Source: Mariniphaga anaerophila (lineage in GTDB: Bacteria > Bacteroidota > Bacteroidia > Bacteroidales > Prolixibacteraceae). From it: a stretch of DNA of 64,000 nucleotides. Position numbers and translations under genes: made by a program. Where the stretch lies: contig NZ_FQUM01000003.1 in NCBI RefSeq assembly GCF_900129025.1, positions 558,001-622,000 of the forward strand, written 5' to 3'. This document shows positions 1 through 64,000 of this stretch, piece by piece (the first letter of the stretch is position 1; the number at the start of each line of letters is the position of its first letter). The notes under the pieces were generated by a model, which made no database searches, was not told where the DNA came from, and worked only from the letters and a program-made list of their open reading frames with translations.

Positions 1-2
1 TG

Positions 3-383
3 GACGAAAAGCTGCTTTTCAAAACCGGAAAATGGGATGTTGATCCTAACGGGCAAAAGGCATTGAGCAATTTAAGCCAACTGCTGGCCGAAAATACCGA
101 CATCAACATTATGGTAGAAGGACACACAGACAACGTGCCTATGCGTGGATCGGGAGACGTAAAAGACAACTGGGATTTGAGCGTAATGCGCGCAACTGCT
201 GTCACAAAAATTCTAACCCAGAACAAACAGCTCAAACCAGACCGTATTATTGCCGCCGGACGCAGCGAATATGTCCCTCTTGCAACAAATGAAAGTGCAG
301 AAGGGAAGCAAATGAACCGCCGCACAGAAATAATTCTTTCGCCCAAGTTAGATGAAGTACTGGAAATATTAGAGGCAAACTGA
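3..383 (+). CDS. OmpA/MotB-family protein, C-terminal part (5' end outside window)
   Basis: The reading frame is open from the left edge, so only the last 126 residues are visible. They form an OmpA-like peptidoglycan-binding domain: a 'VEGHTDNVP' motif, then 'NWDLSVMRA' and 'MNRRTEI', the conserved Asp and Arg positions that hold diaminopimelate in this family. The protein probably anchors an outer-membrane or periplasmic structure to the cell wall. The usual domain length is about 110-120 residues, so the domain is essentially complete and the N-terminal part (signal peptide, coiled coil or barrel) is missing. The tail after the domain is short and acidic. The family is certain; which OmpA-type protein it is cannot be told. 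Confidence 0.85.
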   Translation, partial: DEKLLFKTGKWDVDPNGQKALSNLSQLLAENTDINIMVEGHTDNVPMRGSGDVKDNWDLSVMRATAVTKILTQNKQLKPDRIIAAGRSEYVPLATNESAEGKQMNRRTEIILSPKLDEVLEILEAN

Positions 384-601
384 TGGAATACCAGGAAGAT
401 TCCGACACAAAAAGAAGCGACGAAACCTGCACAAGATATTAATATTCTGCAGAATAAAAGAAACAAACATCCGACAACACCAACTGTAACAACACAGACA
501 AACGGGGACCGCCCTAAAAAGGTGCATTTCCAAAATGAAGGCAAGATTAAAATTTATTAAAAAATCAACGCAAAAAACGGACAAAACATCCCAACTTTTA
601 T

Positions 602-609
602 TACTTTTG
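602..609 (+). promoter_or_regulatory. candidate -7 box of tRNA-Gln promoter
   Basis: TACTTTTG fits the Bacteroidota TAnnTTTG -7 element and ends 12 nt before the tRNA. No good TTTG -33 element is seen about 20 nt upstream, so the promoter rests on one box and on position. Confidence 0.35.
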
Positions 610-621
610 CAGCCTGAAAAT

Positions 622-694
622 TGTCCTGTGGTGTAATTGGCAACACGTCTGACTCTGGATCAGAAGAGTCCAGGTTCGAGCCCTGGCAGGACAA
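622..694 (+). tRNA. tRNA-Gln (anticodon CTG)
   Basis: A full cloverleaf can be drawn. The acceptor arms TGTCCTG and CAGGACA pair over 7 bp, the anticodon stem TCTGA/TCAGA encloses loop CTCTGGA with anticodon CTG, and the T-loop is GTTCGAG. Discriminator A is followed by a genomically encoded CCA (695-697). It reads codon CAG. Confidence 0.95.
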
Positions 695-708
695 CCAAGT
701 CAAAAATA

Positions 709-745
709 AAATCCTTGTAATTGATGAAGTTACAAGGATTTTTTA
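709..745 (+). terminator. intrinsic terminator after tRNA-Gln
   Basis: A perfect 12-bp inverted repeat (709-720 with 730-741, arm AAATCCTTGTAA) with a 9-nt loop runs into a T-rich tract. It lies 12 nt after the encoded CCA, as expected for a tRNA transcript end. Confidence 0.75.
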
Positions 746-777
746 TTTCATCTAAAATTACTGAAATTTTCATTCTA

Positions 778-900
778 TGGCGAGTGGCAAACAATTCTAC
801 TGAAAGCTTCAATGCTAGACTAAAAGCTTTCAGGACTAGTCAAAGATGTGTTGTAGACATTAGAATCTTCCTGGTTAGATTGACTAAAATTTATGCTTAA
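778..900 (+). pseudogene. 3' remnant of an ISAon1-like transposase
   Basis: An open stretch of about 40 codons ends at TAA 898-900 and reads '..NNSTESFNARLKAF..' then '..FLVRLTKIYA'. This resembles the C-terminal end of DDE transposases of the ISAon1 type common in Bacteroidota, where an Asn-Ala-Glu-Ser-Phe-Asn block is followed by a 'FLFR..KIYA' end. No start codon, upstream catalytic residues or terminal inverted repeats are visible, and the stretch follows directly on the tRNA-Gln terminator. It is best read as a decayed insertion beside a tRNA gene. The family assignment comes from memory of the motif only. Confidence 0.5.
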
Positions 901-944
901 ATTGAAAAACGCCCCGGATAATGAACCGTCCCATGAACTGTCTC

Positions 945-989
945 CGGCTCAATAAAAAACGAAAGCCGGCTCTTTAACAGAACCGGCTT
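945..989 (-). terminator. intrinsic terminator of mutAB operon
   Basis: The inverted repeat AAGCCGG (963-969) / CCGGCTT (983-989) has a 13-nt loop. On the minus strand it is followed by a T-rich run (complement of the A-rich 946-962). It lies 24 nt past the mutB stop. Confidence 0.7.
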
Positions 990-1012
990 CCCTTTGTTTA
1001 TTCCTACTACAA

Positions 1013-3166
1013 TTAACTTTCTTTGTAAGCTTTAATCAATATCTCCAGAATTTTTTTGCCGGCTGCTGCTACGCTGGTTCCCGGACCAAAAATGGCAACT
1101 GCGCCTGAGTCGTAAAGAAACTGATAATCCTGCGGCGGAATTACGCCACCAACAATAACCATGATGTCATCGCGACCCAGTTTTTTCAACTCTTCAATAA
1201 CAGCGGGAACGAGTGTTTTGTGTCCGGCTGCCAGTGATGAAACTCCCAGAACATGCACGTCGTTTTCAACGGCTTGTTTTGCGGCTTCTTCCGGGGTCTG
1301 GAACAGTGGCCCTACGTCAACGTCAAAGCCCAGATCGGCATAACCGGTAGCAACCACTTTGGCGCCCCTGTCGTGTCCGTCCTGTCCCATTTTTGCTACC
1401 ATAATACGCGGCTGGCGGCCTTCCAGTTCGGCAAACTCCTGTGCCAGCTCCTGCGCTTCCTGGAATTCTGATTTGTCTTTTGCTTCTGATTTGTACACGC
1501 CTTCAATTGTTCTGATTACTGCTTTATATCTTCCTGCCACTTTTTCGCAGGCATCTGATATTTCACCCAGCGATGCACGTTTTTTTGCGGCTTCGATGGA
1601 TAACTCCAACAGATTTCCTTTGCCTGTTTCGGCAGCTTTTGTTATGGCTGCCAGTGCAGCTTGTACTTCTTCTTCGTTGCGTTCGGCACGCAATTTTTTC
1701 AACCGTTCGATTTGCGCCTGCCGTACTGCAGTGTTATCGATATCCAGAATATCAATCGGATCTTCTTTTTCGAGACGGTATTTGTTAAGTCCAACAATGG
1801 TCTGATTTCCACTGTCGATTCTTCCCTGCGCCCTTGCTGCTGCCTCCTCGATACGCATTTTTGGAACGCCGGTCTCAATGGCTTTGGCCATGCCTCCCAA
1901 TTTTTCTACTTCCTGAATGAGTTCCCAACCTTTATGTGCCAGTTCATTGGTTAACGATTCAACGTAGTACGAACCGGCCCACGGGTCAAGCGAGCGGCAA
2001 ATTTCAGTTTCCATCTGCAGGTGCAGCTGGGTGTTACGTGCAATTCGTGCAGAAAAGTCGGTTGGCAGCGCGATGGCTTCATCAAGTGCATTGGTGTGCA
2101 AACTCTGCGTATGTCCCAGCGCTGCAGCCATCGCTTCAATAGCTGTGCGGCCTACGTTGTTAAACGGATCCTGCTCGGTAAGCGACCACCCCGATGTTTG
2201 CGAGTGGGTACGCAATGCCATTGATTTTGGATTTTTCGGGTTGAATTCTTTTACAATTTTTGCCCAAAGCATTCTGGCTGCCCGCATTTTGGCAATCTCC
2301 ATAAAATGGTTCATTCCAATGGCCCAGAAAAACGACAGGCGCGGTGCAAAAGCATCAACACCGAGGCCTGCTTTAATTCCTGTCCGCAGGTAATCCAATC
2401 CGTCGGCCAGAGTGTAAGCCATTTCAATGTCGGCAGTAGCACCGGCTTCCTGCATGTGGTATCCCGAAATGGAAATGGAGTTGAATTTGGGCATATATTT
2501 CGAAGTGAACTCGAAAATGTCTGCAATAATTTTCATGGAGAATTCAGGCGGATAAATGTAGGTGTTTCGCACCATGAATTCTTTCAGAATATCGTTTTGG
2601 ATGGTTCCGGACAGTTGTTCCAGCGTTGCGCCCTGTTCCAGTCCGGTAACAATGTAAAAAGCCATAATGGGCAGCACTGCACCATTCATGGTCATGGAAA
2701 CAGACATTTTATCGAGCGGAATCTGGTCGAACAAAATTTTCATGTCTAGGATAGAATCGATGGCTACCCCGGCTTTCCCAACGTCGCCAACCACGCGCGG
2801 GTGGTCAGAATCGTACCCGCGGTGCGTTGCTAGGTCAAATGCAACCGAAAGCCCTTTCTGGCCGGCAGCAAGGTTTCTGCGGTAAAACGCATTGGATTCT
2901 TCTGCCGTAGAAAAACCGGCGTACTGGCGGATGGTCCATGGGCGCATGGCATACATGGCAGAATAGGGACCGCGCAAAAATGGCGGTAATCCTGCTGCAT
3001 AATCCAGGTGCTCCATCCCTTCCAAATCTTCTTTGGTATAGATGGGTTTCACCGGAATCTGTTCCGGAGTTAACCAGTTTTTCTCATTATTATTTGCAGC
3101 CTTCCCCGCGGGATGATTTTTCTGAAAGGCTGTTTTTATATTTATGTCTTTAAAATTTGGTGTCAT
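1013..3166 (-). CDS. mutB: methylmalonyl-CoA mutase large (catalytic) subunit
   Basis: It interconverts methylmalonyl-CoA and succinyl-CoA with adenosylcobalamin, serving propionate formation or use in the cytoplasm. The 717 residues match the usual length. The N-terminal two thirds are the TIM-barrel substrate domain, with the expected '[13 protein letters not shown]' block carrying the active-site Tyr. The last ~130 residues are the B12-binding domain with the DxHxxG motif (D-G-H-D-R-G, His about residue 598), the lower cobalt ligand. It follows mutA after 12 nt on the same strand, so the two form one operon ending in the hairpin at 945-989. The identification is secure. Confidence 0.97.
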
Positions 3167-3178
3167 TTTATTTGATTT

Positions 3179-5041
3179 TTAGATTCCCAATTTGGTTTGA
3201 TATGCTTTCAGGTCTTCCAGAATATTGCTTTTTACATGGACGAAATTTGTAATCCCTTTTTCTTCAAGTTCCGGCTGACATTTCGGAGCGCCGGCAATTA
3301 CCAATATTTCTTTGTCCAGAAGTCCGGCTATCTGCGGGGCAATTTCTGCATATTCTTCGTCTGAGCTGCATACTACAACAATGTCGGCATTTTTTGCTCT
3401 GGCTGCTTCAACGCCGGCTGCTGCCGAATCAAATCCGTTATTGTCGATCACTTCGAACCCGGCTACTGCAAAAAAGTTGCAGCTAAACTGAGCCCGGGCT
3501 TTGCGCATGGCCAGGTTGCCCATCGTCAGCATAAAAGCAACCGGACGTTTGTTGTCTTTTGCGTACATGTCGGTTTTGTAACGCAGTGCTTCAAACGGTT
3601 GGGCAATGCGGTACGGTTTCAGCGTTTCCACATCGGCACCTTGTTCTGTGTTGTCTGTCGCTTCAAAAACCCAGTCGGGGAAATCTGTTTTGGCTGTTTC
3701 AGTAAAATTGGGAAACTGGTTCACTCCCAGCAGATTTTCGCGACGAAGTGCTGCGCTTGTGCTCCGTTTAGCAGCCATCGTTTTAATTTCATTCTGGATG
3801 AATCCTTTTTTAAATGCCTGAATGAAACCGCCTTTTTTCTGTACTTCCAGAAACAATTTCCAGGCGTGCTCTGCCAACGAAGCAGTAAGATTTTCAATGT
3901 AATATGAACCGGCTCCCGGGTCTGAAACTTTGTCGAGATGCGATTCTTCTTTTAGCAAAATTTGCTGGTTGCGTGCAATACGTTCCGAAAATTCGGTGGT
4001 GTCGCCCAAAATGGCATTAAACGGAAGTACGGTAATGGAATCTGCTCCGCCTAATACTGCCGACATGGCCTCGGTTTGGGTGCGCAGCATATTCACATAA
4101 GGATCGTAAATAGTTTTGTTGTAACTGTTGGTTTCGCAATGGGAAATAAGCTCGGCAACTTCGTCGTTTTTCGGGTTGAATGCTTTTACAATTTGTGCCC
4201 AAAGCAACCGGGCAGCGCGTAATTTGGCAATTTCCATAAAGTAGTTGTTGCTAATGCCAAAGTTGAATTTTATGTTGCCGGCCACATATTCAATGTTAAG
4301 CCCGGCGTCTGTCAGTTTGGTCAGGTATTCAACGCCCTGAGCCAGAGAAAATGCCAGTTCCTGCACAATGGATGCACCGCTGTTCGCAAAAAATTTCCCG
4401 TTAACACCGATTACTCTGAAGTGGGGGATTTTCCGGGTTTTATTAATTGCATTTGCTATTTCGTCCAAAGCATCGGGCTTTAGTTTTCCTTTAAGAACAA
4501 ACGAGCCGATGGGATCAGACGAAGATGAACCGACGATGTTATTTTTGTTTTCTTTTCTTTCTGAAATGTATTCTGCAAAAGGCAGGGCACAATTGCAGTT
4601 GCCGCAACGACAAATAAAATTGATTTCAACCGCTTCCAGGCAAATGTCTTTTAGCAGGATTTCCAGATCGGCTTTTTCGACTTTTGTAGCGCAGTCGAAA
4701 CAAAAGCCCAGCGAATTTACCCCTTTGCCGAGGATGCTTAACGCTTTTTTGTTGGCCTCACTGAAATCTTTCACTGCAATATCCTGGCGGATAAGCCATT
4801 CATTGCCTGTTTTTTTGTTTCCGCGCACATACGGAAATTCTCCGGGAAGTGCGTTGAGGAAGTCTAGTCCTTCCAGGTTTTGTCGGCGATAGTAGGGGCG
4901 CACGTTAAATCCTTCGTGCGTTCTCCAGACCAGCGCTCTCTCATAATCTCTGCCTTTTAAATCAGCATTTATTTTTGCTTCCCACTCTTCTGTTGTTACG
5001 GGTGGAAAATTGGTGAAAAGCTTTTGGTTTTGATCTGTCAT
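3179..5041 (-). CDS. mutA: methylmalonyl-CoA mutase small subunit
   Basis: This is the non-catalytic partner of MutB in the heterodimeric enzyme. Its 620 residues show the same two-domain plan as MutB (shared 'FMEIAKLRAARLLWAQIVKAFNPKN' region at about 260-290, and 'DPGAGSYYIE'). The C-terminal cobalamin-like domain lacks the DxHxxG motif, as is normal for this subunit, so it cannot bind B12 through histidine. It is the first gene of the operon. A TAATTTTG box lies 30 nt upstream of the ATG. The first residues are acidic/polar with no signal peptide, so the protein is cytoplasmic. Confidence 0.95.
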   Translation of the reverse strand: MTDQNQKLFTNFPPVTTEEWEAKINADLKGRDYERALVWRTHEGFNVRPYYRRQNLEGLDFLNALPGEFPYVRGNKKTGNEWLIRQDIAVKDFSEANKKALSILGKGVNSLGFCFDCATKVEKADLEILLKDICLEAVEINFICRCGNCNCALPFAEYISERKENKNNIVGSSSSDPIGSFVLKGKLKPDALDEIANAINKTRKIPHFRVIGVNGKFFANSGASIVQELAFSLAQGVEYLTKLTDAGLNIEYVAGNIKFNFGISNNYFMEIAKLRAARLLWAQIVKAFNPKNDEVAELISHCETNSYNKTIYDPYVNMLRTQTEAMSAVLGGADSITVLPFNAILGDTTEFSERIARNQQILLKEESHLDKVSDPGAGSYYIENLTASLAEHAWKLFLEVQKKGGFIQAFKKGFIQNEIKTMAAKRSTSAALRRENLLGVNQFPNFTETAKTDFPDWVFEATDNTEQGADVETLKPYRIAQPFEALRYKTDMYAKDNKRPVAFMLTMGNLAMRKARAQFSCNFFAVAGFEVIDNNGFDSAAAGVEAARAKNADIVVVCSSDEEYAEIAPQIAGLLDKEILVIAGAPKCQPELEEKGITNFVHVKSNILEDLKAYQTKLGI

Positions 5042-5343
5042 GTTGAAAATAATTTAGTAAAAATAGGTGAACAAAATTAGCCTATTTAAAAGATTGAGCA
5101 TGAGAAAATAGGAGGATTTTAGGGATTATTAATAAAAATCATGTTTTTAGGGTGGATATGTAAAATTATTCTTACCAGTTTTTAGTGAAGAGTAAATTTC
5201 GCAATGCCTGGTTTATAGTTAATTCGTATTGTCTGCTGTTCGGTTCAATCGGGCGAGTCGACCTGGTCTTGTTCTGCTTTCCTTAACGTTTTTTCACCTT
5301 CGGTTTTCATCAGAATTTTCTAACTTGCATTCTCATTTTTGAA
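5042..5343. other. divergent intergenic region mutA / tubby-like gene
   Basis: About 300 AT-rich bases separate two divergent genes. Apart from the candidate mutA -7 box at 5072-5079, I see no riboswitch-like fold, repeat or small gene. In particular there is no recognisable cobalamin box before the B12-enzyme operon. Confidence 0.5.
5072..5079 (-). promoter_or_regulatory. candidate -7 box of mutA promoter
   Basis: On the minus strand this reads TAATTTTG, a match to TAnnTTTG, 30 nt before the mutA ATG. A convincing -33 TTTG at the right spacing was not found. Confidence 0.4.
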
Positions 5344-5853
5344 ATGTTGGGAATGGATAAGTTGCAATGGACAAAAGATATTTTTGGGCCTAAGCTGGAA
5401 ATCAGTCATGGCGAGGAACTTATCGGCAGTATCCGGTGGGAGAGCATGATGAGTTCGAAGGCACAGGCAATAATTAACGGGAAACTTTTTATTCTGAATC
5501 GTGAGTTTTTTCTTTCAAAACTTGAGATTTACGACGCCAACGACCAGTCACTACTGGGAATGGTGATGATAAACCTGTTTAATCCGCGCACCGACGTGGT
5601 GATAAATGGCAAGCGTTTCGAACTGGAGATTCAGAACTTCTGGCAATCGCGTTGGTCGTGGAAGTTCAACGGAGTTGAGATGATTACCTATACGTCCAAT
5701 GAATTTTTAACAAAAGACAAGGGCGAGATTGAACTGTTTACTGCGGTAAACGACGAAGTTGAAATTCTTATTCTGCTCGGATTGTTTGTCCGCAACCAGT
5801 TTGTCCTTTTTATGCTGCTGATTTTGTTGATAGTAATTTTGATTGTACTATAA
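5344..5853 (+). CDS. hypothetical membrane-anchored protein, possibly tubby/LURP-one-like
   Basis: I do not recognise this 169-residue protein securely. Residues 1-140 alternate short hydrophobic and polar strands with 'NGK' turns ('IINGKLFILNREF', 'VVINGKRFELEI'), the look of an all-beta domain such as the tubby-C/LURP-one fold. Residues ~143-169 are a run of Leu/Ile/Val with 'VRNQF' just before it, a C-terminal membrane anchor. There is no N-terminal signal, so the domain would face the cytoplasm. Start codons at 5344 and 5353 are both possible. It is monocistronic, with a strong terminator 5 nt after the stop. Confidence 0.65.
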   Translation: MLGMDKLQWTKDIFGPKLEISHGEELIGSIRWESMMSSKAQAIINGKLFILNREFFLSKLEIYDANDQSLLGMVMINLFNPRTDVVINGKRFELEIQNFWQSRWSWKFNGVEMITYTSNEFLTKDKGEIELFTAVNDEVEILILLGLFVRNQFVLFMLLILLIVILIVL

Positions 5854-5857
5854 AAAG

Positions 5858-5884
5858 AAAAGGCTGTCCTTTGACAGCCTTTTT
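5858..5884 (+). terminator. intrinsic terminator
   Basis: AAAAGGCTGTC pairs with GACAGCCTTTT around a 4-nt CTTT loop and ends in a T-run. It lies 5 nt after the stop at 5853. The A-run on the other side means it could also act on the minus strand for the murQ transcript. Confidence 0.85.
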
Positions 5885-5937
5885 GCTCCCGGTTTCCCGG
5901 GAAAACCTAAACCAACTAAACCTAATAAACCATAAAC

Positions 5938-5953
5938 CTGCCAGAAAGCAGGC
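5938..5953 (-). terminator. weak candidate terminator downstream of murQ
   Basis: CCTGC/GCAGG arms enclose a 6-nt loop. Read on the minus strand the hairpin is followed by a T-rich stretch with repeated TTTAGG-like words. The stem is short, so this is tentative; the stronger hairpin at 5858-5884 could serve instead. Confidence 0.3.
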
Positions 5954-6066
5954 CTGATGATTATCTTCAATATTTTGTTTCAACTTTTTTGCAAAATCCG
6001 ATATTTAAAAATATCCTTTTCTGCTTTGGTGAGCAAAGATATTAAAAAATATTCTACTTATTGTGC

Positions 6067-6882
6067 TTACTCTGAACTTTGACCGGCCTGATCGAGAACT
6101 TTTTGCACCGACCCGTGCAGAAGCAAAAGCCTGCGGGCTTTCTCTGCCGTATAGCCCAGTTCGTCCATAATCATGTGGGTGCCGCGTTCTACCAGCTTTT
6201 TATTTGTTAATTGCATGTTAACCATTTTATTGCCTTTTACCCTCCCCATCTGAATCATCAGCGTGGTGGTAATCATGTTCAGGATTAGTTTCTGCGCTGT
6301 TCCTGACTTCATTCGCGTACTGCCAGTAACAAACTCAGGCCCAACAATGGCTTCTATGGGAATGTCGACATTTCGTGCCAGTTCGGAATCGGGGTTGCTG
6401 GTAATACATGCTGTCAGGATTCCTTGCTCGCGGGCGTTTCTTACAGCTCCTATAACAAAAGGTGTTCGTCCCGAAGCAGCAATGCCAACTACTGTATCCA
6501 GTTGGTTGATGTTAAATTTTTGAAGTTCCTGCCACGAGAGGTTTTCGTTGTCCTCAGCAGATTCAACTGCTTTGCGGATGGCCTGGTCTCCGCCGGCAAT
6601 AAGGCCAATAACCAAATCGTAACCCACTCCGTACGTTGGCGGAATTTCAGAGGCATCCAAAATTCCCAGTCTTCCGCTGGTTCCCGCTCCGATATAAAAA
6701 AGCCGTCCCCCTTTTTTTACCCGGGGAACAATTTCTGAAACCAGCTTTTCTATTTGCGGAATTGTTTTTTCCACTGCCGGTAATACTTTTTTGTCTTCGT
6801 TGTGGATTCCGTCCAACAACTCGCGAATACTCATCTTTTCAAGATTGTTGTATTGCGAACTCGATTCAGTAATACTACTCAT
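6067..6882 (-). CDS. murQ: N-acetylmuramic acid 6-phosphate etherase
   Basis: It removes the lactyl ether from MurNAc-6-phosphate to give GlcNAc-6-phosphate in peptidoglycan recycling. The SIS-fold signature 'GAGTSGRLGILDASEIPPT' near residue 65 carries the catalytic Glu of this family. The conserved 'GSTRMKSGTAQK' block (about residue 187) and the C-terminal UBA-like helices 'MIMDELGYTAEKAR' are present. At 271 residues it is slightly shorter than the usual ~300 but contains every expected block. It starts 4 nt after the kinase stop, so the two are one transcription unit: kinase makes MurNAc-6-P, MurQ cleaves it. Confidence 0.93.
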   Translation of the reverse strand: MSSITESSSQYNNLEKMSIRELLDGIHNEDKKVLPAVEKTIPQIEKLVSEIVPRVKKGGRLFYIGAGTSGRLGILDASEIPPTYGVGYDLVIGLIAGGDQAIRKAVESAEDNENLSWQELQKFNINQLDTVVGIAASGRTPFVIGAVRNAREQGILTACITSNPDSELARNVDIPIEAIVGPEFVTGSTRMKSGTAQKLILNMITTTLMIQMGRVKGNKMVNMQLTNKKLVERGTHMIMDELGYTAEKARRLLLLHGSVQKVLDQAGQSSE

Positions 6883-6886
6883 CAGT

Positions 6887-7726
6887 TCAAAATTGTTTGT
6901 GGTACTCCATTAATTTTAATAAAGGTTCCTTTAGTATAATTCCCAGAACCAAATTGCGTTTCAAAAGTACGTTTTTTAGCTGTTCCTGAAAAAAGAACGC
7001 CACTGAACCTACAAAACAAATGGGCTGCTTTTCGAAACCTGAATACTGAGCTACATTGCGAAAAATGAATGAATCGAATTCGCTTTGCACCAGGTTCTCA
7101 CAATATTCGTGTTCAATATTTTCTTTTAGAAAAGGAACAAAACCCGCCAGAAATTTGTTGGGTTTTTCCTGCCGGTAAACCCGATTCAGAAATTCTGCAT
7201 ATTCAATGGGATATTTTTCTGCAAATAGTTTTACCAGCTCTTCGGGCATCATATTTTTTAGGAAATCACCAACCAGCTTTCTTCCCAGAACCGCACCGCT
7301 CCCTTCATCTCCCAGAATAAATCCCAGCGGCGGAACATGAGCTGTAATTTCTTCTCCGTTGTACTGGCACGAGTTGGCGCCGGTTCCTAAAATGCATGCT
7401 ATTCCGCTTTTTTTGCCCAGTGTGGCATGGGCAGCTGCAAGCAAATCGCTGTGCACTTCCTTTTGGGCGTTGGGAAAGAATGGTTCAAGTGCCTTTTTAA
7501 TTACGTTTGCTTTTTCTTCGTTTACAATGCCAGCGCCGTAAAAAAATATTTTCTCCACCTCTTCCGGAAGGTGGGCTATCCGACTTTCTTTCCACTCTGC
7601 AACTATGTTTTCTGTTGTGCGAAAAAACGGATTTACACCGCCGGTGTTAAACAGTTCTGGCTCTTTTCCCGCCACTGAAAAACACCAGCTTGTTTTGGTA
7701 GAGCCACTGTCTGCAATAAGTATCAT
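6887..7726 (-). CDS. BadF/BadG-type sugar kinase, probably MurNAc/GlcNAc kinase
   Basis: This is an ASKHA-fold kinase of the N-acetylglucosamine-kinase type. The N-terminal phosphate-1 loop reads 'MILIADSGSTKTSW', 'CILGTGANSC' is the second phosphate loop, and 'PLGFILGDEGSGAVLGRKL' is the family signature. The 279-residue length is normal. Its position directly upstream of murQ in a 4-nt-spaced pair points to phosphorylation of MurNAc (and/or GlcNAc) released from cell-wall turnover. The substrate assignment comes from context; the sequence alone gives only the family. Confidence 0.85.
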   Translation of the reverse strand: MILIADSGSTKTSWCFSVAGKEPELFNTGGVNPFFRTTENIVAEWKESRIAHLPEEVEKIFFYGAGIVNEEKANVIKKALEPFFPNAQKEVHSDLLAAAHATLGKKSGIACILGTGANSCQYNGEEITAHVPPLGFILGDEGSGAVLGRKLVGDFLKNMMPEELVKLFAEKYPIEYAEFLNRVYRQEKPNKFLAGFVPFLKENIEHEYCENLVQSEFDSFIFRNVAQYSGFEKQPICFVGSVAFFFQEQLKNVLLKRNLVLGIILKEPLLKLMEYHKQF

Positions 7727-8191
7727 TTTATGTGTATTTATTTGTTCAATAAGTAATTGGTTTACTCTTTTTGTTTCTGTCCGAAAATTCAGCCTAGCTC
7801 ATCTTTACATGTTCAGGTCGTAAAAATAGGGCATTTTACTGTGCTAAACTAAAAGTATATTTTGAAAGTTGACTCTCTGGTAATTTATAAAAGTTTATTT
7901 GTTTTATCTGAATGCTCCCGGGCCGGAAAATAATTGCGTAAACTGATTTTGGTCAGCTTCTTATTTACTGTTTTTTTTCAAAATTGAGAACTAGCAAAAG
8001 AACCATTCAATTTCCCTGATGTTTACAATTTCATTTGTGGTGGTTCAGGTCTTTTAAAAAGAATATATTTGCTTCAGCAAAAAGAGTTTAATTTTTTGAG
8101 ATGAAACGGGCATGGTAAATTGTTAGCACAATGTAGTATAACCATCGTGCGGGTTACATGAGTCGCCATCCAAATAAACAATTTCAAACAG
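7727..8191. other. divergent intergenic region kinase / GHL10 gene
   Basis: This region is 465 AT-rich bases. A candidate -7 box TATATTTG for the rightward gene lies at 8064-8071. No small ORF with a convincing start, no RNA gene and no repeat were seen. Confidence 0.5.
8064..8071 (+). promoter_or_regulatory. candidate -7 box for the GHL10-type gene
   Basis: TATATTTG matches TAnnTTTG exactly. A TTTG at 8034-8037 is 26 nt away, longer than the usual 19-21. The implied 5' leader is about 115 nt. Confidence 0.4.
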
Positions 8192-9706
8192 ATGAAAAGT
8201 ATTTTATTGACGTTGATTCTATTTATCGTATGTTTTTCTGTTCATTCGCAATCCACCCCTCCCAAATTCGAGTTTCGGGGTGTTTGGGTGGCTACGGTTG
8301 CAAATATCGACTGGCCGTCGAAACCGGGCTTGTCAACAGAAGAGCAGCAAAAAGAAGTGATTGAAATTCTCGATATGCACAAAAGACTCGGAATGAATGC
8401 AATAATTCTTCAGGTTCGACCAACTTCCGATGCGTTTTATGCTTCGGCGCTGGAACCGTGGTCGAGATATCTTTCGGGCACTCCGGGGCAGGCTCCCGAA
8501 CCGTTTTACGACCCGTTGCAATTCTGGATTGAACAGAGCCACAAGCGGGGAATGGAATTGCATGCATGGCTGAACCCGTTTCGGGTGGCTTTAAACCATA
8601 AACAATCGCTGGCGGGAGAACATGTCGCTTTTAAGCATCCGGAATGGATTTTGAAATATGGCAACAGCCTTTATTTTGACCCGGGGCTGCCACAAACACG
8701 CGATTTTGTAGCAACCGTCGTAAAAGATATTGTGGCCCGCTACGATGTAGACGCCATTCATTTTGATGATTATTTTTATCCATATCCGTTGAAAGAAGAT
8801 TTTCCCGATACAACATCGTTTGCATCGTATAACCGTGGATATTCTCCTGCATACAAAGCCGACTGGCGCCGCGAAAACGTGGACATTATTATAAAACTGT
8901 TGAACGAAACCATTAAAGCAACCAAGCCGTGGGTCAAGTTTGGCATCAGTCCTTTTGGCGTTTGGCGAAATATTGCTGACGATCCCCGGGGGTCTGATTC
9001 ACGAGCCGGAGCCACCAATTACGATCATCTTTATGCCAACATTATCAAGTGGCAGGAGAATGGCTGGATTGATTATACGTTGCCACAACTGTACTGGCAA
9101 ATTGGCCATCCGCTGGCCGATTTTGAAAAACTGGCCCAGTGGTGGAATTTACATAACTACGGAAGAGGAATGTATATTGGGCAGGGAGTTTATAAAAGCG
9201 ATTCTTCTGCCGACGTAAAAGAATGGGCACAACCCGGAGAATTACCTAAACAAATCAGGTTGCTTAGAGAGATTCCTGGAATTACCGGCTCGGCTTTTTA
9301 CAGCAGTAAACATTTTAAAAGAGATTTAATGGGATTTCAGGACAGCCTGATGCAGGATTTGTTTCGCTATCCGGCACTGGTGCCCCCCATGCCGTGGATC
9401 GACAACCAGCCGCCGCTTCCGGTTGCTCGGTTCAAAAAAAGCGGACGTACTGTAAAATGGAACAGCAAAAAGGCAGATTCGGAGTTGGATCAGCCCAAAC
9501 GTTTTGTTATTTATCTGAATGAAGAAGGAACGAAATTGAATCCGGAGAACCCGAAATTTATTCATGTTATACTGAATGATGGAGAAGATAAGTTCAAATT
9601 TGAAAAAATTAACAAAAAAAGAAGAAAGTATGAAGTGCGTGTTTCTGTGCTGGATCGGTTGAATAATGAAAGCTGGTTGAGTGCGCCGGTGACAATAAAG
9701 CTGTAA
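8192..9706 (+). CDS. secreted glycoside hydrolase of the GHL10/DUF187 (YngK-like) type
   Basis: A signal peptide 'MKSILLTLILFIVCFSVHSQ' is followed by a TIM-barrel domain opening with 'EFRGVWVATVANIDWP', the hallmark of the DUF187/GHL10 family. Further family blocks are 'NAIILQVRPTSDAFY', 'AWLNPFRV', 'DAIHFDDYFYP' (paired acidic residues in the putative active site) and 'DYTLPQLYWQIGH'. The last ~90 residues form a small beta-rich domain. Members are thought to act on glycans, some on peptidoglycan. The divergent murQ/kinase pair makes a wall-derived substrate plausible but unproven. The protein is likely periplasmic or on the surface. Confidence 0.85.
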   Translation: MKSILLTLILFIVCFSVHSQSTPPKFEFRGVWVATVANIDWPSKPGLSTEEQQKEVIEILDMHKRLGMNAIILQVRPTSDAFYASALEPWSRYLSGTPGQAPEPFYDPLQFWIEQSHKRGMELHAWLNPFRVALNHKQSLAGEHVAFKHPEWILKYGNSLYFDPGLPQTRDFVATVVKDIVARYDVDAIHFDDYFYPYPLKEDFPDTTSFASYNRGYSPAYKADWRRENVDIIIKLLNETIKATKPWVKFGISPFGVWRNIADDPRGSDSRAGATNYDHLYANIIKWQENGWIDYTLPQLYWQIGHPLADFEKLAQWWNLHNYGRGMYIGQGVYKSDSSADVKEWAQPGELPKQIRLLREIPGITGSAFYSSKHFKRDLMGFQDSLMQDLFRYPALVPPMPWIDNQPPLPVARFKKSGRTVKWNSKKADSELDQPKRFVIYLNEEGTKLNPENPKFIHVILNDGEDKFKFEKINKKRRKYEVRVSVLDRLNNESWLSAPVTIKL

Positions 9707-9734
9707 TTTTTCTTTCAGTTTTCGAACGATTGTC

Positions 9735-9742
9735 TAAATTTG
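9735..9742 (+). promoter_or_regulatory. candidate -7 box of tRNA-Lys promoter
   Basis: TAAATTTG matches TAnnTTTG and ends 10 nt before the tRNA. No exact -33 box is visible. Confidence 0.4.
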
Positions 9743-9752
9743 CAGAAAAAAT

Positions 9753-9825
<73 letters not shown>

Positions 9826-9875
9826 CAAAATCGCCTCTTCATTCTTCCCCGAAGAAAAACTTAATCAAATACGAT

Positions 9876-11315
9876 ATGAATAGAACTGACTGTTTTGTCG
9901 CCTACTCCGGGATGGAAGAAACCCGAAATCTGGTTTCAGTATTAAAGGCAAATGCATTGGTAAACAGTGTTTTTGTGATCAGTCCCGAAAAAGTTAATAT
10001 TCCGGGTAGTGAAACCCTGGTAACCGAAACTCCTCTTTCTACGGCAACAATGTTGCAAATTGCACAAAAGTCAACATCAGAATATTGTTTGCTTGCTTTG
10101 CGAAGTACGCCGCTTGAGTTGGGTCAGTTCAGCATTGAGCGATTGTTTCAGGTGGCCGAAAATACGGGCGCGGCAATGGTTTACGCCGATTATCGCGAAA
10201 TAAAAAATGGGAAAGAGATGCTTCATCCGGTAGTTGATTACCAACAGGGAAGTTTGCGCGATGATTTTAATTTTGGCCCGGTTCAGTTTTATCGTTCCGG
10301 AATTTTGAAAAGCTTTTCCGAAGCTCATTTTCAAATTGCAGGATATTATGCTTTGAGGCTGCACGCTTCGCGCATGGGCGAACTTGTTCGTGTTCCCGAA
10401 TTTTTGTTTTCGATGGTTGAATCGGATACCCGAAAATCGGGTGAAATACAATTTGATTACGTAAGCGCGTCTGCCCGCGATAAGCAAATTGAAATGGAGA
10501 ATGCATGCACAGCGCATTTGAAAAAGATTGGAGCTTCCCTTTCTCCTCCGTTTCAGGAAGTCGATTTTGAAGAAAGTGAGTTTCCGGTGGAAGTATCGGT
10601 GATTATTCCGGTGCGCAACCGTGCAAAAACAATTAAAGACGCAGTAGAATCAGTGCTAATGCAGAAGACTGATTTCTGGTTTAACCTGATTGTTGTGGAC
10701 AATTACTCCACTGACGAAACTACTTCTATTTTAGAGGAGTTTGCAAAAGAAGGTATGTTAATTCATGTTGTTCCCGAGCGCAAAGATTTAGGAATTGGCG
10801 GCTGCTGGAACGAAGGAATTTTTCATGAAAAATGTGGCAGGTTTGCGGTTCAGCTCGACAGCGACGATTTGTATGCCAGCGAAAATACGCTGCAAACTAT
10901 TGTGGATAAATTTTACGAAGAAAAATGTGCCATGGTGGTGGGAACGTACCAGATGACCAACTTTGCGTTGGAAGAGATTCCTCCGGGAATTATTGACCAC
11001 CGGGAGTGGACTCCGGAAAACGGACCGAACAATGCACTTCGAATCAACGGACTGGGTGCCCCGCGTGCTTTTTATACGCCGGTGCTGCGTCAGATAAAAG
11101 TGCCAAATGTTAGTTATGGCGAAGATTACGCGTTGGGGCTGGCTATTTCGCGTACCTGGAAAATCGGGCGTATTTACGAGCCGGTGTACCTCTGCCGCCG
11201 CTGGGAAGACAACACCGATGCATCGTTAGATATAGAAAAACAGAATGCGCACAATTTGTACAAAGATCGCATCCGGACAATTGAACTGAAAGCGCGGATG
11301 AAACAAAAACAGTAA
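9876..11315 (+). CDS. family 2 glycosyltransferase
   Basis: The frame is open back into the tRNA-Lys gene, so the first usable ATG after the tRNA (9876, '[12 protein letters not shown]') is taken as the start, giving 479 residues. The N-terminal ~230 residues resemble an incomplete GT-A-like region. A full GT2 domain begins at about '[16 protein letters not shown]' and carries '[12 protein letters not shown]' and the DxD-type metal site 'VQLDSDDLY'. It would transfer a sugar from a nucleotide-sugar donor in the cytoplasm; acceptor unknown. No membrane helices are seen. The DUF4922 gene follows after 35 nt and is probably co-transcribed. Confidence 0.85.
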
Positions 11316-11350
11316 CAGTGGATTTTGGCCGTTATTAATTTACTGAGTAA

Positions 11351-12349
11351 GTGGATAAGAATAAAATTATTTCTACGGAAGAGCTGGCAGAGTTCGGAGA
11401 AACAGAGTCGCTGAATCAGCGTGCCTTTGCTTTGATTAATCAGCAAAAGGGAACATGGGAACTTGCACATAATAACTACGCAGCGCTTTCAGGTGTGCAG
11501 ACGCGGAGTTTCGATTTTGGCCACTTCAAAATTATTGTTCAGCATAATCCGGGGCGCATCCGGTCGTCGGCGGCAAAAACCGATGCCGGCTCCATTGCTG
11601 CAAGGCCTTGTTTCCTTTGTGCGAAAAATCTTCCTGAGGTTCAAAAAGGGATAATTTTTCAGAACAGGTTTTTTATTCTGGTTAATCCGTTTCCAATTTT
11701 CCCTGCTCATCTCACGGTGCCTCACTTCGAACATACACCGCAGCAAATACTGGCTTATTTTCCGGATATGCTGGAGCTTGCCCGGGCGTTGCCGGGGTTT
11801 ACTGTTTTTTACAACGGGCCGCAGTGTGGCGCTTCTGCACCCGACCATTTCCATTTTCAGGCGGGAATCAGGGGGTTTCTTCCTGTTGAGGAAGAGTTGG
11901 ATGAGCTGGAGAAAAATCATTCAACAACGCTTTTTCAGAATAGTCAGCTTCATGTTTATGCTGTTGAAAACTATTTTCGAAAATTTGTTGCTGTTTGTTC
12001 TTCAGAAAAGCGTGAAGTAGTTCGTGCCTTTAATTACTTATATCAGCAACTTCCTGCTGTTGATAATAACGAACCAATGTTAAATGTCTTGTGCTTTTTT
12101 GAAGAAGAAACATGGAAGATTTTAGTGTTTCCTCGCGCCAAACAGCGGCCATCTCATTTTTTTGAAACAGGTGAAAAACAGATAGTCGTAAGTCCGGCAG
12201 CTGTTGAGCTGGGAGGAGTTCTCGTACTCCCCAGGGCTGAAGATTTTTCGTCAATTTCTTCCCGAACCATCCAAGAGATATATGGAGAAGTTACTTTGCA
12301 GTCGTCAGATTTTTCCAGGCTGAAAAGTATGTTCGCTCAATTTAGCTGA
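11351..12349 (+). CDS. DUF4922 / HIT-like nucleotidyltransferase-related protein
   Basis: This 332-residue soluble protein uses a GTG start. It has 'RPCFLCAKNLP' and a histidine-rich block 'CGASAPDHFHFQAG' that resembles the HxHxQ active site of galactose-1-phosphate uridylyltransferase, Ap4A phosphorylase and HIT proteins. A 'NPFPIFPAHLTVPHFEH' stretch sits before it, as in those enzymes. I read it as the DUF4922 family; a phosphorylase or nucleotidyltransferase activity on a sugar nucleotide is inferred from the motif. Position after a glycosyltransferase suits a role in supplying or recycling a sugar nucleotide. Confidence 0.7.
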   Translation: MDKNKIISTEELAEFGETESLNQRAFALINQQKGTWELAHNNYAALSGVQTRSFDFGHFKIIVQHNPGRIRSSAAKTDAGSIAARPCFLCAKNLPEVQKGIIFQNRFFILVNPFPIFPAHLTVPHFEHTPQQILAYFPDMLELARALPGFTVFYNGPQCGASAPDHFHFQAGIRGFLPVEEELDELEKNHSTTLFQNSQLHVYAVENYFRKFVAVCSSEKREVVRAFNYLYQQLPAVDNNEPMLNVLCFFEEETWKILVFPRAKQRPSHFFETGEKQIVVSPAAVELGGVLVLPRAEDFSSISSRTIQEIYGEVTLQSSDFSRLKSMFAQFS

Positions 12350-12511
12350 TTTGCGTATTTATAACCCGCAATTTTAATCCGAACCTTTTTGTCCTTTTTT
12401 AGTGATTTTCGCTTTTGTGTTTTGCAAAAGATGCAGTATTTTTATCGTCGATTTTTCAGGAAGAGAATAGCTGTTTAGGATTTACAAACCCAAAGAGAGC
12501 AGAACAGATAA

Positions 12512-15124
12512 ATGAGAGCAGAAGATATATTAAAGGCGCTTCCGGTACCTTTTTATGTTATCGATCTGAAAAAGAAAAGAATAGTTCAGACCAACGACGC
12601 AAAAGTAAAGCCTGAGCAAGGGCCGTGCTTTGCACAACTTTTTGATCAGAATACGCCTTGCCGCGAAAAGGATGGAAAGTGCCTATGCGAACGAATGATT
12701 GAGAAAAACCTGGATGCCGGTTTTACGCTGGAGTCCGGCCAAAGAAAAGATAAACGAGTATACCGTGCCAGCGTTAAAAAACTTGAGGGTGACCTGGCGA
12801 TTGCCACATATTCTGAAATCACCCGTGAGGTTTCCTCTATCAAAGAAATGAAAATTAATACCCGGAGAATGGAGAGAGCTGAAAAGCTTGCCCTGTTTGG
12901 TTCTTGGGAAATTGATCTGCAGACAAAAGATTTATTTGCGACCCGAGGCGCCGGAGAAATTTATGGCGGAAGTGGCGGCTTTTTTTCTTTGGAGGAGGTG
13001 AAGCGGCTCGCTGTACCAAAATATCGAAAATTATTGGATGAGGCTTTCGATAATTTAATTTCCGGAAAGCGCCCTTACAATGTGCGGTATCAGATTAAAC
13101 GTGTCAGCGACGGGCAGCTCAGGTGTATTCATGCGATTGCAGAATACCGGCCTGATAAAAACATGGTTTTTGGTGTGGTAAATGATATTACAGAGGTAAT
13201 TCTCTCTCAAAAAGCGCTTCACGAAAGCCTTGCCGATCTTAGTCTTGCCCAAAAAATTGCAAAAATAGGGAACTGGAAATACCGCCCCGGAGAGCGGAAC
13301 TTACAGTGGTCCGACGAATTGCTCGAAATACTGGAGAGGAAATCGTTTCCGGGTAATCCGGGAATTGAAGATTTCAGGGAGTTTGCGGAGGAAGACCATT
13401 TTAATTTGTTTAAAAAAGCCGTTAGGTCGGCCATTCATGTAGGCAAACCTTTTGAACATCAGTTTTACATTAAGCTGACAAGCGGCAGAAGAAAATGGGT
13501 GGAAATTATTTGTAGACCCGATAAGGAAAAAGGTGAGTATGGACATTTTTTGCGCGGAACCATTCAGGATGTGACGTCGAGCAAGTTGGCGGAAATTGAG
13601 TTGCAGCGCTTGACTAACCGTCAGACGACCTTGATTCAAAATTTGCCCGACGCTGTTTACATGAAGGATGTAAATTATCGTAAAATCGTTGTGAATAAAG
13701 GCGACGTAGAAAATTGCGGAGTGAGCAGTCCGGAAGAATTAATAGGGAAAACGGATTTCGATATTTATCCGCGGGAAGCAGCAGAAAAATATTTTAAAGA
13801 CGATCAACTGGTTATTGAACAGGGAATACCTGTCATAAATCGTGAGGAAGAACTGCCTGGCGAACCGAAACGCTGGATTTTGACCACTAAAGTTCCTTTG
13901 CGTGATGTTAACGGACAAGTGATTGGACTGGTAGGAATCGGCCACGATATTACCCTCAGAAAACAGATGGTGGAGGAGTTGAGTGAGGCAAAACAGAAAG
14001 CAGAAGAGAGCGATAAACTTAAATCGCTTTTCCTGGCGAACATGAGTCATGAGATTCGGACGCCACTGAATGCAATTCTTGGTTTTTCGAAGTTTATAAG
14101 CAGCGGAAAACTTCCGCACGAAAAACTGGAGTATTACGGGAAAATAATTGAAAGTTCGGGGCAGCGGCTTACTTCTGTTATCAATGATATTATTGACATT
14201 TCGCTTATTCAGGCCAATCAGTTGAAGGTAGATTACAGCTTTTTTGATATTAACGATTTGTTGGAGGAGATGCACATTGTGTATAAAGCGCAGCAGAGTG
14301 AAAAAATTCAAAAAATTGATTTTCGGGTAAGGTATTGTGAGAATCAGGAGCATAAAGTATTTAAATCGGACAAGAACCGGGTGTTCCAGATTTTCCGTAA
14401 TTTACTCGATAATGCTTTTAAATTCACAGATGAAGGAACCATCGAATTTGGCTGTTATACTTCGTCTTCTGAGAAAATGACGCTATTTGTTAAAGATTCG
14501 GGAATAGGGATAGAAGAGGGAAAAACGAATGTTATTTTTGAATCTTTCAGACAGGCACAGGAGGGGTTTTCCAGAAGGTATGAGGGAACAGGACTGGGAT
14601 TAGCCATTGTTTCAGGTATTGTGAATCGCCTGCACGGAAAAGTTTGGGTGGATTCAACAGCGGGAGCAGGTTCTACTTTTTTTGTGGATATTCCTTTTGA
14701 AGCAGAAAAAGTTACGTCTGACCACGGAGCAGTGGGCAAACAATCAGAGAATGAGGGCGAAAACCAGAAAAAGAGAATTGTTTCTTTTGAAGATGACCTG
14801 TCCAGCATTGAGTATATGAAAAGCATGGCAACGCTTTTGGGACACAACCTGGTTAATTTTGACAATCCGCCACTGGGAATAGAGTACCTGCGAAAGAACA
14901 AGGCTGATTTGGTTTTGATGGACGTGCGGTTGCCGTTAATGAACGGGTTTGAAGCAACACGAATCATCAAATCAGAATTTCCTGACCTGCCGGTAATTAT
15001 TCAGACGGCTTACGCCATGAAAGGTGATATGGAAAAAGCATTTCAGTCGGGTTGCGACGATTACCTGGCAAAGCCCGTTCTGTTAAAAGACCTGAAAAAG
15101 AAAATAAAGCACTTTTTACAGTAG
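12512..15124 (+). CDS. soluble hybrid histidine kinase with four PAS-type domains and a receiver
   Basis: The 870 residues contain no signal peptide or membrane segment, so this is a cytoplasmic sensor. In order: a PAS-like domain (1-115) with a Cys cluster 'PCREKDGKCLC'; three further PAS/PAC units at about 120-235, 245-365 and 370-495; HisKA with H-box 'MSHEIRTPLN' (His about 513); HATPase with 'NLLDNAFKF', 'DSGIGI' and 'GTGLGLAI'; and a C-terminal receiver (755-870) with phospho-acceptor Asp about 804 in 'VLMDVRLP' and Lys in 'LAKPV'. The Cys cluster could bind a metal or sense redox state; that is inference. No response-regulator gene is adjacent. Confidence 0.93.
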   Translation: MRAEDILKALPVPFYVIDLKKKRIVQTNDAKVKPEQGPCFAQLFDQNTPCREKDGKCLCERMIEKNLDAGFTLESGQRKDKRVYRASVKKLEGDLAIATYSEITREVSSIKEMKINTRRMERAEKLALFGSWEIDLQTKDLFATRGAGEIYGGSGGFFSLEEVKRLAVPKYRKLLDEAFDNLISGKRPYNVRYQIKRVSDGQLRCIHAIAEYRPDKNMVFGVVNDITEVILSQKALHESLADLSLAQKIAKIGNWKYRPGERNLQWSDELLEILERKSFPGNPGIEDFREFAEEDHFNLFKKAVRSAIHVGKPFEHQFYIKLTSGRRKWVEIICRPDKEKGEYGHFLRGTIQDVTSSKLAEIELQRLTNRQTTLIQNLPDAVYMKDVNYRKIVVNKGDVENCGVSSPEELIGKTDFDIYPREAAEKYFKDDQLVIEQGIPVINREEELPGEPKRWILTTKVPLRDVNGQVIGLVGIGHDITLRKQMVEELSEAKQKAEESDKLKSLFLANMSHEIRTPLNAILGFSKFISSGKLPHEKLEYYGKIIESSGQRLTSVINDIIDISLIQANQLKVDYSFFDINDLLEEMHIVYKAQQSEKIQKIDFRVRYCENQEHKVFKSDKNRVFQIFRNLLDNAFKFTDEGTIEFGCYTSSSEKMTLFVKDSGIGIEEGKTNVIFESFRQAQEGFSRRYEGTGLGLAIVSGIVNRLHGKVWVDSTAGAGSTFFVDIPFEAEKVTSDHGAVGKQSENEGENQKKRIVSFEDDLSSIEYMKSMATLLGHNLVNFDNPPLGIEYLRKNKADLVLMDVRLPLMNGFEATRIIKSEFPDLPVIIQTAYAMKGDMEKAFQSGCDDYLAKPVLLKDLKKKIKHFLQ

Positions 15125-15131
15125 TGGTGCT

Positions 15132-16256
15132 CTACGATTTTTGGTTTCGTTGCCTGTTATCTTTTTGCCTGCGCCCTCTGTAGTTGTTTTTCTTTTTTCT
15201 TGGTTTGTTTTTCCGGGGATTTTTATTTTCGAACCGGTCGATGCTTTCGTTGTTCATGGTTTGCCATCCGATTTCGTCAGCTCCGGGAACCTCTTTTTTC
15301 GGCAACTCCGGTTTTTTACCCCTTTTGTTTTGCTGGATAATGTCTTTTACTTCTTTTAACGAAAGAGCAAAAGTTCCTGATGTTGCATCGCCTTCAATGG
15401 TAAACCAGATTTCTTTTTTCAGATAGTCTGTTTTTAATGGTTTGGCAATGCCTTTACTCATTTCGAGGTACATGAGTTCTTCCGGAAATTCCTGGCGCGC
15501 TTCCATGTAAGTATCAAGTTCGTATAGCAAGCAGCATTTTAGCTTTCCGCAGGCACCTGCCATCTTTTGAGCTGATGGCGAAAGTCCTTGCTTTTGAGCT
15601 GCGTCTGAAGAAATGCTTGAAAAATCGGTTCGCCAGCTAGAACAGCAAAGTTCCCGGCCACACGAGCCTATTCCTCCTACCAGACCGGCTTCCTGTCGTG
15701 CCCCGATTTGTTTCATCTCAACTTTAATCCGGAATTCGCGAGCATAGAGTTTTATCAATTCCCTGAAATCAACACGCCCATCGGCAATGTAATAGAAAAT
15801 GGCCTTTTTGCCGTCACCTCGGTATTCTACCTCTCCAATTTTCATGTCAAGCCCCAGATCTGCTGCCAGTTGTCTGGAACGTATTAACGTTGATTTTTCA
15901 ATCTTTCGGGCAGAAGCCAGTACCTGCAAATCGTTTTCGGTAGCCTTGCGGTAAATGGTGTTTAGCGTGTATCGACGTTTGTTTTTTACTTTCCGGTCGA
16001 ATTGTTTTTCGGCAAGATATCCCGTCAGAGTAACCTCTCCCACGTCATGGCCAGGCGAGGTGGCAACAATTACTTTGTCCCCTCTTTTTAGTGGAATATC
16101 GTCTGTGTTTCTGTAAAATTCTTTCCGTGTTGTTTTAAACTTAACCTCAACTATATCTGATTGATCCGACGTATCCGGTAGGTCGTTCAACCAATTGTAT
16201 ATGTCAACTTTTTCTTCAGTAACTGTATTATTGAACGCGCATCCTGCACAACTCAT
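15132..16256 (-). CDS. ricT: PSP1-domain protein, RicT/YaaT homologue
   Basis: This 374-residue protein has the conserved Cys block 'GSCGRELCCSSW' followed by 'GACGKLKCCLLYE' typical of the PSP1/YaaT family, plus the upstream 'RELIKLYAREFRIKVEMKQIGARQEAG' stretch. In Bacillus the homologue belongs to a Fe-S-binding complex that affects RNA processing; the role in Bacteroidota is not established. Residues ~335-374 form a very basic Arg/Lys/Asn tail that could contact RNA. It is convergent with the hybrid kinase, with 7 nt between the stops and no obvious terminator. Confidence 0.88.
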   Translation of the reverse strand: MSCAGCAFNNTVTEEKVDIYNWLNDLPDTSDQSDIVEVKFKTTRKEFYRNTDDIPLKRGDKVIVATSPGHDVGEVTLTGYLAEKQFDRKVKNKRRYTLNTIYRKATENDLQVLASARKIEKSTLIRSRQLAADLGLDMKIGEVEYRGDGKKAIFYYIADGRVDFRELIKLYAREFRIKVEMKQIGARQEAGLVGGIGSCGRELCCSSWRTDFSSISSDAAQKQGLSPSAQKMAGACGKLKCCLLYELDTYMEARQEFPEELMYLEMSKGIAKPLKTDYLKKEIWFTIEGDATSGTFALSLKEVKDIIQQNKRGKKPELPKKEVPGADEIGWQTMNNESIDRFENKNPRKNKPRKKKNNYRGRRQKDNRQRNQKS

Positions 16257-16344
16257 ATCTTCCCCTGCTTTAATATTTCACGGGCAAAGATCGAAAAAAA
16301 GATTGAAATGTCGTAAATTAAATAATCTAAATTTAAAAGAATAA

Positions 16345-16767
16345 ATGATGGAACCGTCTGAAGTATTTGCAGGTATTAATTATTGGGCAGTTGTTGTTGC
16401 TGCTTTCAGCTCGTTTATTATTGGCTGGATTTGGTATGGTCCCCTGTTTGGAAAAACCTGGATGAAGTTAAATGGTTTTACCGAAGATGATTTGAAAAAG
16501 GAGAGTTTGCCCGTGCCGGTAACAATGGTTGTAAACTACGTGGCAACAGTGTTGGCCGCTTTGGCTATCGCTATGTTTCTCGGTCCGGAATCGGATGCGG
16601 GTTTTGGCGTTTTTGCCGGATTAATGATTGCCGGATTCTGGATTGGCACCAGCCGGTTGAACGACGTTCTTTATGAACGGAAGCCGTGGAAATTATTCTT
16701 TATAAATCTGGGGTATTACGTTGTGATTTATATTATTATGGGCGCAATTCTGGGAGCCTGGCATTAA
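16345..16767 (+). CDS. DUF1761 small membrane protein
   Basis: This 140-residue protein has four hydrophobic segments (about 14-30, 53-72, 83-100, 115-136) and the motif 'WIWYGPLFGKTWMKLNG' after the first, typical of DUF1761. Two adjacent ATGs (16345, 16348) could serve as start. Function unknown; inner-membrane location follows from the helices. Confidence 0.8.
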   Translation: MMEPSEVFAGINYWAVVVAAFSSFIIGWIWYGPLFGKTWMKLNGFTEDDLKKESLPVPVTMVVNYVATVLAALAIAMFLGPESDAGFGVFAGLMIAGFWIGTSRLNDVLYERKPWKLFFINLGYYVVIYIIMGAILGAWH

Positions 16768-16928
16768 ATGTATTGAAGGGGATAGGACTTTTGGGCTTTG
16801 TTTTTCGAAGGTTACTTTTGAAAAGTACCAGCAAAGTTGCCAAAAGTTATACGGATAATCTTGATTTCTTGTTGAAAAATATTGGCCGAAGCAGCTGTTG
16901 ATTCTTTTCATCGGGCGAAGCAAACTAC

Positions 16929-16936
16929 TATCTTTG
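16929..16936 (+). promoter_or_regulatory. candidate -7 box immediately before mutS
   Basis: TATCTTTG matches TAnnTTTG and lies only 7 nt before the mutS ATG. Transcription from it would give an almost leaderless mRNA. The expected -33 position holds TTTT rather than TTTG. Confidence 0.4.
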
Positions 16937-16943
16937 TTTCCCA

Positions 16944-19562
16944 ATGACAGAATCGAAAAAATATGTAGAAACGCCCTTGATGAAGCAATATTTCAAAATC
17001 AAGGACAAACATCCTGATGCTGTTTTGCTTTTCAGGGTTGGAGATTTTTATGAAACATTCGGAGACGATGCAATAAAGGCTGCCGAGATTTTGGGAATCA
17101 CACTAACGCGGAGGGCAAATGGTGCCGCCAGTTATGTGGAGTTGGCCGGGTTTCCTTATCACGCACTGGATACATATTTGCCGAAGCTGGTTAGAGCCGG
17201 CCAGCGGGTAGCCATTTGCGAACAACTCGAAGACCCAAAACTGACAAAGAAAATTGTTAAGCGAGGCATTACTGAACTGGTTACCCCGGGTGTTTCTATT
17301 AACGAAAACATTCTGGAAAACCGGGAAAATAACTTCCTAGCATCGGTTCATTTCGATAAGAAAATGGCCGGGGTGGCATTTATGGATATTTCTACCGGCG
17401 AGTTTTTAACTGCCGAAGGAACCTACGAATATATTGATAAGTTACTGAGCTCTTTTCAGCCCAAAGAAGTGTTGTTTCAGCGGGGAAGGGGAAAGGAATT
17501 TACCGAGATATTCGGAAGTAAATATTATACGTATAATCTCGATGACTGGGTTTATACCACCGATGCTGCCACAGACCGGCTCACCCGTCATTTTGAAACA
17601 ACCTCGTTAAAAGGATACGGTATTCAGAATATGCCGCTGGCGGTTATTGCGTCAGGCGCGGTGTTGCATTATCTCGATTTAACGCAGCACCACCGGCTAA
17701 AACATATTACCGGACTGAGTCGTATTGAGGAAGAACGTTACGTGTGGCTCGACAGGTTTACCATTCGGAACCTCGAACTATTTGCGCCTCTTCATGAAGG
17801 CGGAAAATCGCTGCTTCAGGTTATCGACAAAACAATAACACCAATGGGAGCGCGGTTGCTCAAACGTTGGATTGCACTGCCTTTAAAAGATATCAGCCCC
17901 ATTAATGAGCGGCTGGATGCAGTTGAATTCTTTCTGAAAAATCCGGAATTAAAGGAAAATCTGGAGAATCAACTGAGACAGATTGGCGATTTGGAGAGGT
18001 TGGTGTCGAAAGTTGCTGTGGGACGCATTAATCCGCGGGAAATGGCCCAGGTAAAGAATGCGTTAATCGCTATTGCTCCAATGAAACAGATTTGCGCTGA
18101 TGCCGATAATAAAACCCTGAACCGTTTTGCTGATCAGTTGAATTTGTGCGAGATTATCCGCGAACGAATTCAGAATGAAATTGTGGCAGATCCTCCAACG
18201 GCTGTGAATAAGGGAAAAGTGATTGCCGAAGGTGTGTCGGAAGAGCTCGACGAGTTGAGAAAAATCGCCTACTCGGGGAAAGATTACCTGGCCCAACTGC
18301 AAAAGCGGGAAGGGGAAAAGTATGGTATTCCTTCGCTGAAAGTGGGCTTTAATAATGTTTTCGGGTATTACATTGAAGTGAGGAACACCCACAAAGATAA
18401 AGTGCCGGAGGACTGGATTCGGAAACAAACGCTGGTAAGTGCTGAGCGATACATCACCGAAGAGTTAAAAGAATACGAATCAAAAATTTTGGGTGCTGAA
18501 GAAAAAATTCAGACACTGGAAACGAAGCTTTTTAATGACCTGATTATTGCGCTTTCGGAATACATTTCTGCCATTCAGATGAATTCTTTAATTCTCGCAA
18601 AAACGGATTGTTTGTTGTCGTTTGGCACATGTGCTGAAAGCTACAAATATTTCAGGCCCGAGGTAAACGAGAGTTCAGAGCTGGATATTAAAGAAGGCCG
18701 GCATCCGGTTATTGAACAACAGTTACCCATTGGAGAGTCTTATATTACCAACGATGTTCACCTCGATCAGGAAACCCAGCAAATTATAATAATAACAGGG
18801 CCAAACATGGCGGGGAAATCGGCATTGCTCCGGCAAACTGCATTGATTACGCTGCTGGCTCAGATGGGAAGTTTTGTGCCGGCAGAGTCGGCCAAAATTG
18901 GGTTGGTAGATAAAATTTTCACCCGTGTTGGGGCGTCCGATAATATTTCGTTGGGAGAATCCACGTTTATGGTTGAAATGAACGAAGCTGCCAGCATTCT
19001 GAATAATGTTTCGGACAGAAGCCTTATCCTTTTTGATGAGTTGGGGCGTGGCACTTCAACCTACGATGGTATTTCCATTGCATGGTCTATTGTAGAATAT
19101 TTGCACGAACATCCTCGTGCCAAAGCAAAAACACTTTTTGCCACTCATTACCACGAACTGAATGAAATGGAAAGCTCTTTTTCGCGTGTAAAAAATTACA
19201 ATGTGTCCATCAAAGACGTGGGCAATAAGGTGATTTTTTTGCGGAAACTGGTGCGTGGCGGCAGTAATCATAGTTTTGGGATACACGTTGCCGCAATGGC
19301 CGGAATGCCCAAGTCGGTAACTTCGAGAGCCGGGCAAATTTTGAGAAAGCTGGAGGGCAGCAAAGACAAGGAAGACTTGGCAAAGCCGTTGGGTGAGATT
19401 GGTACCAACCGCGAAGGAATGCAGCTGAGCTTTTTTCAGTTGGACGACCCGGTGTTAAAGCAGATTCGCGATGAAATTGCGCATCTCGATATTAACAATC
19501 TTACTCCGATTGAGGCGTTAAACAAGCTAAACGAGATAAAAAAACTGGCCGGATTGCGCTGA
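16944..19562 (+). CDS. mutS: DNA mismatch repair protein MutS
   Basis: It recognises mismatches and starts repair. The 872 residues are full length. The N-terminal mismatch-reading motif '[12 protein letters not shown]' (Phe-x-Glu) lies near residue 35. The connector, lever and clamp domains follow. The ATPase carries Walker A 'GPNMAGKS' (about 620), Walker B '[15 protein letters not shown]' and the 'ATHYHEL' switch. The C-terminus has a helix-turn-helix dimer region ending '[11 protein letters not shown]'. It stands alone upstream of the tRNA cluster. Identification is secure. Confidence 0.97.
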
Positions 19563-19606
19563 TTCAGTTGGTGTCACGTGATTTTACGGGAAATTTTTTT
19601 CAATAT

Positions 19607-19638
19607 TTTGTGATAACAAAAAATTAGCAATATATTTG
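19607..19638 (+). promoter_or_regulatory. promoter of the tRNA-Gly/Leu/Gly cluster
   Basis: TTTG (19607-19610), a 20-nt spacer, then TATATTTG (19631-19638). This is an exact match to the Bacteroidota housekeeping consensus, about 40 nt before the first tRNA. Confidence 0.75.
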
Positions 19639-19678
19639 CATCGCTTTAAAAGTAGGTTCTTTAACGTTAGTATTAGAT

Positions 19679-19751
<73 letters not shown>

Positions 19752-19769
19752 CTTTTTTTATTGAAGGAG

Positions 19770-19853
19770 GCCCGGGTGGTGGAATGGTAGACACGTTGGA
19801 CTTAAAATCCAATGATCATTATGATCGTGGGGGTTCAAGTCCCCCTCCGGGTA
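19770..19853 (+). tRNA. tRNA-Leu (anticodon TAA)
   Basis: An 84-nt class II tRNA. Acceptor GCCCGGG pairs with TCCGGGT (two G-T pairs), the anticodon loop is CTTAAAA between TTGGA/TCCAA, a long variable arm (TGATCATTATGATCG) forms its own stem, and the T-loop is GTTCAAG. Confidence 0.95.
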
Positions 19854-19866
19854 CCTAATTAATAAT

Positions 19867-19939
<73 letters not shown>

Positions 19940-19943
19940 CACC

Positions 19944-19975
19944 AAAAAAGGCTGCAGAATATGCGGCCTTTTTTC
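19944..19975 (+). terminator. intrinsic terminator of tRNA cluster
   Basis: AAAAAAGGC (19944-19952) pairs with GCCTTTTTT (19966-19974), loop 13 nt with further G-C pairing possible, ending in a T-run. Confidence 0.8.
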
Positions 19976-20131
19976 GTAACTACAGGGTTCTTTTTTCTTC
20001 GGTGGGTTTTTCAGGGGCTATAGACCAATGTCTGTTAAAGAGCCGGCTTTCTTTTTGCCAGGAAATCACGGATTGCCTCTCCCCCGCTGCATCGCTCCAA
20101 GATGCGAGGGAAATCAAAACCAATTCGACAC

Positions 20132-20165
20132 AAAAAAAAGGTTCGACCATTACAGCCGAACCTTT
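20132..20165 (-). terminator. intrinsic terminator of beta-galactosidase gene
   Basis: The 9-bp inverted repeat AAAGGTTCG (20137-20145) / CGAACCTTT (20157-20165) is followed on the minus strand by eight T residues. It lies 36 nt past the stop. Confidence 0.8.
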
Positions 20166-20200
20166 AATATATTCATTTTAACGTTTTCTAAATCGTGTTT

Positions 20201-23527
<3,327 letters not shown>

Positions 23528-23612
23528 CTATTCAAAAGGCGACAAAATAAAATCTCAACAGGGGAAAAAATGTGTTTTCCCCAAAAAACCAACACTATTT
23601 TGTACTCTTCTT

Positions 23613-24908
23613 CTATTTAAACAGAGAAGCCACTTTTCTTTTAACTTCCGAAACATCAGGATTGAAATCGAACACCAAGTCAGGTTTCAGGTAGAACAAT
23701 TCTTTTTCTGCTTTAAACCGATCTTCTCCTCCTCCGGTAATGTTCAGCATAATTGTAGCATCCTTGTCAATTTCACCATTTTGTGCCGCGTTGATAAGGG
23801 TAGCAGTAGCAACTGCCGCTGCCGGATGAATGTCGGATCCTTCTGTTTCTTCAAAAAGCTGGGCAGCTGCCCTTGCCTGTTCGTTGGTAGCAACAAGAAC
23901 ATCGCCACCCGTATCGGAAAGCGCATCAAAAAGGCCTCCTGCAATCGGGTACGGAGGTTTTCGGTTGGACAACACTTTCGCGTCAATTCCTTCAACCTGT
24001 TTCCGTGCTGTTGTTTCATCCAGCGGAAGCATCGCACGCGAACCGGCTTTCCAGGCATCGTAAATGGGCAGGAACGGCACGTTTTGCGAAACCATCAGTT
24101 TCATTTTATTTTTTCCGAAACGGCCATCTTCAATAAACCGCATGTTGGCCTCCCACGCAGCAATAGCTCCGGTCCCGCTTCCAACAGCCTGAAAATAATA
24201 ATCAGGAATTTTCCCGATGGCAGTAACGGCAGAGAGAACGGTTGTGCCCATCCCGTCGCGGCGGGCAACATTTTTAGCGCCACCTTCAGGAATAAAACCT
24301 TCCATTCCGGCTACAATATTTGATAAATGAATTGCATCGAAGTAGTCGCTTCCCGATCTGCTGCATATAAGCTTCACACAATCGTTCAACGGTTCGTCAA
24401 ACCAGAGTGCTCCAATATTATCTTCAGGAACACAAACCAGCAACGGAATGTTGTTTTCCGAACAAACTTCGGCAAACGAACGCGAGGTGTTTCCGGCAGA
24501 TGCCACAACCAAAACCTCATTCATATCCGAAGTCATTCTTCCACAAACAGAAAACGCCTCGGTTTCTTTAAAGCTACAGGTTGTCATGTTCGCACCCTTT
24601 TCGGGCCAGTAACCGCTAAAAGTAATCCACAAGTTTTTCAACCCGAGGGCTTTTGCCAGCCCCTCGCTTTTGTAGGTTGCCGGAGCAGACGACCCTTTCA
24701 GCGTGCGGCTTAGCGGCAGCCAATCTGAAAATTTATACAACCCCCAGGAGTTGTCTTTTACATCAATTTGTTTTTTTTCGTATAACGCCCTGATTAGCGA
24801 GGGTTCGGTTTCTCCGGGGGCATCAAGTGTCCATCCTTTGTCACTAAAAATTTTTCCCGATTTTACAGATTGAAGCCGATAACTGGTTCTTGTAAAAGTT
24901 TTATTCAT
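23613..24908 (-). CDS. threonine-synthase-like PLP enzyme, probable cysteate synthase
   Basis: This is a 431-residue fold-type II PLP enzyme. The internal Lys of 'TCSFKETEAFSVC' is the expected cofactor Schiff base, and 'VASAGNTSRSFAEVC' and 'NITGGGEDR' are phosphate- and cofactor-binding loops. The N-terminus ('GKIFSDKGWTLDAPGE', 'SWGLYKFSDWLP') resembles the Bacteroidota branch annotated as cysteate synthase, which makes L-cysteate from O-phosphoserine and sulfite, more than canonical threonine synthase; that judgement is from memory. The ATG at 24908 is chosen because a -7 box (24932-24939) overlaps an alternative start at 24932. Cysteate is a precursor of coenzyme M in methanogens and of sulfonolipids in Bacteroidota. 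Confidence 0.75.
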   Translation of the reverse strand: MNKTFTRTSYRLQSVKSGKIFSDKGWTLDAPGETEPSLIRALYEKKQIDVKDNSWGLYKFSDWLPLSRTLKGSSAPATYKSEGLAKALGLKNLWITFSGYWPEKGANMTTCSFKETEAFSVCGRMTSDMNEVLVVASAGNTSRSFAEVCSENNIPLLVCVPEDNIGALWFDEPLNDCVKLICSRSGSDYFDAIHLSNIVAGMEGFIPEGGAKNVARRDGMGTTVLSAVTAIGKIPDYYFQAVGSGTGAIAAWEANMRFIEDGRFGKNKMKLMVSQNVPFLPIYDAWKAGSRAMLPLDETTARKQVEGIDAKVLSNRKPPYPIAGGLFDALSDTGGDVLVATNEQARAAAQLFEETEGSDIHPAAAVATATLINAAQNGEIDKDATIMLNITGGGEDRFKAEKELFYLKPDLVFDFNPDVSEVKRKVASLFK

Positions 24909-24931
24909 TGTTATTCTCTTCGATGAAACCA

Positions 24932-24939
24932 CAAAAGTA
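24932..24939 (-). promoter_or_regulatory. candidate -7 box of the cysteate-synthase-like gene
   Basis: On the minus strand this reads TACTTTTG, matching TAnnTTTG, 23 nt before the ATG at 24908. It overlaps the alternative upstream ATG, which argues against that start. Confidence 0.45.
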
Positions 24940-25118
24940 ACATTTTACAAAAATTTATCAGGAAAAATAAAAAAATCCGAGGCTCCTTTCCCTGAAGAAA
25001 GCAAATATTCATTATCCGGCTATTGTTGCATTCCGCCAAGCATTATCAATAAAAATTCCAAATAACAGAAACACAACATTTTCACCACACAAAAGCACTT
25101 TTTAAAAAGCGAAAATGA

Positions 25119-25126
25119 TATTTTTG
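25119..25126 (+). promoter_or_regulatory. candidate -7 box of the DoxX-fusion gene
   Basis: TATTTTTG matches TAnnTTTG, 30 nt before the ATG at 25157. A clear -33 box is absent. Confidence 0.4.
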
Positions 25127-25156
25127 TTTAGACGAAACGCTGAAGCAACTTAAACC

Positions 25157-26680
25157 ATGAACAATCAAAAACTAAAGAAAACCATCATCACCCTGCTCAG
25201 AGTGGCCATTGGCTGGCATTTTTTATACGAAGGGCTGGTTAAATTGTGGGCTTCAAACTGGTCGGCAGCAGGTTATCTGGCAAATGCAACCGGTCCTTTT
25301 TCCGGCTTTTATCATTGGATGGCAGCCTCGGAAGGAATCATCACTATTATTGATCCGGTGAATATTGCGGCACTGCTGTTAATCGGCGTTGCCCTTTTTC
25401 TGGGAATTTTTATTCGCACGGCTTCGGTTGCCGGCTTTGCTCTGTTAACGCTGTACTATTTTGCCTACCCTCCGTTTGGCGGCTCGCTAGCCGGAATGGC
25501 CGACGGCAGTTACTACATTGTAAATAAAAACTTTATTGAAGCAGCAGCCTTGCTTATCTTGCTGTTCGCTAAAGAAAGAGGCTTTGGACTTTACGCGCTA
25601 AAATATTTTTCGACTGCCCCAAAAACTACAGAAGCAACAAAAGGTGAGCCGCAAGAAAATTTTTCTTCGCGAAGGGAAGCGCTAAAAAACCTGGCAACAC
25701 TGCCGGCGTTAGGAATTATCGGCTGGGGGGCATTCCGCGAAAGCAAGGAGTTTGGTGTTGACACATTGTCGGGTGCTACCATTCAGGTTGGCGGCGCAGG
25801 CATTAACGAACTAAAAGGCGATCTGCCCAAAGGAAAAATAGGGAAACACATAATCAGTCGGCTGGTACTGGGCGGAAACCTTATTGGCGGCTGGGCACAT
25901 TCCCGCGATTTAATTTATGTTCCCTCCCTGTTTCGGGCATACAACACCGAAAAGAAAATTTTTGAAACGCTCATGCTGGCCGAAAAAGCCGGGATTGACA
26001 CGATAAATATTGGTTTCCCAACCATTGAAACAATGTCAAAATACCGAAAAATAACCGGAAGCAAAATAAAAGTGATTACCCAGGTTCATCCGGATATGGA
26101 GAACAACGACTATTTTGTGAATATTGACAAGGCCATTGATTCGGGGATGGATATTATTCAGGTGCAGGGGAACTGGTGCGACTGGCTGGTGCGCGACAAA
26201 AAATTTGAGGTGATTGAAAAAATGATGGATCGAATCCGCTCGCAAGGATACACCGCCGGGCTTGCATCGCACACTGTTGATGCGCTGATTGCCTGCGAAG
26301 AAAAGGGAATTATCCCCGACTACTACATGAAAACAATGCACCACGACAAGTACTGGTCGGCACACCCGCGCGAAAACCGCGTGCCTTTTGAAGTAGATGG
26401 CAAAAAACACCTCGACCACAATCGTTTTCACGACAACTGTTTCTGCCTCTTTCCTGACCGGACGACAGAATTCGTAGAACGTGCAAAAGTACCGGTAATG
26501 GGGTTTAAAGTTCTGGCCGCGGGATCCATTCCTCCTGAAAATGGTTTTGAGTGGGCTTTCCAAAACGGAGCCGATTTTATCTGCGTGGGCATGTTCGATT
26601 TCCAGATTGTAAACGACGTAAACATCACCATTGATGTATTAAATAACCTTCAGGGAAGAAAACGGAAATGGTTTGGCTGA
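25157..26680 (+). CDS. DoxX-like membrane domain fused to a TIM-barrel enzyme domain
   Basis: This is a 507-residue two-part protein. Residues 1-~155 have four hydrophobic helices and read like a DoxX/DoxD-type membrane protein ('LLRVAIGWHFLYEGLVKL', 'NFIEAAALLILLFA'). Residues ~170-195 contain 'SSRREALKNLATLPALG', which resembles a twin-arginine motif with a hydrophobic stretch. Residues ~210-507 look like an aldo/keto-reductase-type or related TIM barrel ('RLVLGGNLIGGWAHS', 'AEKAGIDTINIG', 'VMGFKVLAAGSIPP'), with His/Asp/Cys-rich loops ('TMHHDKYWSAHP', 'HNRFHDNCFC') that could hold a metal. The substrate is unknown. The gene stands alone with its own candidate promoter. Confidence 0.7.
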   Translation: MNNQKLKKTIITLLRVAIGWHFLYEGLVKLWASNWSAAGYLANATGPFSGFYHWMAASEGIITIIDPVNIAALLLIGVALFLGIFIRTASVAGFALLTLYYFAYPPFGGSLAGMADGSYYIVNKNFIEAAALLILLFAKERGFGLYALKYFSTAPKTTEATKGEPQENFSSRREALKNLATLPALGIIGWGAFRESKEFGVDTLSGATIQVGGAGINELKGDLPKGKIGKHIISRLVLGGNLIGGWAHSRDLIYVPSLFRAYNTEKKIFETLMLAEKAGIDTINIGFPTIETMSKYRKITGSKIKVITQVHPDMENNDYFVNIDKAIDSGMDIIQVQGNWCDWLVRDKKFEVIEKMMDRIRSQGYTAGLASHTVDALIACEEKGIIPDYYMKTMHHDKYWSAHPRENRVPFEVDGKKHLDHNRFHDNCFCLFPDRTTEFVERAKVPVMGFKVLAAGSIPPENGFEWAFQNGADFICVGMFDFQIVNDVNITIDVLNNLQGRKRKWFG

Positions 26681-26858
26681 CAGAAATTTATTTATTAAAC
26701 TTCGCATAAAATTGCTTTATACAACCACAATATTTACACACGGACAAACATGAATTTTCTTCATTCTAAATTCACAAAAAGAAATGATTAAAATTTATGC
26801 GAATTCCTGAATGTATTCAAATTTGTTGAACATTCAGCAATCAAAAAATTTTATACGC

Positions 26859-27704
26859 ATGAAAAATTTAGTTTTAAGCCTGATTTTTGGATTGACTGTT
26901 TCCTTTGGATTTTCCCAACAAAACGAGGAATTTCAGCTTCTTATAAGAGCCGATGACATTGGATCTTTTCACGCTGCCAACAAAAGCTGCATCGAAGTAT
27001 ACAAAAACGGAATTGCACGCTCGGTAGAATTAATGCCGCCGTGTGCGTGGTTTACAGAAGCAGTTGAAATGCTGGCCGAAAATCCGGGGTACGATGTTGG
27101 CATTCATTTAACGTTAACCAGCGAATGGAGCAATGTAAAATGGAGGCCACTCACGCACTGCCCCAGCCTGGTTGACGAAGACGGCTACTTTTATCCGATG
27201 GTGTGGAAGAATTCCAATTTTCCGCAAAATTCCTCGATCTCTGAATCGGACTGGAAACTGGAGGAGATTGAACAGGAGTTAAGGGCGCAAATAGAACTTT
27301 CCGTAAAGCACCTGCCACACATTTCGCACCTTTCCAGTCACATGGGATTTACCGGCCTCGACCCGAAAATAAACGATCTGGTAAATAAACTCGCCAAAGA
27401 ATATGGATTGGAAGTCGACACAAAAGAGCTCCAACGCTTTACGGGATGGGGAAATGATATTCCCCCGGAAAAAAGGATTGACAAATTCTGTGAAAACCTG
27501 AAAAAGCTCACTCCCGGCAAATATCTTTTTATCGAACATCCGGCAAAAAACACAGCGGAGATGGAAACAGTAGGGCATATCGGTTACGAAAATGTAGGAG
27601 AAGATCGTGAATGGGTCACACGGGTTTTTACCAGTCCTAAAGTAAAACAAACCATTCAACAAAAAGGAATTAAGCTGATTAGTTATGCGGATTTGAAGCA
27701 ATAA
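26859..27704 (+). CDS. secreted ChbG/YdjC-like carbohydrate deacetylase
   Basis: The start at 26859 gives a signal peptide 'MKNLVLSLIFGLTVSFGFSQ' and a 281-residue protein; an upstream in-frame ATG at 26811 only adds a polar extension. The YdjC fold is shown by 'IRADDIGSFHAAN' (metal-binding Asp-Asp), 'YDVGIHLTLTSEW' (His) and 'ISHLSSHMGF' (His). Family members remove N-acetyl groups from chitin- or peptidoglycan-type oligosaccharides. Most YdjC proteins are cytoplasmic; this one looks exported. No partner transport genes lie nearby. Confidence 0.85.
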   Translation: MKNLVLSLIFGLTVSFGFSQQNEEFQLLIRADDIGSFHAANKSCIEVYKNGIARSVELMPPCAWFTEAVEMLAENPGYDVGIHLTLTSEWSNVKWRPLTHCPSLVDEDGYFYPMVWKNSNFPQNSSISESDWKLEEIEQELRAQIELSVKHLPHISHLSSHMGFTGLDPKINDLVNKLAKEYGLEVDTKELQRFTGWGNDIPPEKRIDKFCENLKKLTPGKYLFIEHPAKNTAEMETVGHIGYENVGEDREWVTRVFTSPKVKQTIQQKGIKLISYADLKQ

Positions 27705-28017
27705 CCAACGACGAATTAATATTGCAGATTCTGTCGCTTTACATCAAAAAAAAGGTTGCCTTGGGAAAGACAACCTGGGAACAATTTCAAAAAGGGATGA
27801 GAGAGTTTCAGGTAATTCGGAAAAGAAATCATTTTGTTTTGAACAGCTTTTAGAAGAACTCAGTGATGAAAAATGATGCTTTTCTTTTACCCGATACAAA
27901 TAAAGCCCCATTTTATTTCATTACGTTTAATGTACGGTTAAAGATTAATTAAAAGCCGCCAGCCATGCTGCCCAACTTGTTTTTTATGTCTTAGAAATAA
28001 TCCGTAACTTACGGAAC
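27705..28017. other. intergenic region with one hairpin
   Basis: About 310 AT-rich bases. GGTTG/CAACC arms around 27754-27775, preceded by an A8 run, would act as a terminator only on the minus strand, where no gene precedes it. No ORF or RNA gene was recognised. Confidence 0.4.
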
Positions 28018-28719
28018 ATGAACACACTTACACACATCCTAAACGACTTATCGGACCTGTTTTACCCGCAGCTTTGCATCACCTGCAACGAAAGGCTTAT
28101 TTCCCAGGAAAAATACATTTGCATGAAATGTTGGTTCGACCTGCCGGTCAGCAATTTTCACACTGACGAAGAAAACAAAGTTGCGCAACTGTTCTGGGGA
28201 AGGGTTCACGTTGAACAGGCCACTTCTTTTTTTCATTACCGCAAAGGCAGCAGGTACCAAAAGCTCATTCATTTTATAAAGTATAAAGGGATGAAAGAGC
28301 TGGGGCAGGAAACCGGAAAAAAGTTTGGAGATATTTTGGCGGAAGACGGGAACTTCAATCGCGTGAATGTAATTGTTCCGGTGCCGCTTCATCCAAAAAA
28401 ACAAAAAAAACGGGGGTTTAATCAGAGTGAATGGATTGCACGCGGCATTGCAGAAGTAATGCACAAACCAATATCGGCCGACAATTTGTTCAGGAAAGTT
28501 TTTACGGCTACTCAAACCCGCAAAAACAGGTTTGAACGCTGGCAGAATGTAGACGGAATTTTCGGAGTAAAAAAAACGGAGCTTTTTGAAAACCAACACA
28601 TATTACTAATCGACGACGTGGTTACTACCGGCTCTACGCTTGAAGCCTGTGCCTTTGAACTGCTAAAAATTAAAGCGACAAAAGTGAGCATTGCCACCCT
28701 TGCCTTTGCCGATTTTTGA
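28018..28719 (+). CDS. ComF-family phosphoribosyltransferase-like protein
   Basis: 233 residues. An N-terminal Cys4 zinc knuckle ('CITCNERL..YICMKCW') is followed by a double-zinc-ribbon/PRTase body with the PRPP-loop 'ILLIDDVVTTGSTLEAC' near residue 200. This is the ComF plan; in competent bacteria ComF helps single-stranded DNA entry. The Bacteroidota role is not shown here and no other competence gene is in the window. Confidence 0.88.
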   Translation: MNTLTHILNDLSDLFYPQLCITCNERLISQEKYICMKCWFDLPVSNFHTDEENKVAQLFWGRVHVEQATSFFHYRKGSRYQKLIHFIKYKGMKELGQETGKKFGDILAEDGNFNRVNVIVPVPLHPKKQKKRGFNQSEWIARGIAEVMHKPISADNLFRKVFTATQTRKNRFERWQNVDGIFGVKKTELFENQHILLIDDVVTTGSTLEACAFELLKIKATKVSIATLAFADF

Positions 28720-28779
28720 AAAACCCCTCAACCTCTTCTCTTCTGCTTTGTTTCATCTTTAGTTTGAAAAAATAAAAAA

Positions 28780-29208
28780 ATGGAATTTCACATCAGCCAA
28801 TATACTTCCGGGCAAAAACCCGAGGTTCCTCTTCCTTCGCACGAAATTTTTAATACGTTAGGCGAAGAAAAAATTCGCAACCTGGTAAACGATCATTACA
28901 ATCTTTTAATTGAGAGCGGAATAAAGCACCTGTTTCCACAAGACAACATTGGCTTGGAGAAAGCAAAAAAAAATTCATCCGATTTTTTCATACAGATTTG
29001 CGGTGGTCCCATGTATTTCAACAAAAACCGTGGCCGTCCCATGATGTACAAACGCCACCTTCCGCATAAAATAACTCCCGAGGCCCGTCAGGTTTGGCTC
29101 GAATGTTACGCGCAGGCAATCAGGCAACAACAATTACCCGACGATTTAGCCCTGTCGTTTTGGAATTACATCGATATTTTTTCGATGTGGATGGTAAACC
29201 ACTGGTAA
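28780..29208 (+). CDS. truncated hemoglobin-like globin
   Basis: This 142-residue protein is of the 2-on-2 globin type. 'ILNDHY'-like helix B ('LVNDHYNLLIESG') supplies a B10 Tyr. 'FFIQICGGPMYFNKNRGRPMMYKRHLPHKIT' matches the E-F region, with the proximal His in 'RHLPHKI', and 'VWLECYAQAI' is helix G. It would bind heme and O2, NO or sulfide in the cytoplasm. Monocistronic. The assignment rests on recognised motifs; the subgroup (II or III) is uncertain. Confidence 0.8.
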   Translation: MEFHISQYTSGQKPEVPLPSHEIFNTLGEEKIRNLVNDHYNLLIESGIKHLFPQDNIGLEKAKKNSSDFFIQICGGPMYFNKNRGRPMMYKRHLPHKITPEARQVWLECYAQAIRQQQLPDDLALSFWNYIDIFSMWMVNHW

Positions 29209-29209
29209 T

Positions 29210-29830
29210 TTAACGCCCGAAACTGTAATACGCAGCCAGCGAAATCACGTTATTAAACTGGTTATTCAGCCAGTAATAATTAGTTGCCTCATCGCCCGGT
29301 TGCCCGCGAACAGGCAATACCGAAAGGGCAAAACGAAGGTCTAACTTTAACTGGTCGAGCATATCAAACTGAAACCCCAGAAACGGTTGCAAATCCAGAT
29401 TATTAAACGCGTGCTGATCTTCCGGCGGAAACATTCCATATTCATCATATTCTGCCGAATGAATCAGATACCCCGCAGAAACACCGGCAACCACAGCTCC
29501 CCTGTCGTTTGTTCGAAACCCAACAAATAAAGGAACATCAACATATCCCAGTCGCATGATGTATTTTTGCGGGTCGGGGTCGTTCTTTTTTATCCGCTTG
29601 CGGGATCCTTTTTGTGAATATTTAATTTCCATCCCGGCAAAAATGGCGGGAGCAATATCTGTCTGCACAAAAAATCCGCCCAAAATTCCGGGTTTATTAT
29701 ACCCTTTAAAATTATCACCCTCTACCTGTGTGGCATTAAAACCGGCAAGAAAACCGCCCTCAAAGCGTTGTGCCGAAACCCAGTAAGCGAAAAACAATAT
29801 TGCCGCTGTAAAAAATAATTTCTTTGCCAT
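29210..29830 (-). CDS. PorT-family outer-membrane beta-barrel protein
   Basis: Start at 29830 ('MAKKLFFTAAILFFAYWVSAQ', a signal peptide); an ATG 18 nt upstream would overlap the sirtuin gene. The remaining ~185 residues show alternating strands ('FEGGFLAGFNATQVEGD', 'GFFVQTDIAPAIFAGMEIKYSQKGSR', 'YVDVPLFVGFR') and a C-terminal aromatic strand 'SLAAYYSFGR', the porin_PorT/outer membrane beta-barrel pattern. It follows the sirtuin on the minus strand by 1 nt, so it is co-transcribed, although a functional link is not obvious. Confidence 0.82.
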   Translation of the reverse strand: MAKKLFFTAAILFFAYWVSAQRFEGGFLAGFNATQVEGDNFKGYNKPGILGGFFVQTDIAPAIFAGMEIKYSQKGSRKRIKKNDPDPQKYIMRLGYVDVPLFVGFRTNDRGAVVAGVSAGYLIHSAEYDEYGMFPPEDQHAFNNLDLQPFLGFQFDMLDQLKLDLRFALSVLPVRGQPGDEATNYYWLNNQFNNVISLAAYYSFGR

Positions 29831-29831
29831 T

Positions 29832-30521
29832 TTATCTGAACTTTTCAAGTTTTTCTGTTAATAATTCCACTCCGCGCCCTGCCTTTTTCTGAATGTATTC
29901 AACATTCTGCATAACAGCATCCGGCTTATTCGGGTCAATCACAAACACCGGAGTTCCGGATCTGATGTAATGCACAAGGCCTGCTGCCGGGTAAACCACC
30001 AGCGAAGTTCCCACTACGACAAAGATATCAGCTTTTTGGGCAATCGCGGTTGCTTTCTCAAACTCCGGCACATCTTCGCCAAACCAAACGATGTGTGGAC
30101 GAAGCTGACTTCCCTTTTCGCAAGTATCTCCCCACTTCAGTTCCCAATGTTTCAACGTATACACCAAGTCAGGCTCAACGGTCGATCGTGCTTTTCGCAA
30201 CTCCCCGTGCAGATGCAACACACTTGTACTCCCGGCCTGTTCGTGCAGGTCATCAACGTTTTGCGTAACTACATCCACATCAAACCACCGCTCCAGTTCC
30301 GCTATTCCAAGGTGTCCTTTGTTTGGCTTAGCGCTCCAGAGTTGTTTCCGTCGTTCATTGTAAAACTGCAAAACAAGTTCCGGGTTCTGTTCCCACGCCT
30401 CGGGGCTGGCTACCTCAGTAACATTGTATTGCTCCCAAAGACCGCCCATATCGCGGAAAGTTTTCAACCCGCTCTCCTGGCTGATCCCGGCTCCTGAAAG
30501 TATTACCAGCTTCTTCTTCAT
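29832..30521 (-). CDS. Sir2-family NAD-dependent deacylase lacking the zinc cysteines
   Basis: The start at 30521 places 'MKKKLVILSGAGISQESGL' at the N-terminus (229 residues). The NAD-binding motif 'GAGISQESGLKTFRD', the 'TQNVDDLHEQAG' loop, the catalytic His in 'VLHLHGEL' and 'VVVGTSLVVYPAAGL' are all present. The small domain between 'HGEL' and 'RPHIVWFGE', where most sirtuins bear two CxxC pairs, contains a single Cys and is therefore unlikely to bind zinc. It would remove acyl groups from lysines (class III-like, CobB relatives). Confidence 0.88.
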   Translation of the reverse strand: MKKKLVILSGAGISQESGLKTFRDMGGLWEQYNVTEVASPEAWEQNPELVLQFYNERRKQLWSAKPNKGHLGIAELERWFDVDVVTQNVDDLHEQAGSTSVLHLHGELRKARSTVEPDLVYTLKHWELKWGDTCEKGSQLRPHIVWFGEDVPEFEKATAIAQKADIFVVVGTSLVVYPAAGLVHYIRSGTPVFVIDPNKPDAVMQNVEYIQKKAGRGVELLTEKLEKFR

Positions 30522-30602
30522 ATCCAAAAGATTCAGGCTTAAAGATAGAGGAAAATCTGAAATCGATTCCTTTTTCCTAAGCCAAACTATACCCAAAATA
30601 CC

Positions 30603-30610
30603 TACATTTG
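30603..30610 (+). promoter_or_regulatory. candidate -7 box immediately before dnaG
   Basis: TACATTTG matches TAnnTTTG and ends 5 nt before the GTG start chosen for dnaG. If used, the transcript would be leaderless or nearly so. Confidence 0.35.
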
Positions 30611-30615
30611 TACCC

Positions 30616-32577
30616 GTGATTGATTATTCTACAATACAACGGATCTTAGATACCGCGGACATTACCGACGTAGTTTCTGAGTTTGTAACGCTTCGCCGAC
30701 GCGGAGTTAATATGCTGGGGTTATGCCCGTTTCATAACGAAAAAACACCCTCATTTACTGTTTCCCCGGCAAAGGGGATTTTTAAATGCTTTGGTTGCGG
30801 AAAAGGAGGCAATGCAGTGAATTTCATTATGGAACACGAAAGCCTCACTTACCCGGACGCACTGAAATGGCTTGCAAAAAAATACAACATTGATGTAGTT
30901 GAAGAAGAGGAAACCGAAGAGCAGAAGCAGTTAAAAGACGAACGCGAAAGCCTGATGATTGTATCGGCTTTTGCACAAAAATATTTCTCGCGCAGCCTCT
31001 GGGAAGAAAATGAAGGACGCACCATCGGGCTGAGCTATTTCCGGGAAAGGAGTTTTCGGGATGACACCCTGAAAAAATTTGCAGTGGGGTACTCGCCCGA
31101 CGGCAAAGCACCGTTTACCGAAAAAGCCCAAAAACAGGGATACAAAATGGAATTTCTCGAAAAAACAGGGCTTTCCATTAAGCGCGACGACTGGGTGCGC
31201 GACCGGTTTGCCGGGCGGGTAATGTTTCCTATTTTCAACCTTGCCGGACGGGTAATTGCCTTTGGCGGCCGAATTCTGAAAGATGATCCCAAAGCCGCCA
31301 AGTACCTTAACTCACCCGAATCGGAAATTTACCACAAAAGCAAAGTTTTATACGGTATTTACCAGGCAAAACGTGAAATTTCGCGTACTGAAAAATGCTA
31401 CCTGGTTGAAGGGTACACCGATGTACTGTCCATGCACCAGGCCGGAATAGAAAATGTTGTGGCCTCCTCGGGAACTGCGCTGACTCCGGACCAAATAAGA
31501 CTGGTTAAGCGATTTACGCCAAATATTACCATTATTTACGATGGCGACGCTGCCGGCATAAAAGCTTCGCTGCGTGGAATTGATTTGGTGCTCGAAGAAG
31601 GAATGAATGTAAAAGTGCTGCTGTTACCCGATGGAGAAGACCCCGACTCTTTTGCTAAAAGAAAAGGCGCCAGCGGCTTTCGGGAGTATATTAATGAGAA
31701 TGAGACCGACTTTATTCAGTTCAAAACCCGTCTGTTGCTGAAAGATGCGGAAAAAGATCCGGTTGCGCGGGCACGGCTCATTACGGATGTAATCAGGTCG
31801 GTTGCTGTTATTCCCGATACCATCACACGTTCGGTGTACATCAAAGAGTGCAGCCGATTGCTGGATGTTGACGAAGAGATTCTCTACACCGAAATCAGGA
31901 AGCAGAAATACAGGCAAAACGAAGAATTTAAAAAGAAAGAGATACGCGACCACCGAAGGCAGACTTTTACTCAACCTGAAAAACCGACCCAATCGTTGCC
32001 AGAAAAGCAGGCAGCGCCAAAGATGTTGGTTGAAGAGCGGGAATTTCTGCGCTTTCTTTTGAAACATTGCAACACTGTAATTTTCGAGGAAGAAGGCGAA
32101 ACTCCCGATGAAGTTTACGAAGTAAGAGTGGGCGACTACATGGTGGAAGAGCTGGAAAACGATGACCTTGTTCCGAAGAATCCGCTGTTCAGAAAAGTTT
32201 TTTTCGAAGTAAAAGAAAACCTGGACAACGAAAACTTCGATCCCCTGAAACATTTTATTTATCATACAGATGCCGAGGTAAGCAAACTGGCCACCGACCT
32301 GCTCTCCGAAAAATTTACTGAAAGTAAACGCTGGACCAAGTCCGGAGCATTTACAGAGAAAGAAGAAGAAATACTCGACTACCTGGTTCCCCGGATTGTT
32401 TACGAATACAAGCTTCGGAGAATTATGCTGATGCTGGAAGACATCGAAAAAAGCATTGACGAAGCGTCGAAAGAAAAGGATTTTGACAAGGTAATTGAGG
32501 AGCAATCGAAATACATGAACCTGAAAAGAGTAGAAAAATTTTTGTCAGAAAAACTTGGCAGCCGAACTATTAATTGA
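30616..32577 (+). CDS. dnaG: DNA primase
   Basis: It makes RNA primers at the replication fork. The frame stays open upstream through the sirtuin promoter region, but the family begins at 'VIDYSTIQRILDTADI', so the GTG at 30616 is taken (653 residues, normal length). The zinc motif 'CPFHNEKTPSFTVS..FKCFGCG' (CHC2) comes first, then the RNA-polymerase core with TOPRIM signatures 'EGYTDVLSMHQ' and 'IIYDGDAAG'. The C-terminal ~150 residues are the helical DnaB-interaction region. It starts an operon with the flavin-oxidase-like gene (7 nt gap) and the SDR gene (27 nt gap). Confidence 0.96.
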   Translation: MIDYSTIQRILDTADITDVVSEFVTLRRRGVNMLGLCPFHNEKTPSFTVSPAKGIFKCFGCGKGGNAVNFIMEHESLTYPDALKWLAKKYNIDVVEEEETEEQKQLKDERESLMIVSAFAQKYFSRSLWEENEGRTIGLSYFRERSFRDDTLKKFAVGYSPDGKAPFTEKAQKQGYKMEFLEKTGLSIKRDDWVRDRFAGRVMFPIFNLAGRVIAFGGRILKDDPKAAKYLNSPESEIYHKSKVLYGIYQAKREISRTEKCYLVEGYTDVLSMHQAGIENVVASSGTALTPDQIRLVKRFTPNITIIYDGDAAGIKASLRGIDLVLEEGMNVKVLLLPDGEDPDSFAKRKGASGFREYINENETDFIQFKTRLLLKDAEKDPVARARLITDVIRSVAVIPDTITRSVYIKECSRLLDVDEEILYTEIRKQKYRQNEEFKKKEIRDHRRQTFTQPEKPTQSLPEKQAAPKMLVEEREFLRFLLKHCNTVIFEEEGETPDEVYEVRVGDYMVEELENDDLVPKNPLFRKVFFEVKENLDNENFDPLKHFIYHTDAEVSKLATDLLSEKFTESKRWTKSGAFTEKEEEILDYLVPRIVYEYKLRRIMLMLEDIEKSIDEASKEKDFDKVIEEQSKYMNLKRVEKFLSEKLGSRTIN

Positions 32578-32584
32578 CTTTATT

Positions 32585-33067
32585 ATGCGCACACTACCAA
32601 TAAAAAATCAGTCAGAAATCTACGAGGTTATCCGGGCGTGCAAAACGTGTTACGTAGCCATGTCGTTAAACGACAGCCCGTATGTTTTACCCATGAACTT
32701 TGCGCTGGAAGGCGACACAGTGATCCTCCACTCTGCCCAAAGCGGCCGCATGTGGGACACATTGCAACAAAACCCGAAAGTTTGCATTAACTGGATACTT
32801 GGTGAAGAGCTGGCATGGCAGGATGTGCGGGTAGGCTGCAGCTACCGGGTAAAATCAAAATCGATACTGGTGGAAGGCACCGTAGAATTTGTTGAGGATT
32901 ACGATGAAAAAGAACGCTGCCTGCATTTTTTTATGACCCAATACAGCGACCGCGAATTCAAATTTAGCGCACCGGCAGTTAAAAACGTAGGTGTAATGAA
33001 AGTAAAAATAGAGGCGATTTCGGGCAAAGATTTCGGAGCAAAAGCCGAGACACCGTGGAACAGCTAA
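32585..33067 (+). CDS. pyridoxamine 5'-phosphate-oxidase-like flavoprotein (Nim-like)
   Basis: 160 residues with split-barrel FMN-binding features: 'CKTCYVAMSLNDSPYVLPMNFALEGDTVILHSAQSGRM' region and 'NPKVCINWI'. This pattern is shared by NimA-type nitroimidazole-resistance proteins and by general PNPOx-like proteins, so the substrate is open. The ATG at 32585 is preferred because an earlier in-frame ATG lies inside dnaG. Probably co-transcribed with dnaG. Confidence 0.8.
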   Translation: MRTLPIKNQSEIYEVIRACKTCYVAMSLNDSPYVLPMNFALEGDTVILHSAQSGRMWDTLQQNPKVCINWILGEELAWQDVRVGCSYRVKSKSILVEGTVEFVEDYDEKERCLHFFMTQYSDREFKFSAPAVKNVGVMKVKIEAISGKDFGAKAETPWNS

Positions 33068-33094
33068 TGTTTAATCCAAAGAAAAATTACGTTT

Positions 33095-34132
33095 ATGATT
33101 TTTGTTACCGGTGGCACAGGATTAATTGGTTCTCATTTACTGTTTGAACTGACTTCGTCCGGGGAAAAAGTAAAAGCGCTAAAACGTAAAAACAGCAACC
33201 TTCAGCAGGTGCTGAAAACTTTTTCGTACTACACCCGGGATGCACAAAAACTGTTCAGCCAGATTGAATGGGTAGAAGGCGATATTCTCGACTATTTCGG
33301 ATTGGAAAACCTGCTCGCCGGGATTGAAGAGATTTATCATTGCGCAGCTATTGTTTCTTTCAACAAAAGCCAACGTGCAAAAATGGTCGGGAACAACGTA
33401 AACGGCACCGCCAACCTGGTTAATGCAGCACTGGCAAACGGAGTTAAAAAGCTTTGTCATGTAAGTTCGGTTGCAGCCCTTGGAACCAATCAGAACGAAA
33501 AAGCAATTGACGAAGAAACCAATTGGGTGCCCGGCAAAAAAGCAACCGGATATTCGCACAGCAAATTTTTTTCAGAAGCAGAAGTGTGGCGTGGCATTGA
33601 AGAGGGACTGGATGCAGTAATTGTAAATCCATCAATTATTCTAGGGCCGGGCAACTGGGGTTCGGGAAGTTCAAGGTTGTTCAAAACCATTTGGGACGGG
33701 ATGAACTTTTACACCAAAGGAGTAACGGGTTACGTGGATGTAAAAGACGTTGTTAAAGCCATGTTGCAATTAACAGACAGCAACAATTTTGAGGCAACCA
33801 AGAATCAGCGATACCTGCTAAACGCGGAGAATCTCAGCTACCGGGAACTCTTTTCCAGTATTGCCGATGCACTGGAGAAACCGCGCCCCAAGTACTACGC
33901 ATCTCCGCTAACCACCAATTTTGCATGGCGTGGGGCAGCAATTCTTTCTCTTTTCAGCAAAAGCCTGTCAGCCATTTCACGGGAAACGGCTTCTGCATCC
34001 CATTCAAAAAACCTGTTTGACGGCTCCAAAATAACCCGCTCCATTCAGTTTGAATATTTGCCGATTTCAGAATCGATAAAGCAAACCAGTGCGTTATTAA
34101 AACGCGACATGCTCAGCGCAAAAAAACACTAA
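33095..34132 (+). CDS. NAD(P)-dependent epimerase/reductase (extended SDR)
   Basis: 345 residues. The Rossmann motif 'TGGTGLIGSHL' is at the N-terminus, 'YHCAAIVSF' and 'HVSSVAAL' mark strands 4 and 5, and the catalytic Tyr-Lys pair is in 'GYSHSKFFSE'. 'NPSIILGPGNWGSGSSR' is typical of the extended SDRs related to dihydroflavonol reductase and 3-beta-HSD. The substrate cannot be told. It is the last gene of the dnaG operon and converges on the BrkB-like gene. Confidence 0.85.
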   Translation: MIFVTGGTGLIGSHLLFELTSSGEKVKALKRKNSNLQQVLKTFSYYTRDAQKLFSQIEWVEGDILDYFGLENLLAGIEEIYHCAAIVSFNKSQRAKMVGNNVNGTANLVNAALANGVKKLCHVSSVAALGTNQNEKAIDEETNWVPGKKATGYSHSKFFSEAEVWRGIEEGLDAVIVNPSIILGPGNWGSGSSRLFKTIWDGMNFYTKGVTGYVDVKDVVKAMLQLTDSNNFEATKNQRYLLNAENLSYRELFSSIADALEKPRPKYYASPLTTNFAWRGAAILSLFSKSLSAISRETASASHSKNLFDGSKITRSIQFEYLPISESIKQTSALLKRDMLSAKKH

Positions 34133-34149
34133 AAAAAGATAACAGATTT

Positions 34150-35079
34150 CTAATCGTCGTTTTTTGTATGTGCCTGGTAAATGCTGGCGTTCAACTCAAA
34201 CCCAATCAGCAAAATAAACGACATAACATACATCAGAAAAAGAATAATCAACAGCGTACCGATTGAACCGTACAGTTTATTATACTGGCTGAAATTGTTT
34301 ATGTAATAAGAAAAACCTACCAGTGCGAAAATACTGAGAACTGTTGCCAAAGTGCTTCCCGCAGAGATGAAACGCCATTTAGTTTTTTTTGCCGGCGCCA
34401 TGTAATACAAAAACGAATTGGCAAAAAACATCAACGCTACAATTATCACCCATTTTCCGAAGGTAAGCAGAAACACAATAAAACTGTCTCTGACTATTTC
34501 ATTCTCTTTTAAATAACTAATGGCAATTTGCCCGCCTGTTATTAAGCCCACCGCCACAGTTAACAGCAGCGAAAGAATAATAAGCAGAAAAACTGCCGCC
34601 AGCCGCTGGCTCAACCACGAGCGACGGTTAATGCTGTGTATTGTCGCGTCAAAAGCGCTCATCATAGAAGCAAGTCCGTTTGTGGAAAACACCAAAGCCA
34701 TAACAAACCCCAAAGAGAGCAACCCCCCTCGCGGACGCATAATAATATCTGTAACAGTATCTTCAATGGTAGCGAAAGTGCTTTCCGGCACAAACTCCTG
34801 TATCAGCTCAAACAATTCGTTCTGAAAATTGGTGATGGGGATGTACGGAATTAGCGTAAACAGAAACAGTATAAACGGAAAAAATGCAATAAAAAAGGAG
34901 AAAGCGATGGCCGACGCACGGGTAGCAATAGAACCTCTTACAATGCTGTACCAAAAAAAGAGGGCAACATCGTACAAAGGAACACCATCAAAAAAAGGCA
35001 GCGAAATCTTTTCTGCCCGCCTCATTACGTGTTCTCCAATATTCCTGTATTTATCGCGATTAAAAAACCCTCTATTCAT
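34150..35079 (-). CDS. YihY/BrkB-family inner-membrane protein
   Basis: 309 residues from the ATG at 35079 ('MNRGFFNRDKYRNIGEHV'), which lies 4 nt after the stop of the DUF4783 gene; an earlier ATG would overlap that gene. There are six hydrophobic segments with the family phrases 'GSIATRASAIAFSFFIAFFPFILF' (about 60-85) and 'RRSWLSQRLAAV'. YihY proteins were once taken for RNase BN but are now regarded as membrane proteins of unsettled function. Confidence 0.87.
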   Translation of the reverse strand: MNRGFFNRDKYRNIGEHVMRRAEKISLPFFDGVPLYDVALFFWYSIVRGSIATRASAIAFSFFIAFFPFILFLFTLIPYIPITNFQNELFELIQEFVPESTFATIEDTVTDIIMRPRGGLLSLGFVMALVFSTNGLASMMSAFDATIHSINRRSWLSQRLAAVFLLIILSLLLTVAVGLITGGQIAISYLKENEIVRDSFIVFLLTFGKWVIIVALMFFANSFLYYMAPAKKTKWRFISAGSTLATVLSIFALVGFSYYINNFSQYNKLYGSIGTLLIILFLMYVMSFILLIGFELNASIYQAHTKNDD

Positions 35080-35083
35080 AGGG

Positions 35084-35485
35084 TTATTCCTGTTTTTCAA
35101 TTCTGAGTTGGTGAATGTAGTTCTTTCCATCACTTTTCTTCAGCAAAAAATACACTCTAAAAGTGCCTTTTTGCGTTCCAAGGCTGCCAATCACATATTG
35201 GGCTCCCTCTTTCCCTCCCTGGTGAATAACCGAGAAACTCTGAGGAGAGTGGCTGCTAAAAAAATTCCCTACTATGAGCTGAGCCTGTGCTTTGCTGTAC
35301 ACATTGTCACTATTGGGAACCACCAGTTCCACGTTCTGGTTAAAAAACTCAGACAGCGATTTGGCATTTCCCGATTTCAGGCTAAGAATTATATCATCAG
35401 GAATTTGGGCATTTGCCGGAAGATTGCACATTAGCACCCCGGCAAACAGAAAAATCATGAGTATATTCTTTTTTATCGACGGCAT
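35084..35485 (-). CDS. secreted DUF4783 protein
   Basis: 133 residues: signal peptide 'MPSIKKNILMIFLFAGVLMCNLPANAQ', then a single NTF2-like alpha+beta domain ('DIILSLKSGNAKSLSEFFNQNVEL', 'QAQLIVGNFF', 'YFLLKKSDGKNYIHQLRIEK') that matches DUF4783, a periplasmic family restricted largely to Bacteroidota. It is first in a two-gene unit with the BrkB-like gene. Function unknown. Confidence 0.82.
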   Translation of the reverse strand: MPSIKKNILMIFLFAGVLMCNLPANAQIPDDIILSLKSGNAKSLSEFFNQNVELVVPNSDNVYSKAQAQLIVGNFFSSHSPQSFSVIHQGGKEGAQYVIGSLGTQKGTFRVYFLLKKSDGKNYIHQLRIEKQE

Positions 35486-35596
35486 GATTTCAAATTTTTC
35501 AAATGTTAAGCGCCATTTTCATTACAAAAACTGTGCAAAAACAGTTTCAAGCTCTTATTTTTGGTAAATTTAAAAAATATATATTCAAAAAGCAGA

Positions 35597-36070
35597 ATGA
35601 GGCTCACTTTATTGATGGTTGGCAAAACAGACGAAAAGTATTTGCAGGAAGGAATTGCTAAATACAAAAAGCGGTTGGGACATTACATCGATTTCAGGCT
35701 GGAAGTAATACCCGACATAAAAAAGGCGAAAAACCTGAACACCACCCAACAAAAGATTAAGGAAGGTGAATTGATACTGGCCAAACAGGCTGCCGGCAAA
35801 GAGTTTCATCTGTTCGACGAGAACGGCAGCCAGATGACATCCAGGCAATTTGCAGAGTTCCTTCAGAAAAAGATGGCCAGCGGCATAAAAGAACTGGTTT
35901 TTGTTATTGGCGGGCCTTACGGTTTTTCCGATGCGGTTTACGAAAAGGCCGAGTCAAAATTATCTTTATCGAAAATGACCTTTTCGCACCAGTTGGCTCG
36001 ACTTTTGTGTATCGAGCAGTTTTACAGAGCATTTACAATTCTAAAAGGAGAACCTTATCATCACGACTAA
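35597..36070 (+). CDS. rlmH: 23S rRNA (pseudouridine1915-N3)-methyltransferase
   Basis: 157 residues, exactly the usual RlmH length, from the ATG at 35597 ('MRLTLLMVGKTDEKYLQEGI'). The SPOUT-fold knot is seen in 'FVIGGPYGFSDAVY' and 'LSKMTFSHQLARLLCIEQFYRAF', and the protein ends in 'GEPYHHD'. It methylates helix 69 of 23S rRNA. The sensor-kinase GTG start follows 1 nt after the stop, so the two genes are translated from one message. Confidence 0.94.
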   Translation: MRLTLLMVGKTDEKYLQEGIAKYKKRLGHYIDFRLEVIPDIKKAKNLNTTQQKIKEGELILAKQAAGKEFHLFDENGSQMTSRQFAEFLQKKMASGIKELVFVIGGPYGFSDAVYEKAESKLSLSKMTFSHQLARLLCIEQFYRAFTILKGEPYHHD

Positions 36071-36071
36071 C

Positions 36072-39000
36072 GTGTTTTGGAAAATTAATAAATACAGTTT
36101 CCTGGTTTTTGCCATTTGCTTTTTTGTGGCGGCGGCAATTATCGAAAACGGACTACTTAAACAGCACCCCGAGACTCACCTTATCGCAGATTTTCAGAAA
36201 CAGCTTTTGCAGCATGAGCAGGAACTGACTGACCGACTTGACGAAATTGCGTTGTCGGTGCAGGAAAAAAGTTTCGACGAAAATCTTTCGGGAAACATCT
36301 ATCTCAGTTGCGAAAACATGCAGGAGAGCGGCTACGGCTTTTTAATTTATCGTGATGGCGAACTTGTTTACTGGTCGGATCGGTCGCTGGCATTTTATGA
36401 CGAGCTTTCTGATTTTCAAGAAAAAGAAGGGCTGGTGCAGTTGCCAAACGGTTATTACATTTCAGTATTAAACCATGTCGAAAATTTCGAGATTATTGGG
36501 TTACACCTGATTAAAAACAAATACCACTACGAAAACAAGTACCTGAAAAACGACTTTTTTAAGGAATACAAACTTCCTGAAGAATTTGAAATTGAAAAGA
36601 ACAAAAATGGCAATTTGTTTGCCGTTTACGATATTGCCGGAGATTATCTTTTTAGCATAAAGCCAAAGGGCTCGTACCTCTGCACCACCCGCCAATTGTA
36701 CCTGCCGGGCATTCTTTACTTTTTAGGACTTCTTATTTTACTCGTCTATTTCAGGCGCGAGTTTATCGAATCCCAGTCGTCGTTTCTATTTAAACTTTTT
36801 GGGTTGGCAGTTGCCCTTTTTCTGGTTTACTGGTTGCACCTGATTTTTCATATCCCGAAGGTATTTTTCCTTCTTCGCTTTTTCAGCCCCTCTGTTTTTG
36901 CTTTAAACAGCTGGCTGCCGTCGTTGGGAGATTTCTTTTTGCTGGCGCTTTTTTTCCTGTTCTGGCTTTTCCATTTTGGCAAACACCTCAATGTAGAACA
37001 GTTACAAAAAGACTCTGCATTGCCTGTAAATATGATTGCTTTGCTGCTGTTACTTTTTTCGGGAAGTACTTATTTACTGATTCAGTTTCATATCAGAGAA
37101 CTTATTTTTAACTCCACCATCTCTTTTTCGCTCAACCGCATTATCGAAATTTCGGCGCAAAGCGTGCTTGCAATTTTTTCTGTGGGAATGCTTTTGCTGG
37201 CGGTTTTCAGTCTGACCATTAAAATTATTGATAACATTCGAAATGATTTCAGGCTGGGGCAAATAGTGTTTTTATCGCTGGGAATAGCAGGTTTTCTTGG
37301 CCTCATACAACTTCTTACCGTAAAAACAATTTCAATAGAAGCGCTTGTTCTATTTGTAACGGCAACTATTCTGGCAACGTTGTTCAGCAAAAATTACCTG
37401 CAAAAATTCACGTTGAGTTACCTTATCATATTTATTTCTGCGGCATCAATCTATTCGCTGGTAGTATTTTATTCTACCACGGCAGCCAAGCAACGCGACG
37501 AGCAGAAACAAATGGCAATAACCCTTGTTCTGGAGCGCGACCCGGCGGCCGAAGTTTTTCTTGCAGAAATTCAATATGCCATAGAAAAAGACTCGGTTAT
37601 TCCGACTCTGCTTATCGAAGAAGAAGATGAACATGTAATTAACTACATCAAAGAAACTTATTTCAGCAGCTATTTCAGGCAATACGACGTTCGCTTTTTT
37701 AAATGCTCGGGCGCCGACAGCCTTTATATTGAGATGGATAAACAGATGGCGCCGTGTTTTGATTTTTTTGAAGACATGATAAAAGCACAGGGCGTAAAAG
37801 TGCAGGGAACGAATTTCTACTTCATGGATAACATGAACGGAAGAATTTCGTACACGGGCCTGCTTCACTATCCACTGTCATCTGAAAGACAAGGAGTTTC
37901 TATTTTCATAGAAATGAACTCCGCTTTGCTTTTTGAAGGAATTGGCTTTCCGGAATTGCTGATTGACAAATCAATGGCTAAACCAGAAAATTACAAACGG
38001 TTTAATTATGCCAAATACTACGGCGGAGAACTTACCGACCGCCACGGTGATTACAACTACAATTTTTACGTTCACTCGTACCTGTCGTCGGGCGAAGAGT
38101 TTGAATACAACCGCTGGGACGGCATGGAGCATTTGATTTACCACACGCGCGAAGACAACTACGTTATTGTTTCGCGCGACCTTTTCACATTTGTCGATTA
38201 CCTTATTTCATTTCCTTACCTCTTCGTTTTTTATTTCATTTCGGTATTAATTCTGCTGGTTATCGGGAACCCGGCCATTCGCAAGCGTTCTGTTAAAGTC
38301 GATTTGAAATTCAGAATTCAGGCGGCAATCATCTCCATTGTTTTTGTTTCGCTATTGGTAGTGGCGGCAGCAACTATCTGGTACAACGTAAGAGAGTACA
38401 AAGAAAAACACCAAAACGACTTGAACGAAAAGCTGAAATCAATTACCGAAGAAATTGACATGCGGCTGGAAAACGTGGATGAGCTGAACCGCGATGTGGT
38501 CGACTGGCTGAACCGCGAACTGGCCAAACTATCTAACATTTTCCGGACCGACATAAATATTTACGGCACCGATGGGCACATGATCGCCTCTTCACGCCCG
38601 GAAGTATTCTCGCGCGGACTCGTTTCAGACCGAATGAATTCCAATGCCTACAACGAGATTTTCAACAATTACCAGCTCAGTTATTTTCAACCCGAGAAAA
38701 TCGGAATGCTTTCATACTTGTCGGCATACCGGCCCGTAATTAACAATACCGGCGAATACCTCGGCGCAATAAACCTCCCCTACTTTATAAAACAGGATAA
38801 GTACAGCCAGGAGTTGTCAACCATTGTGGTGGCGTTTATTAACCTCTATGTATTGTTATTTTTGGTGAGTATTATTGTAGCCATTTTTATCGCAAACCAG
38901 ATTACCCGGCCGCTGGTGCTCATTCAGGAGAGTTTTAGAAAGATGGAATTGGGCAAACGAAATGAGCCCATCTATTACAACCGAAAAGACGAGATTGGCA

Positions 39001-39743
39001 GCCTGGTTAAAGAGTACAATAAAAAGGTTGATGAACTTGCGGTAAGTGCAGACCTGCTGGCACGCTCTGAACGCGAATCGGCATGGCGCGAAATGGCAAA
39101 ACAAATTGCGCACGAAATTAAAAACCCGCTTACCCCGATGAAGCTGAACATTCAACATCTTCAACGTTTTAAAGGCGAAGGCGAAGAATATGACAAATAC
39201 ATAAAACGGGTTACTTCAACACTGATTGAGCAAATTGACAACCTTTCCAATATTGCCACCGAATTTTCCAATTTTGCCAAAATCCCAACCGCCCGCAACC
39301 AGGTTTTCAGGCTTACAGAACAGATGGAAAAAGTAATTGACCTGTTTGAATCGCAGCAAAATGCAACCATCGATTTTCAAACCAACGGGCTCGAGTACAT
39401 CGAAGTAAATGCCGACCGGGATCAGTTATCGCGGGCAATCATTAACCTGATAAAAAATGGCATTCAATCCATTGCCGACGGGCGAGAAGGCACCATTAAA
39501 ATTCAACTCAGCCGTCACGAACACATGGCTGTTATTGCAGTAACCGACAACGGAGAAGGCATTCCCGAAGAATTGCAGGACAAGCTTTTCAGCCCCAGTT
39601 TTACTACCAAATCAAGTGGAATGGGACTTGGCCTTGCCATCGTAAAAAACATTGTGGAAAACTTCTCGGGGCATGTGTGGTTTAAAACTCAAAAGGGAAA
39701 AGGATCCACGTTTTATATCGAAATTCCCATTTGGGAAGGCTAA
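36072..39743 (+). CDS. large NtrY-like membrane sensor histidine kinase
   Basis: 1223 residues, GTG start 1 nt after rlmH. One N-terminal helix (9-27) precedes a ~190-residue extracytoplasmic region. About eight helices follow between ~210 and 470, then another ~250-residue sensor region, a helix near 725, one near 755, a second periplasmic loop, a helix near 930, HAMP ('NQITRPLVLIQESFRKMELG'), HisKA ('QIAHEIKNPLTPMKLN', His about 1014) and HATPase ('NLIKNGIQSI', 'DNGEGIP', 'GMGLGLAIVKNIV'). The kinase half resembles NtrY. No cognate regulator lies beside it, and the long multi-helix N-terminus is far larger than in typical NtrY. Confidence 0.9.
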   Translation: MFWKINKYSFLVFAICFFVAAAIIENGLLKQHPETHLIADFQKQLLQHEQELTDRLDEIALSVQEKSFDENLSGNIYLSCENMQESGYGFLIYRDGELVYWSDRSLAFYDELSDFQEKEGLVQLPNGYYISVLNHVENFEIIGLHLIKNKYHYENKYLKNDFFKEYKLPEEFEIEKNKNGNLFAVYDIAGDYLFSIKPKGSYLCTTRQLYLPGILYFLGLLILLVYFRREFIESQSSFLFKLFGLAVALFLVYWLHLIFHIPKVFFLLRFFSPSVFALNSWLPSLGDFFLLALFFLFWLFHFGKHLNVEQLQKDSALPVNMIALLLLLFSGSTYLLIQFHIRELIFNSTISFSLNRIIEISAQSVLAIFSVGMLLLAVFSLTIKIIDNIRNDFRLGQIVFLSLGIAGFLGLIQLLTVKTISIEALVLFVTATILATLFSKNYLQKFTLSYLIIFISAASIYSLVVFYSTTAAKQRDEQKQMAITLVLERDPAAEVFLAEIQYAIEKDSVIPTLLIEEEDEHVINYIKETYFSSYFRQYDVRFFKCSGADSLYIEMDKQMAPCFDFFEDMIKAQGVKVQGTNFYFMDNMNGRISYTGLLHYPLSSERQGVSIFIEMNSALLFEGIGFPELLIDKSMAKPENYKRFNYAKYYGGELTDRHGDYNYNFYVHSYLSSGEEFEYNRWDGMEHLIYHTREDNYVIVSRDLFTFVDYLISFPYLFVFYFISVLILLVIGNPAIRKRSVKVDLKFRIQAAIISIVFVSLLVVAAATIWYNVREYKEKHQNDLNEKLKSITEEIDMRLENVDELNRDVVDWLNRELAKLSNIFRTDINIYGTDGHMIASSRPEVFSRGLVSDRMNSNAYNEIFNNYQLSYFQPEKIGMLSYLSAYRPVINNTGEYLGAINLPYFIKQDKYSQELSTIVVAFINLYVLLFLVSIIVAIFIANQITRPLVLIQESFRKMELGKRNEPIYYNRKDEIGSLVKEYNKKVDELAVSADLLARSERESAWREMAKQIAHEIKNPLTPMKLNIQHLQRFKGEGEEYDKYIKRVTSTLIEQIDNLSNIATEFSNFAKIPTARNQVFRLTEQMEKVIDLFESQQNATIDFQTNGLEYIEVNADRDQLSRAIINLIKNGIQSIADGREGTIKIQLSRHEHMAVIAVTDNGEGIPEELQDKLFSPSFTTKSSGMGLGLAIVKNIVENFSGHVWFKTQKGKGSTFYIEIPIWEG

Positions 39744-39749
39744 TTTCAA

Positions 39750-39781
39750 TTTGCATATAATATCTATTTCCGTTAATCTTG
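39750..39781 (+). promoter_or_regulatory. candidate promoter of the phosphoribosyltransferase gene
   Basis: TTTG (39750-39753), a 20-nt spacer, then TAATCTTG (39774-39781), one mismatch from TAnnTTTG, 34 nt before the ATG. Confidence 0.5.
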
Positions 39782-39815
39782 CACTCTAAATTAGTTTAGC
39801 AAAAATTCAAAAGAT

Positions 39816-40214
39816 ATGGTTCCATTGTCATTTCGCAAAATATCCGAACGGCTCAAACAAATGCAGCTTCCCAAAATAGATGTAGTTGTTGGTATTGGTT
39901 CGGGAGGTATCGTTCCGGCAGGGTTTGTGGCTTTTTATTTAAATGCAGAATTGCAGGTGATGGTTTTGAATTACCGCGATGAGCAAAATAATCCACGATA
40001 CGAAGAACCCAAAGTACTTGCCAAACCCGAATGGCAACTGGAAGGGAAACGAATTTTACTGGTTGACGACGTATCGGTTTCCGGAAAAACGATGAACATG
40101 GCGCTGGAGCAACTGAAAGGATTCGACGTAAAAACACTGGCGATGAAAGGAAAGGCAGACTTTGTTCTGTTCCCCGAAATTAAAGACTGTGTTAAATGGC
40201 CGTGGAAACCGTAA
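39816..40214 (+). CDS. phosphoribosyltransferase-domain protein
   Basis: 132 residues, a minimal type I PRTase fold: 'DVVVGIGSGGIVPAGFVAFYL' as the first P-loop and 'RILLVDDVSVSGKTMNMAL' as the PRPP loop. It is shorter than the hypoxanthine and xanthine PRTases and resembles the small stand-alone Bacteroidota PRTase proteins. Substrate unknown. It converges on the giant surface-protein gene. Confidence 0.83.
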   Translation: MVPLSFRKISERLKQMQLPKIDVVVGIGSGGIVPAGFVAFYLNAELQVMVLNYRDEQNNPRYEEPKVLAKPEWQLEGKRILLVDDVSVSGKTMNMALEQLKGFDVKTLAMKGKADFVLFPEIKDCVKWPWKP

Positions 40215-40296
40215 ACAGAGAGCAAGACCAAATCAAAATCAAATCGCTCACTTTCAACTTATTCTTTTTATTTAATCTTCCCCGAAACCGGCGCAA

Positions 40297-43200
40297 TTAG
40301 TAGGCTACCATTACAGTGCCGGTTCGCACTTCTCCGTTACCCAGCTCTAAAACATAAAGGTAGTTTCCGGCCGGGACGGTACCTCGGCCAAGAGTAAAGG
40401 TGTGCTCTGAATTGCCCCACCACCAGGCATTCTGGTCAGATCCCCACTTGTCGAGATTTCCATAATTACGTTTTTCGAATAGCTTATTACCAGCCCTGTC
40501 AAAAATACGCATAATGGCATCCGGATATTTTTCAATACAGTAAATCTGGAAGAAGTCGTGTACATTATCTCCGTTGGGCGAAAATCCTTCTGGAATAAAC
40601 AATGAACATTCAGTTGGAATTTCCTCTTCGTCATCCGGTAATCCGTCGCAATCAACCGACGGCAACACGTTAATCCATACCGTTGCTTCGTCGCACATAC
40701 TCGGGAATCCATCGTCGCAGATGCGGTAAACGAATGTGTCTATTCCAACAAACTCTTCATCCGGCATATAAACAAAGGCGCCATCGCTTGCAATGCTAAC
40801 AGTTCCATGTTGTACGTCAACCATCGGCCAGGTAATAATTCGGAAATTGTCTCCATCGGGGTCATAATCGTTTGGCAAAACATATTCAATCAGCGGGAAG
40901 CACATTACCGAGAACGAATCGTTAACTGCAACCGGCGGATTGTTCGGTACCTTCACTTCAAAAACAACCCGGGCAGTATCGCTCAACGGATCGCACGGTA
41001 TTCCGTCGTCTGACACAGCATAGAAAAGAGTATCATATCCGACAAAATCAACAGAAGGAGTATAAGTTACAACACCTGTTAACGGACTTGCAGTGGCCGT
41101 ACCGTTTTCCGGGTTTTTAATTATCCTTACTGATGTAACATCAAGTTCGCTGTTGGCATCCGAATCGTTATCCAGTACCGCAATCATCACGGTCTGATTC
41201 TGCAGCGTCACCGTGCTGTCGTTTAAAGCAAGAGGCGGTGCGTTATCAATCACTTCTATCTGAATCGTATCGTTAAACGCGCAGTCCACTGCACCATCAG
41301 GGATGAATACAAATTCGAATACTCCTGGCGTTGATATGTCGACTATTGCAGGTTCCCAAGTTCCCGCTACACCATTTTTATCTGTTGACGGAAGAGTCAC
41401 CGGATTTTCTCCGATACAAAGCGGTCCAATCGGAGCAAATTCCGGAATTATCGATGGCATTATCTCAACGTAAAGCGTGTCGGGTCGGGCGCAGTTAAAT
41501 CCATCGTCGGGCGTAAACGCATATGGGAAAATCCCCGGTTGATCGGTACTGATAACAGCCGGGATCCAAACTCCGGTTACACCATTGAAGTTAGCCTCCG
41601 GTAAATCGGGCGCGTCGCTGTTCTGGCAAAGTGGCCCGATTGGCGCAAACTGCGGAATAATCAGCGTATTGATTTCAACGGTAATTGTAACAGGCACTGC
41701 ACACGGGAAAATTGCATCAGGCGTAAACGTAAAATCGTACAAGCCCGGCGTTGACGTATCGATTGTGTCCGGAGACCAGGTACCCGTTACATCGTTCAAA
41801 TCAGCATTTGGCAACGCTGGCGGCACATCAAGCTGACAGACAGGCCCGATAACATCAAAAACAGGCGAAATATTATCCTGAATTTCAATAATGATTGTAT
41901 CGTTAATTGCACAGGCATAACCGGCATCAGGTATGAAAACGAACTCAAACTCGCCGGTTGCCGCTGTTGAAACTGCCGACGGCTTCCAGGTTCCGGCTAT
42001 TCCATTCACGTCGGTTAACGGAAGTGTCGGTGGTGCTTCGCCCAGGCAAAGCGGGCCAATCGGAGCAACCTGAGGAACAATTTCTTGCTGAATTTCGATA
42101 TACATCGTGTCCTCTTTATAACAGGTTTCCCCCTGAGGTGTAAACACAAACATGAATACACCGGGAACATCAGTGTCTATTGACGACGGGCTCCAGTTTC
42201 CGGATACTCCATTGGTCGATACATCGGGGAGTTCAGGAGGCACACTGTTTTGGCACAGCGGGCCGATTTGTGCGAACACCGGAACAACTTCCTTAATAAT
42301 TTCAATACGCATTGTAACTGAAGTTGCACACAGATACGGATCTGGTGTAAACACGTAGGTAGCCATGCCGGCAACAGCTGTTCCAATGGTCGACGGGCTC
42401 CAGCTTCCTGAAATTCCATTTTCTGAAACAGTTGGCAAATCTGGTGCAACTGTATTCTGGCAGAACGGGCCCATTTGAACAAAATCCGGGACCTGCTCAT
42501 CGGTAATTTCAATTTTTATGGTAACCGGGCCCGCACATTGTCCTTCAAACGGAGTGAAAGTATAGTCGAACTCTCCGTATGCGGAAGTGTTAATCGTAAT
42601 AGGCTCCCATGTTCCGCTTATTCCGTTGACAGAAACATCGGGCAGTGCCGGAGGAACAGAATTCAGACAAAACGGTCCAATCGGATCAAACACGGATGCA
42701 ATCTCATCGGTAACAACAATTTCTATTACAAATGGAGCAGCACATTGTCCGGCTTCCGGATTAAATGTGTATGAGAAAACTCCGATTTTTGACGTTGAGA
42801 TAACAGCAGGATCCCATGTTCCGGTTATTCCGTTTTCCGAAACTGTCGGCAAATCAGCAGGCGTTTCGTTCAGGCAGAACGGCCCAATCGGATCGAATTC
42901 CGGAATAATTTCGTCGGTGATTTCGATTTCCATTGTCACCTCAACGGCACATTGCCCAGCGCCGGGAACAAAAGTATATATTCCTGTACCGTATGTTGCC
43001 GTGTTAATTGTTGCCGGAGTCCATTTGCCGGTGATGCCGTTTTTCGAAGTATCATGCAGAGAAGGAGCTTTACTAAACTGACACAACGGCCCGATAGGAT
43101 CAAATTCAGGAATAATTTTGTGATCCAAAGTAATTACCTGCGTACAGCTATTTTCGTTGCACCCATCTGAAACGGTGAAAGTACGCCGGACGATTGCGGG

Positions 43201-46200
43201 ACAATTGCCGGTTGCAACGTCGTGGTAAGAAAGCGATACCACTGCACAATTATCCGATATGGTCAATCCCAATGAACCGGCATTTGACAACGGAATATTT
43301 TGTTCCGTTTCAGAATATGCCAAACCGGTAAGCGTAACCAAATCACTTAACTCACCTTCGAAAGCAACATCCGGAGGACAAACAATTGCCGGAGAAATTT
43401 CGTCTTTAACTTCTATACGCTCATAGAATCGCGCATAATTTCCACAAAAATCTTTTATCTCGTATACTCTTCGTACGGTTTGAATCTTCGGGCAATCTTC
43501 GTCTGTAGGGTAACCATCAATAAACCTGAAAGTTGATTCGTCGATGCCGCAATTATCCGTTGCACTGCCATATCGCTGACGGAATTGGATGTATCCCTGT
43601 CTTCCGTCGCGGAACGGAGCAGGAACATCGTCAACACAATCGACTACCGCCGGATATGGGTTAAGCGGGAACCTCGGAGAAACATTGTCATCAATGATAA
43701 TAGTCTGGAAGCACTCCAACTCGTTTCCACAACCATCCAGAATACTGTACCTTCTGATTATTGTGGTGGGACATGTACCTGTTCTCGAAATTTCCACTCC
43801 GCTGAAGCTCGGTTCATTTAAGACGCAATCGCTTACGGCTGAGCCGCCTGCCGCTACAAATTCGTGATAATTTCTAAAAATAGGATCTTCATCGCCAACA
43901 CAGTCGAACGCCAGGTCGGGCGGGCAGGCCATCGAGTATTGCGGATCTTTTGCTTCGATTACAAGAGCATAAGAAGCTTCACAACCGTTGGCATCGGTCA
44001 CTAAAACGATATAAGCGCCACCTTCCAGGTTATCAATATCCTGGCTCGTTGACGTGAATCCGTTCGGACCAGTCCATTCATAAGAATAAGGATCTGTGCC
44101 ACCCGAAACCGTCAGGTCTATGCTTCCAATGGGATCAGCAGAGAATCCGACATCAACTTTTGTTGCCGACAAAATTATTTCAGTTGGCTGGATAACATCA
44201 ACAGAAAGCTGCACGCTCAATCCTGTATTATCAGTAATTGTTACCGTGTATGTTCCGGCAGGCAAATTAGTCAAATCCTCTGTGGTAGCCCCGTTGCTCC
44301 AGGTAAAACTGTACGGAGCAGTACCCCCGGAAACATTCAGGTCAATTGCTCCGGTGCTCTCACCGAAACACAAAATTGAAACAGCAGTGAGCGTAGCTTC
44401 AAGATCATCCGGTTTTGTTGTTACCGTAACGGTAATACGATTCGATTCTGCCGGTTTCGGTGCGGCACAATCAAGGTCAGAGAGCAATGTTGCATAAACC
44501 ACATCGCCATCAACCGGAATATATGTATAAGTTATTGATGTTTCACCCGTAACCGGCACATCATTTACAAACCAGGCATAAACCGGGTTTGTACCGCCAT
44601 TAACCGGAGTTGCTGTAAAAATGACCTGCTCTCCTTCCATCACATCTGTTTGATCAGCAGCAATGGTGATGGAAACCGTCAGCTCAGGTATTGTTGTTAA
44701 ATCAAGGGTCAATATGGAATCACAACCCGCAACGCTCGTTAATGTATGTTCATAGAAACCGGCGGCACTAATTGATTGGCCATACCAGTCAAACGGCACA
44801 TCGCCCTCGCAGACAATCATCGGGATAGTGTCGCGATATTCAGGTGTAAGGTCAAAATTCAAAGTAAGAATGGAGTCACAACCGGCGACGCTGGTTAATG
44901 TATGTTCGTAGAAACCGGCAGTACTGATTTGTTGTCCGTACCAGTCAAACGGTACATCGCCCGAACAAACAGTCATCGGGATAGTGTCACGGTATTCAGG
45001 GGTAACGTCAAAGTTCAAAGTCAATATGGAATCACAACCCGACACGCTCGTTAATGTGTGTTCGTAGAAACCGGCAGTACTGATTTGCTGGCCGTACCAG
45101 TCAAACGGTACGTCGCCCGAGCAGACAATCATCGGGATAGTGTCACGATACTCAGGGGTAACGTCAAAGTTCAGGGTTAATATGGAATCGCAACCCGCGA
45201 CGCTGGTTAATGTGTGTTCGTAGAAACCGGCGGCATTAATCTGCTGGCCGTACCAGTCAAACGGTACGTCGCCCGAGCAAACAGTCATCGGGATGGTGTC
45301 GCGGTATTCAGGTGTAACATCGAAGTTCAGGGTCAATATGGAGTCACAACCCGCGACGCTGGTTAATATGTGTTCGTAGAAACCGGCGGCATTAATCTGC
45401 TGGCCATACCAGTCAAACGGTACGTCGCCCGAGCAAACAGTCATCGGGATGGTGTCGCGGTATTCAGGTGTAACATCGAAGTTCAGGGTCAATATGGAGT
45501 CACAACCCGCGACGCTGGTTAATATGTGTTCGTAGAAACCGGCGGCATTAATCTGCTGGCCATACCAGTCAAACGGTACATCGCCCTCGCAGACGGTCAT
45601 CGGGATGGTGTCGCGGTATTCAGGCGTAACGTCAAAGTTCAGGGTCAATATGGAATCACAACCCGCGACGCTGGTTAATGTGTGTTCGTAGAAACCGGCG
45701 GAACTAATCTGCTGGCCGTACCAGTCAAACGGTACATCACCCTCGCAGACAATCATCGGAATGGTGTCGCGGTATTCGGGTGTAACGTCAAAGTTCAGGG
45801 TCAATACGGAATCACAACCCGCGACGCTGGTTAATGTGTGTTCGTAGAAACCGGCGGCATTAATCTGCTGGCCGTACCAGTCAAACGGTACATCACCCTC
45901 GCAGACAATCATCGGGATAGTGTCACGATATTCCGGGGTAACGTCTAAGTTCAGGGTCAATATGGAGTCACAACCCGACACGCTGGTTAATGTATGTTCG
46001 TAGAAACCGGCAGCGCTGATTTGCTGGCCATACCAGTCAAACGGCACATCACCCTCGCAGACAATCATCGGGATAGTGTCACGATATTCCGGGGTAACGT
46101 CTAAGTTCAGGGTCAATATGGAGTCACAACCCGACACGCTGGTTAATGTATGTTCGTAGAAACCGGCAGCGCTGATTTGCTGGCCATACCAGTCAAACGG

Positions 46201-49200
46201 CACATCACCCTCGCAGACAATCATCGGGATAGTGTCACGATATTCCGGGGTAACGTCTAAGTTCAGGGTCAATATGGAGTCACAACCCGACACGCTGGTT
46301 AATGTATGTTCGTAGAAACCGGCAGCGCTGATTTGCTGGCCATACCAGTCAAACGGTACATCACCCTCGCAGACAATCATCGGGATAGTGTCACGATATT
46401 CCGGGGTAACGTCAAAGTTCAAAGTCAATATCGAATCACAACCCGCGACGCTGGTTAATGTGTGTTCGTAGAAGCCGGCAGCACTGATTTGCTGGCCGTA
46501 CCAGTCAAACGGCACATCACCTTGGCAGACGGTCATCGGGATAGTATCGCGGTATTCAGGCGTAACGTCAAAGTTCAAGGTCAATATCGAATCACAACCA
46601 GCGACGCTGGTTAATGTGTGTTCGTAGAAACCGGCAGCGCTGATTTGCTGGCCGTACCAGTCAAACGGTACATCGCCCTCGCAGACAATCATCGGGATAG
46701 TGTCGCGGTATTCAGGGGTAACGTCAAAGTTCAAGGTCAATATCGAATCACAACCCGCGACGCTGGTTAATGTGTGTTCGTAGAAACCGGCGGCATTAAT
46801 CTGCTGGCCGTACCAGTCAAACGGCACGTCGCCCTCGCAGACGGTCATCGGGATAGTGTCGCGATACTCAGGGGTAACGTCAAAGTTCAGGGTTAATATG
46901 GAATCGCAACCCGCGACGCTGGTTAATGTGTGTTCGTAGAAACCGGCGGCATTAATCTGCTGGCCGTACCAGTCAAACGGTACATCGCCCTCGCAGACGG
47001 TCATCGGAATGGTGTCACGGTATTCAGGTGTAACGTCAAAGTTCAGGGTTAATATGGAATCGCAACCCGCAACGCTCGTTAATGTGTGTTCGTAGAAACC
47101 GGCGGCATTAATCTGCTGGCCGTACCAGTCAAACGGTACATCACCCTCGCAGACCGTCATCGGGATGGTGTCGCGGTATTCGGGTGTAACGTCGAAGTTC
47201 AGGGTTAATATGGAATCGCAACCCGCAACGCTCGTTAATGTGTGTTCGTAGAAACCGGCGGCATTAATCTGCTGGCCGTACCAGTCAAACGGTACATCAC
47301 CCTCGCAGACCGTCATCGGGATGGTGTCGCGGTATTCGGGTGTAACGTCGAAGTTCAGGGTTAATATGGAATCGCAACCCGCAACGCTCGTTAATGTGTG
47401 TTCGTAGAAACCGGCGGCATTAATCTGCTGGCCGTACCAGTCAAACGGCACATCGCCCGCACAGACGGTCATCGGGATAGTGTCGCGGTATTCAGGGGTC
47501 ACGTCAAAGTTCAAAGTCAATATGGAATCGCAACCAGCGACGCTGGTTAATGTATGTTCGTAGAAACCGGCGGCACTAATTGATTGGCCGTACCAGTCAA
47601 ATGGTACATCGCCCTCGCAGACGGTCATCGGGATAGTGTCGCGGTATTCAGGGGTAACATCGAAGTTCAGGGTTAATATGGAATCGCAACCAGCGACACT
47701 GGTTAATGTATGTTCATAGAAGCCGGCGGCACTAATTGATTGGCCGTACCAGTCAAACGGTACATCGCCCTCGCAGACGGTCATCGGGATGGTGTCACGG
47801 TATTCCGGGGTAACGTCAAAGTTCAATGTCAGAATCGAGTCACAACCCGCAACGCTCGTTAATGTATGTTCATAGAAACCGGCGGCATTAATCTGCTGGC
47901 CGTACCAGTCAAACGGTACATCGCCCTCGCAGACAATCTTCGGGATAGTGTCACGGTATTCCGGGGTAACGTCAAAGTTCAAAGTCAATATGGAATCACA
48001 ACCCGCCACGCTGGTTAATGTATGTTCGTAGAAGCCGGCGGAACTGATTTGCTGGCCGTACCAGTCAAACGGCACATCGCCCGCACAGACGGTCATCGGG
48101 ATAGTGTCGCGGTATTCAGGGGTCACGTCAAAGTTCAAAGTCAATATGGAATCGCAACCAGCGACGCTGGTTAATGTATGTTCGTAGAAACCGGCGGCAC
48201 TAATTGATTGGCCGTACCAGTCAAATGGTACATCGCCCTCGCAGACGGTCATCGGGATAGTGTCGCGGTATTCAGGGGTAACGTCAAAGTTCAGGGTTAA
48301 TATGGAATCACAACCTGCGACGCTGGTTAATGTATGTTCATAGAAACCGGCAGCACTGATTTGCTGGCCGTACCAGTCAAACGGCACATCGCCCGAGCAG
48401 ACGGTCATCGGGATGGTGTCACGGTATTCCGGGGTAACGTCAAAGTTCAATGTCAGAATCGAGTCACAACCCGCAACGCTCGTTAATGTATGTTCGTAGA
48501 AGCCGGCAGCACTGATTTGCTGACCGTACCAATCAAACGGCACATCGCCCGCACAAACAATCATCGGGATAGTGTCGCGGTATTCAGGGGTAACGTCAAA
48601 GTTCAGGGTTAATATGGAATCACAACCCGCGACGCTGGTTAATGTGTGTTCATAGAAGCCGGCAGTACTGATTTGCTGGCCATACCAGTCAAACGGTACA
48701 TCGCCCTCGCAGACGGTCATCGGAATGGTGTCGCGGTATTCAGGGGTCACGTCAAAGTTCAGGGTCAATATGGAATCACAACCTGCGACGCTGGTTAATG
48801 TATGTTCGTAGAAACCGGCAGCACTGATTTGCTGGCCGTACCAGTCAAACGGCACATCGCCCGAGCAGACGGTCATCGGGATAGTGTCGCGGTATTCCGG
48901 GGTAACGTCGAAGTTCAGGGTCAATATGGAATCACAACCCGCAACGCTCGTTAATGTGTGTTCGTAGAAACCGGCAGAACTGATTTGTTGTCCGTACCAG
49001 TCAAACGGTACGTCGCCCTCGCAGACAATCATCGGGATAGTGTCGCGATATTCAGGTGTAAGGTCAAAATTCAATGTCAATATGGAATCGCAACCCGCAA
49101 CGCTCGTTAATGTATGTTCGTAGAGACCGGCAGAACTGATTTGCTGGCCGTACCAGTCAAACGGTACATCGCCCTCGCAGACAATCATCGGAATGGTGTC

Positions 49201-52200
49201 GCGGTATTCCGGGGTAACGTCAAAGTTAAATGTCAAAATCGAGTCACAACCAGCGACGCTCGTTAATGTATGTTCGTAGAAACCGGCAACGCTGATTTGC
49301 TGACCGTACCAGTCAAACGGTACATCGCCCGCACAAACAGTCATCGGGATGGTGTCACGGTACTCAGGCGTAACATCGAAGTTCAGGGTCAATATGGAAT
49401 CACAACCCGCCACGCTGGTTAATGTGTGTTCGTAGAAGCCGGCGGCACTGATTGATTGGCCGTACCAATCAAACGGCACATCGCCCTCGCAGACGGTCAT
49501 CGGGATAGTGTCGCGGTATTCAGGTGTAACGTCAAAGTTCAGGGTCAATATGGAATCACAACCTGCGACGCTGGTTAATGTGTGTTCGTAGAAACCGGCG
49601 GCATTAATCTGCTGGCCGTACCAGTCAAACGGTACATCGCCCTCGCAGACAATCATCGGGATAGTGTCACGGTATTCCGGGGTAACGTCAAAGTTCAGGG
49701 TCAATATGGAATCACAGTCGGCGACGCTCGTTAATGTGTGTTCGTAGAAACCGGCGGCATTAATCTGCTGGCCGTACCAGTCAAACGGTACATCGCCCGC
49801 ACAAACAGTCATCGGGATAGTGTCACGATATTCCGGGGTAACGTCAAAGTTCAGGGTCAATATGGAATCACAACCCGCGACGCTGGTTAATGTGTGTTCG
49901 TAGAAACCGGCAGTACTGATTTGCTGGCCGTACCAGTCAAACGGCACATCACCCGCACAAACAGTCATCGGGATAGTGTCACGATATTCCGGGGTAACGT
50001 CAAAGTTCAGGGTCAATATGGAATCACAACCCGCGACGCTGGTTAATGTGTGTTCGTAGAAACCGGCAGTACTGATTTGCTGGCCGTACCAGTCAAACGG
50101 CACATCACCCGCACAAACAGTCATCGGGATAGTGTCACGATATTCCGGGGTAACGTCAAAGTTCAGGGTCAATATGGAATCACAACCCGCGACGCTGGTT
50201 AATGTGTGTTCGTAGAAACCGGCGGAACTAATCTGCTGGCCGTACCAGTCAAACGGTACATCGCCCGCACAAACAGTCATCGGGATGGTATCGCGGTAAA
50301 TCGGCGAAACATCCAGATTGACAGTCAGGATAGAATCGCAGCCCGATACCGACTGAAGCGTATCGGAATAGAAACCCGGGAAACTCAGCGACTGTCCCTG
50401 CCACAAATACGGCAATTCATTTTCGCAAGCTATGTAATCAGTGGTATCGCGGTAAATTGGTGAAACATCCAAATTAACCGTCAGGATAGAATCACAGCCC
50501 GATACCGACTGAAGCGTATCGGAATAGAAACCCGGGAAACTCAACGATTGTCCCTGCCACAAATACGGCAATTCATTTTCGCAAGCTATGTAATCGGTGG
50601 TGTCGCGGTAAATCGGCGAAACATCCAAATTAACCGTCAGGATAGAATCGCAGCCCGCTACCGACTGAAGCGTGTCGGAATAGAAACCCGGAAAACTCAG
50701 CGACTGTCCCTGCCACAAATAAGGCAATTCATTTTCGCAGGCTATGTAATCGGTGGTGTCGCGGTAAATCGGTAAAACATCTAAATTAACCGTCAGTATA
50801 GAATCGCAGCCCGATACCGACTGAAGCGTGTCGGAATAGAAGCCCGGGAAACTCAGCGACTGTCCCTGCCACAAATACGGCAATTCGTTTTCGCAGGCTA
50901 TGTAATCGGTGGTGTCGCGGTAAATCGGCGAAACATCCAAATTAACCGTCAGGATGGAATCGCAACCCGCTACCGACTGAAGCGTGTCGGAATAGAAACC
51001 CGGGAAGCTTAGCGACTGTCCCTGCCACAAATACGGCAATTCGTTTTCGCAGGCTATGTAATCAGTGGTATCGCGGTAAATCGGTGAAACATCCAAATTA
51101 ACCGTCAGGATGGAATCGCAGCCCGATACCGACTGAAGCGTGTCGGAATAGAAACCCGGAAAACTCAGCGACTGTCCCTGCCACAAATAAGGCAATTCAT
51201 TTTCGCAGGCTATGTAATCGGTGGTGTCGCGGTAAATCGGTAAAACATCTAAATTAACCGTCAGTATAGAATCGCAGCCCGATACCGACTGAAGCGTGTC
51301 GGAATAGAAGCCCGGGAAACTCAGCGACTGTCCCTGCCACAAATACGGCAATTCGTTTTCGCAGGCTATGTAATCGGTGGTGTCGCGGTAAATCGGCGAA
51401 ACATCCAAATTAACCGTCAGGATGGAATCGCAACCCGCTACCGACTGAAGCGTGTCGGAATAGAAACCCGGGAAGCTTAGCGACTGTCCCTGCCACAAAT
51501 ACGGCAATTCGTTTTCGCAGGCTATGTAATCAGTGGTATCGCGGTAAATCGGTGAAACATCCAAATTAACCGTCAGGATGGAATCGCAGCCCGATACCGA
51601 CTGAAGCGTGTCGGAATAGAAACCCGGAAAACTCAATGACTGTCCCTGCCACAAATAAGGCAATTCGTTTTCGCAGGCAATCAGCTCTATTGTATCGCGA
51701 GTGGCCGGGAATACTTCCACCCAAATGGTATCAGAATTATCACACCCATTTTCGTCCGTCACCTTATACACCAGTTGGTAACTGCCTGCCGGAGCATCTC
51801 TAAATTCAGGAGTAGCGCTGTCTGTTGCGCTCAGAAAGGCAATTCCGCCACCAGTCCACAAATGGGTATAAATTCCTGTTCCACCTTCTGAATAACCATT
51901 TAATACAAGAGTATCGCTTTCGCACATTTGCGCCGGGTCCGGAGTTATTTCGACCAACAACTCATCGGGTTGTGTGATATCCGCAGAATCTACTGCGGTA
52001 CACCCCAGTTCATCGGTAACCGACAAATAATATCTTCCGGAGGCCAGATTGGTAATTTCAGGTGTATCGGCAGTGAATCCATCCGGTCCGGTCCATGCAT
52101 AAGTGTAAACTCCTGTCCCTCCTGAGAGACTTGCCAGAACAGAGCCGGCATTTCCGCCGTAGCATGACTGGGAACTTGCTGTCAGAACAATTTCAGGCTG

Positions 52201-52818
52201 ACTTAAAATGACATCTACCGTTGAGATAGCTGGTTCACAACTCCCGGCGCTTCCCCGTCCGATGGCGGCGAGCGAAAGTGTAACACTGCCGGCAGCCAAA
52301 TCATTTTCGCCGGGGAAATAGGTCGGGCGGACTGCGCTAGCGTCACTGAAAGTCCCGTCTCCAAACGATGTCCAAATCAACACCGAATAATTGGATGCCG
52401 TGGCTTCCTCCAAAAAGATACTCTGACCGGCACAGGCCAGAATTTCATTACCGGCAAAGGCATCGGGAGCGGGAACAACTTCCACCTCGCCCAGCTCGTT
52501 GTTCACACAATCGTGCGAACTGGTTTGCTCGGCAGAAAGGCTGTAAATTCCAGGTTCAATATCCCAGAGAATAATAACTTCACTTCCCTGAATAGGTAGT
52601 CCGTCGCGGGTATCTGTAAAATCAGACCACTCGAACCTTGACGGAGTTACAATGGTACCATCTTCGGCCTCCAGTTGCCACACCCATGTTGAGCCCGGCT
52701 CCCCGTCGATACGATAGGTGCGTTCTGCACCCCGGCATACGGTATCAAATACCTGTCCGGTAGCTTTTGTTGCAGCCACCAGAAGGATTATCATGAATAT
52801 GTATGCCAGCCGTTTCAC
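40297..52818 (-). CDS. giant repeat-rich surface protein with type IX (type B) sorting domain
   Basis: 4173 residues. A signal peptide 'MKRLAYIFMIILLVAATKATG' opens it, followed by PKD/Ig-like N-terminal modules and one SprB-type module (about 215-285). Nine 52-residue repeats (about 374-841) and 36 related 52-residue repeats (about 842-2713) follow. Then come an Ig-like unit, two SprB-type modules, HYR-like modules with paired Cys, nine ~69-residue 'GPxC' repeats (about 3230-3860) and two Ig-like units with 'VLDNDSDANSELDV'-type turns. The last ~90 residues, opening 'FIPEGFSPNGDNVHDFFQI', are the gliding-motility-associated (CHU_C) C-terminal signal used by type IX secretion. It is probably an exported, surface-exposed adhesin or fibre. 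It lies 65 nt downstream of the 232-aa gene. Confidence 0.93.
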   Translation of the reverse strand: MKRLAYIFMIILLVAATKATGQVFDTVCRGAERTYRIDGEPGSTWVWQLEAEDGTIVTPSRFEWSDFTDTRDGLPIQGSEVIILWDIEPGIYSLSAEQTSSHDCVNNELGEVEVVPAPDAFAGNEILACAGQSIFLEEATASNYSVLIWTSFGDGTFSDASAVRPTYFPGENDLAAGSVTLSLAAIGRGSAGSCEPAISTVDVILSQPEIVLTASSQSCYGGNAGSVLASLSGGTGVYTYAWTGPDGFTADTPEITNLASGRYYLSVTDELGCTAVDSADITQPDELLVEITPDPAQMCESDTLVLNGYSEGGTGIYTHLWTGGGIAFLSATDSATPEFRDAPAGSYQLVYKVTDENGCDNSDTIWVEVFPATRDTIELIACENELPYLWQGQSLSFPGFYSDTLQSVSGCDSILTVNLDVSPIYRDTTDYIACENELPYLWQGQSLSFPGFYSDTLQSVAGCDSILTVNLDVSPIYRDTTDYIACENELPYLWQGQSLSFPGFYSDTLQSVSGCDSILTVNLDVLPIYRDTTDYIACENELPYLWQGQSLSFPGFYSDTLQSVSGCDSILTVNLDVSPIYRDTTDYIACENELPYLWQGQSLSFPGFYSDTLQSVAGCDSILTVNLDVSPIYRDTTDYIACENELPYLWQGQSLSFPGFYSDTLQSVSGCDSILTVNLDVLPIYRDTTDYIACENELPYLWQGQSLSFPGFYSDTLQSVAGCDSILTVNLDVSPIYRDTTDYIACENELPYLWQGQSLSFPGFYSDTLQSVSGCDSILTVNLDVSPIYRDTTDYIACENELPYLWQGQSLSFPGFYSDTLQSVSGCDSILTVNLDVSPIYRDTIPMTVCAGDVPFDWYGQQISSAGFYEHTLTSVAGCDSILTLNFDVTPEYRDTIPMTVCAGDVPFDWYGQQISTAGFYEHTLTSVAGCDSILTLNFDVTPEYRDTIPMTVCAGDVPFDWYGQQISTAGFYEHTLTSVAGCDSILTLNFDVTPEYRDTIPMTVCAGDVPFDWYGQQINAAGFYEHTLTSVADCDSILTLNFDVTPEYRDTIPMIVCEGDVPFDWYGQQINAAGFYEHTLTSVAGCDSILTLNFDVTPEYRDTIPMTVCEGDVPFDWYGQSISAAGFYEHTLTSVAGCDSILTLNFDVTPEYRDTIPMTVCAGDVPFDWYGQQISVAGFYEHTLTSVAGCDSILTFNFDVTPEYRDTIPMIVCEGDVPFDWYGQQISSAGLYEHTLTSVAGCDSILTLNFDLTPEYRDTIPMIVCEGDVPFDWYGQQISSAGFYEHTLTSVAGCDSILTLNFDVTPEYRDTIPMTVCSGDVPFDWYGQQISAAGFYEHTLTSVAGCDSILTLNFDVTPEYRDTIPMTVCEGDVPFDWYGQQISTAGFYEHTLTSVAGCDSILTLNFDVTPEYRDTIPMIVCAGDVPFDWYGQQISAAGFYEHTLTSVAGCDSILTLNFDVTPEYRDTIPMTVCSGDVPFDWYGQQISAAGFYEHTLTSVAGCDSILTLNFDVTPEYRDTIPMTVCEGDVPFDWYGQSISAAGFYEHTLTSVAGCDSILTLNFDVTPEYRDTIPMTVCAGDVPFDWYGQQISSAGFYEHTLTSVAGCDSILTLNFDVTPEYRDTIPKIVCEGDVPFDWYGQQINAAGFYEHTLTSVAGCDSILTLNFDVTPEYRDTIPMTVCEGDVPFDWYGQSISAAGFYEHTLTSVAGCDSILTLNFDVTPEYRDTIPMTVCEGDVPFDWYGQSISAAGFYEHTLTSVAGCDSILTLNFDVTPEYRDTIPMTVCAGDVPFDWYGQQINAAGFYEHTLTSVAGCDSILTLNFDVTPEYRDTIPMTVCEGDVPFDWYGQQINAAGFYEHTLTSVAGCDSILTLNFDVTPEYRDTIPMTVCEGDVPFDWYGQQINAAGFYEHTLTSVAGCDSILTLNFDVTPEYRDTIPMTVCEGDVPFDWYGQQINAAGFYEHTLTSVAGCDSILTLNFDVTPEYRDTIPMTVCEGDVPFDWYGQQINAAGFYEHTLTSVAGCDSILTLNFDVTPEYRDTIPMIVCEGDVPFDWYGQQISAAGFYEHTLTSVAGCDSILTLNFDVTPEYRDTIPMTVCQGDVPFDWYGQQISAAGFYEHTLTSVAGCDSILTLNFDVTPEYRDTIPMIVCEGDVPFDWYGQQISAAGFYEHTLTSVSGCDSILTLNLDVTPEYRDTIPMIVCEGDVPFDWYGQQISAAGFYEHTLTSVSGCDSILTLNLDVTPEYRDTIPMIVCEGDVPFDWYGQQISAAGFYEHTLTSVSGCDSILTLNLDVTPEYRDTIPMIVCEGDVPFDWYGQQINAAGFYEHTLTSVAGCDSVLTLNFDVTPEYRDTIPMIVCEGDVPFDWYGQQISSAGFYEHTLTSVAGCDSILTLNFDVTPEYRDTIPMTVCEGDVPFDWYGQQINAAGFYEHILTSVAGCDSILTLNFDVTPEYRDTIPMTVCSGDVPFDWYGQQINAAGFYEHILTSVAGCDSILTLNFDVTPEYRDTIPMTVCSGDVPFDWYGQQINAAGFYEHTLTSVAGCDSILTLNFDVTPEYRDTIPMIVCSGDVPFDWYGQQISTAGFYEHTLTSVSGCDSILTLNFDVTPEYRDTIPMTVCSGDVPFDWYGQQISTAGFYEHTLTSVAGCDSILTLNFDLTPEYRDTIPMIVCEGDVPFDWYGQSISAAGFYEHTLTSVAGCDSILTLDLTTIPELTVSITIAADQTDVMEGEQVIFTATPVNGGTNPVYAWFVNDVPVTGETSITYTYIPVDGDVVYATLLSDLDCAAPKPAESNRITVTVTTKPDDLEATLTAVSILCFGESTGAIDLNVSGGTAPYSFTWSNGATTEDLTNLPAGTYTVTITDNTGLSVQLSVDVIQPTEIILSATKVDVGFSADPIGSIDLTVSGGTDPYSYEWTGPNGFTSTSQDIDNLEGGAYIVLVTDANGCEASYALVIEAKDPQYSMACPPDLAFDCVGDEDPIFRNYHEFVAAGGSAVSDCVLNEPSFSGVEISRTGTCPTTIIRRYSILDGCGNELECFQTIIIDDNVSPRFPLNPYPAVVDCVDDVPAPFRDGRQGYIQFRQRYGSATDNCGIDESTFRFIDGYPTDEDCPKIQTVRRVYEIKDFCGNYARFYERIEVKDEISPAIVCPPDVAFEGELSDLVTLTGLAYSETEQNIPLSNAGSLGLTISDNCAVVSLSYHDVATGNCPAIVRRTFTVSDGCNENSCTQVITLDHKIIPEFDPIGPLCQFSKAPSLHDTSKNGITGKWTPATINTATYGTGIYTFVPGAGQCAVEVTMEIEITDEIIPEFDPIGPFCLNETPADLPTVSENGITGTWDPAVISTSKIGVFSYTFNPEAGQCAAPFVIEIVVTDEIASVFDPIGPFCLNSVPPALPDVSVNGISGTWEPITINTSAYGEFDYTFTPFEGQCAGPVTIKIEITDEQVPDFVQMGPFCQNTVAPDLPTVSENGISGSWSPSTIGTAVAGMATYVFTPDPYLCATSVTMRIEIIKEVVPVFAQIGPLCQNSVPPELPDVSTNGVSGNWSPSSIDTDVPGVFMFVFTPQGETCYKEDTMYIEIQQEIVPQVAPIGPLCLGEAPPTLPLTDVNGIAGTWKPSAVSTAATGEFEFVFIPDAGYACAINDTIIIEIQDNISPVFDVIGPVCQLDVPPALPNADLNDVTGTWSPDTIDTSTPGLYDFTFTPDAIFPCAVPVTITVEINTLIIPQFAPIGPLCQNSDAPDLPEANFNGVTGVWIPAVISTDQPGIFPYAFTPDDGFNCARPDTLYVEIMPSIIPEFAPIGPLCIGENPVTLPSTDKNGVAGTWEPAIVDISTPGVFEFVFIPDGAVDCAFNDTIQIEVIDNAPPLALNDSTVTLQNQTVMIAVLDNDSDANSELDVTSVRIIKNPENGTATASPLTGVVTYTPSVDFVGYDTLFYAVSDDGIPCDPLSDTARVVFEVKVPNNPPVAVNDSFSVMCFPLIEYVLPNDYDPDGDNFRIITWPMVDVQHGTVSIASDGAFVYMPDEEFVGIDTFVYRICDDGFPSMCDEATVWINVLPSVDCDGLPDDEEEIPTECSLFIPEGFSPNGDNVHDFFQIYCIEKYPDAIMRIFDRAGNKLFEKRNYGNLDKWGSDQNAWWWGNSEHTFTLGRGTVPAGNYLYVLELGNGEVRTGTVMVAY
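41245..43125 (-). repeat. nine ~69-residue repeats (IGP-C type) within the giant gene
   Basis: Each unit reads approximately 'P.F.PIGP.C....P..LP' then 'NGI.G.W.P..I.T...G...F.F.P....CA' and ends with an 'I.IEI.D' strand; boundaries are approximate. Copies differ at many positions, unlike the 52-residue arrays, so this is an old duplication. Each copy has two Cys about 45 residues apart that could bond within the unit. Confidence 0.85.
44680..50295 (-). repeat. 36 tandem 156-bp units (type B, 52 residues) in the giant gene
   Basis: Units begin 'RDTIPMTVC.GDVPFDWYGQ' and end 'GCDSILTLNFDVTPEY'. Variation is confined to a few positions (T/I and A/E/S/Q around the first Cys, Q-IS/S-IS/Q-IN before 'AG', V/A before 'GCDS'). 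Runs of adjacent units are almost identical at the DNA level, for example those beginning near 45911, 46067 and 46223. Each unit has two Cys. The array is an assembly-collapse risk, so the true copy number may differ. Confidence 0.95.
50296..51699 (-). repeat. nine tandem 156-bp units (type A, 52 residues) in the giant gene
   Basis: Units begin 'RDTTDYIACENELPYLWQGQ' (the first reads 'RDTIELIACENE') and end 'GCDSILTVNLDVSPIY'. Length and key residues (RDT, C, P, W, GQ, GFY, TL.SV, GCDSILT) match type B, so both arrays descend from one 52-residue module. A three-unit (468 bp) block is duplicated within the array. Confidence 0.95.
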
Positions 52819-52883
52819 TTTTTTCTAGTCTATTTTATTATCGTTTTGGTATTGATTTCAAAATTATCAGTTTCAATCATTTA

Positions 52884-53582
52884 TCAATCTTCCTTAATGT
52901 AAATTTTTGAGTTAACAGGTGTTGGATGAATAACCACTCCAATTTTTTGCGGTACCGTGTATGTATTTACCGTGCACTGGTCGGTTACTTCCATAATCCA
53001 GAAATCGGTTGTTCCCGGCTCTAGCACAGGCAGCGGTGCGAAATAAACAGGGTCAGTTAATCCGTTTAGGTTGACTTGGGCGGTTCCGTCGCCATAGGTG
53101 TACGTGACATCCCACGGCCCCCGCCCGGTGAGGATAATTTTTATCTCGGCCGGATCTCCGTAACAGTAGTCATCTGCTTCGATGGTTGCTTCGGGTTTAG
53201 ATTCTTCAACATCGATAAGGAATACCAGCAAATTGTTGGTACAGGCCACTTCATCCCAAACCATTACCCGGAGGAAATAACGTCCCGGGTCGAGGAAGTT
53301 TACACGAACCGTTGACCCCTGGTACATTCCATTTTCGAAATAAGGGGTTGGCCCTACATTGCCATCGTTGGTGGCAAAGTTTACCGTATTCCAGTCCAGT
53401 TCGGTGTACAGGTGCCAGGTGTACCGGTCGCCGGGCATTTCCACTACGCTGAATTCGTATGAGTCGCACTGATCTACAATAATATGCTGCACCGGTTTCT
53501 GAGCCATGGCAGACGCCACAACCAGAACCCCCAGAAGAATTCCCGGGATCCGACACATCATATGGTAAATCAGTTTTCTCAT
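52884..53582 (-). CDS. secreted PKD/Ig-like protein of the surface locus
   Basis: 232 residues with a probable signal peptide (hydrophobic 13-27, 'GILLGVLVVASAMAQ'). The remainder has two beta-sandwich-like halves: 'DQCDSYEFSVVEMPGDRYTW' resembles the N-terminal module of the 4173-aa giant, and 'DDYCYGDPAEIKIILTG' opens a PKD-like half. No sorting domain is present. It lies 65 nt upstream of the giant on the same strand with no terminator between, so the two are probably co-transcribed and may be partners in one surface structure. No enzyme motif is seen. Confidence 0.75.
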   Translation of the reverse strand: MRKLIYHMMCRIPGILLGVLVVASAMAQKPVQHIIVDQCDSYEFSVVEMPGDRYTWHLYTELDWNTVNFATNDGNVGPTPYFENGMYQGSTVRVNFLDPGRYFLRVMVWDEVACTNNLLVFLIDVEESKPEATIEADDYCYGDPAEIKIILTGRGPWDVTYTYGDGTAQVNLNGLTDPVYFAPLPVLEPGTTDFWIMEVTDQCTVNTYTVPQKIGVVIHPTPVNSKIYIKED

Positions 53583-53597
53583 CTAATAATAATTATA

Positions 53598-54944
53598 TCA
53601 CTTCCGTTCCAAGTTATCAGGCATTACTTTTTTCGCCTTTACTTTATCAGAGTTCGTGAGCTTAGCGTTCGTTTCTTCTTTCCCGACGTTGTCAGGTGTT
53701 GCACACGCTGACAAGTCTGAATCTGAAGCATCGGCTTTTAAACAAGCTGAAGAAACACAAGTTTCCAGCGGCTCCTTTTTTTGGATTCCAGAAATTACTT
53801 CTGAATTTTTCAACCTGTCAGCGTCGTCAGACCTGACAGCGTTGATGCTCGCTGAAACATGCGAAGACTTGTTCTTCTTGTTGACGTTGTCAGGTGTTGC
53901 ACACGCTGACAAGTCTGAATCTGAAGCATCGGCTTTTAAACAAGCTGAAGAAACACAAGTTTCCAGCGGCTCCTTTTTTTGGATTCCAGAAATTACTTCT
54001 GAATTTTTCAACCTGTCAGCGTCGCCAGACCTGACAGCGTTTAAACCCGCTGAAACGTTCAAAGCCTTGTTCTTCTTGTTGACGTTGTCAGATGCTGCGC
54101 ATGCTGACAAGTCTGTTCTGCCGGGAACTTCTATTTCGGTTGTATAATCGACTGCATTCAAATCCAGCCATTCTTCCATTTCTTCTACATCAATTTCTTG
54201 GGTGTGTTGATTTTCAAAATTATTTCGTTCATTAAACAGGCTCAATACAACTTCGCGTTTAAATTTTGTAGGTTTATTTGAAATACAAGTTAAATAGCTC
54301 GACCAGGGATACTCCAGCAGGTGGGTGCAGAATCCGTGATGAACAGGATTGTTATGAACATACAGGATGACCTTTTTCAAATACGCCTCATTACGTATCT
54401 GCTTCCGCTTAAACGGACGTTCGAATAAATTACCTGTCCCTTCAGTGATTTTATTGAAATAGCGGGTGTAAGCATTGAAAAGGTGTGAGAAATGACGATG
54501 TAACACCGGCTTTTTCATTTCCGCGTTATCAGAAATTTCGCATTCCGACATCTCAACCGTTTCCCACTTATGGGCTTCAAACCAGGCCTTATCTCTCTTT
54601 CCCACGCTCACGTCAGCCATATTTTTTTCAGCATTGCCGGAATCGCCAGACGCTGCCATATCTACGGAATCAACCTTCGGCCGATAAATATCCCGAACAA
54701 AAGTGTTCTGCTGCAACCCCGGATTGGCATACTTATAAACCACGTTCTCTTTTAGCCGAACGACCAAATGGAAATGATTTGGCATCAGCACCCAGGCAAA
54801 AGTCTCGGCCACCGGCGAAATATACTTGTCGTACAACGCCAGGAAATGCTCGTAATGAACCGGCTCCAAAAACAGATCTCTCCGGTTATTGCCACGATTA
54901 TAGATGTGATAATATTTCCCGTTTATCAATCTCTCGTATTTCAT
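53598..54944 (-). CDS. REP-associated tyrosine transposase (RAYT) with REP-encoded C-terminal extension
   Basis: 448 residues from the ATG at 54944 ('MKYERLINGKYYHIYNRGNN'); this ATG overlaps the stop of the preceding ORF as ATGA. The Y1-transposase fold is shown by the HUH motif in 'MPNHFHLVV' (His 57 and 59) and the catalytic Tyr about 195 in 'LYVHNNPVHHG'. Such enzymes, relatives of IS200/IS605 TnpA, cut single-stranded DNA at REP hairpins; they are typically about 150-250 residues. Here residues ~278-448 are unusual: they are the in-frame translation of the REP-type hairpin repeats (array 53685-54113). Whether the extension is made and tolerated is not known. Confidence 0.88.
   Translation of the reverse strand: MKYERLINGKYYHIYNRGNNRRDLFLEPVHYEHFLALYDKYISPVAETFAWVLMPNHFHLVVRLKENVVYKYANPGLQQNTFVRDIYRPKVDSVDMAASGDSGNAEKNMADVSVGKRDKAWFEAHKWETVEMSECEISDNAEMKKPVLHRHFSHLFNAYTRYFNKITEGTGNLFERPFKRKQIRNEAYLKKVILYVHNNPVHHGFCTHLLEYPWSSYLTCISNKPTKFKREVVLSLFNERNNFENQHTQEIDVEEMEEWLDLNAVDYTTEIEVPGRTDLSACAASDNVNKKNKALNVSAGLNAVRSGDADRLKNSEVISGIQKKEPLETCVSSACLKADASDSDLSACATPDNVNKKNKSSHVSASINAVRSDDADRLKNSEVISGIQKKEPLETCVSSACLKADASDSDLSACATPDNVGKEETNAKLTNSDKVKAKKVMPDNLERK
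53685..54113. repeat. REP-type hairpin array 1 (198-bp period) inside the RAYT 3' end
   Basis: Type-A hairpins (33 bp, arm TTGTCAG) start at 53685, 53883 and 54081; type-B hairpins (32 bp, arm CTGTCAG) start at 53812 and 54010. In each B-A pair the two are inverted relative to each other and start 71 bp apart, like a BIME. The period is 198 bp, a multiple of 3, and the whole array is open in the RAYT frame, giving 'DLSACATPDNV' from type A and 'NAVRSGDADRL' from type B. Confidence 0.85.
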
Positions 54945-56347
54945 TTCATTACCTTCCATTCCTTTAATTCATCACACAAAACTTCTGCCTTCCCTAACCT
55001 GTCAGCGTCGCCAGACCTGACAGCGTTGATGCTCGCTGAAACGTTCGAAGTCTTTCTGCTTCTCCCGACGTTGTCAGATGTTGCGCATGCTGACAAGTCT
55101 AAGCCTGAACCTGAACCAAGACTGTCGCCGTTCAAACAAATCGGATAAACTGAAATTTCCTGTTGTTTCATTTTTATATCGTCAAACAATGCATAGCACT
55201 TCCCTAACCTGTCAGCGTCGCCAGACCTGACAGCGTTTAAACCCGCTAAAACACGCGAAGACTTGTTGTTCGTCCCGACGTTGTCAGATGTTGCGCATGC
55301 TGACAAGTCTAAGCCTGAATTCAAATCAAACCTGTCGCCGTTCAAACAAATTGGATAAGCTGAAATTTCCTGTTGTTTCATTTTTATATCGTCAAACAAT
55401 GCATAGCACTCCCCCAACCTGTCAGCGTCGTCAGACCTGACAGCGTTTAAACCCGCTGAAACATGCGAAGACTTGTTGTTCTTCCCGACGTTATCAGATG
55501 TTGCGCATGCTGACAAGTCTAAGCCTGAATTCAAATCAAACCTGTCGCCGTTCAAACAAATCGGATAAGCTGAAATTTCCTGCTGCTTCATTTTTATATC
55601 GTCAAACAATGCATAGCACTCCCCTAACCTGTCAGCGTCGCCAGACCTGACAGCGTTGATGCTCGCTGAAACGTTCGAAGTCTTTCTGCTTCTCCCGACG
55701 TTGTCAGATGATGCGCATGCTGACAAGTCTAAGCCTGAATTCAAATCAAACCTGTCGCCGTTCAAACAAATTGGATAAGCTGAAATTTCCTGTTGTTTCA
55801 TTTTTATATTGTCAAACAATGCATAGCACTCCCCTAACCTGTCAGCGTCGCCAGACCTGACAGCGTTTAAACCCGCTGAAACATGCGAAGACTTGTTGTT
55901 CGTCCCGACGTTGTCAGATGTTGCGCATGCTGACAAGTCTTTATCCCATGCGGGGTTGTTGCCCCATGGCCGGGATGCTGCCAAAATTGTTTCGCGCGGA
56001 AGCAAAAACATCCTTCCCGGCGGCGTGCGTCCGCGTATTGGCATAGCGTTGCCATATTCTGACGGAGCCCGTTTTGTTGGTCTCGCGGGGCCATGCCTTG
56101 CCCTGTCGGGCGGATCGGTTCCGTCACGAATATGCAGCTTTGTACCGTCGCGAATGCGCAGAATCGTTCTGCTGCCGGGATGCAAAAATGCGTCGGCCCC
56201 GGTTGCAGGGAGACACCGTTTCCCCAGGGTGGGCATGCCTCTGGCATAAGGCCCGTTTCGTGTGGCGGGCGGCCCTTTTTTCGGAATATGTATTTCTATC
56301 ATACTACCATTACTATTTTTTAAGGTATTTGATGAAACGCACCACAA
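54941..56347 (-). CDS. ORF built largely from REP-type repeats, translationally abutting the RAYT
   Basis: Open for 468 codons; a second start at 56302 ('MIEIHIPKKGPP') is at least as plausible. Residues ~17-135 are Arg/Gly/Pro-rich with a partial 8-residue periodicity ('LRIRDGTK', 'LHIRDGTD'). Residues ~136-455 are the translation of five 210-bp REP-array units: 'DLSACATSDNV', a linker, 'NAVRSGDADRL', then 'GECYALFDDIKMKQQEISAY'. The stop overlaps the RAYT start as ATGA, the classical arrangement for translational coupling. I recognise no fold and no signal peptide. It may be a genuine RAYT-associated protein or open merely because the repeat lacks stops; expression evidence is needed to decide. 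Confidence 0.35.
   Translation of the reverse strand: MWCVSSNTLKNSNGSMIEIHIPKKGPPATRNGPYARGMPTLGKRCLPATGADAFLHPGSRTILRIRDGTKLHIRDGTDPPDRARHGPARPTKRAPSEYGNAMPIRGRTPPGRMFLLPRETILAASRPWGNNPAWDKDLSACATSDNVGTNNKSSHVSAGLNAVRSGDADRLGECYALFDNIKMKQQEISAYPICLNGDRFDLNSGLDLSACASSDNVGRSRKTSNVSASINAVRSGDADRLGECYALFDDIKMKQQEISAYPICLNGDRFDLNSGLDLSACATSDNVGKNNKSSHVSAGLNAVRSDDADRLGECYALFDDIKMKQQEISAYPICLNGDRFDLNSGLDLSACATSDNVGTNNKSSRVLAGLNAVRSGDADRLGKCYALFDDIKMKQQEISVYPICLNGDSLGSGSGLDLSACATSDNVGRSRKTSNVSASINAVRSGDADRLGKAEVLCDELKEWKVMK
54996..55939. repeat. REP-type hairpin array 2 (210-bp period, five units)
   Basis: Type-B hairpins start at 54996, 55206, 55416, 55626 and 55836; type-A hairpins at 55067, 55277, 55487, 55697 and 55907. 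The B-A offset is 71 bp as in array 1, but the ~106 bp between pairs is unrelated to array 1. The linker inside the pair alternates between two versions ('..SSHVSAGL' and '..KTSNVSASI' in translation). Confidence 0.88.
56025..56240. repeat. GC-rich segment with partial 24-bp periodicity
   Basis: On the minus strand three to four consecutive 24-mers share a TGCA/TGCG start and a CGnGACGG core (clearest at about 56110-56185). Neighbouring 24-mers are too diverged to align with confidence. Composition is much richer in GC than the flanking adhesin genes. Confidence 0.4.
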
Positions 56348-56764
56348 CCGCTATTTTGCTGCGGCAAAAATATCAATCGTTGTTTGCTTCATTTGCCAAA
56401 TCCGTTAATAACTGCAAAACTCATGTTGTAAACGTCAGACTCAGGCCTCTTCCCCGCGCCCGGTTTCGGTGCCGGGAAACCCGTTCCCGTGCTGCGGAAA
56501 CAGCGGTACAGAAGAAGTGCTTTGCATCTTTTCGTTTTCAACCTTTTACTGCTTTACATTTTTAAACACTGCTCGTTTCATTCCTTTTTGGTGGAGCGGG
56601 CAGGCGCCTTTGGTGGCGGGCATTTGTTGCTGCCGGCAAAAGCCAATTACAACCAATCCCCGTTTTCCTCCGGACTTCCCGCGCACCCCGCACCCCGGCT
56701 CCTTTCAAATTAGCGGACAACCGGGATGCGGCGCGGAATGAAAAAGCAAAATCAAACTCTAACC
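56348..56764. other. intergenic region downstream of the 384-aa gene
   Basis: 417 bases, partly GC-rich. I see no ORF with a convincing start, no hairpin followed by a T-run on the minus strand and no REP-type hairpin. It may hold the end of the 384-aa transcript. Confidence 0.4.
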
Positions 56765-57919
56765 TTACGGTTTAGGTTCAAATGACATATCACCAACACC
56801 AACAGCTGTATTAGTTACAATTTCCGGTCTCGGAGTCAGATCATATGTAGCTTGATCTGTTTCGGTATTCGTACACGGAGAGTTTGTCCCTGGATCTAAA
56901 TCTGCAAGATTACTATTTGCATATTCATTTCCTGTCGTTGCACCTGCATCATACATTACACCATCAACACCGAGAGTAAAGTAACGATTTGCATTTGCGT
57001 CATTTTCCGCTGTACCATGATCTAAATGAACTCTTACAATAATACACTCACCTGCATCCCCAACAGCTCCAGACGCATCCTGAGCATTAACTACAGCAGT
57101 TGCAGCATTCCAAGTCCCAGTAGCATTTGTTCCGTCATTTGCGATGGCTTGATCAGGATAAGCCCACTCAATATTAGATATATCTACAGTTGTTTCTGTT
57201 CCATTATCTACAATTGTAAATGTTGGCTGCCATGAATGAACAAAATTGGCTGCATTAACTGCAAAGAATATATAATTCTCACCATAATCCATATTCAAAT
57301 TAGTACCATCGTATGATGCAATTTGAACTGGTGATACACATTCATTAGCATTACTTCCAGATGCTGGCAGGGTACCGTCAGGCATCAAACCTGCAATATC
57401 AAGTGTAAAAGAGAATGAAGGTTGAATACGATACACTTCAATATTATCCGAACAACCTGCTTCTCCCTCTACGTATGCAACCAACAAAATCTCAGTTGTT
57501 GCACTATTAAATGATTGCCAAGAAATATCAATCGTCGGTTGTGTATTTGTATCAGAATTATAAACGTTATCTTCTGCATCCAGCAAATATAGGCTTCCAC
57601 CGCCATCTGCTTCAGCTGCGCCTACAGCTGTGGCAATAGAACCCCCAGTGATGATGTCAGCACCATTCGCCGTGGCATTGTAAACGAACCATCTGATATA
57701 TCCAGTTGTAACAGTAGGATTTACAGTCACTCCGTACGTGTATGTTTTCCCTGGTATTGGATGAAGCGCATCATCATCGGCACAATCCAATGTCGTTGGA
57801 GTAACGCATTCTGTTGATGCAGCATCAATATAATTAATATCGCCCTGCCCATAAGATTTCATTCCGGCAAAAACTAATGCCAGAGTAAACATCGCTAAAA
57901 TTAAAATTTGCTTTTTCAT
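56765..57919 (-). CDS. secreted surface-locus protein of unknown fold
   Basis: 384 residues with a signal peptide 'MKKQILILAMFTLALVFAGM' ending near 'KSYGQ'. The mature part is acidic, rich in Thr/Asn/Asp/Ala and poor in Lys/Arg, with paired Cys ('STECVTPTTLDCADDD', 'EGEAGCSD', 'NANECVSP', 'GECIIVRVHLDHG', 'NSPCTNTET'), suggesting an exported disulfide-bearing beta-rich protein. Its C-terminus 'YDLTPRPEIVTN' echoes the C-terminus of the partial giant at the right edge ('VITPRPEIIKI'), so the two may share a terminal function. A 5' leader hairpin (57936-57949) precedes the ATG. No type IX sorting domain is recognised. Confidence 0.75.
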   Translation of the reverse strand: MKKQILILAMFTLALVFAGMKSYGQGDINYIDAASTECVTPTTLDCADDDALHPIPGKTYTYGVTVNPTVTTGYIRWFVYNATANGADIITGGSIATAVGAAEADGGGSLYLLDAEDNVYNSDTNTQPTIDISWQSFNSATTEILLVAYVEGEAGCSDNIEVYRIQPSFSFTLDIAGLMPDGTLPASGSNANECVSPVQIASYDGTNLNMDYGENYIFFAVNAANFVHSWQPTFTIVDNGTETTVDISNIEWAYPDQAIANDGTNATGTWNAATAVVNAQDASGAVGDAGECIIVRVHLDHGTAENDANANRYFTLGVDGVMYDAGATTGNEYANSNLADLDPGTNSPCTNTETDQATYDLTPRPEIVTNTAVGVGDMSFEPKP

Positions 57920-58336
57920 TTTGTTAAAATTTAGAGTCTCTTTCGAGACGTGTTAATGAATAAAAATTTGTTTCAAATTGTTACTAATTAAATTGTTAAA
58001 AAAAATATCAGATTGGGAACCGGGACAATTGAGAAGCAGTGAACCATCAGCTTTCAAAAGGCCGGATGGCAATACACCAATTGCTCATTTCCATTTTCCA
58101 TCGTCAATCTGTTAAAGAACGCATTTCGTTATTTCTCGGGGTTTACGTTTCCCGGTGCGTCAGGCCGGAGTCGGTAACATTGCCGGTTATTTCAACTTCC
58201 GTTTTACCGGACGTTAACCAAACAACATTAGCCGGGTCGGCTCATCAGCCGGCAGCGATTTTAACCGTTCGGTGCCAGCTTTTTAAACACTGTCAGGCCT
58301 ACCAGCGCTAACAGGTTTAGTGGTGTGGTTTTTACT
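57920..58336. other. leader of the 384-aa gene and intergenic DNA with one solo REP
   Basis: On the minus strand CGTCTC-GAAA-GAGAC (57936-57950) forms a short stem with a GNRA-type loop 16 nt before the ATG at 57919. A TTTG lies farther upstream but no TAnnTTTG at the right distance. The rest has no recognised gene; one degenerate REP-type hairpin lies at 58286-58317. Confidence 0.4.
58286..58317. repeat. solo degenerate REP-type hairpin
   Basis: It matches the type-B hairpin in the opposite orientation: arm CTGTCAG, far arm CTAACAG (one mismatch), and the extra unpaired C is retained. It lies outside any array. Confidence 0.6.
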
Positions 58337-59809
58337 TTAACTCACGGGCAAGCCTCCTTTCTCTTTATTCGTCCCTGGGCTTCGCTCCGGTAAAAAGGAG
58401 GCCAATTGGCTTTCCGGCAGAAGGACGGTTGGGTTAGTTACCGGCAGGCTGTGCACAGTGCGTGTAAAACCTGCTAAAATTGGCGATACCCAAGGGCTGC
58501 TAAAAAAAGATAAGATGATGGTGATGGTAGCAGCCCCGGGACAATCGCCGGAATAAAAGCGTCCCCGCGGCAAGAGGGGAACAGCTTTATATTTTATGCC
58601 GGCAGCTGTTGGCTGGTAACCAGCGGCCACCGGGTTTTGGTTGTCTGTTGAATATTTTTGTTCGGCAATGCCGAAAATTTCGGTGCATTGAGTACTTATT
58701 TCCGTCCGTTGAGTACCTGTTTCGGTGCATCGAGCATCCGTTTCCATGCATGAAGTTCCTGTTTCTGCACACCGAGACTCTATTTCCATATATCGAGCAC
58801 ATATTTCGGTGCATTGAGCTGTTATTTCCATGCATTGAGCCGATATTTCCATGCGTTGAGTTCCCATTTCGGTACAATGAGCCCCCGTTGCGTTACATTG
58901 CGTCTCCAATATGATGCAGTGACTCTCCCACCCGGTGCAGCGTAATTCCGCTGTGGTACAATGGCCCGTCGCCATGGTACACCGGGCAGCAGCCACGGTA
59001 CTAGGCACAACAGCCGCCTTACGCACCGTTTTCGCATCCGTCCGGGCCATTTTTCCATATTCCGGCATCTGAAGTACCATTTTCACGTTTGGTTGCGTTG
59101 CGTAATTCTGTTTGATGTTGTTCCCAAACCTGACAGCGTCGGTAGACCTGTCAGCGTTAAAAGAATACCTTGCAAAACTTGAATCCAGTATCTGATGACA
59201 CCCGCTTTTGTTGCCTGTGCTTTGTTCGACGTTGTCAGGTGCTACGCACGCTGACAAGTCTGAGCCGTATACAAAAACTGTTGCTTCGTTCCCAAACCTG
59301 ACAGCGTCAAAAGACCTGTCAGCGTTAAAAGAATACCTTGCAAAACTTGAATCCGGTATCTGATGACACCCGCTTTTGTTGCCTGTGCTTTGTTCAACGT
59401 TGTCAGGTGCTACGCACGCAGACAAGTCGGAGCCGTATACAAAGACTGTTGCTTCGTTCCCAAACCTGACAGCGTCAAAAGACCTGTCAGCGTTAAAAGA
59501 ATACCTTGCAAAACTTGAATCCGGTATCTGATGACACCCGCTTTTGTTGCCTGTGCTTTGTTCGACGTTGTCAGGTACTGCGTACGCTGACAAGTCTGAG
59601 CTGTAAACAAACCACTCACTCCACAAGGCATCCAATCCCCGGGTTCGTCTCAAACCAATCCTCTGTCCCCGGCGTTCCGCACTCTGCCCTCTGCCCCCGG
59701 CGCTCTGCTCTTGGCGCTCTGCACTCTGCACTCTGCCCTTGGCTCTCCGCTCTCGGCTCTCTGCCCTCTGCGCCTTGCCCTCTGCTCCTATGTATCTTAG
59801 TTCTTTCAT
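58337..59809 (-). CDS. low-complexity ORF spanning 7-bp, REP-type and 21-bp repeats (doubtful gene)
   Basis: Open for 490 codons and starting at an ATG that overlaps the stop of the partial giant as ATGA. Residues ~8-50 translate a degenerate heptanucleotide repeat (Arg/Gln/Glu/Gly-rich). Residues ~70-235 translate three 168-bp REP-array units ('DLSACVAPDNVEQSTGNKSG'). Residues ~270-385 translate the 21-bp repeat as a 7-residue period with Cys or Arg first ('CTEMGTQ', 'CMEITAQ'). There is no signal peptide, unlike its neighbours. The frame may be open only because the larger repeats have lengths divisible by three. The ATGA junction is the main argument for translation. Confidence 0.3.
   Translation of the reverse strand: MKELRYIGAEGKAQRAESRERRAKGRVQSAERQEQSAGGRGQSAERRGQRIGLRRTRGLDALWSEWFVYSSDLSAYAVPDNVEQSTGNKSGCHQIPDSSFARYSFNADRSFDAVRFGNEATVFVYGSDLSACVAPDNVEQSTGNKSGCHQIPDSSFARYSFNADRSFDAVRFGNEATVFVYGSDLSACVAPDNVEQSTGNKSGCHQILDSSFARYSFNADRSTDAVRFGNNIKQNYATQPNVKMVLQMPEYGKMARTDAKTVRKAAVVPSTVAAARCTMATGHCTTAELRCTGWESHCIILETQCNATGAHCTEMGTQRMEISAQCMEITAQCTEICARYMEIESRCAETGTSCMETDARCTETGTQRTEISTQCTEIFGIAEQKYSTDNQNPVAAGYQPTAAGIKYKAVPLLPRGRFYSGDCPGAATITIILSFFSSPWVSPILAGFTRTVHSLPVTNPTVLLPESQLASFLPERSPGTNKEKGGLPVS
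58678..58992. repeat. 21-bp minisatellite, about 15 units
   Basis: In strict 21-bp register from 58678, units have a conserved core TTTCGGTGCATTGAG (or TTTCCATGCATTGAG) followed by six variable bases. The first ten units (to 58887) are clear; later ones decay but keep the TGCA/TACA core. All six frames are largely open across it, so coding cannot be inferred from openness. Confidence 0.85.
59127..59596. repeat. REP-type hairpin array 3 (168-bp period, three units)
   Basis: Type-B hairpins start at 59127, 59295 and 59463; type-A hairpins at 59228, 59396 and 59564. The B-A offset here is 101 bp and the linker is unrelated to arrays 1 and 2. Type-B arms are CTGACAG/CTGTCAG, the reverse of the other arrays, with pairing kept. 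Confidence 0.87.
59660..59785. repeat. degenerate heptanucleotide repeat, 18 units
   Basis: Eighteen consecutive 7-mers in unbroken register with consensus CTCTGCN-type words (plus-strand forms such as CCTCTGC, ACTCTGC, CCCCGGC). The other strand is purine-rich. It begins 24 bp inside the ATGA-coupled ORF. The type recalls the short tandem repeats known in cyanobacteria. Confidence 0.8.
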
Positions 59810-62800
59810 GGTTGTCCGGTTATTTTAATGATTTCGGGACGCGGGGTAATTACAATATCGCGCACCAGCTCGTCTGACGTATTTCCATTGCAATCTTCCA
59901 CCCAGTATGTAATTGTATGCGTTCTCTCAGTATAGTAAACTCCGTCGCCCCACAGATAAATGACATTTCCGTATTCTGAAGGCTGTCCGGTTCCGCTAAT
60001 CGAAGGTTTCGATATTGTTGCCCCTTCGGTTAACGGGTCGGGCACAGCGGTAAAATCGATTCTCCACTGAATAACCATTGCGGGCGGGTCGCAGCAATTG
60101 TCTTGCAAATCCAGTATATCCAAAGATGTATCGCCGGCAGGGAAAGTCCTGTAATCGGGACTTGGAACTTTTTCCAGATTAGGATCCACGTGGTTAACAA
60201 TGGGGTTAGGACTATTCGGATCGTAAACTGCCGAGTGCAACGGATCAACGCAGTTCTCGTACTGTGTTGCAGTAAAAGTTGGCGGAATTGTATCAATAAC
60301 CAGGATGGTGTGGCTGCAGGTATCTGCACCAGACAGGTTCTCTGCCGTCCAGGTAATGGTTGTTAACCCGAGGTCAAAATCGACAACCCCTATCGGGTCG
60401 GGCAATGCCGCTCCGTTAGTTACCCCCGAGCCGGTGGTAACGCCTTCCATGGTCCATGTCCAGTCAAACGGCGGAGCGCCGCTAAGTACCGAAGGAACTC
60501 CGGGGTCGAGAGCGGCAGTACAGCCTGTGTCACCCAAATACAATGTATCGTTCGGCGGGCATTCGATATCGGGTTTCGATTCAACGGTAACGGTAAAAGA
60601 GCAGATGCTTTTATTTCCTGCTTCGTCCTCAAAAGTGTAGGTAACAGTGGTTACTCCCACATTAAAATCGTACACTTTTAAGGTATCGATACCGGTTGGC
60701 GCAGAGTTTCCTGCGGTGACACCCGTCAATTTCCATACCTGGTCCACAAGCGGACAGTCGTTGGTATACTCCGGTGCTTCCAGTTCCACATTGCTGGCAT
60801 AGTCTTTTCCATAGTCAGCCCAAGCGGTTACATCTTCGGGACACTCAACAGAAGGAGGTTCGGGCTGGGTAACGGTTACCGGGATAGGGCCAACCGACGA
60901 ACAGCCGTTTTCTGCAAAAACAGTAACATAATACACCTGCCCTGCCGACAAGCCTTCGGCGGTTGCCTCGGTGCTGCCGTTGCTCCACGAAAACGTGGGA
61001 TTGTCGCCGCTAATTACGGTAACGGTAGCTGTTCCGTCGCTGCCGTCGTAGCAGGTAACAGGCGTGGTGGTAATTACATCGCTTACCTCAAGCGCCGGAG
61101 GATCTGTTAACGTAGCTGAAATGGTGTCCTGGCATCCGCTGGCATCGGTTACGGTAACCGAATAAGTTCCGGCAGACAGTCCTCCTGCGGTAGCCAGCGT
61201 TTGCCCGTCGCTCCATAAATAGGTATAAGGTGCTGTTCCGCCGCTTGCCACAACCGTAATGTAACCATCGGCGCCATTGGGGCACAACGGGTTCTCTAAC
61301 GTATCAACAGCCAGATATACTTCAGGGTGAATAATAATATTCATGGTATCGGTAACGGCTTCGCAAATGCCGGCAGGATCGTCGGTGGCAAGCACCAGTG
61401 TTACAAGCCCGGCAGTAGTGTCAGCTGCACTCAGGGTATAAACAGCAAGATGATCGTTAACCGAAGAAAAAGTTCCTGTTCCGAGAGTTTCCCAGGTAAC
61501 CGAGGAGGCTGCCCCGCCATACGAACCCGCCAGCTGCACATCCGGATCGGAAGCGCACACCTCCTGATCGGGGCCTGCATCAACCGTTGCCGCCGGGTTA
61601 ACAATTATTTCGATGTTGTCGCTAACCGGGCCGCAACCATAATCATCTGTAAGAACAGCAACATACTCGCCGGAATGTGAGGCATCGGCGTTGGGGATAA
61701 TAATGCTTTGCGTATTGGCAGTAAATCCGTTAGGCCCCGTCCAATTATACGTAAAAGGCTCTCTCCCATCGGTAATCTCCATTGTTAGCTTAATCGAATC
61801 TCCCTCGCATACCGGATTTGATTCTGCTACGATTTCGATTGTTGCCGGAGCCGGATCAAGCGTGCCAAAAGAAATATCATCAAGGCCAAAATCGTTGCCT
61901 CCGAGCGCAGGTTCAATGTTTACAATACGTATTTCAATGTCTCCGCTCAAACTCCCCGAATTCCACAGCGGCGTACTATAAAACCTCACCCAACCATTGT
62001 TCGACGGATTGCTTACTCCGGCAGGTGGGCTTATGGATGTACCCTGAGGACTCCCGTTTATATAAAATTGTAATTCCGCATCATTTCCCTTGTCATTCAA
62101 ACTCATGGTCCAGGCAGAAAAATAATAGTTGGTATTGGGCTCTATCGTTACCGTTTGTGCCCAAATGGTTGTTGTCGAATTATTCTCTCCATTAACAATC
62201 ATAAAGTTTCCCTGCCCGCTGGTATGGTCATGCCCCCAAAAGTCTGAATGATAATTCTGCCCATCGGTTCCAACACTGTAAGTTCCTTCTGAAAACAATT
62301 CCGAATTACTGTTCGGATCATCGGGCCAATAAGTATATCCGGAGGAGAAGCCGGTGTTCCCTGCTTCGAAATCGCCGTTCACAACCAATTCGTTAGCCGT
62401 ATTGTAGGAGGCCCTTCCACTGCACCCAAAAGCATCGGTTACAGTTACAAAGAAATTCCCTGCTACATCTACATCAATATACTGTGTGGTTTCTCCTGTA
62501 CTCCATTCGTAAGACGCAAAATTACCAACAGACAACCTGATCTTCGGAGGGACAATACAATAATCAGCGGCGATTGAAACATTCGGAGTTTCTCTTACCA
62601 CAACAGTTATGGAGCTTGAACCGGGGCAGTTTGTGTCGGGGTCGGTATAGGTTGCTGTGTAGGTAGTTGTTACCCCCGGGAAAACATTGGCCGGGTTGGC
62701 TTCAGTTGAAGTCCACGACGAAGTATTGGCGGTCCATTCAACATCGGCCTGCGATTGTGGCTCCCCTGTAACGTTGACGTTATCGATGGCCCACCAGTAG

Positions 62801-64000
62801 TGAGCACTTTGCCACCAACCGGAATAAGTTCGGTATCTGAAGCGAATAAGCAGGTTCGCTATCCCCACAGGAAGGGAAATAGTTCTGTTCTCAAAGTTGG
62901 TAGAAGTTCCCCGCGAAACGGTGTAATTCTCCAAGGGTATCCAGTTCGTCCCGTTTGTCGAGTATTCAACAACAGCTTCTTCGTTAGTACTCCCTCTCCG
63001 GTAATAGTGCCAAAAACTCAGTGTTACCGAAGTATATCCTTCGGTATTGATAGATGTACTCGTTAAATATGATGTTGCATCGGTATCATAATGATTGGAT
63101 AAATAGAACCGGCTGTTATCGTCAGAATGAAAAGTTGTTGTTTCCGCCCACCACCAGTCTGGTGTTGTATATGAATAGCCATCGTCTTGCAGCTGCCAGG
63201 TAGAGTTGCCGCTTGCCGCCCAGTTACCTGCCCCACTATTAAAATTGTCTGTTAAAAGAGTTGTCGGGAGATTTGATGTAATATCGGATGATGAAAACAG
63301 GTTGATACTCTCTCCCGGACAAATTTCTATCCTTGAAGCATTCACTGTTACATTCGGCGACGGGGTTACCGTTACTTTCACCTGAAATACTTCAGGGTTT
63401 GTACAATTATTGGAACTCAGAGTATAGTAATAAATTACGGTAATCGGGCTACTCGAATTATTAACAAGTACTTCGCTCGGGTTTCCGGTACCGGAAGCTG
63501 TGCTGTTCCCAAAACTATCGGCATTGCGAGTCCAGCTAAAAGTAGTACCGGCAATATTGCTGGTAGGAGTATAGCTAAATACCTGTCCGCTGCAAATTCC
63601 GGGTGGGTCGGTGCTGGTCAAAACCGGAGACTGCGTTACCGTAACTTTCACTTCCTGGGTATTTGAACACCCGTCTACGGTAAGCGTATAAACATAAGTT
63701 ACTTCTATGGGGCTGGAGGTTTCATTCACCAATATTTCATCAATAACCCCCACTCCGCTTTCGGCAGGATTGCTAATTCCGGGAACCGCGTCGCGTGTCC
63801 AGACAAAATCTGTACCCGGGATGTTGCTTTCCGGTTCATAAAAAAACGGTTCGTTACTGCAAATTCCATCCGGATCTAGCGGGCTAGTAAGCTCTGGCAA
63901 CGGATTTATTACTACCTGCACAGGCATAACTGCAACACATCCGGCAGCAGAGGTGCCTTTAATGTAATACGTTCCGCTTGCTGCCACAGCATCGGGATTG
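59806..64000 (-). CDS. giant modular surface protein, C-terminal ~1397 residues (5' end outside window)
   Basis: The frame continues past the right edge; the GTG at 63987 is internal ('..NPDAVAASGTYYIKG'). Order in the visible part: repeated PKD/Ig-like units ('DPDGICSNEPFFYEP', 'DPPGICSGQVFSYTP'); a MAM/CBM-like jelly roll (about 62.7-63.3 kb, 'WAIDNVNVTG'); a second CBM-like domain ('VVNGDFEAGNTGF', 'FGLDDISFGTL'); Ig-like; two SprB-type units ('SGGTAPYTYLWSDGQ'); and HYR-like units with paired Cys ('VECPEDVTAW', 'DIECPPNDTLY'). It ends 'VITPRPEIIKITGQP' with no CHU_C or type A sorting domain. The CBM-like folds suggest glycan binding on the surface. It probably heads the minus-strand surface operon. 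Confidence 0.88.
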   Translation of the reverse strand, partial: NPDAVAASGTYYIKGTSAAGCVAVMPVQVVINPLPELTSPLDPDGICSNEPFFYEPESNIPGTDFVWTRDAVPGISNPAESGVGVIDEILVNETSSPIEVTYVYTLTVDGCSNTQEVKVTVTQSPVLTSTDPPGICSGQVFSYTPTSNIAGTTFSWTRNADSFGNSTASGTGNPSEVLVNNSSSPITVIYYYTLSSNNCTNPEVFQVKVTVTPSPNVTVNASRIEICPGESINLFSSSDITSNLPTTLLTDNFNSGAGNWAASGNSTWQLQDDGYSYTTPDWWWAETTTFHSDDNSRFYLSNHYDTDATSYLTSTSINTEGYTSVTLSFWHYYRRGSTNEEAVVEYSTNGTNWIPLENYTVSRGTSTNFENRTISLPVGIANLLIRFRYRTYSGWWQSAHYWWAIDNVNVTGEPQSQADVEWTANTSSWTSTEANPANVFPGVTTTYTATYTDPDTNCPGSSSITVVVRETPNVSIAADYCIVPPKIRLSVGNFASYEWSTGETTQYIDVDVAGNFFVTVTDAFGCSGRASYNTANELVVNGDFEAGNTGFSSGYTYWPDDPNSNSELFSEGTYSVGTDGQNYHSDFWGHDHTSGQGNFMIVNGENNSTTTIWAQTVTIEPNTNYYFSAWTMSLNDKGNDAELQFYINGSPQGTSISPPAGVSNPSNNGWVRFYSTPLWNSGSLSGDIEIRIVNIEPALGGNDFGLDDISFGTLDPAPATIEIVAESNPVCEGDSIKLTMEITDGREPFTYNWTGPNGFTANTQSIIIPNADASHSGEYVAVLTDDYGCGPVSDNIEIIVNPAATVDAGPDQEVCASDPDVQLAGSYGGAASSVTWETLGTGTFSSVNDHLAVYTLSAADTTAGLVTLVLATDDPAGICEAVTDTMNIIIHPEVYLAVDTLENPLCPNGADGYITVVASGGTAPYTYLWSDGQTLATAGGLSAGTYSVTVTDASGCQDTISATLTDPPALEVSDVITTTPVTCYDGSDGTATVTVISGDNPTFSWSNGSTEATAEGLSAGQVYYVTVFAENGCSSVGPIPVTVTQPEPPSVECPEDVTAWADYGKDYASNVELEAPEYTNDCPLVDQVWKLTGVTAGNSAPTGIDTLKVYDFNVGVTTVTYTFEDEAGNKSICSFTVTVESKPDIECPPNDTLYLGDTGCTAALDPGVPSVLSGAPPFDWTWTMEGVTTGSGVTNGAALPDPIGVVDFDLGLTTITWTAENLSGADTCSHTILVIDTIPPTFTATQYENCVDPLHSAVYDPNSPNPIVNHVDPNLEKVPSPDYRTFPAGDTSLDILDLQDNCCDPPAMVIQWRIDFTAVPDPLTEGATISKPSISGTGQPSEYGNVIYLWGDGVYYTERTHTITYWVEDCNGNTSDELVRDIVITPRPEIIKITGQP

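Follow-up and report, generated by a model that had tools for sequence, protein, structure and literature searches.

The hairpins that crowd around a transposase gene in Mariniphaga anaerophila probably form, together with this gene, a RAYT/REPIN system, and one that belongs to a clade of Bacteroidota RAYTs whose hairpins lack the GTAG foot. The host belongs to a part of the Bacteroidota that has received little study, and our window, the whole stretch of DNA analysed, comprises 64,000 nt (GCF_900129025.1, NZ_FQUM01000003.1, 558,001-622,000, forward strand). As is characteristic of REPs and REPINs, the elements are short imperfect palindromes present in many copies, often as inverted pairs; they co-occur with the RAYT clade of the window and flank the RAYT gene, which in many relatives contains them in frame. 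We envisage that the RAYT would bind the bulged hairpin in single-stranded DNA, with an altered reading region recognizing a RAC/GTY base instead of GTAG, and that the HUH/Tyr site would cut beside this foot. The enzyme could in this way move or duplicate REPINs, and tandem duplication at the hairpins may then have built the arrays. What appears to be new is the RAC/GTY foot, together with the altered reader residues and the selection acting on in-gene hairpins.

The window contains 21 array hairpins, 11 of type A and 10 of type B, and one decayed solo copy (Table 1), all of them where a preceding sequence-only reading had located them. The unpaired base beside the arm which that reading described is present in 21 of 21 array hairpins; a second unpaired base and three outer complementary bases had escaped it. 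From the outside in, each REP has a base of three pairs (RAC/GTY), followed by a 1-nt bulge, a stem of 7 bp and a second 1-nt bulge on the opposite side; the tip has 3-4 bp closed by a loop of 3-4 nt. In type A the inner stem has 4 bp and the loop 3 nt, in type B the inner stem has 3 bp and the loop 4 nt. The outer complementary bases are GAC/GTC in A and AAC/GTT in B, and both types represent one hairpin family in opposite orientation, arranged as REPIN-like inverted pairs. Neither a GTAG nor a GTGG foot was found in the strong A (n=30) and B (n=23) copies of the genome. The classical foot had rightly been reported as missing, and another, self-complementary one stands in its place; 5' of the stem, the sequence is GACG in 28/30 A and AACG in 22/23 B copies.

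Table 1. Features of the RAYT locus and its hairpins (window coordinates).
Feature	Position	Strand	Remark
RAYT (HUH Y1 transposase) ORF	53598..54959	-	453 aa
RAYT linker, HUH strand to next helix	54480..54720	-	in-frame REP site in relatives
Array 1	53598..54114	-	period 198; translated in frame as C-terminal tail of RAYT ORF
Type A hairpin	53685..53718	+	array 1; inner stem GTGT/ACAC
Type B hairpin	53811..53843	-	array 1
Type A hairpin	53883..53916	+	array 1; inner stem GTGT/ACAC
Type B hairpin	54009..54041	-	array 1
Type A hairpin	54081..54114	+	array 1; inner stem ATGC/GCAT
Array 2	54963..55945	unstranded	period 210
Type B hairpin	54995..55027	-	array 2
Type A hairpin	55067..55100	+	array 2; ATGT/GCAT (wobble)
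Type B hairpin	55205..55237	-	array 2
Type A hairpin	55277..55310	+	array 2; ATGT/GCAT (wobble)
Type B hairpin	55415..55447	-	array 2
Type A hairpin	55487..55520	+	array 2; one arm mismatch (TTATCAG)
Type B hairpin	55625..55657	-	array 2
Type A hairpin	55697..55730	+	array 2; ATGA/GCAT (mismatch)
Type B hairpin	55835..55867	-	array 2
Type A hairpin	55907..55940	+	array 2; ATGT/GCAT (wobble)
Solo, decayed type B	58286..58318	+	weak match, 25.6 bits; E 1.1e-5 (window), 8.6e-4 (genome)
Array 3	59120..59623	unstranded	period 168
Type B hairpin	59126..59158	-	array 3; central pair A-T
Type A hairpin	59228..59261	+	array 3; inner stem GTGC/GCAC
Type B hairpin	59294..59326	-	array 3; central pair A-T
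Type A hairpin	59396..59429	+	array 3; one arm mismatch (CAGACAA)
Type B hairpin	59462..59494	-	array 3; central pair A-T
Type A hairpin	59564..59597	+	array 3; inner stem GTAC/GTAC

The hairpin fold covaries beyond controls. The paired changes named beforehand, in the type A inner stems at 53685, 53883, 54081, 59228 and 59564 and in the central type B pair (T-A in arrays 1-2, A-T in array 3), are real and were read correctly, but imperfect copies had been passed over, namely four array-2 A copies in which ATGT/GCAT contains a T.G wobble and the copies at 55697, 55487 and 59396. As copies within one array are tandem duplicates, the window alone offers, in our reading, only about four independent paired changes. 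In the proposed search of the genome, strong copies (30 A, 23 B) fell into five clusters, and weaker ones were scattered; the arm-pair pattern occurs at 35 places in the 5.05-Mb genome, one of which (C29:133062) falls outside the family by its inner sequence, versus none for a reversed control pattern. Two-sided cells number 6 in the own-genome A copies and 8 in B, against 1.2 and 2.7 after shuffling, values reached by 0/500 shuffles in either case. The pairs with a two-sided change in B (2) were equalled by 175/500 shuffles, neither A nor B exceeds the shuffles in its number of pair types, and in 12/25 distinct A copies one inner pair does not form (mostly A.A). The covariation holds in the wider alignment, where it is stronger, and the hairpins recur in the own genome and in 19/79 other relatives; on both points the sequence-only reading had made its proposal depend.

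Could such changes instead arise from selection on a peptide, the arrays being protein-coding repeats? We rejected this on the codon positions of the variable sites among array units (21, 24 and 29 of 74), which give no coding signal and no third-position excess, even though all three periods are multiples of three, the same minus-strand frame (DLSAC..DNV / NADRS.DAVRF) is open in all three arrays, and the in-gene hairpins of relatives keep one codon phase (26/26 A, 19/19 bulged B). Array 1 also has an open frame on its plus strand (53656-54147), the C-terminal tail of the RAYT ORF is modelled with low confidence, three of the four A-to-A spacings in another cluster (194, 209, 210, 208) are not multiples of three, and the covarying arms alter the encoded peptide between hairpin types. 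We regard this as the least probable of the alternatives. Hardly more probable is a role as RNA elements, either terminators or mRNA stabilisers, with an incidental link to the RAYT: the folds are stable on both strands (about -8 to -18 kcal/mol with RNA parameters) and REPs elsewhere have been proposed to act as RNA in the account of PMC3733652, but no T run follows the stems by eye, no Rfam family reaches its gathering score in the window, and the association is with one RAYT clade only.

The protein itself has the HUH motif and the catalytic tyrosine with downstream NP that mark a RAYT, as NHFH at residues 61-64 and Y200 within YVHNNP; N61, H62, F63, H64, Y200, N204 and P205 are invariant in the 42-row alignment A7, except for F63 (41/42). 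By profile (E 1.6e-4) and by fold (best Foldseek match, E 1.5e-7), the closest solved structure is 4er8, TnpAREP with a bound REP hairpin. NCBIfam NF047646 scores 64.7 bits, compared with an annotation cut-off of 80 bits, and 33-63 bits in six clade relatives; Pfam gives no match for the window RAYT. In the structure model, the confident core spans approximately residues 11-80 and 151-260, with 11 residues between helix 153-172 and strand 184-188, the stretch considered for a subclass-2.6 insertion. The arrays had been described as lying next to the gene, which is not so for array 1: it occupies the 3' part of the ORF and is read through as a C-terminal tail that, judging from the model, is probably disordered. 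Several nearly identical transposase copies, as in IS200/IS605 elements, were not found in the own genome; the other matches are one full-length paralog and partial copies, with 59-63% identity over the aligned pieces. A different type of hairpin is carried by the paralog (L017), which is of window type, and by the partial copies located at the C43 and C29 ends.

The region that would read the foot is altered, with F-E-R-P-F-K-R-K in place of W-Q-P-R-F-W-E-H of E. coli. In alignments of 25 and 42 rows, which share part of their rows, W94 is replaced by F (24/25 and 42/42), Q95 by E (25/25 and 38/42), E100 by R (25/25 and 40/42) and H101 by K (15/25 and 34/42); R104 corresponds to a variable site, most often D. 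These five E. coli residues are tied to GTAG reading in PMC6006769 and PMC8266576, the former calling the role of W94 unclear. The biochemistry with REP substrates, as reported in part of the 2021 paper (PMC8266576), covers RAYT groups 2 and 3, with differing GTAG reliance. A clade that differs in its foot as well as in its reading residues offers a natural experiment on hairpin choice by a single-strand transposase.

Where does this clade belong? We compared it with subclasses 2.4 and 2.6 as described in PMC6006769. With subclass 2.4, or RAYT group 4 (Quentin et al., 2018), it shares hosts among the Bacteroidetes, a variable beta3-alphaC insertion with REPs in frame between HuH and Y, a NH[IFV]H and a Y-x-x-NNP-like motif, and complementary ends (a double foot) in some REPs. 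It differs by its RAC/GTY foot, as against GT[AG]G/C[TC]AC, by the two bulges of the A/B hairpins, and by F, E and a variable site where W94, Q95 and R104 are well conserved in 2.4. As these three residues and GT[AG]G REPs were not found in the clade, we describe it only as working like 2.4 and do not file it there. Subclass 2.6, according to the same source, resembles it in its Bacteroidetes hosts, atypical hairpins and unconserved GTAG-reading region, but has a 21-aa insertion at alphaC-beta4, whereas the variable insertion here lies at beta3-alphaC. The E. coli TnpAREP REPtron (4er8), in what PMC8266576 describes, likewise has an HUH Y1 fold, bulged REP hairpins and REPs near the gene; GTAG is essential there and absent here. 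The GACG foot, CGTC on the other strand, suggested an identity with the CGTC REPs (Di Nocera et al., 2013; PMC3733652), which position and stem do not fit. Those elements, by the published description, are also non-GTAG palindromes known in Bacteroidetes, with dimers of two unlike partners being common, but their CGTC is terminal, the first two pairs of their stem are nearly always A-T, and they flank no RAYT gene; the present hairpins have GACG/AACG at the base, with RAC/GTY covarying, and are associated with a RAYT. Rickettsia palindromic elements are comparable as in-frame hairpin insertions in coding sequence, with no link to a transposase gene in their description by PMC3733652.

Which enzyme acts on the hairpins? 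The sequence-only reading had assigned them to the window RAYT, and this putative use is supported by association at the level of both genomes and loci. Matches to R1, one of two hairpin models (R1, R2) built from the own genome and for that reason limited in their reach to other hairpin types, occur in 13/23 genomes with a window-type RAYT versus 7/57 without (Fisher p 9.5e-5), and at 11/29 window-type loci versus 1/30 loci of a second RAYT type. Four of the 11 loci have their sole match inside the RAYT gene. Two of the seven R1-positive genomes without a window-type RAYT are G011 (7 matches) and G019 (12). Within the own genome, a window-type RAYT is found in only one of the five strong-copy clusters, that of the window, and a different RAYT lies inside one other cluster. 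That the second type (L023:6119-6649, 176 aa) moves the A/B hairpins was the reading we favoured first, and it deserves consideration because one copy has an A hairpin on one side and an inverted B hairpin on the other: L023 has the order A - RAYT - B plus an internally deleted derivative, and is the genome's only PF01797 match at E up to 0.001. We dropped it on the locus and genome counts, and now think it unlikely. The one R1-positive locus of this type is the own genome's; R1 matches occur in 9/28 genomes with the type and 11/52 without (p 0.29), the E-value limits of the two RAYT searches having been 1e-8 and 1e-20; and other hairpin-like stretches stand just outside the gene, and the element looks, in our own reading, inserted into a REPIN. 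In our judgement from Table 1 of PMC6006769, the L023 protein, which scores 99.3 bits with NF047646, is subclass 2.6-like and fits 2.6 better than the window clade does.

Returning to the window-type RAYT as the candidate enzyme, 10/23 genomes with its clade have no R1 match; these may carry other hairpin types, three of which were searched. A one-to-one rule by which the hairpin type in the linker is that of the genome is obeyed by the CCTTTCGG type, present in 5/23 genomes (G027 and the four whose linker is of this type), with G063 as the only genome in which the reversed control pattern matched. It fails for the CTTTCAG type, of which the linker copy is the only one in G018, G029, G040 and G046; weaker places, with 3 mismatches, number four in G001 and one in G035. 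The AACCTGACAGGTTT type is present in 12/23 genomes.

In-frame REPs within the RAYT gene are known for subclass 2.4, and PMC6006769 takes the view that they may be of little consequence. In our clade, 44/73 genes with a readable linker contain a hairpin of A/B build or an unbulged variant, in frame after the HUH motif and ahead of the helix that follows (beta3-alphaC), as counted with a stricter motif whose control was the coding core only, without DNA upstream of start codons. A looser count on 80 named loci (37/57 readable linkers) was set aside, its control rate being 25/108 core segments; also set aside were linker-hairpin k-mers in the gene flanks, which were mixed, from none to all recurring. 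The regex typing of linkers for the tree is rough, with the unbulged L099 and L172, for example, labelled as bulged. The window gene has no hairpin motif in its linker and nothing convincing by R1, the best score anywhere in the gene being 9 bits, outside the linker. A repeat at 54511 in this linker, considered as a decayed A hairpin, receives no score from R1, so that its likeness consists in position and peptide only.

The in-gene copies of relatives covary: two-sided changes affect 11/14 pairs in type A, with 78 two-sided cells versus 24.7 shuffled and at most 11 in slid versions, and type B has 13 versus 1.4 and at most 4. The RAC/GTY base, which played no part in choosing the linker copies, pairs in 23, 24 and 23 of 25 distinct A rows at its three positions, the outermost showing 11 two-sided changes. 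In two genomes, in-gene hairpins are kept at the nucleotide level, and no close second copy was found there. We put forward tentatively, as a possibility somewhat short of an even chance, that the in-gene REPIN is a working nucleic-acid part and not an insertion scar. In it the transposase would carry, within its coding sequence, its substrate or a binding site whose fold is under selection, be it in single-stranded DNA or in mRNA; the benefit would be self-regulation or a lasting link between enzyme and substrate when the gene moves. The REPIN would be a cassette that can be exchanged while the core is kept, recording changes of hairpin specificity, with GTAG having given way to RAC/GTY in this clade together with the reading residues. 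The upkeep of in-gene hairpins at the nucleotide level allows one to ask whether REPs serve the RAYT itself. Within three hairpin types, synonymous sites have diverged far less than in the gene core; for T1 linkers, one usable pair gave 2/8 in the hairpin versus 24/41 in the core.

Three tandem arrays with periods of 198, 210 and 168 at 53685-59597 hold the array hairpins that a sequence-only reading had described, 11 of type A and 10 of type B, and the stem variants it gave are correct on re-reading. Types A and B are one hairpin family rather than two, since, oriented by the bulge, both share a single layout with few exceptions: RACG, a 7-bp arm, inner stem, loop, inner stem, G, arm and GTY. 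Type B is an inverted A, with an inner stem of 3 bp instead of 4 and a loop of 4 nt instead of 3. With A followed by B on the plus strand of the window, the two RAC/GTY feet point outward in a REPIN-like manner, across a gap of 32 nt in array 3, 92 or 104 nt in arrays 1-2 and 13 nt in one copy at locus L024. By plus-strand minimum-energy folding, all three pairs of the extra base form in 20 of the 21 copies in the window, and two of them in the other, at 59396. Genome-wide, the arm-pair pattern occurs at 35 places, against none for a reversed control pattern, and the strong copies amount to 30 A and 23 B, the solo hairpin left out. The search with covariance models which that reading had proposed, using models built from these strong copies, listed 47 and 34 hits (E up to 0.1), A/B cross-matches included; among the weaker, scattered ones are near pairs at C22:504 kb and C29:677 kb.

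Hairpin copies in the Mariniphaga anaerophila genome (C, contig)
Location	Feature	Type A	Type B
Window	Strong copies	11	10
Window, 58286-58318	Solo hairpin, decayed		
C29:173.9-177.4 kb	Strong copies	9	4
C29:188-192 kb	Strong copies	3	3
C29:351-354 kb	Strong copies	6	5
C42:72.7 kb	Strong copies	1	1

Do the stems covary? Among the copies of this genome, two-sided changes are found at three of 11 pairs in A and two of 10 in B, in 6 and 8 cells where shuffles gave 1.2 and 2.7; the cell counts and covariation scores of both types were matched by none of 500 shuffles, and slid versions of the alignments yielded 0 or 1 such cells. The two changed pairs of B are not exceptional, since 175 of 500 shuffles reach that number; pair types are no more numerous than in shuffles, and one inner position is unpaired in 12 of 25 distinct A copies. 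As tandem copies are not independent, covariation within this genome is on its own modest evidence.

In many relatives, an in-frame hairpin pair encodes the RAYT linker that joins the HUH strand to the following helix (beta3-alphaC). The set comprised 110 loci (the window, L017 and L090-L197), 80 being the best 80 of at least 396 relatives in the named collection; the 73 distinct genes with a frame readable from HUH to the Tyr motif were kept and the others left out. In this partly best-80 sample, 44 of the 73 genes carry a linker motif (B-type 34, A-type 26), against 17 B and 4 A motifs in the core coding sequence of these genes, which totals about four times the linker length, and 17 B and 9 A among 1460 letter-shuffled linkers. 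All 26 A motifs begin in codon phase 0; the B motifs begin in phase 1 when bulged (19 of 19) and, when unbulged, in phase 0 in 14 of 15 cases and in phase 1 in one (L172). The fold is kept although the arms differ across lineages (CTGTCAG, CTTTCAG, CTTTCGG, CCATCGG, CTTCCAG or CCGACGG, each with its complement). Two-sided changes affect 11 of 14 pairs in linker A (78 cells against 24.7; 25 distinct rows) and nine of 13 in linker B (13 against 1.4; 17 distinct rows from the 19 bulged out of 34 motifs). No shuffle of 500 reached either cell count, and slid alignments gave at most 11 (A) and 4 (B). The percentage paired in arms and inner stems is high by construction, because both were used for picking copies; the three outer RAC/GTY pairs, on which no selection was made, are paired in 23, 24 and 23 of the 25 A rows, the outermost as A-U in 11 and G-C in 11. 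In-frame REPs between HuH and Y have been published for subclass 2.4 and viewed as possibly of little impact (PMC6006769), as have REPs within genes and their concentration near RAYTs (PMC3733652, PMC8266576). In the literature covered by a full-text search, no account was seen of a RAC/GTY foot or its tie to altered reading residues, nor of covariation or synonymous constraint in in-gene hairpins.

Synonymous codon differences were compared in 22 gene pairs covering three hairpin types: 10 of the CTTTCAG type, 6 of the CCTTTCGG type and 6 unbulged. They ranged from 0 to 0.17 in the linker hairpins and from 0.18 to 0.66 in the core, the value of 0.18 coming from the close pair L093-L094; for six chosen pairs, two of each type, Fisher tests gave p 0.0015 to 3.6e-6. 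Across four genes of the CTTTCAG type, variation affects 5 of 67 sites in the hairpin and 43 of 131 sites beside it (p 4.3e-5). In each of their genomes, searched at up to three mismatches, the A hairpin is single and lies in the gene; a second B copy was not found in G029 or G046, one further copy lies near the gene in G018, and G040 has six related copies. As the assemblies of G046 and G018 are incomplete (87% and 91%), a copy may have been missed there. Copying from other genomic REPs is thus an unlikely cause of the low hairpin divergence at least in G029, where no second A or B copy was found. Cassette exchange between genes is one alternative. In its favour, L103 and L115, which come from two genomes of the same genus, carry different hairpin types despite similar flanks (195 of 214 bases shared before the linker, 121 of 147 after), and linker types, roughly assigned, need 27 changes on a tree of 74 gene cores where three is the least possible. 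The types are also clustered on this tree, since shuffled types need 39.1 changes on average and as few as 27 in none of 200 trials. The L115 frame ends early, stopping just past the start of the Tyr motif (L115:1495-1980), and this window-type RAYT is probably inactive.

Structure prediction for the window RAYT gives high confidence to residues 11-80 and 151-260; the linker (81-120) is weakly modelled, with pLDDT in the 50s, and confidence is low beyond residue 271. Its nearest solved structure by fold and profile is 4er8, TnpAREP with a REP hairpin bound. For E. coli TnpAREP, GTAG is reported as essential and the bulge as necessary (PMC8266576); W94, Q95, E100, H101 and R104 have been linked to GTAG recognition, the role of W94 being termed unclear (PMC6006769). 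Aligned to 4er8, the window clade instead has F for W94, E for Q95, R for E100, mostly K for H101 and a variable residue, most often D, for R104. The GTAG foot is indeed absent from the hairpins, as first noted from the sequence, and its absence and that of the reader residues go together in this clade, as a correlation only.

The genome encodes two kinds of RAYT, the window type and a PF01797 type. The window RAYT gave no match in a Pfam search and scores 64.7 bits with NF047646, under the cut-off of 80; one full-length paralog (L017/L026, 230 aa) and partial copies where C43 and C29 end are 59-63% identical to it over aligned pieces. The second type (176 aa) is found in L023, flanked by an A and an inverted B; at L023:3100-6800 it has hairpin-like stretches of its own, and a derivative with an internal deletion lies nearby, as does a short remnant. 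Among 80 genomes (own and 79 relatives), the own-genome hairpin model R1 (E up to 0.01) matches in 20, the window type (E up to 1e-20) in 23 and the second type (E up to 1e-8) in 28. R1 is present in 13 of 23 genomes with the window type against 7 of 57 without (p 9.5e-5), in 12 of 22 window-type genomes with the own one left out (p 2.2e-4), and within the family in 13 of 20 against 4 of 28 (p 5.5e-4), whereas the second type shows no association (9/28 against 11/52, p 0.29). G011 and G019 have 7 and 12 matches despite having no window type at E 1e-20. R1 matches (E < 1e-4) occur at 11 of 29 window-type loci (of 30, L117 being the same gene as L101) against one of 30 second-type loci. Seven of the 11 have a match in the gene (L090, L091, L095, L096, L097, L113, L115), the sole one at L090, L096, L097 and L113, and seven in array or flanking DNA (L016, L091, L092, L095, L100, L103, L115).

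The window RAYT frame continues for about 170 residues through array 1, unlike the L017 paralog, which stops near the core. We read this tail as read-through rather than a selected domain, since variable sites in the array units fall on the three codon positions without bias (21, 24 and 29 of 74). L118, which the tree places closest to the window RAYT (69% over the core, fork support 92), has an intact A-39 nt-B cassette in its linker, a gap that also separates neighbouring hairpins of arrays 1-2; motif and model searches found no such cassette in the window RAYT linker. The C-terminus of L096 also has a hairpin-like stretch, TPEG..ERPERV.

Further repeats were noticed. L026 (G000:C43:41000-45592) has CRISPR repeats, two ORFs that are likely cas2 and cas1, and a RAYT gene, then tandem 334-bp units of a RAYT 5' half reaching one contig end; L027 (G000:C29:722000-726006) has a cas9-like gene and similar units up to the end of another contig. 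These units bear the CCTTTCGG-type hairpin, and the two probably belong to a single locus that the repeat has split. Palindromes of the NNCCTGACAGGTTTnnnAAACCTGTCAGGNN form, often ending in AT...AT or GA...TC, occur in 12 of 23 genomes searched. In the window, the frame 58337-59809 contains 21-nt and CTCTGC-like 7/14-nt repeats (58677-58919, 59648-59801), and a 4173-aa open frame at 40297-52818 consists largely of near-identical repeats (YRDTIPMTVC..., YRDTTDYIAC...).
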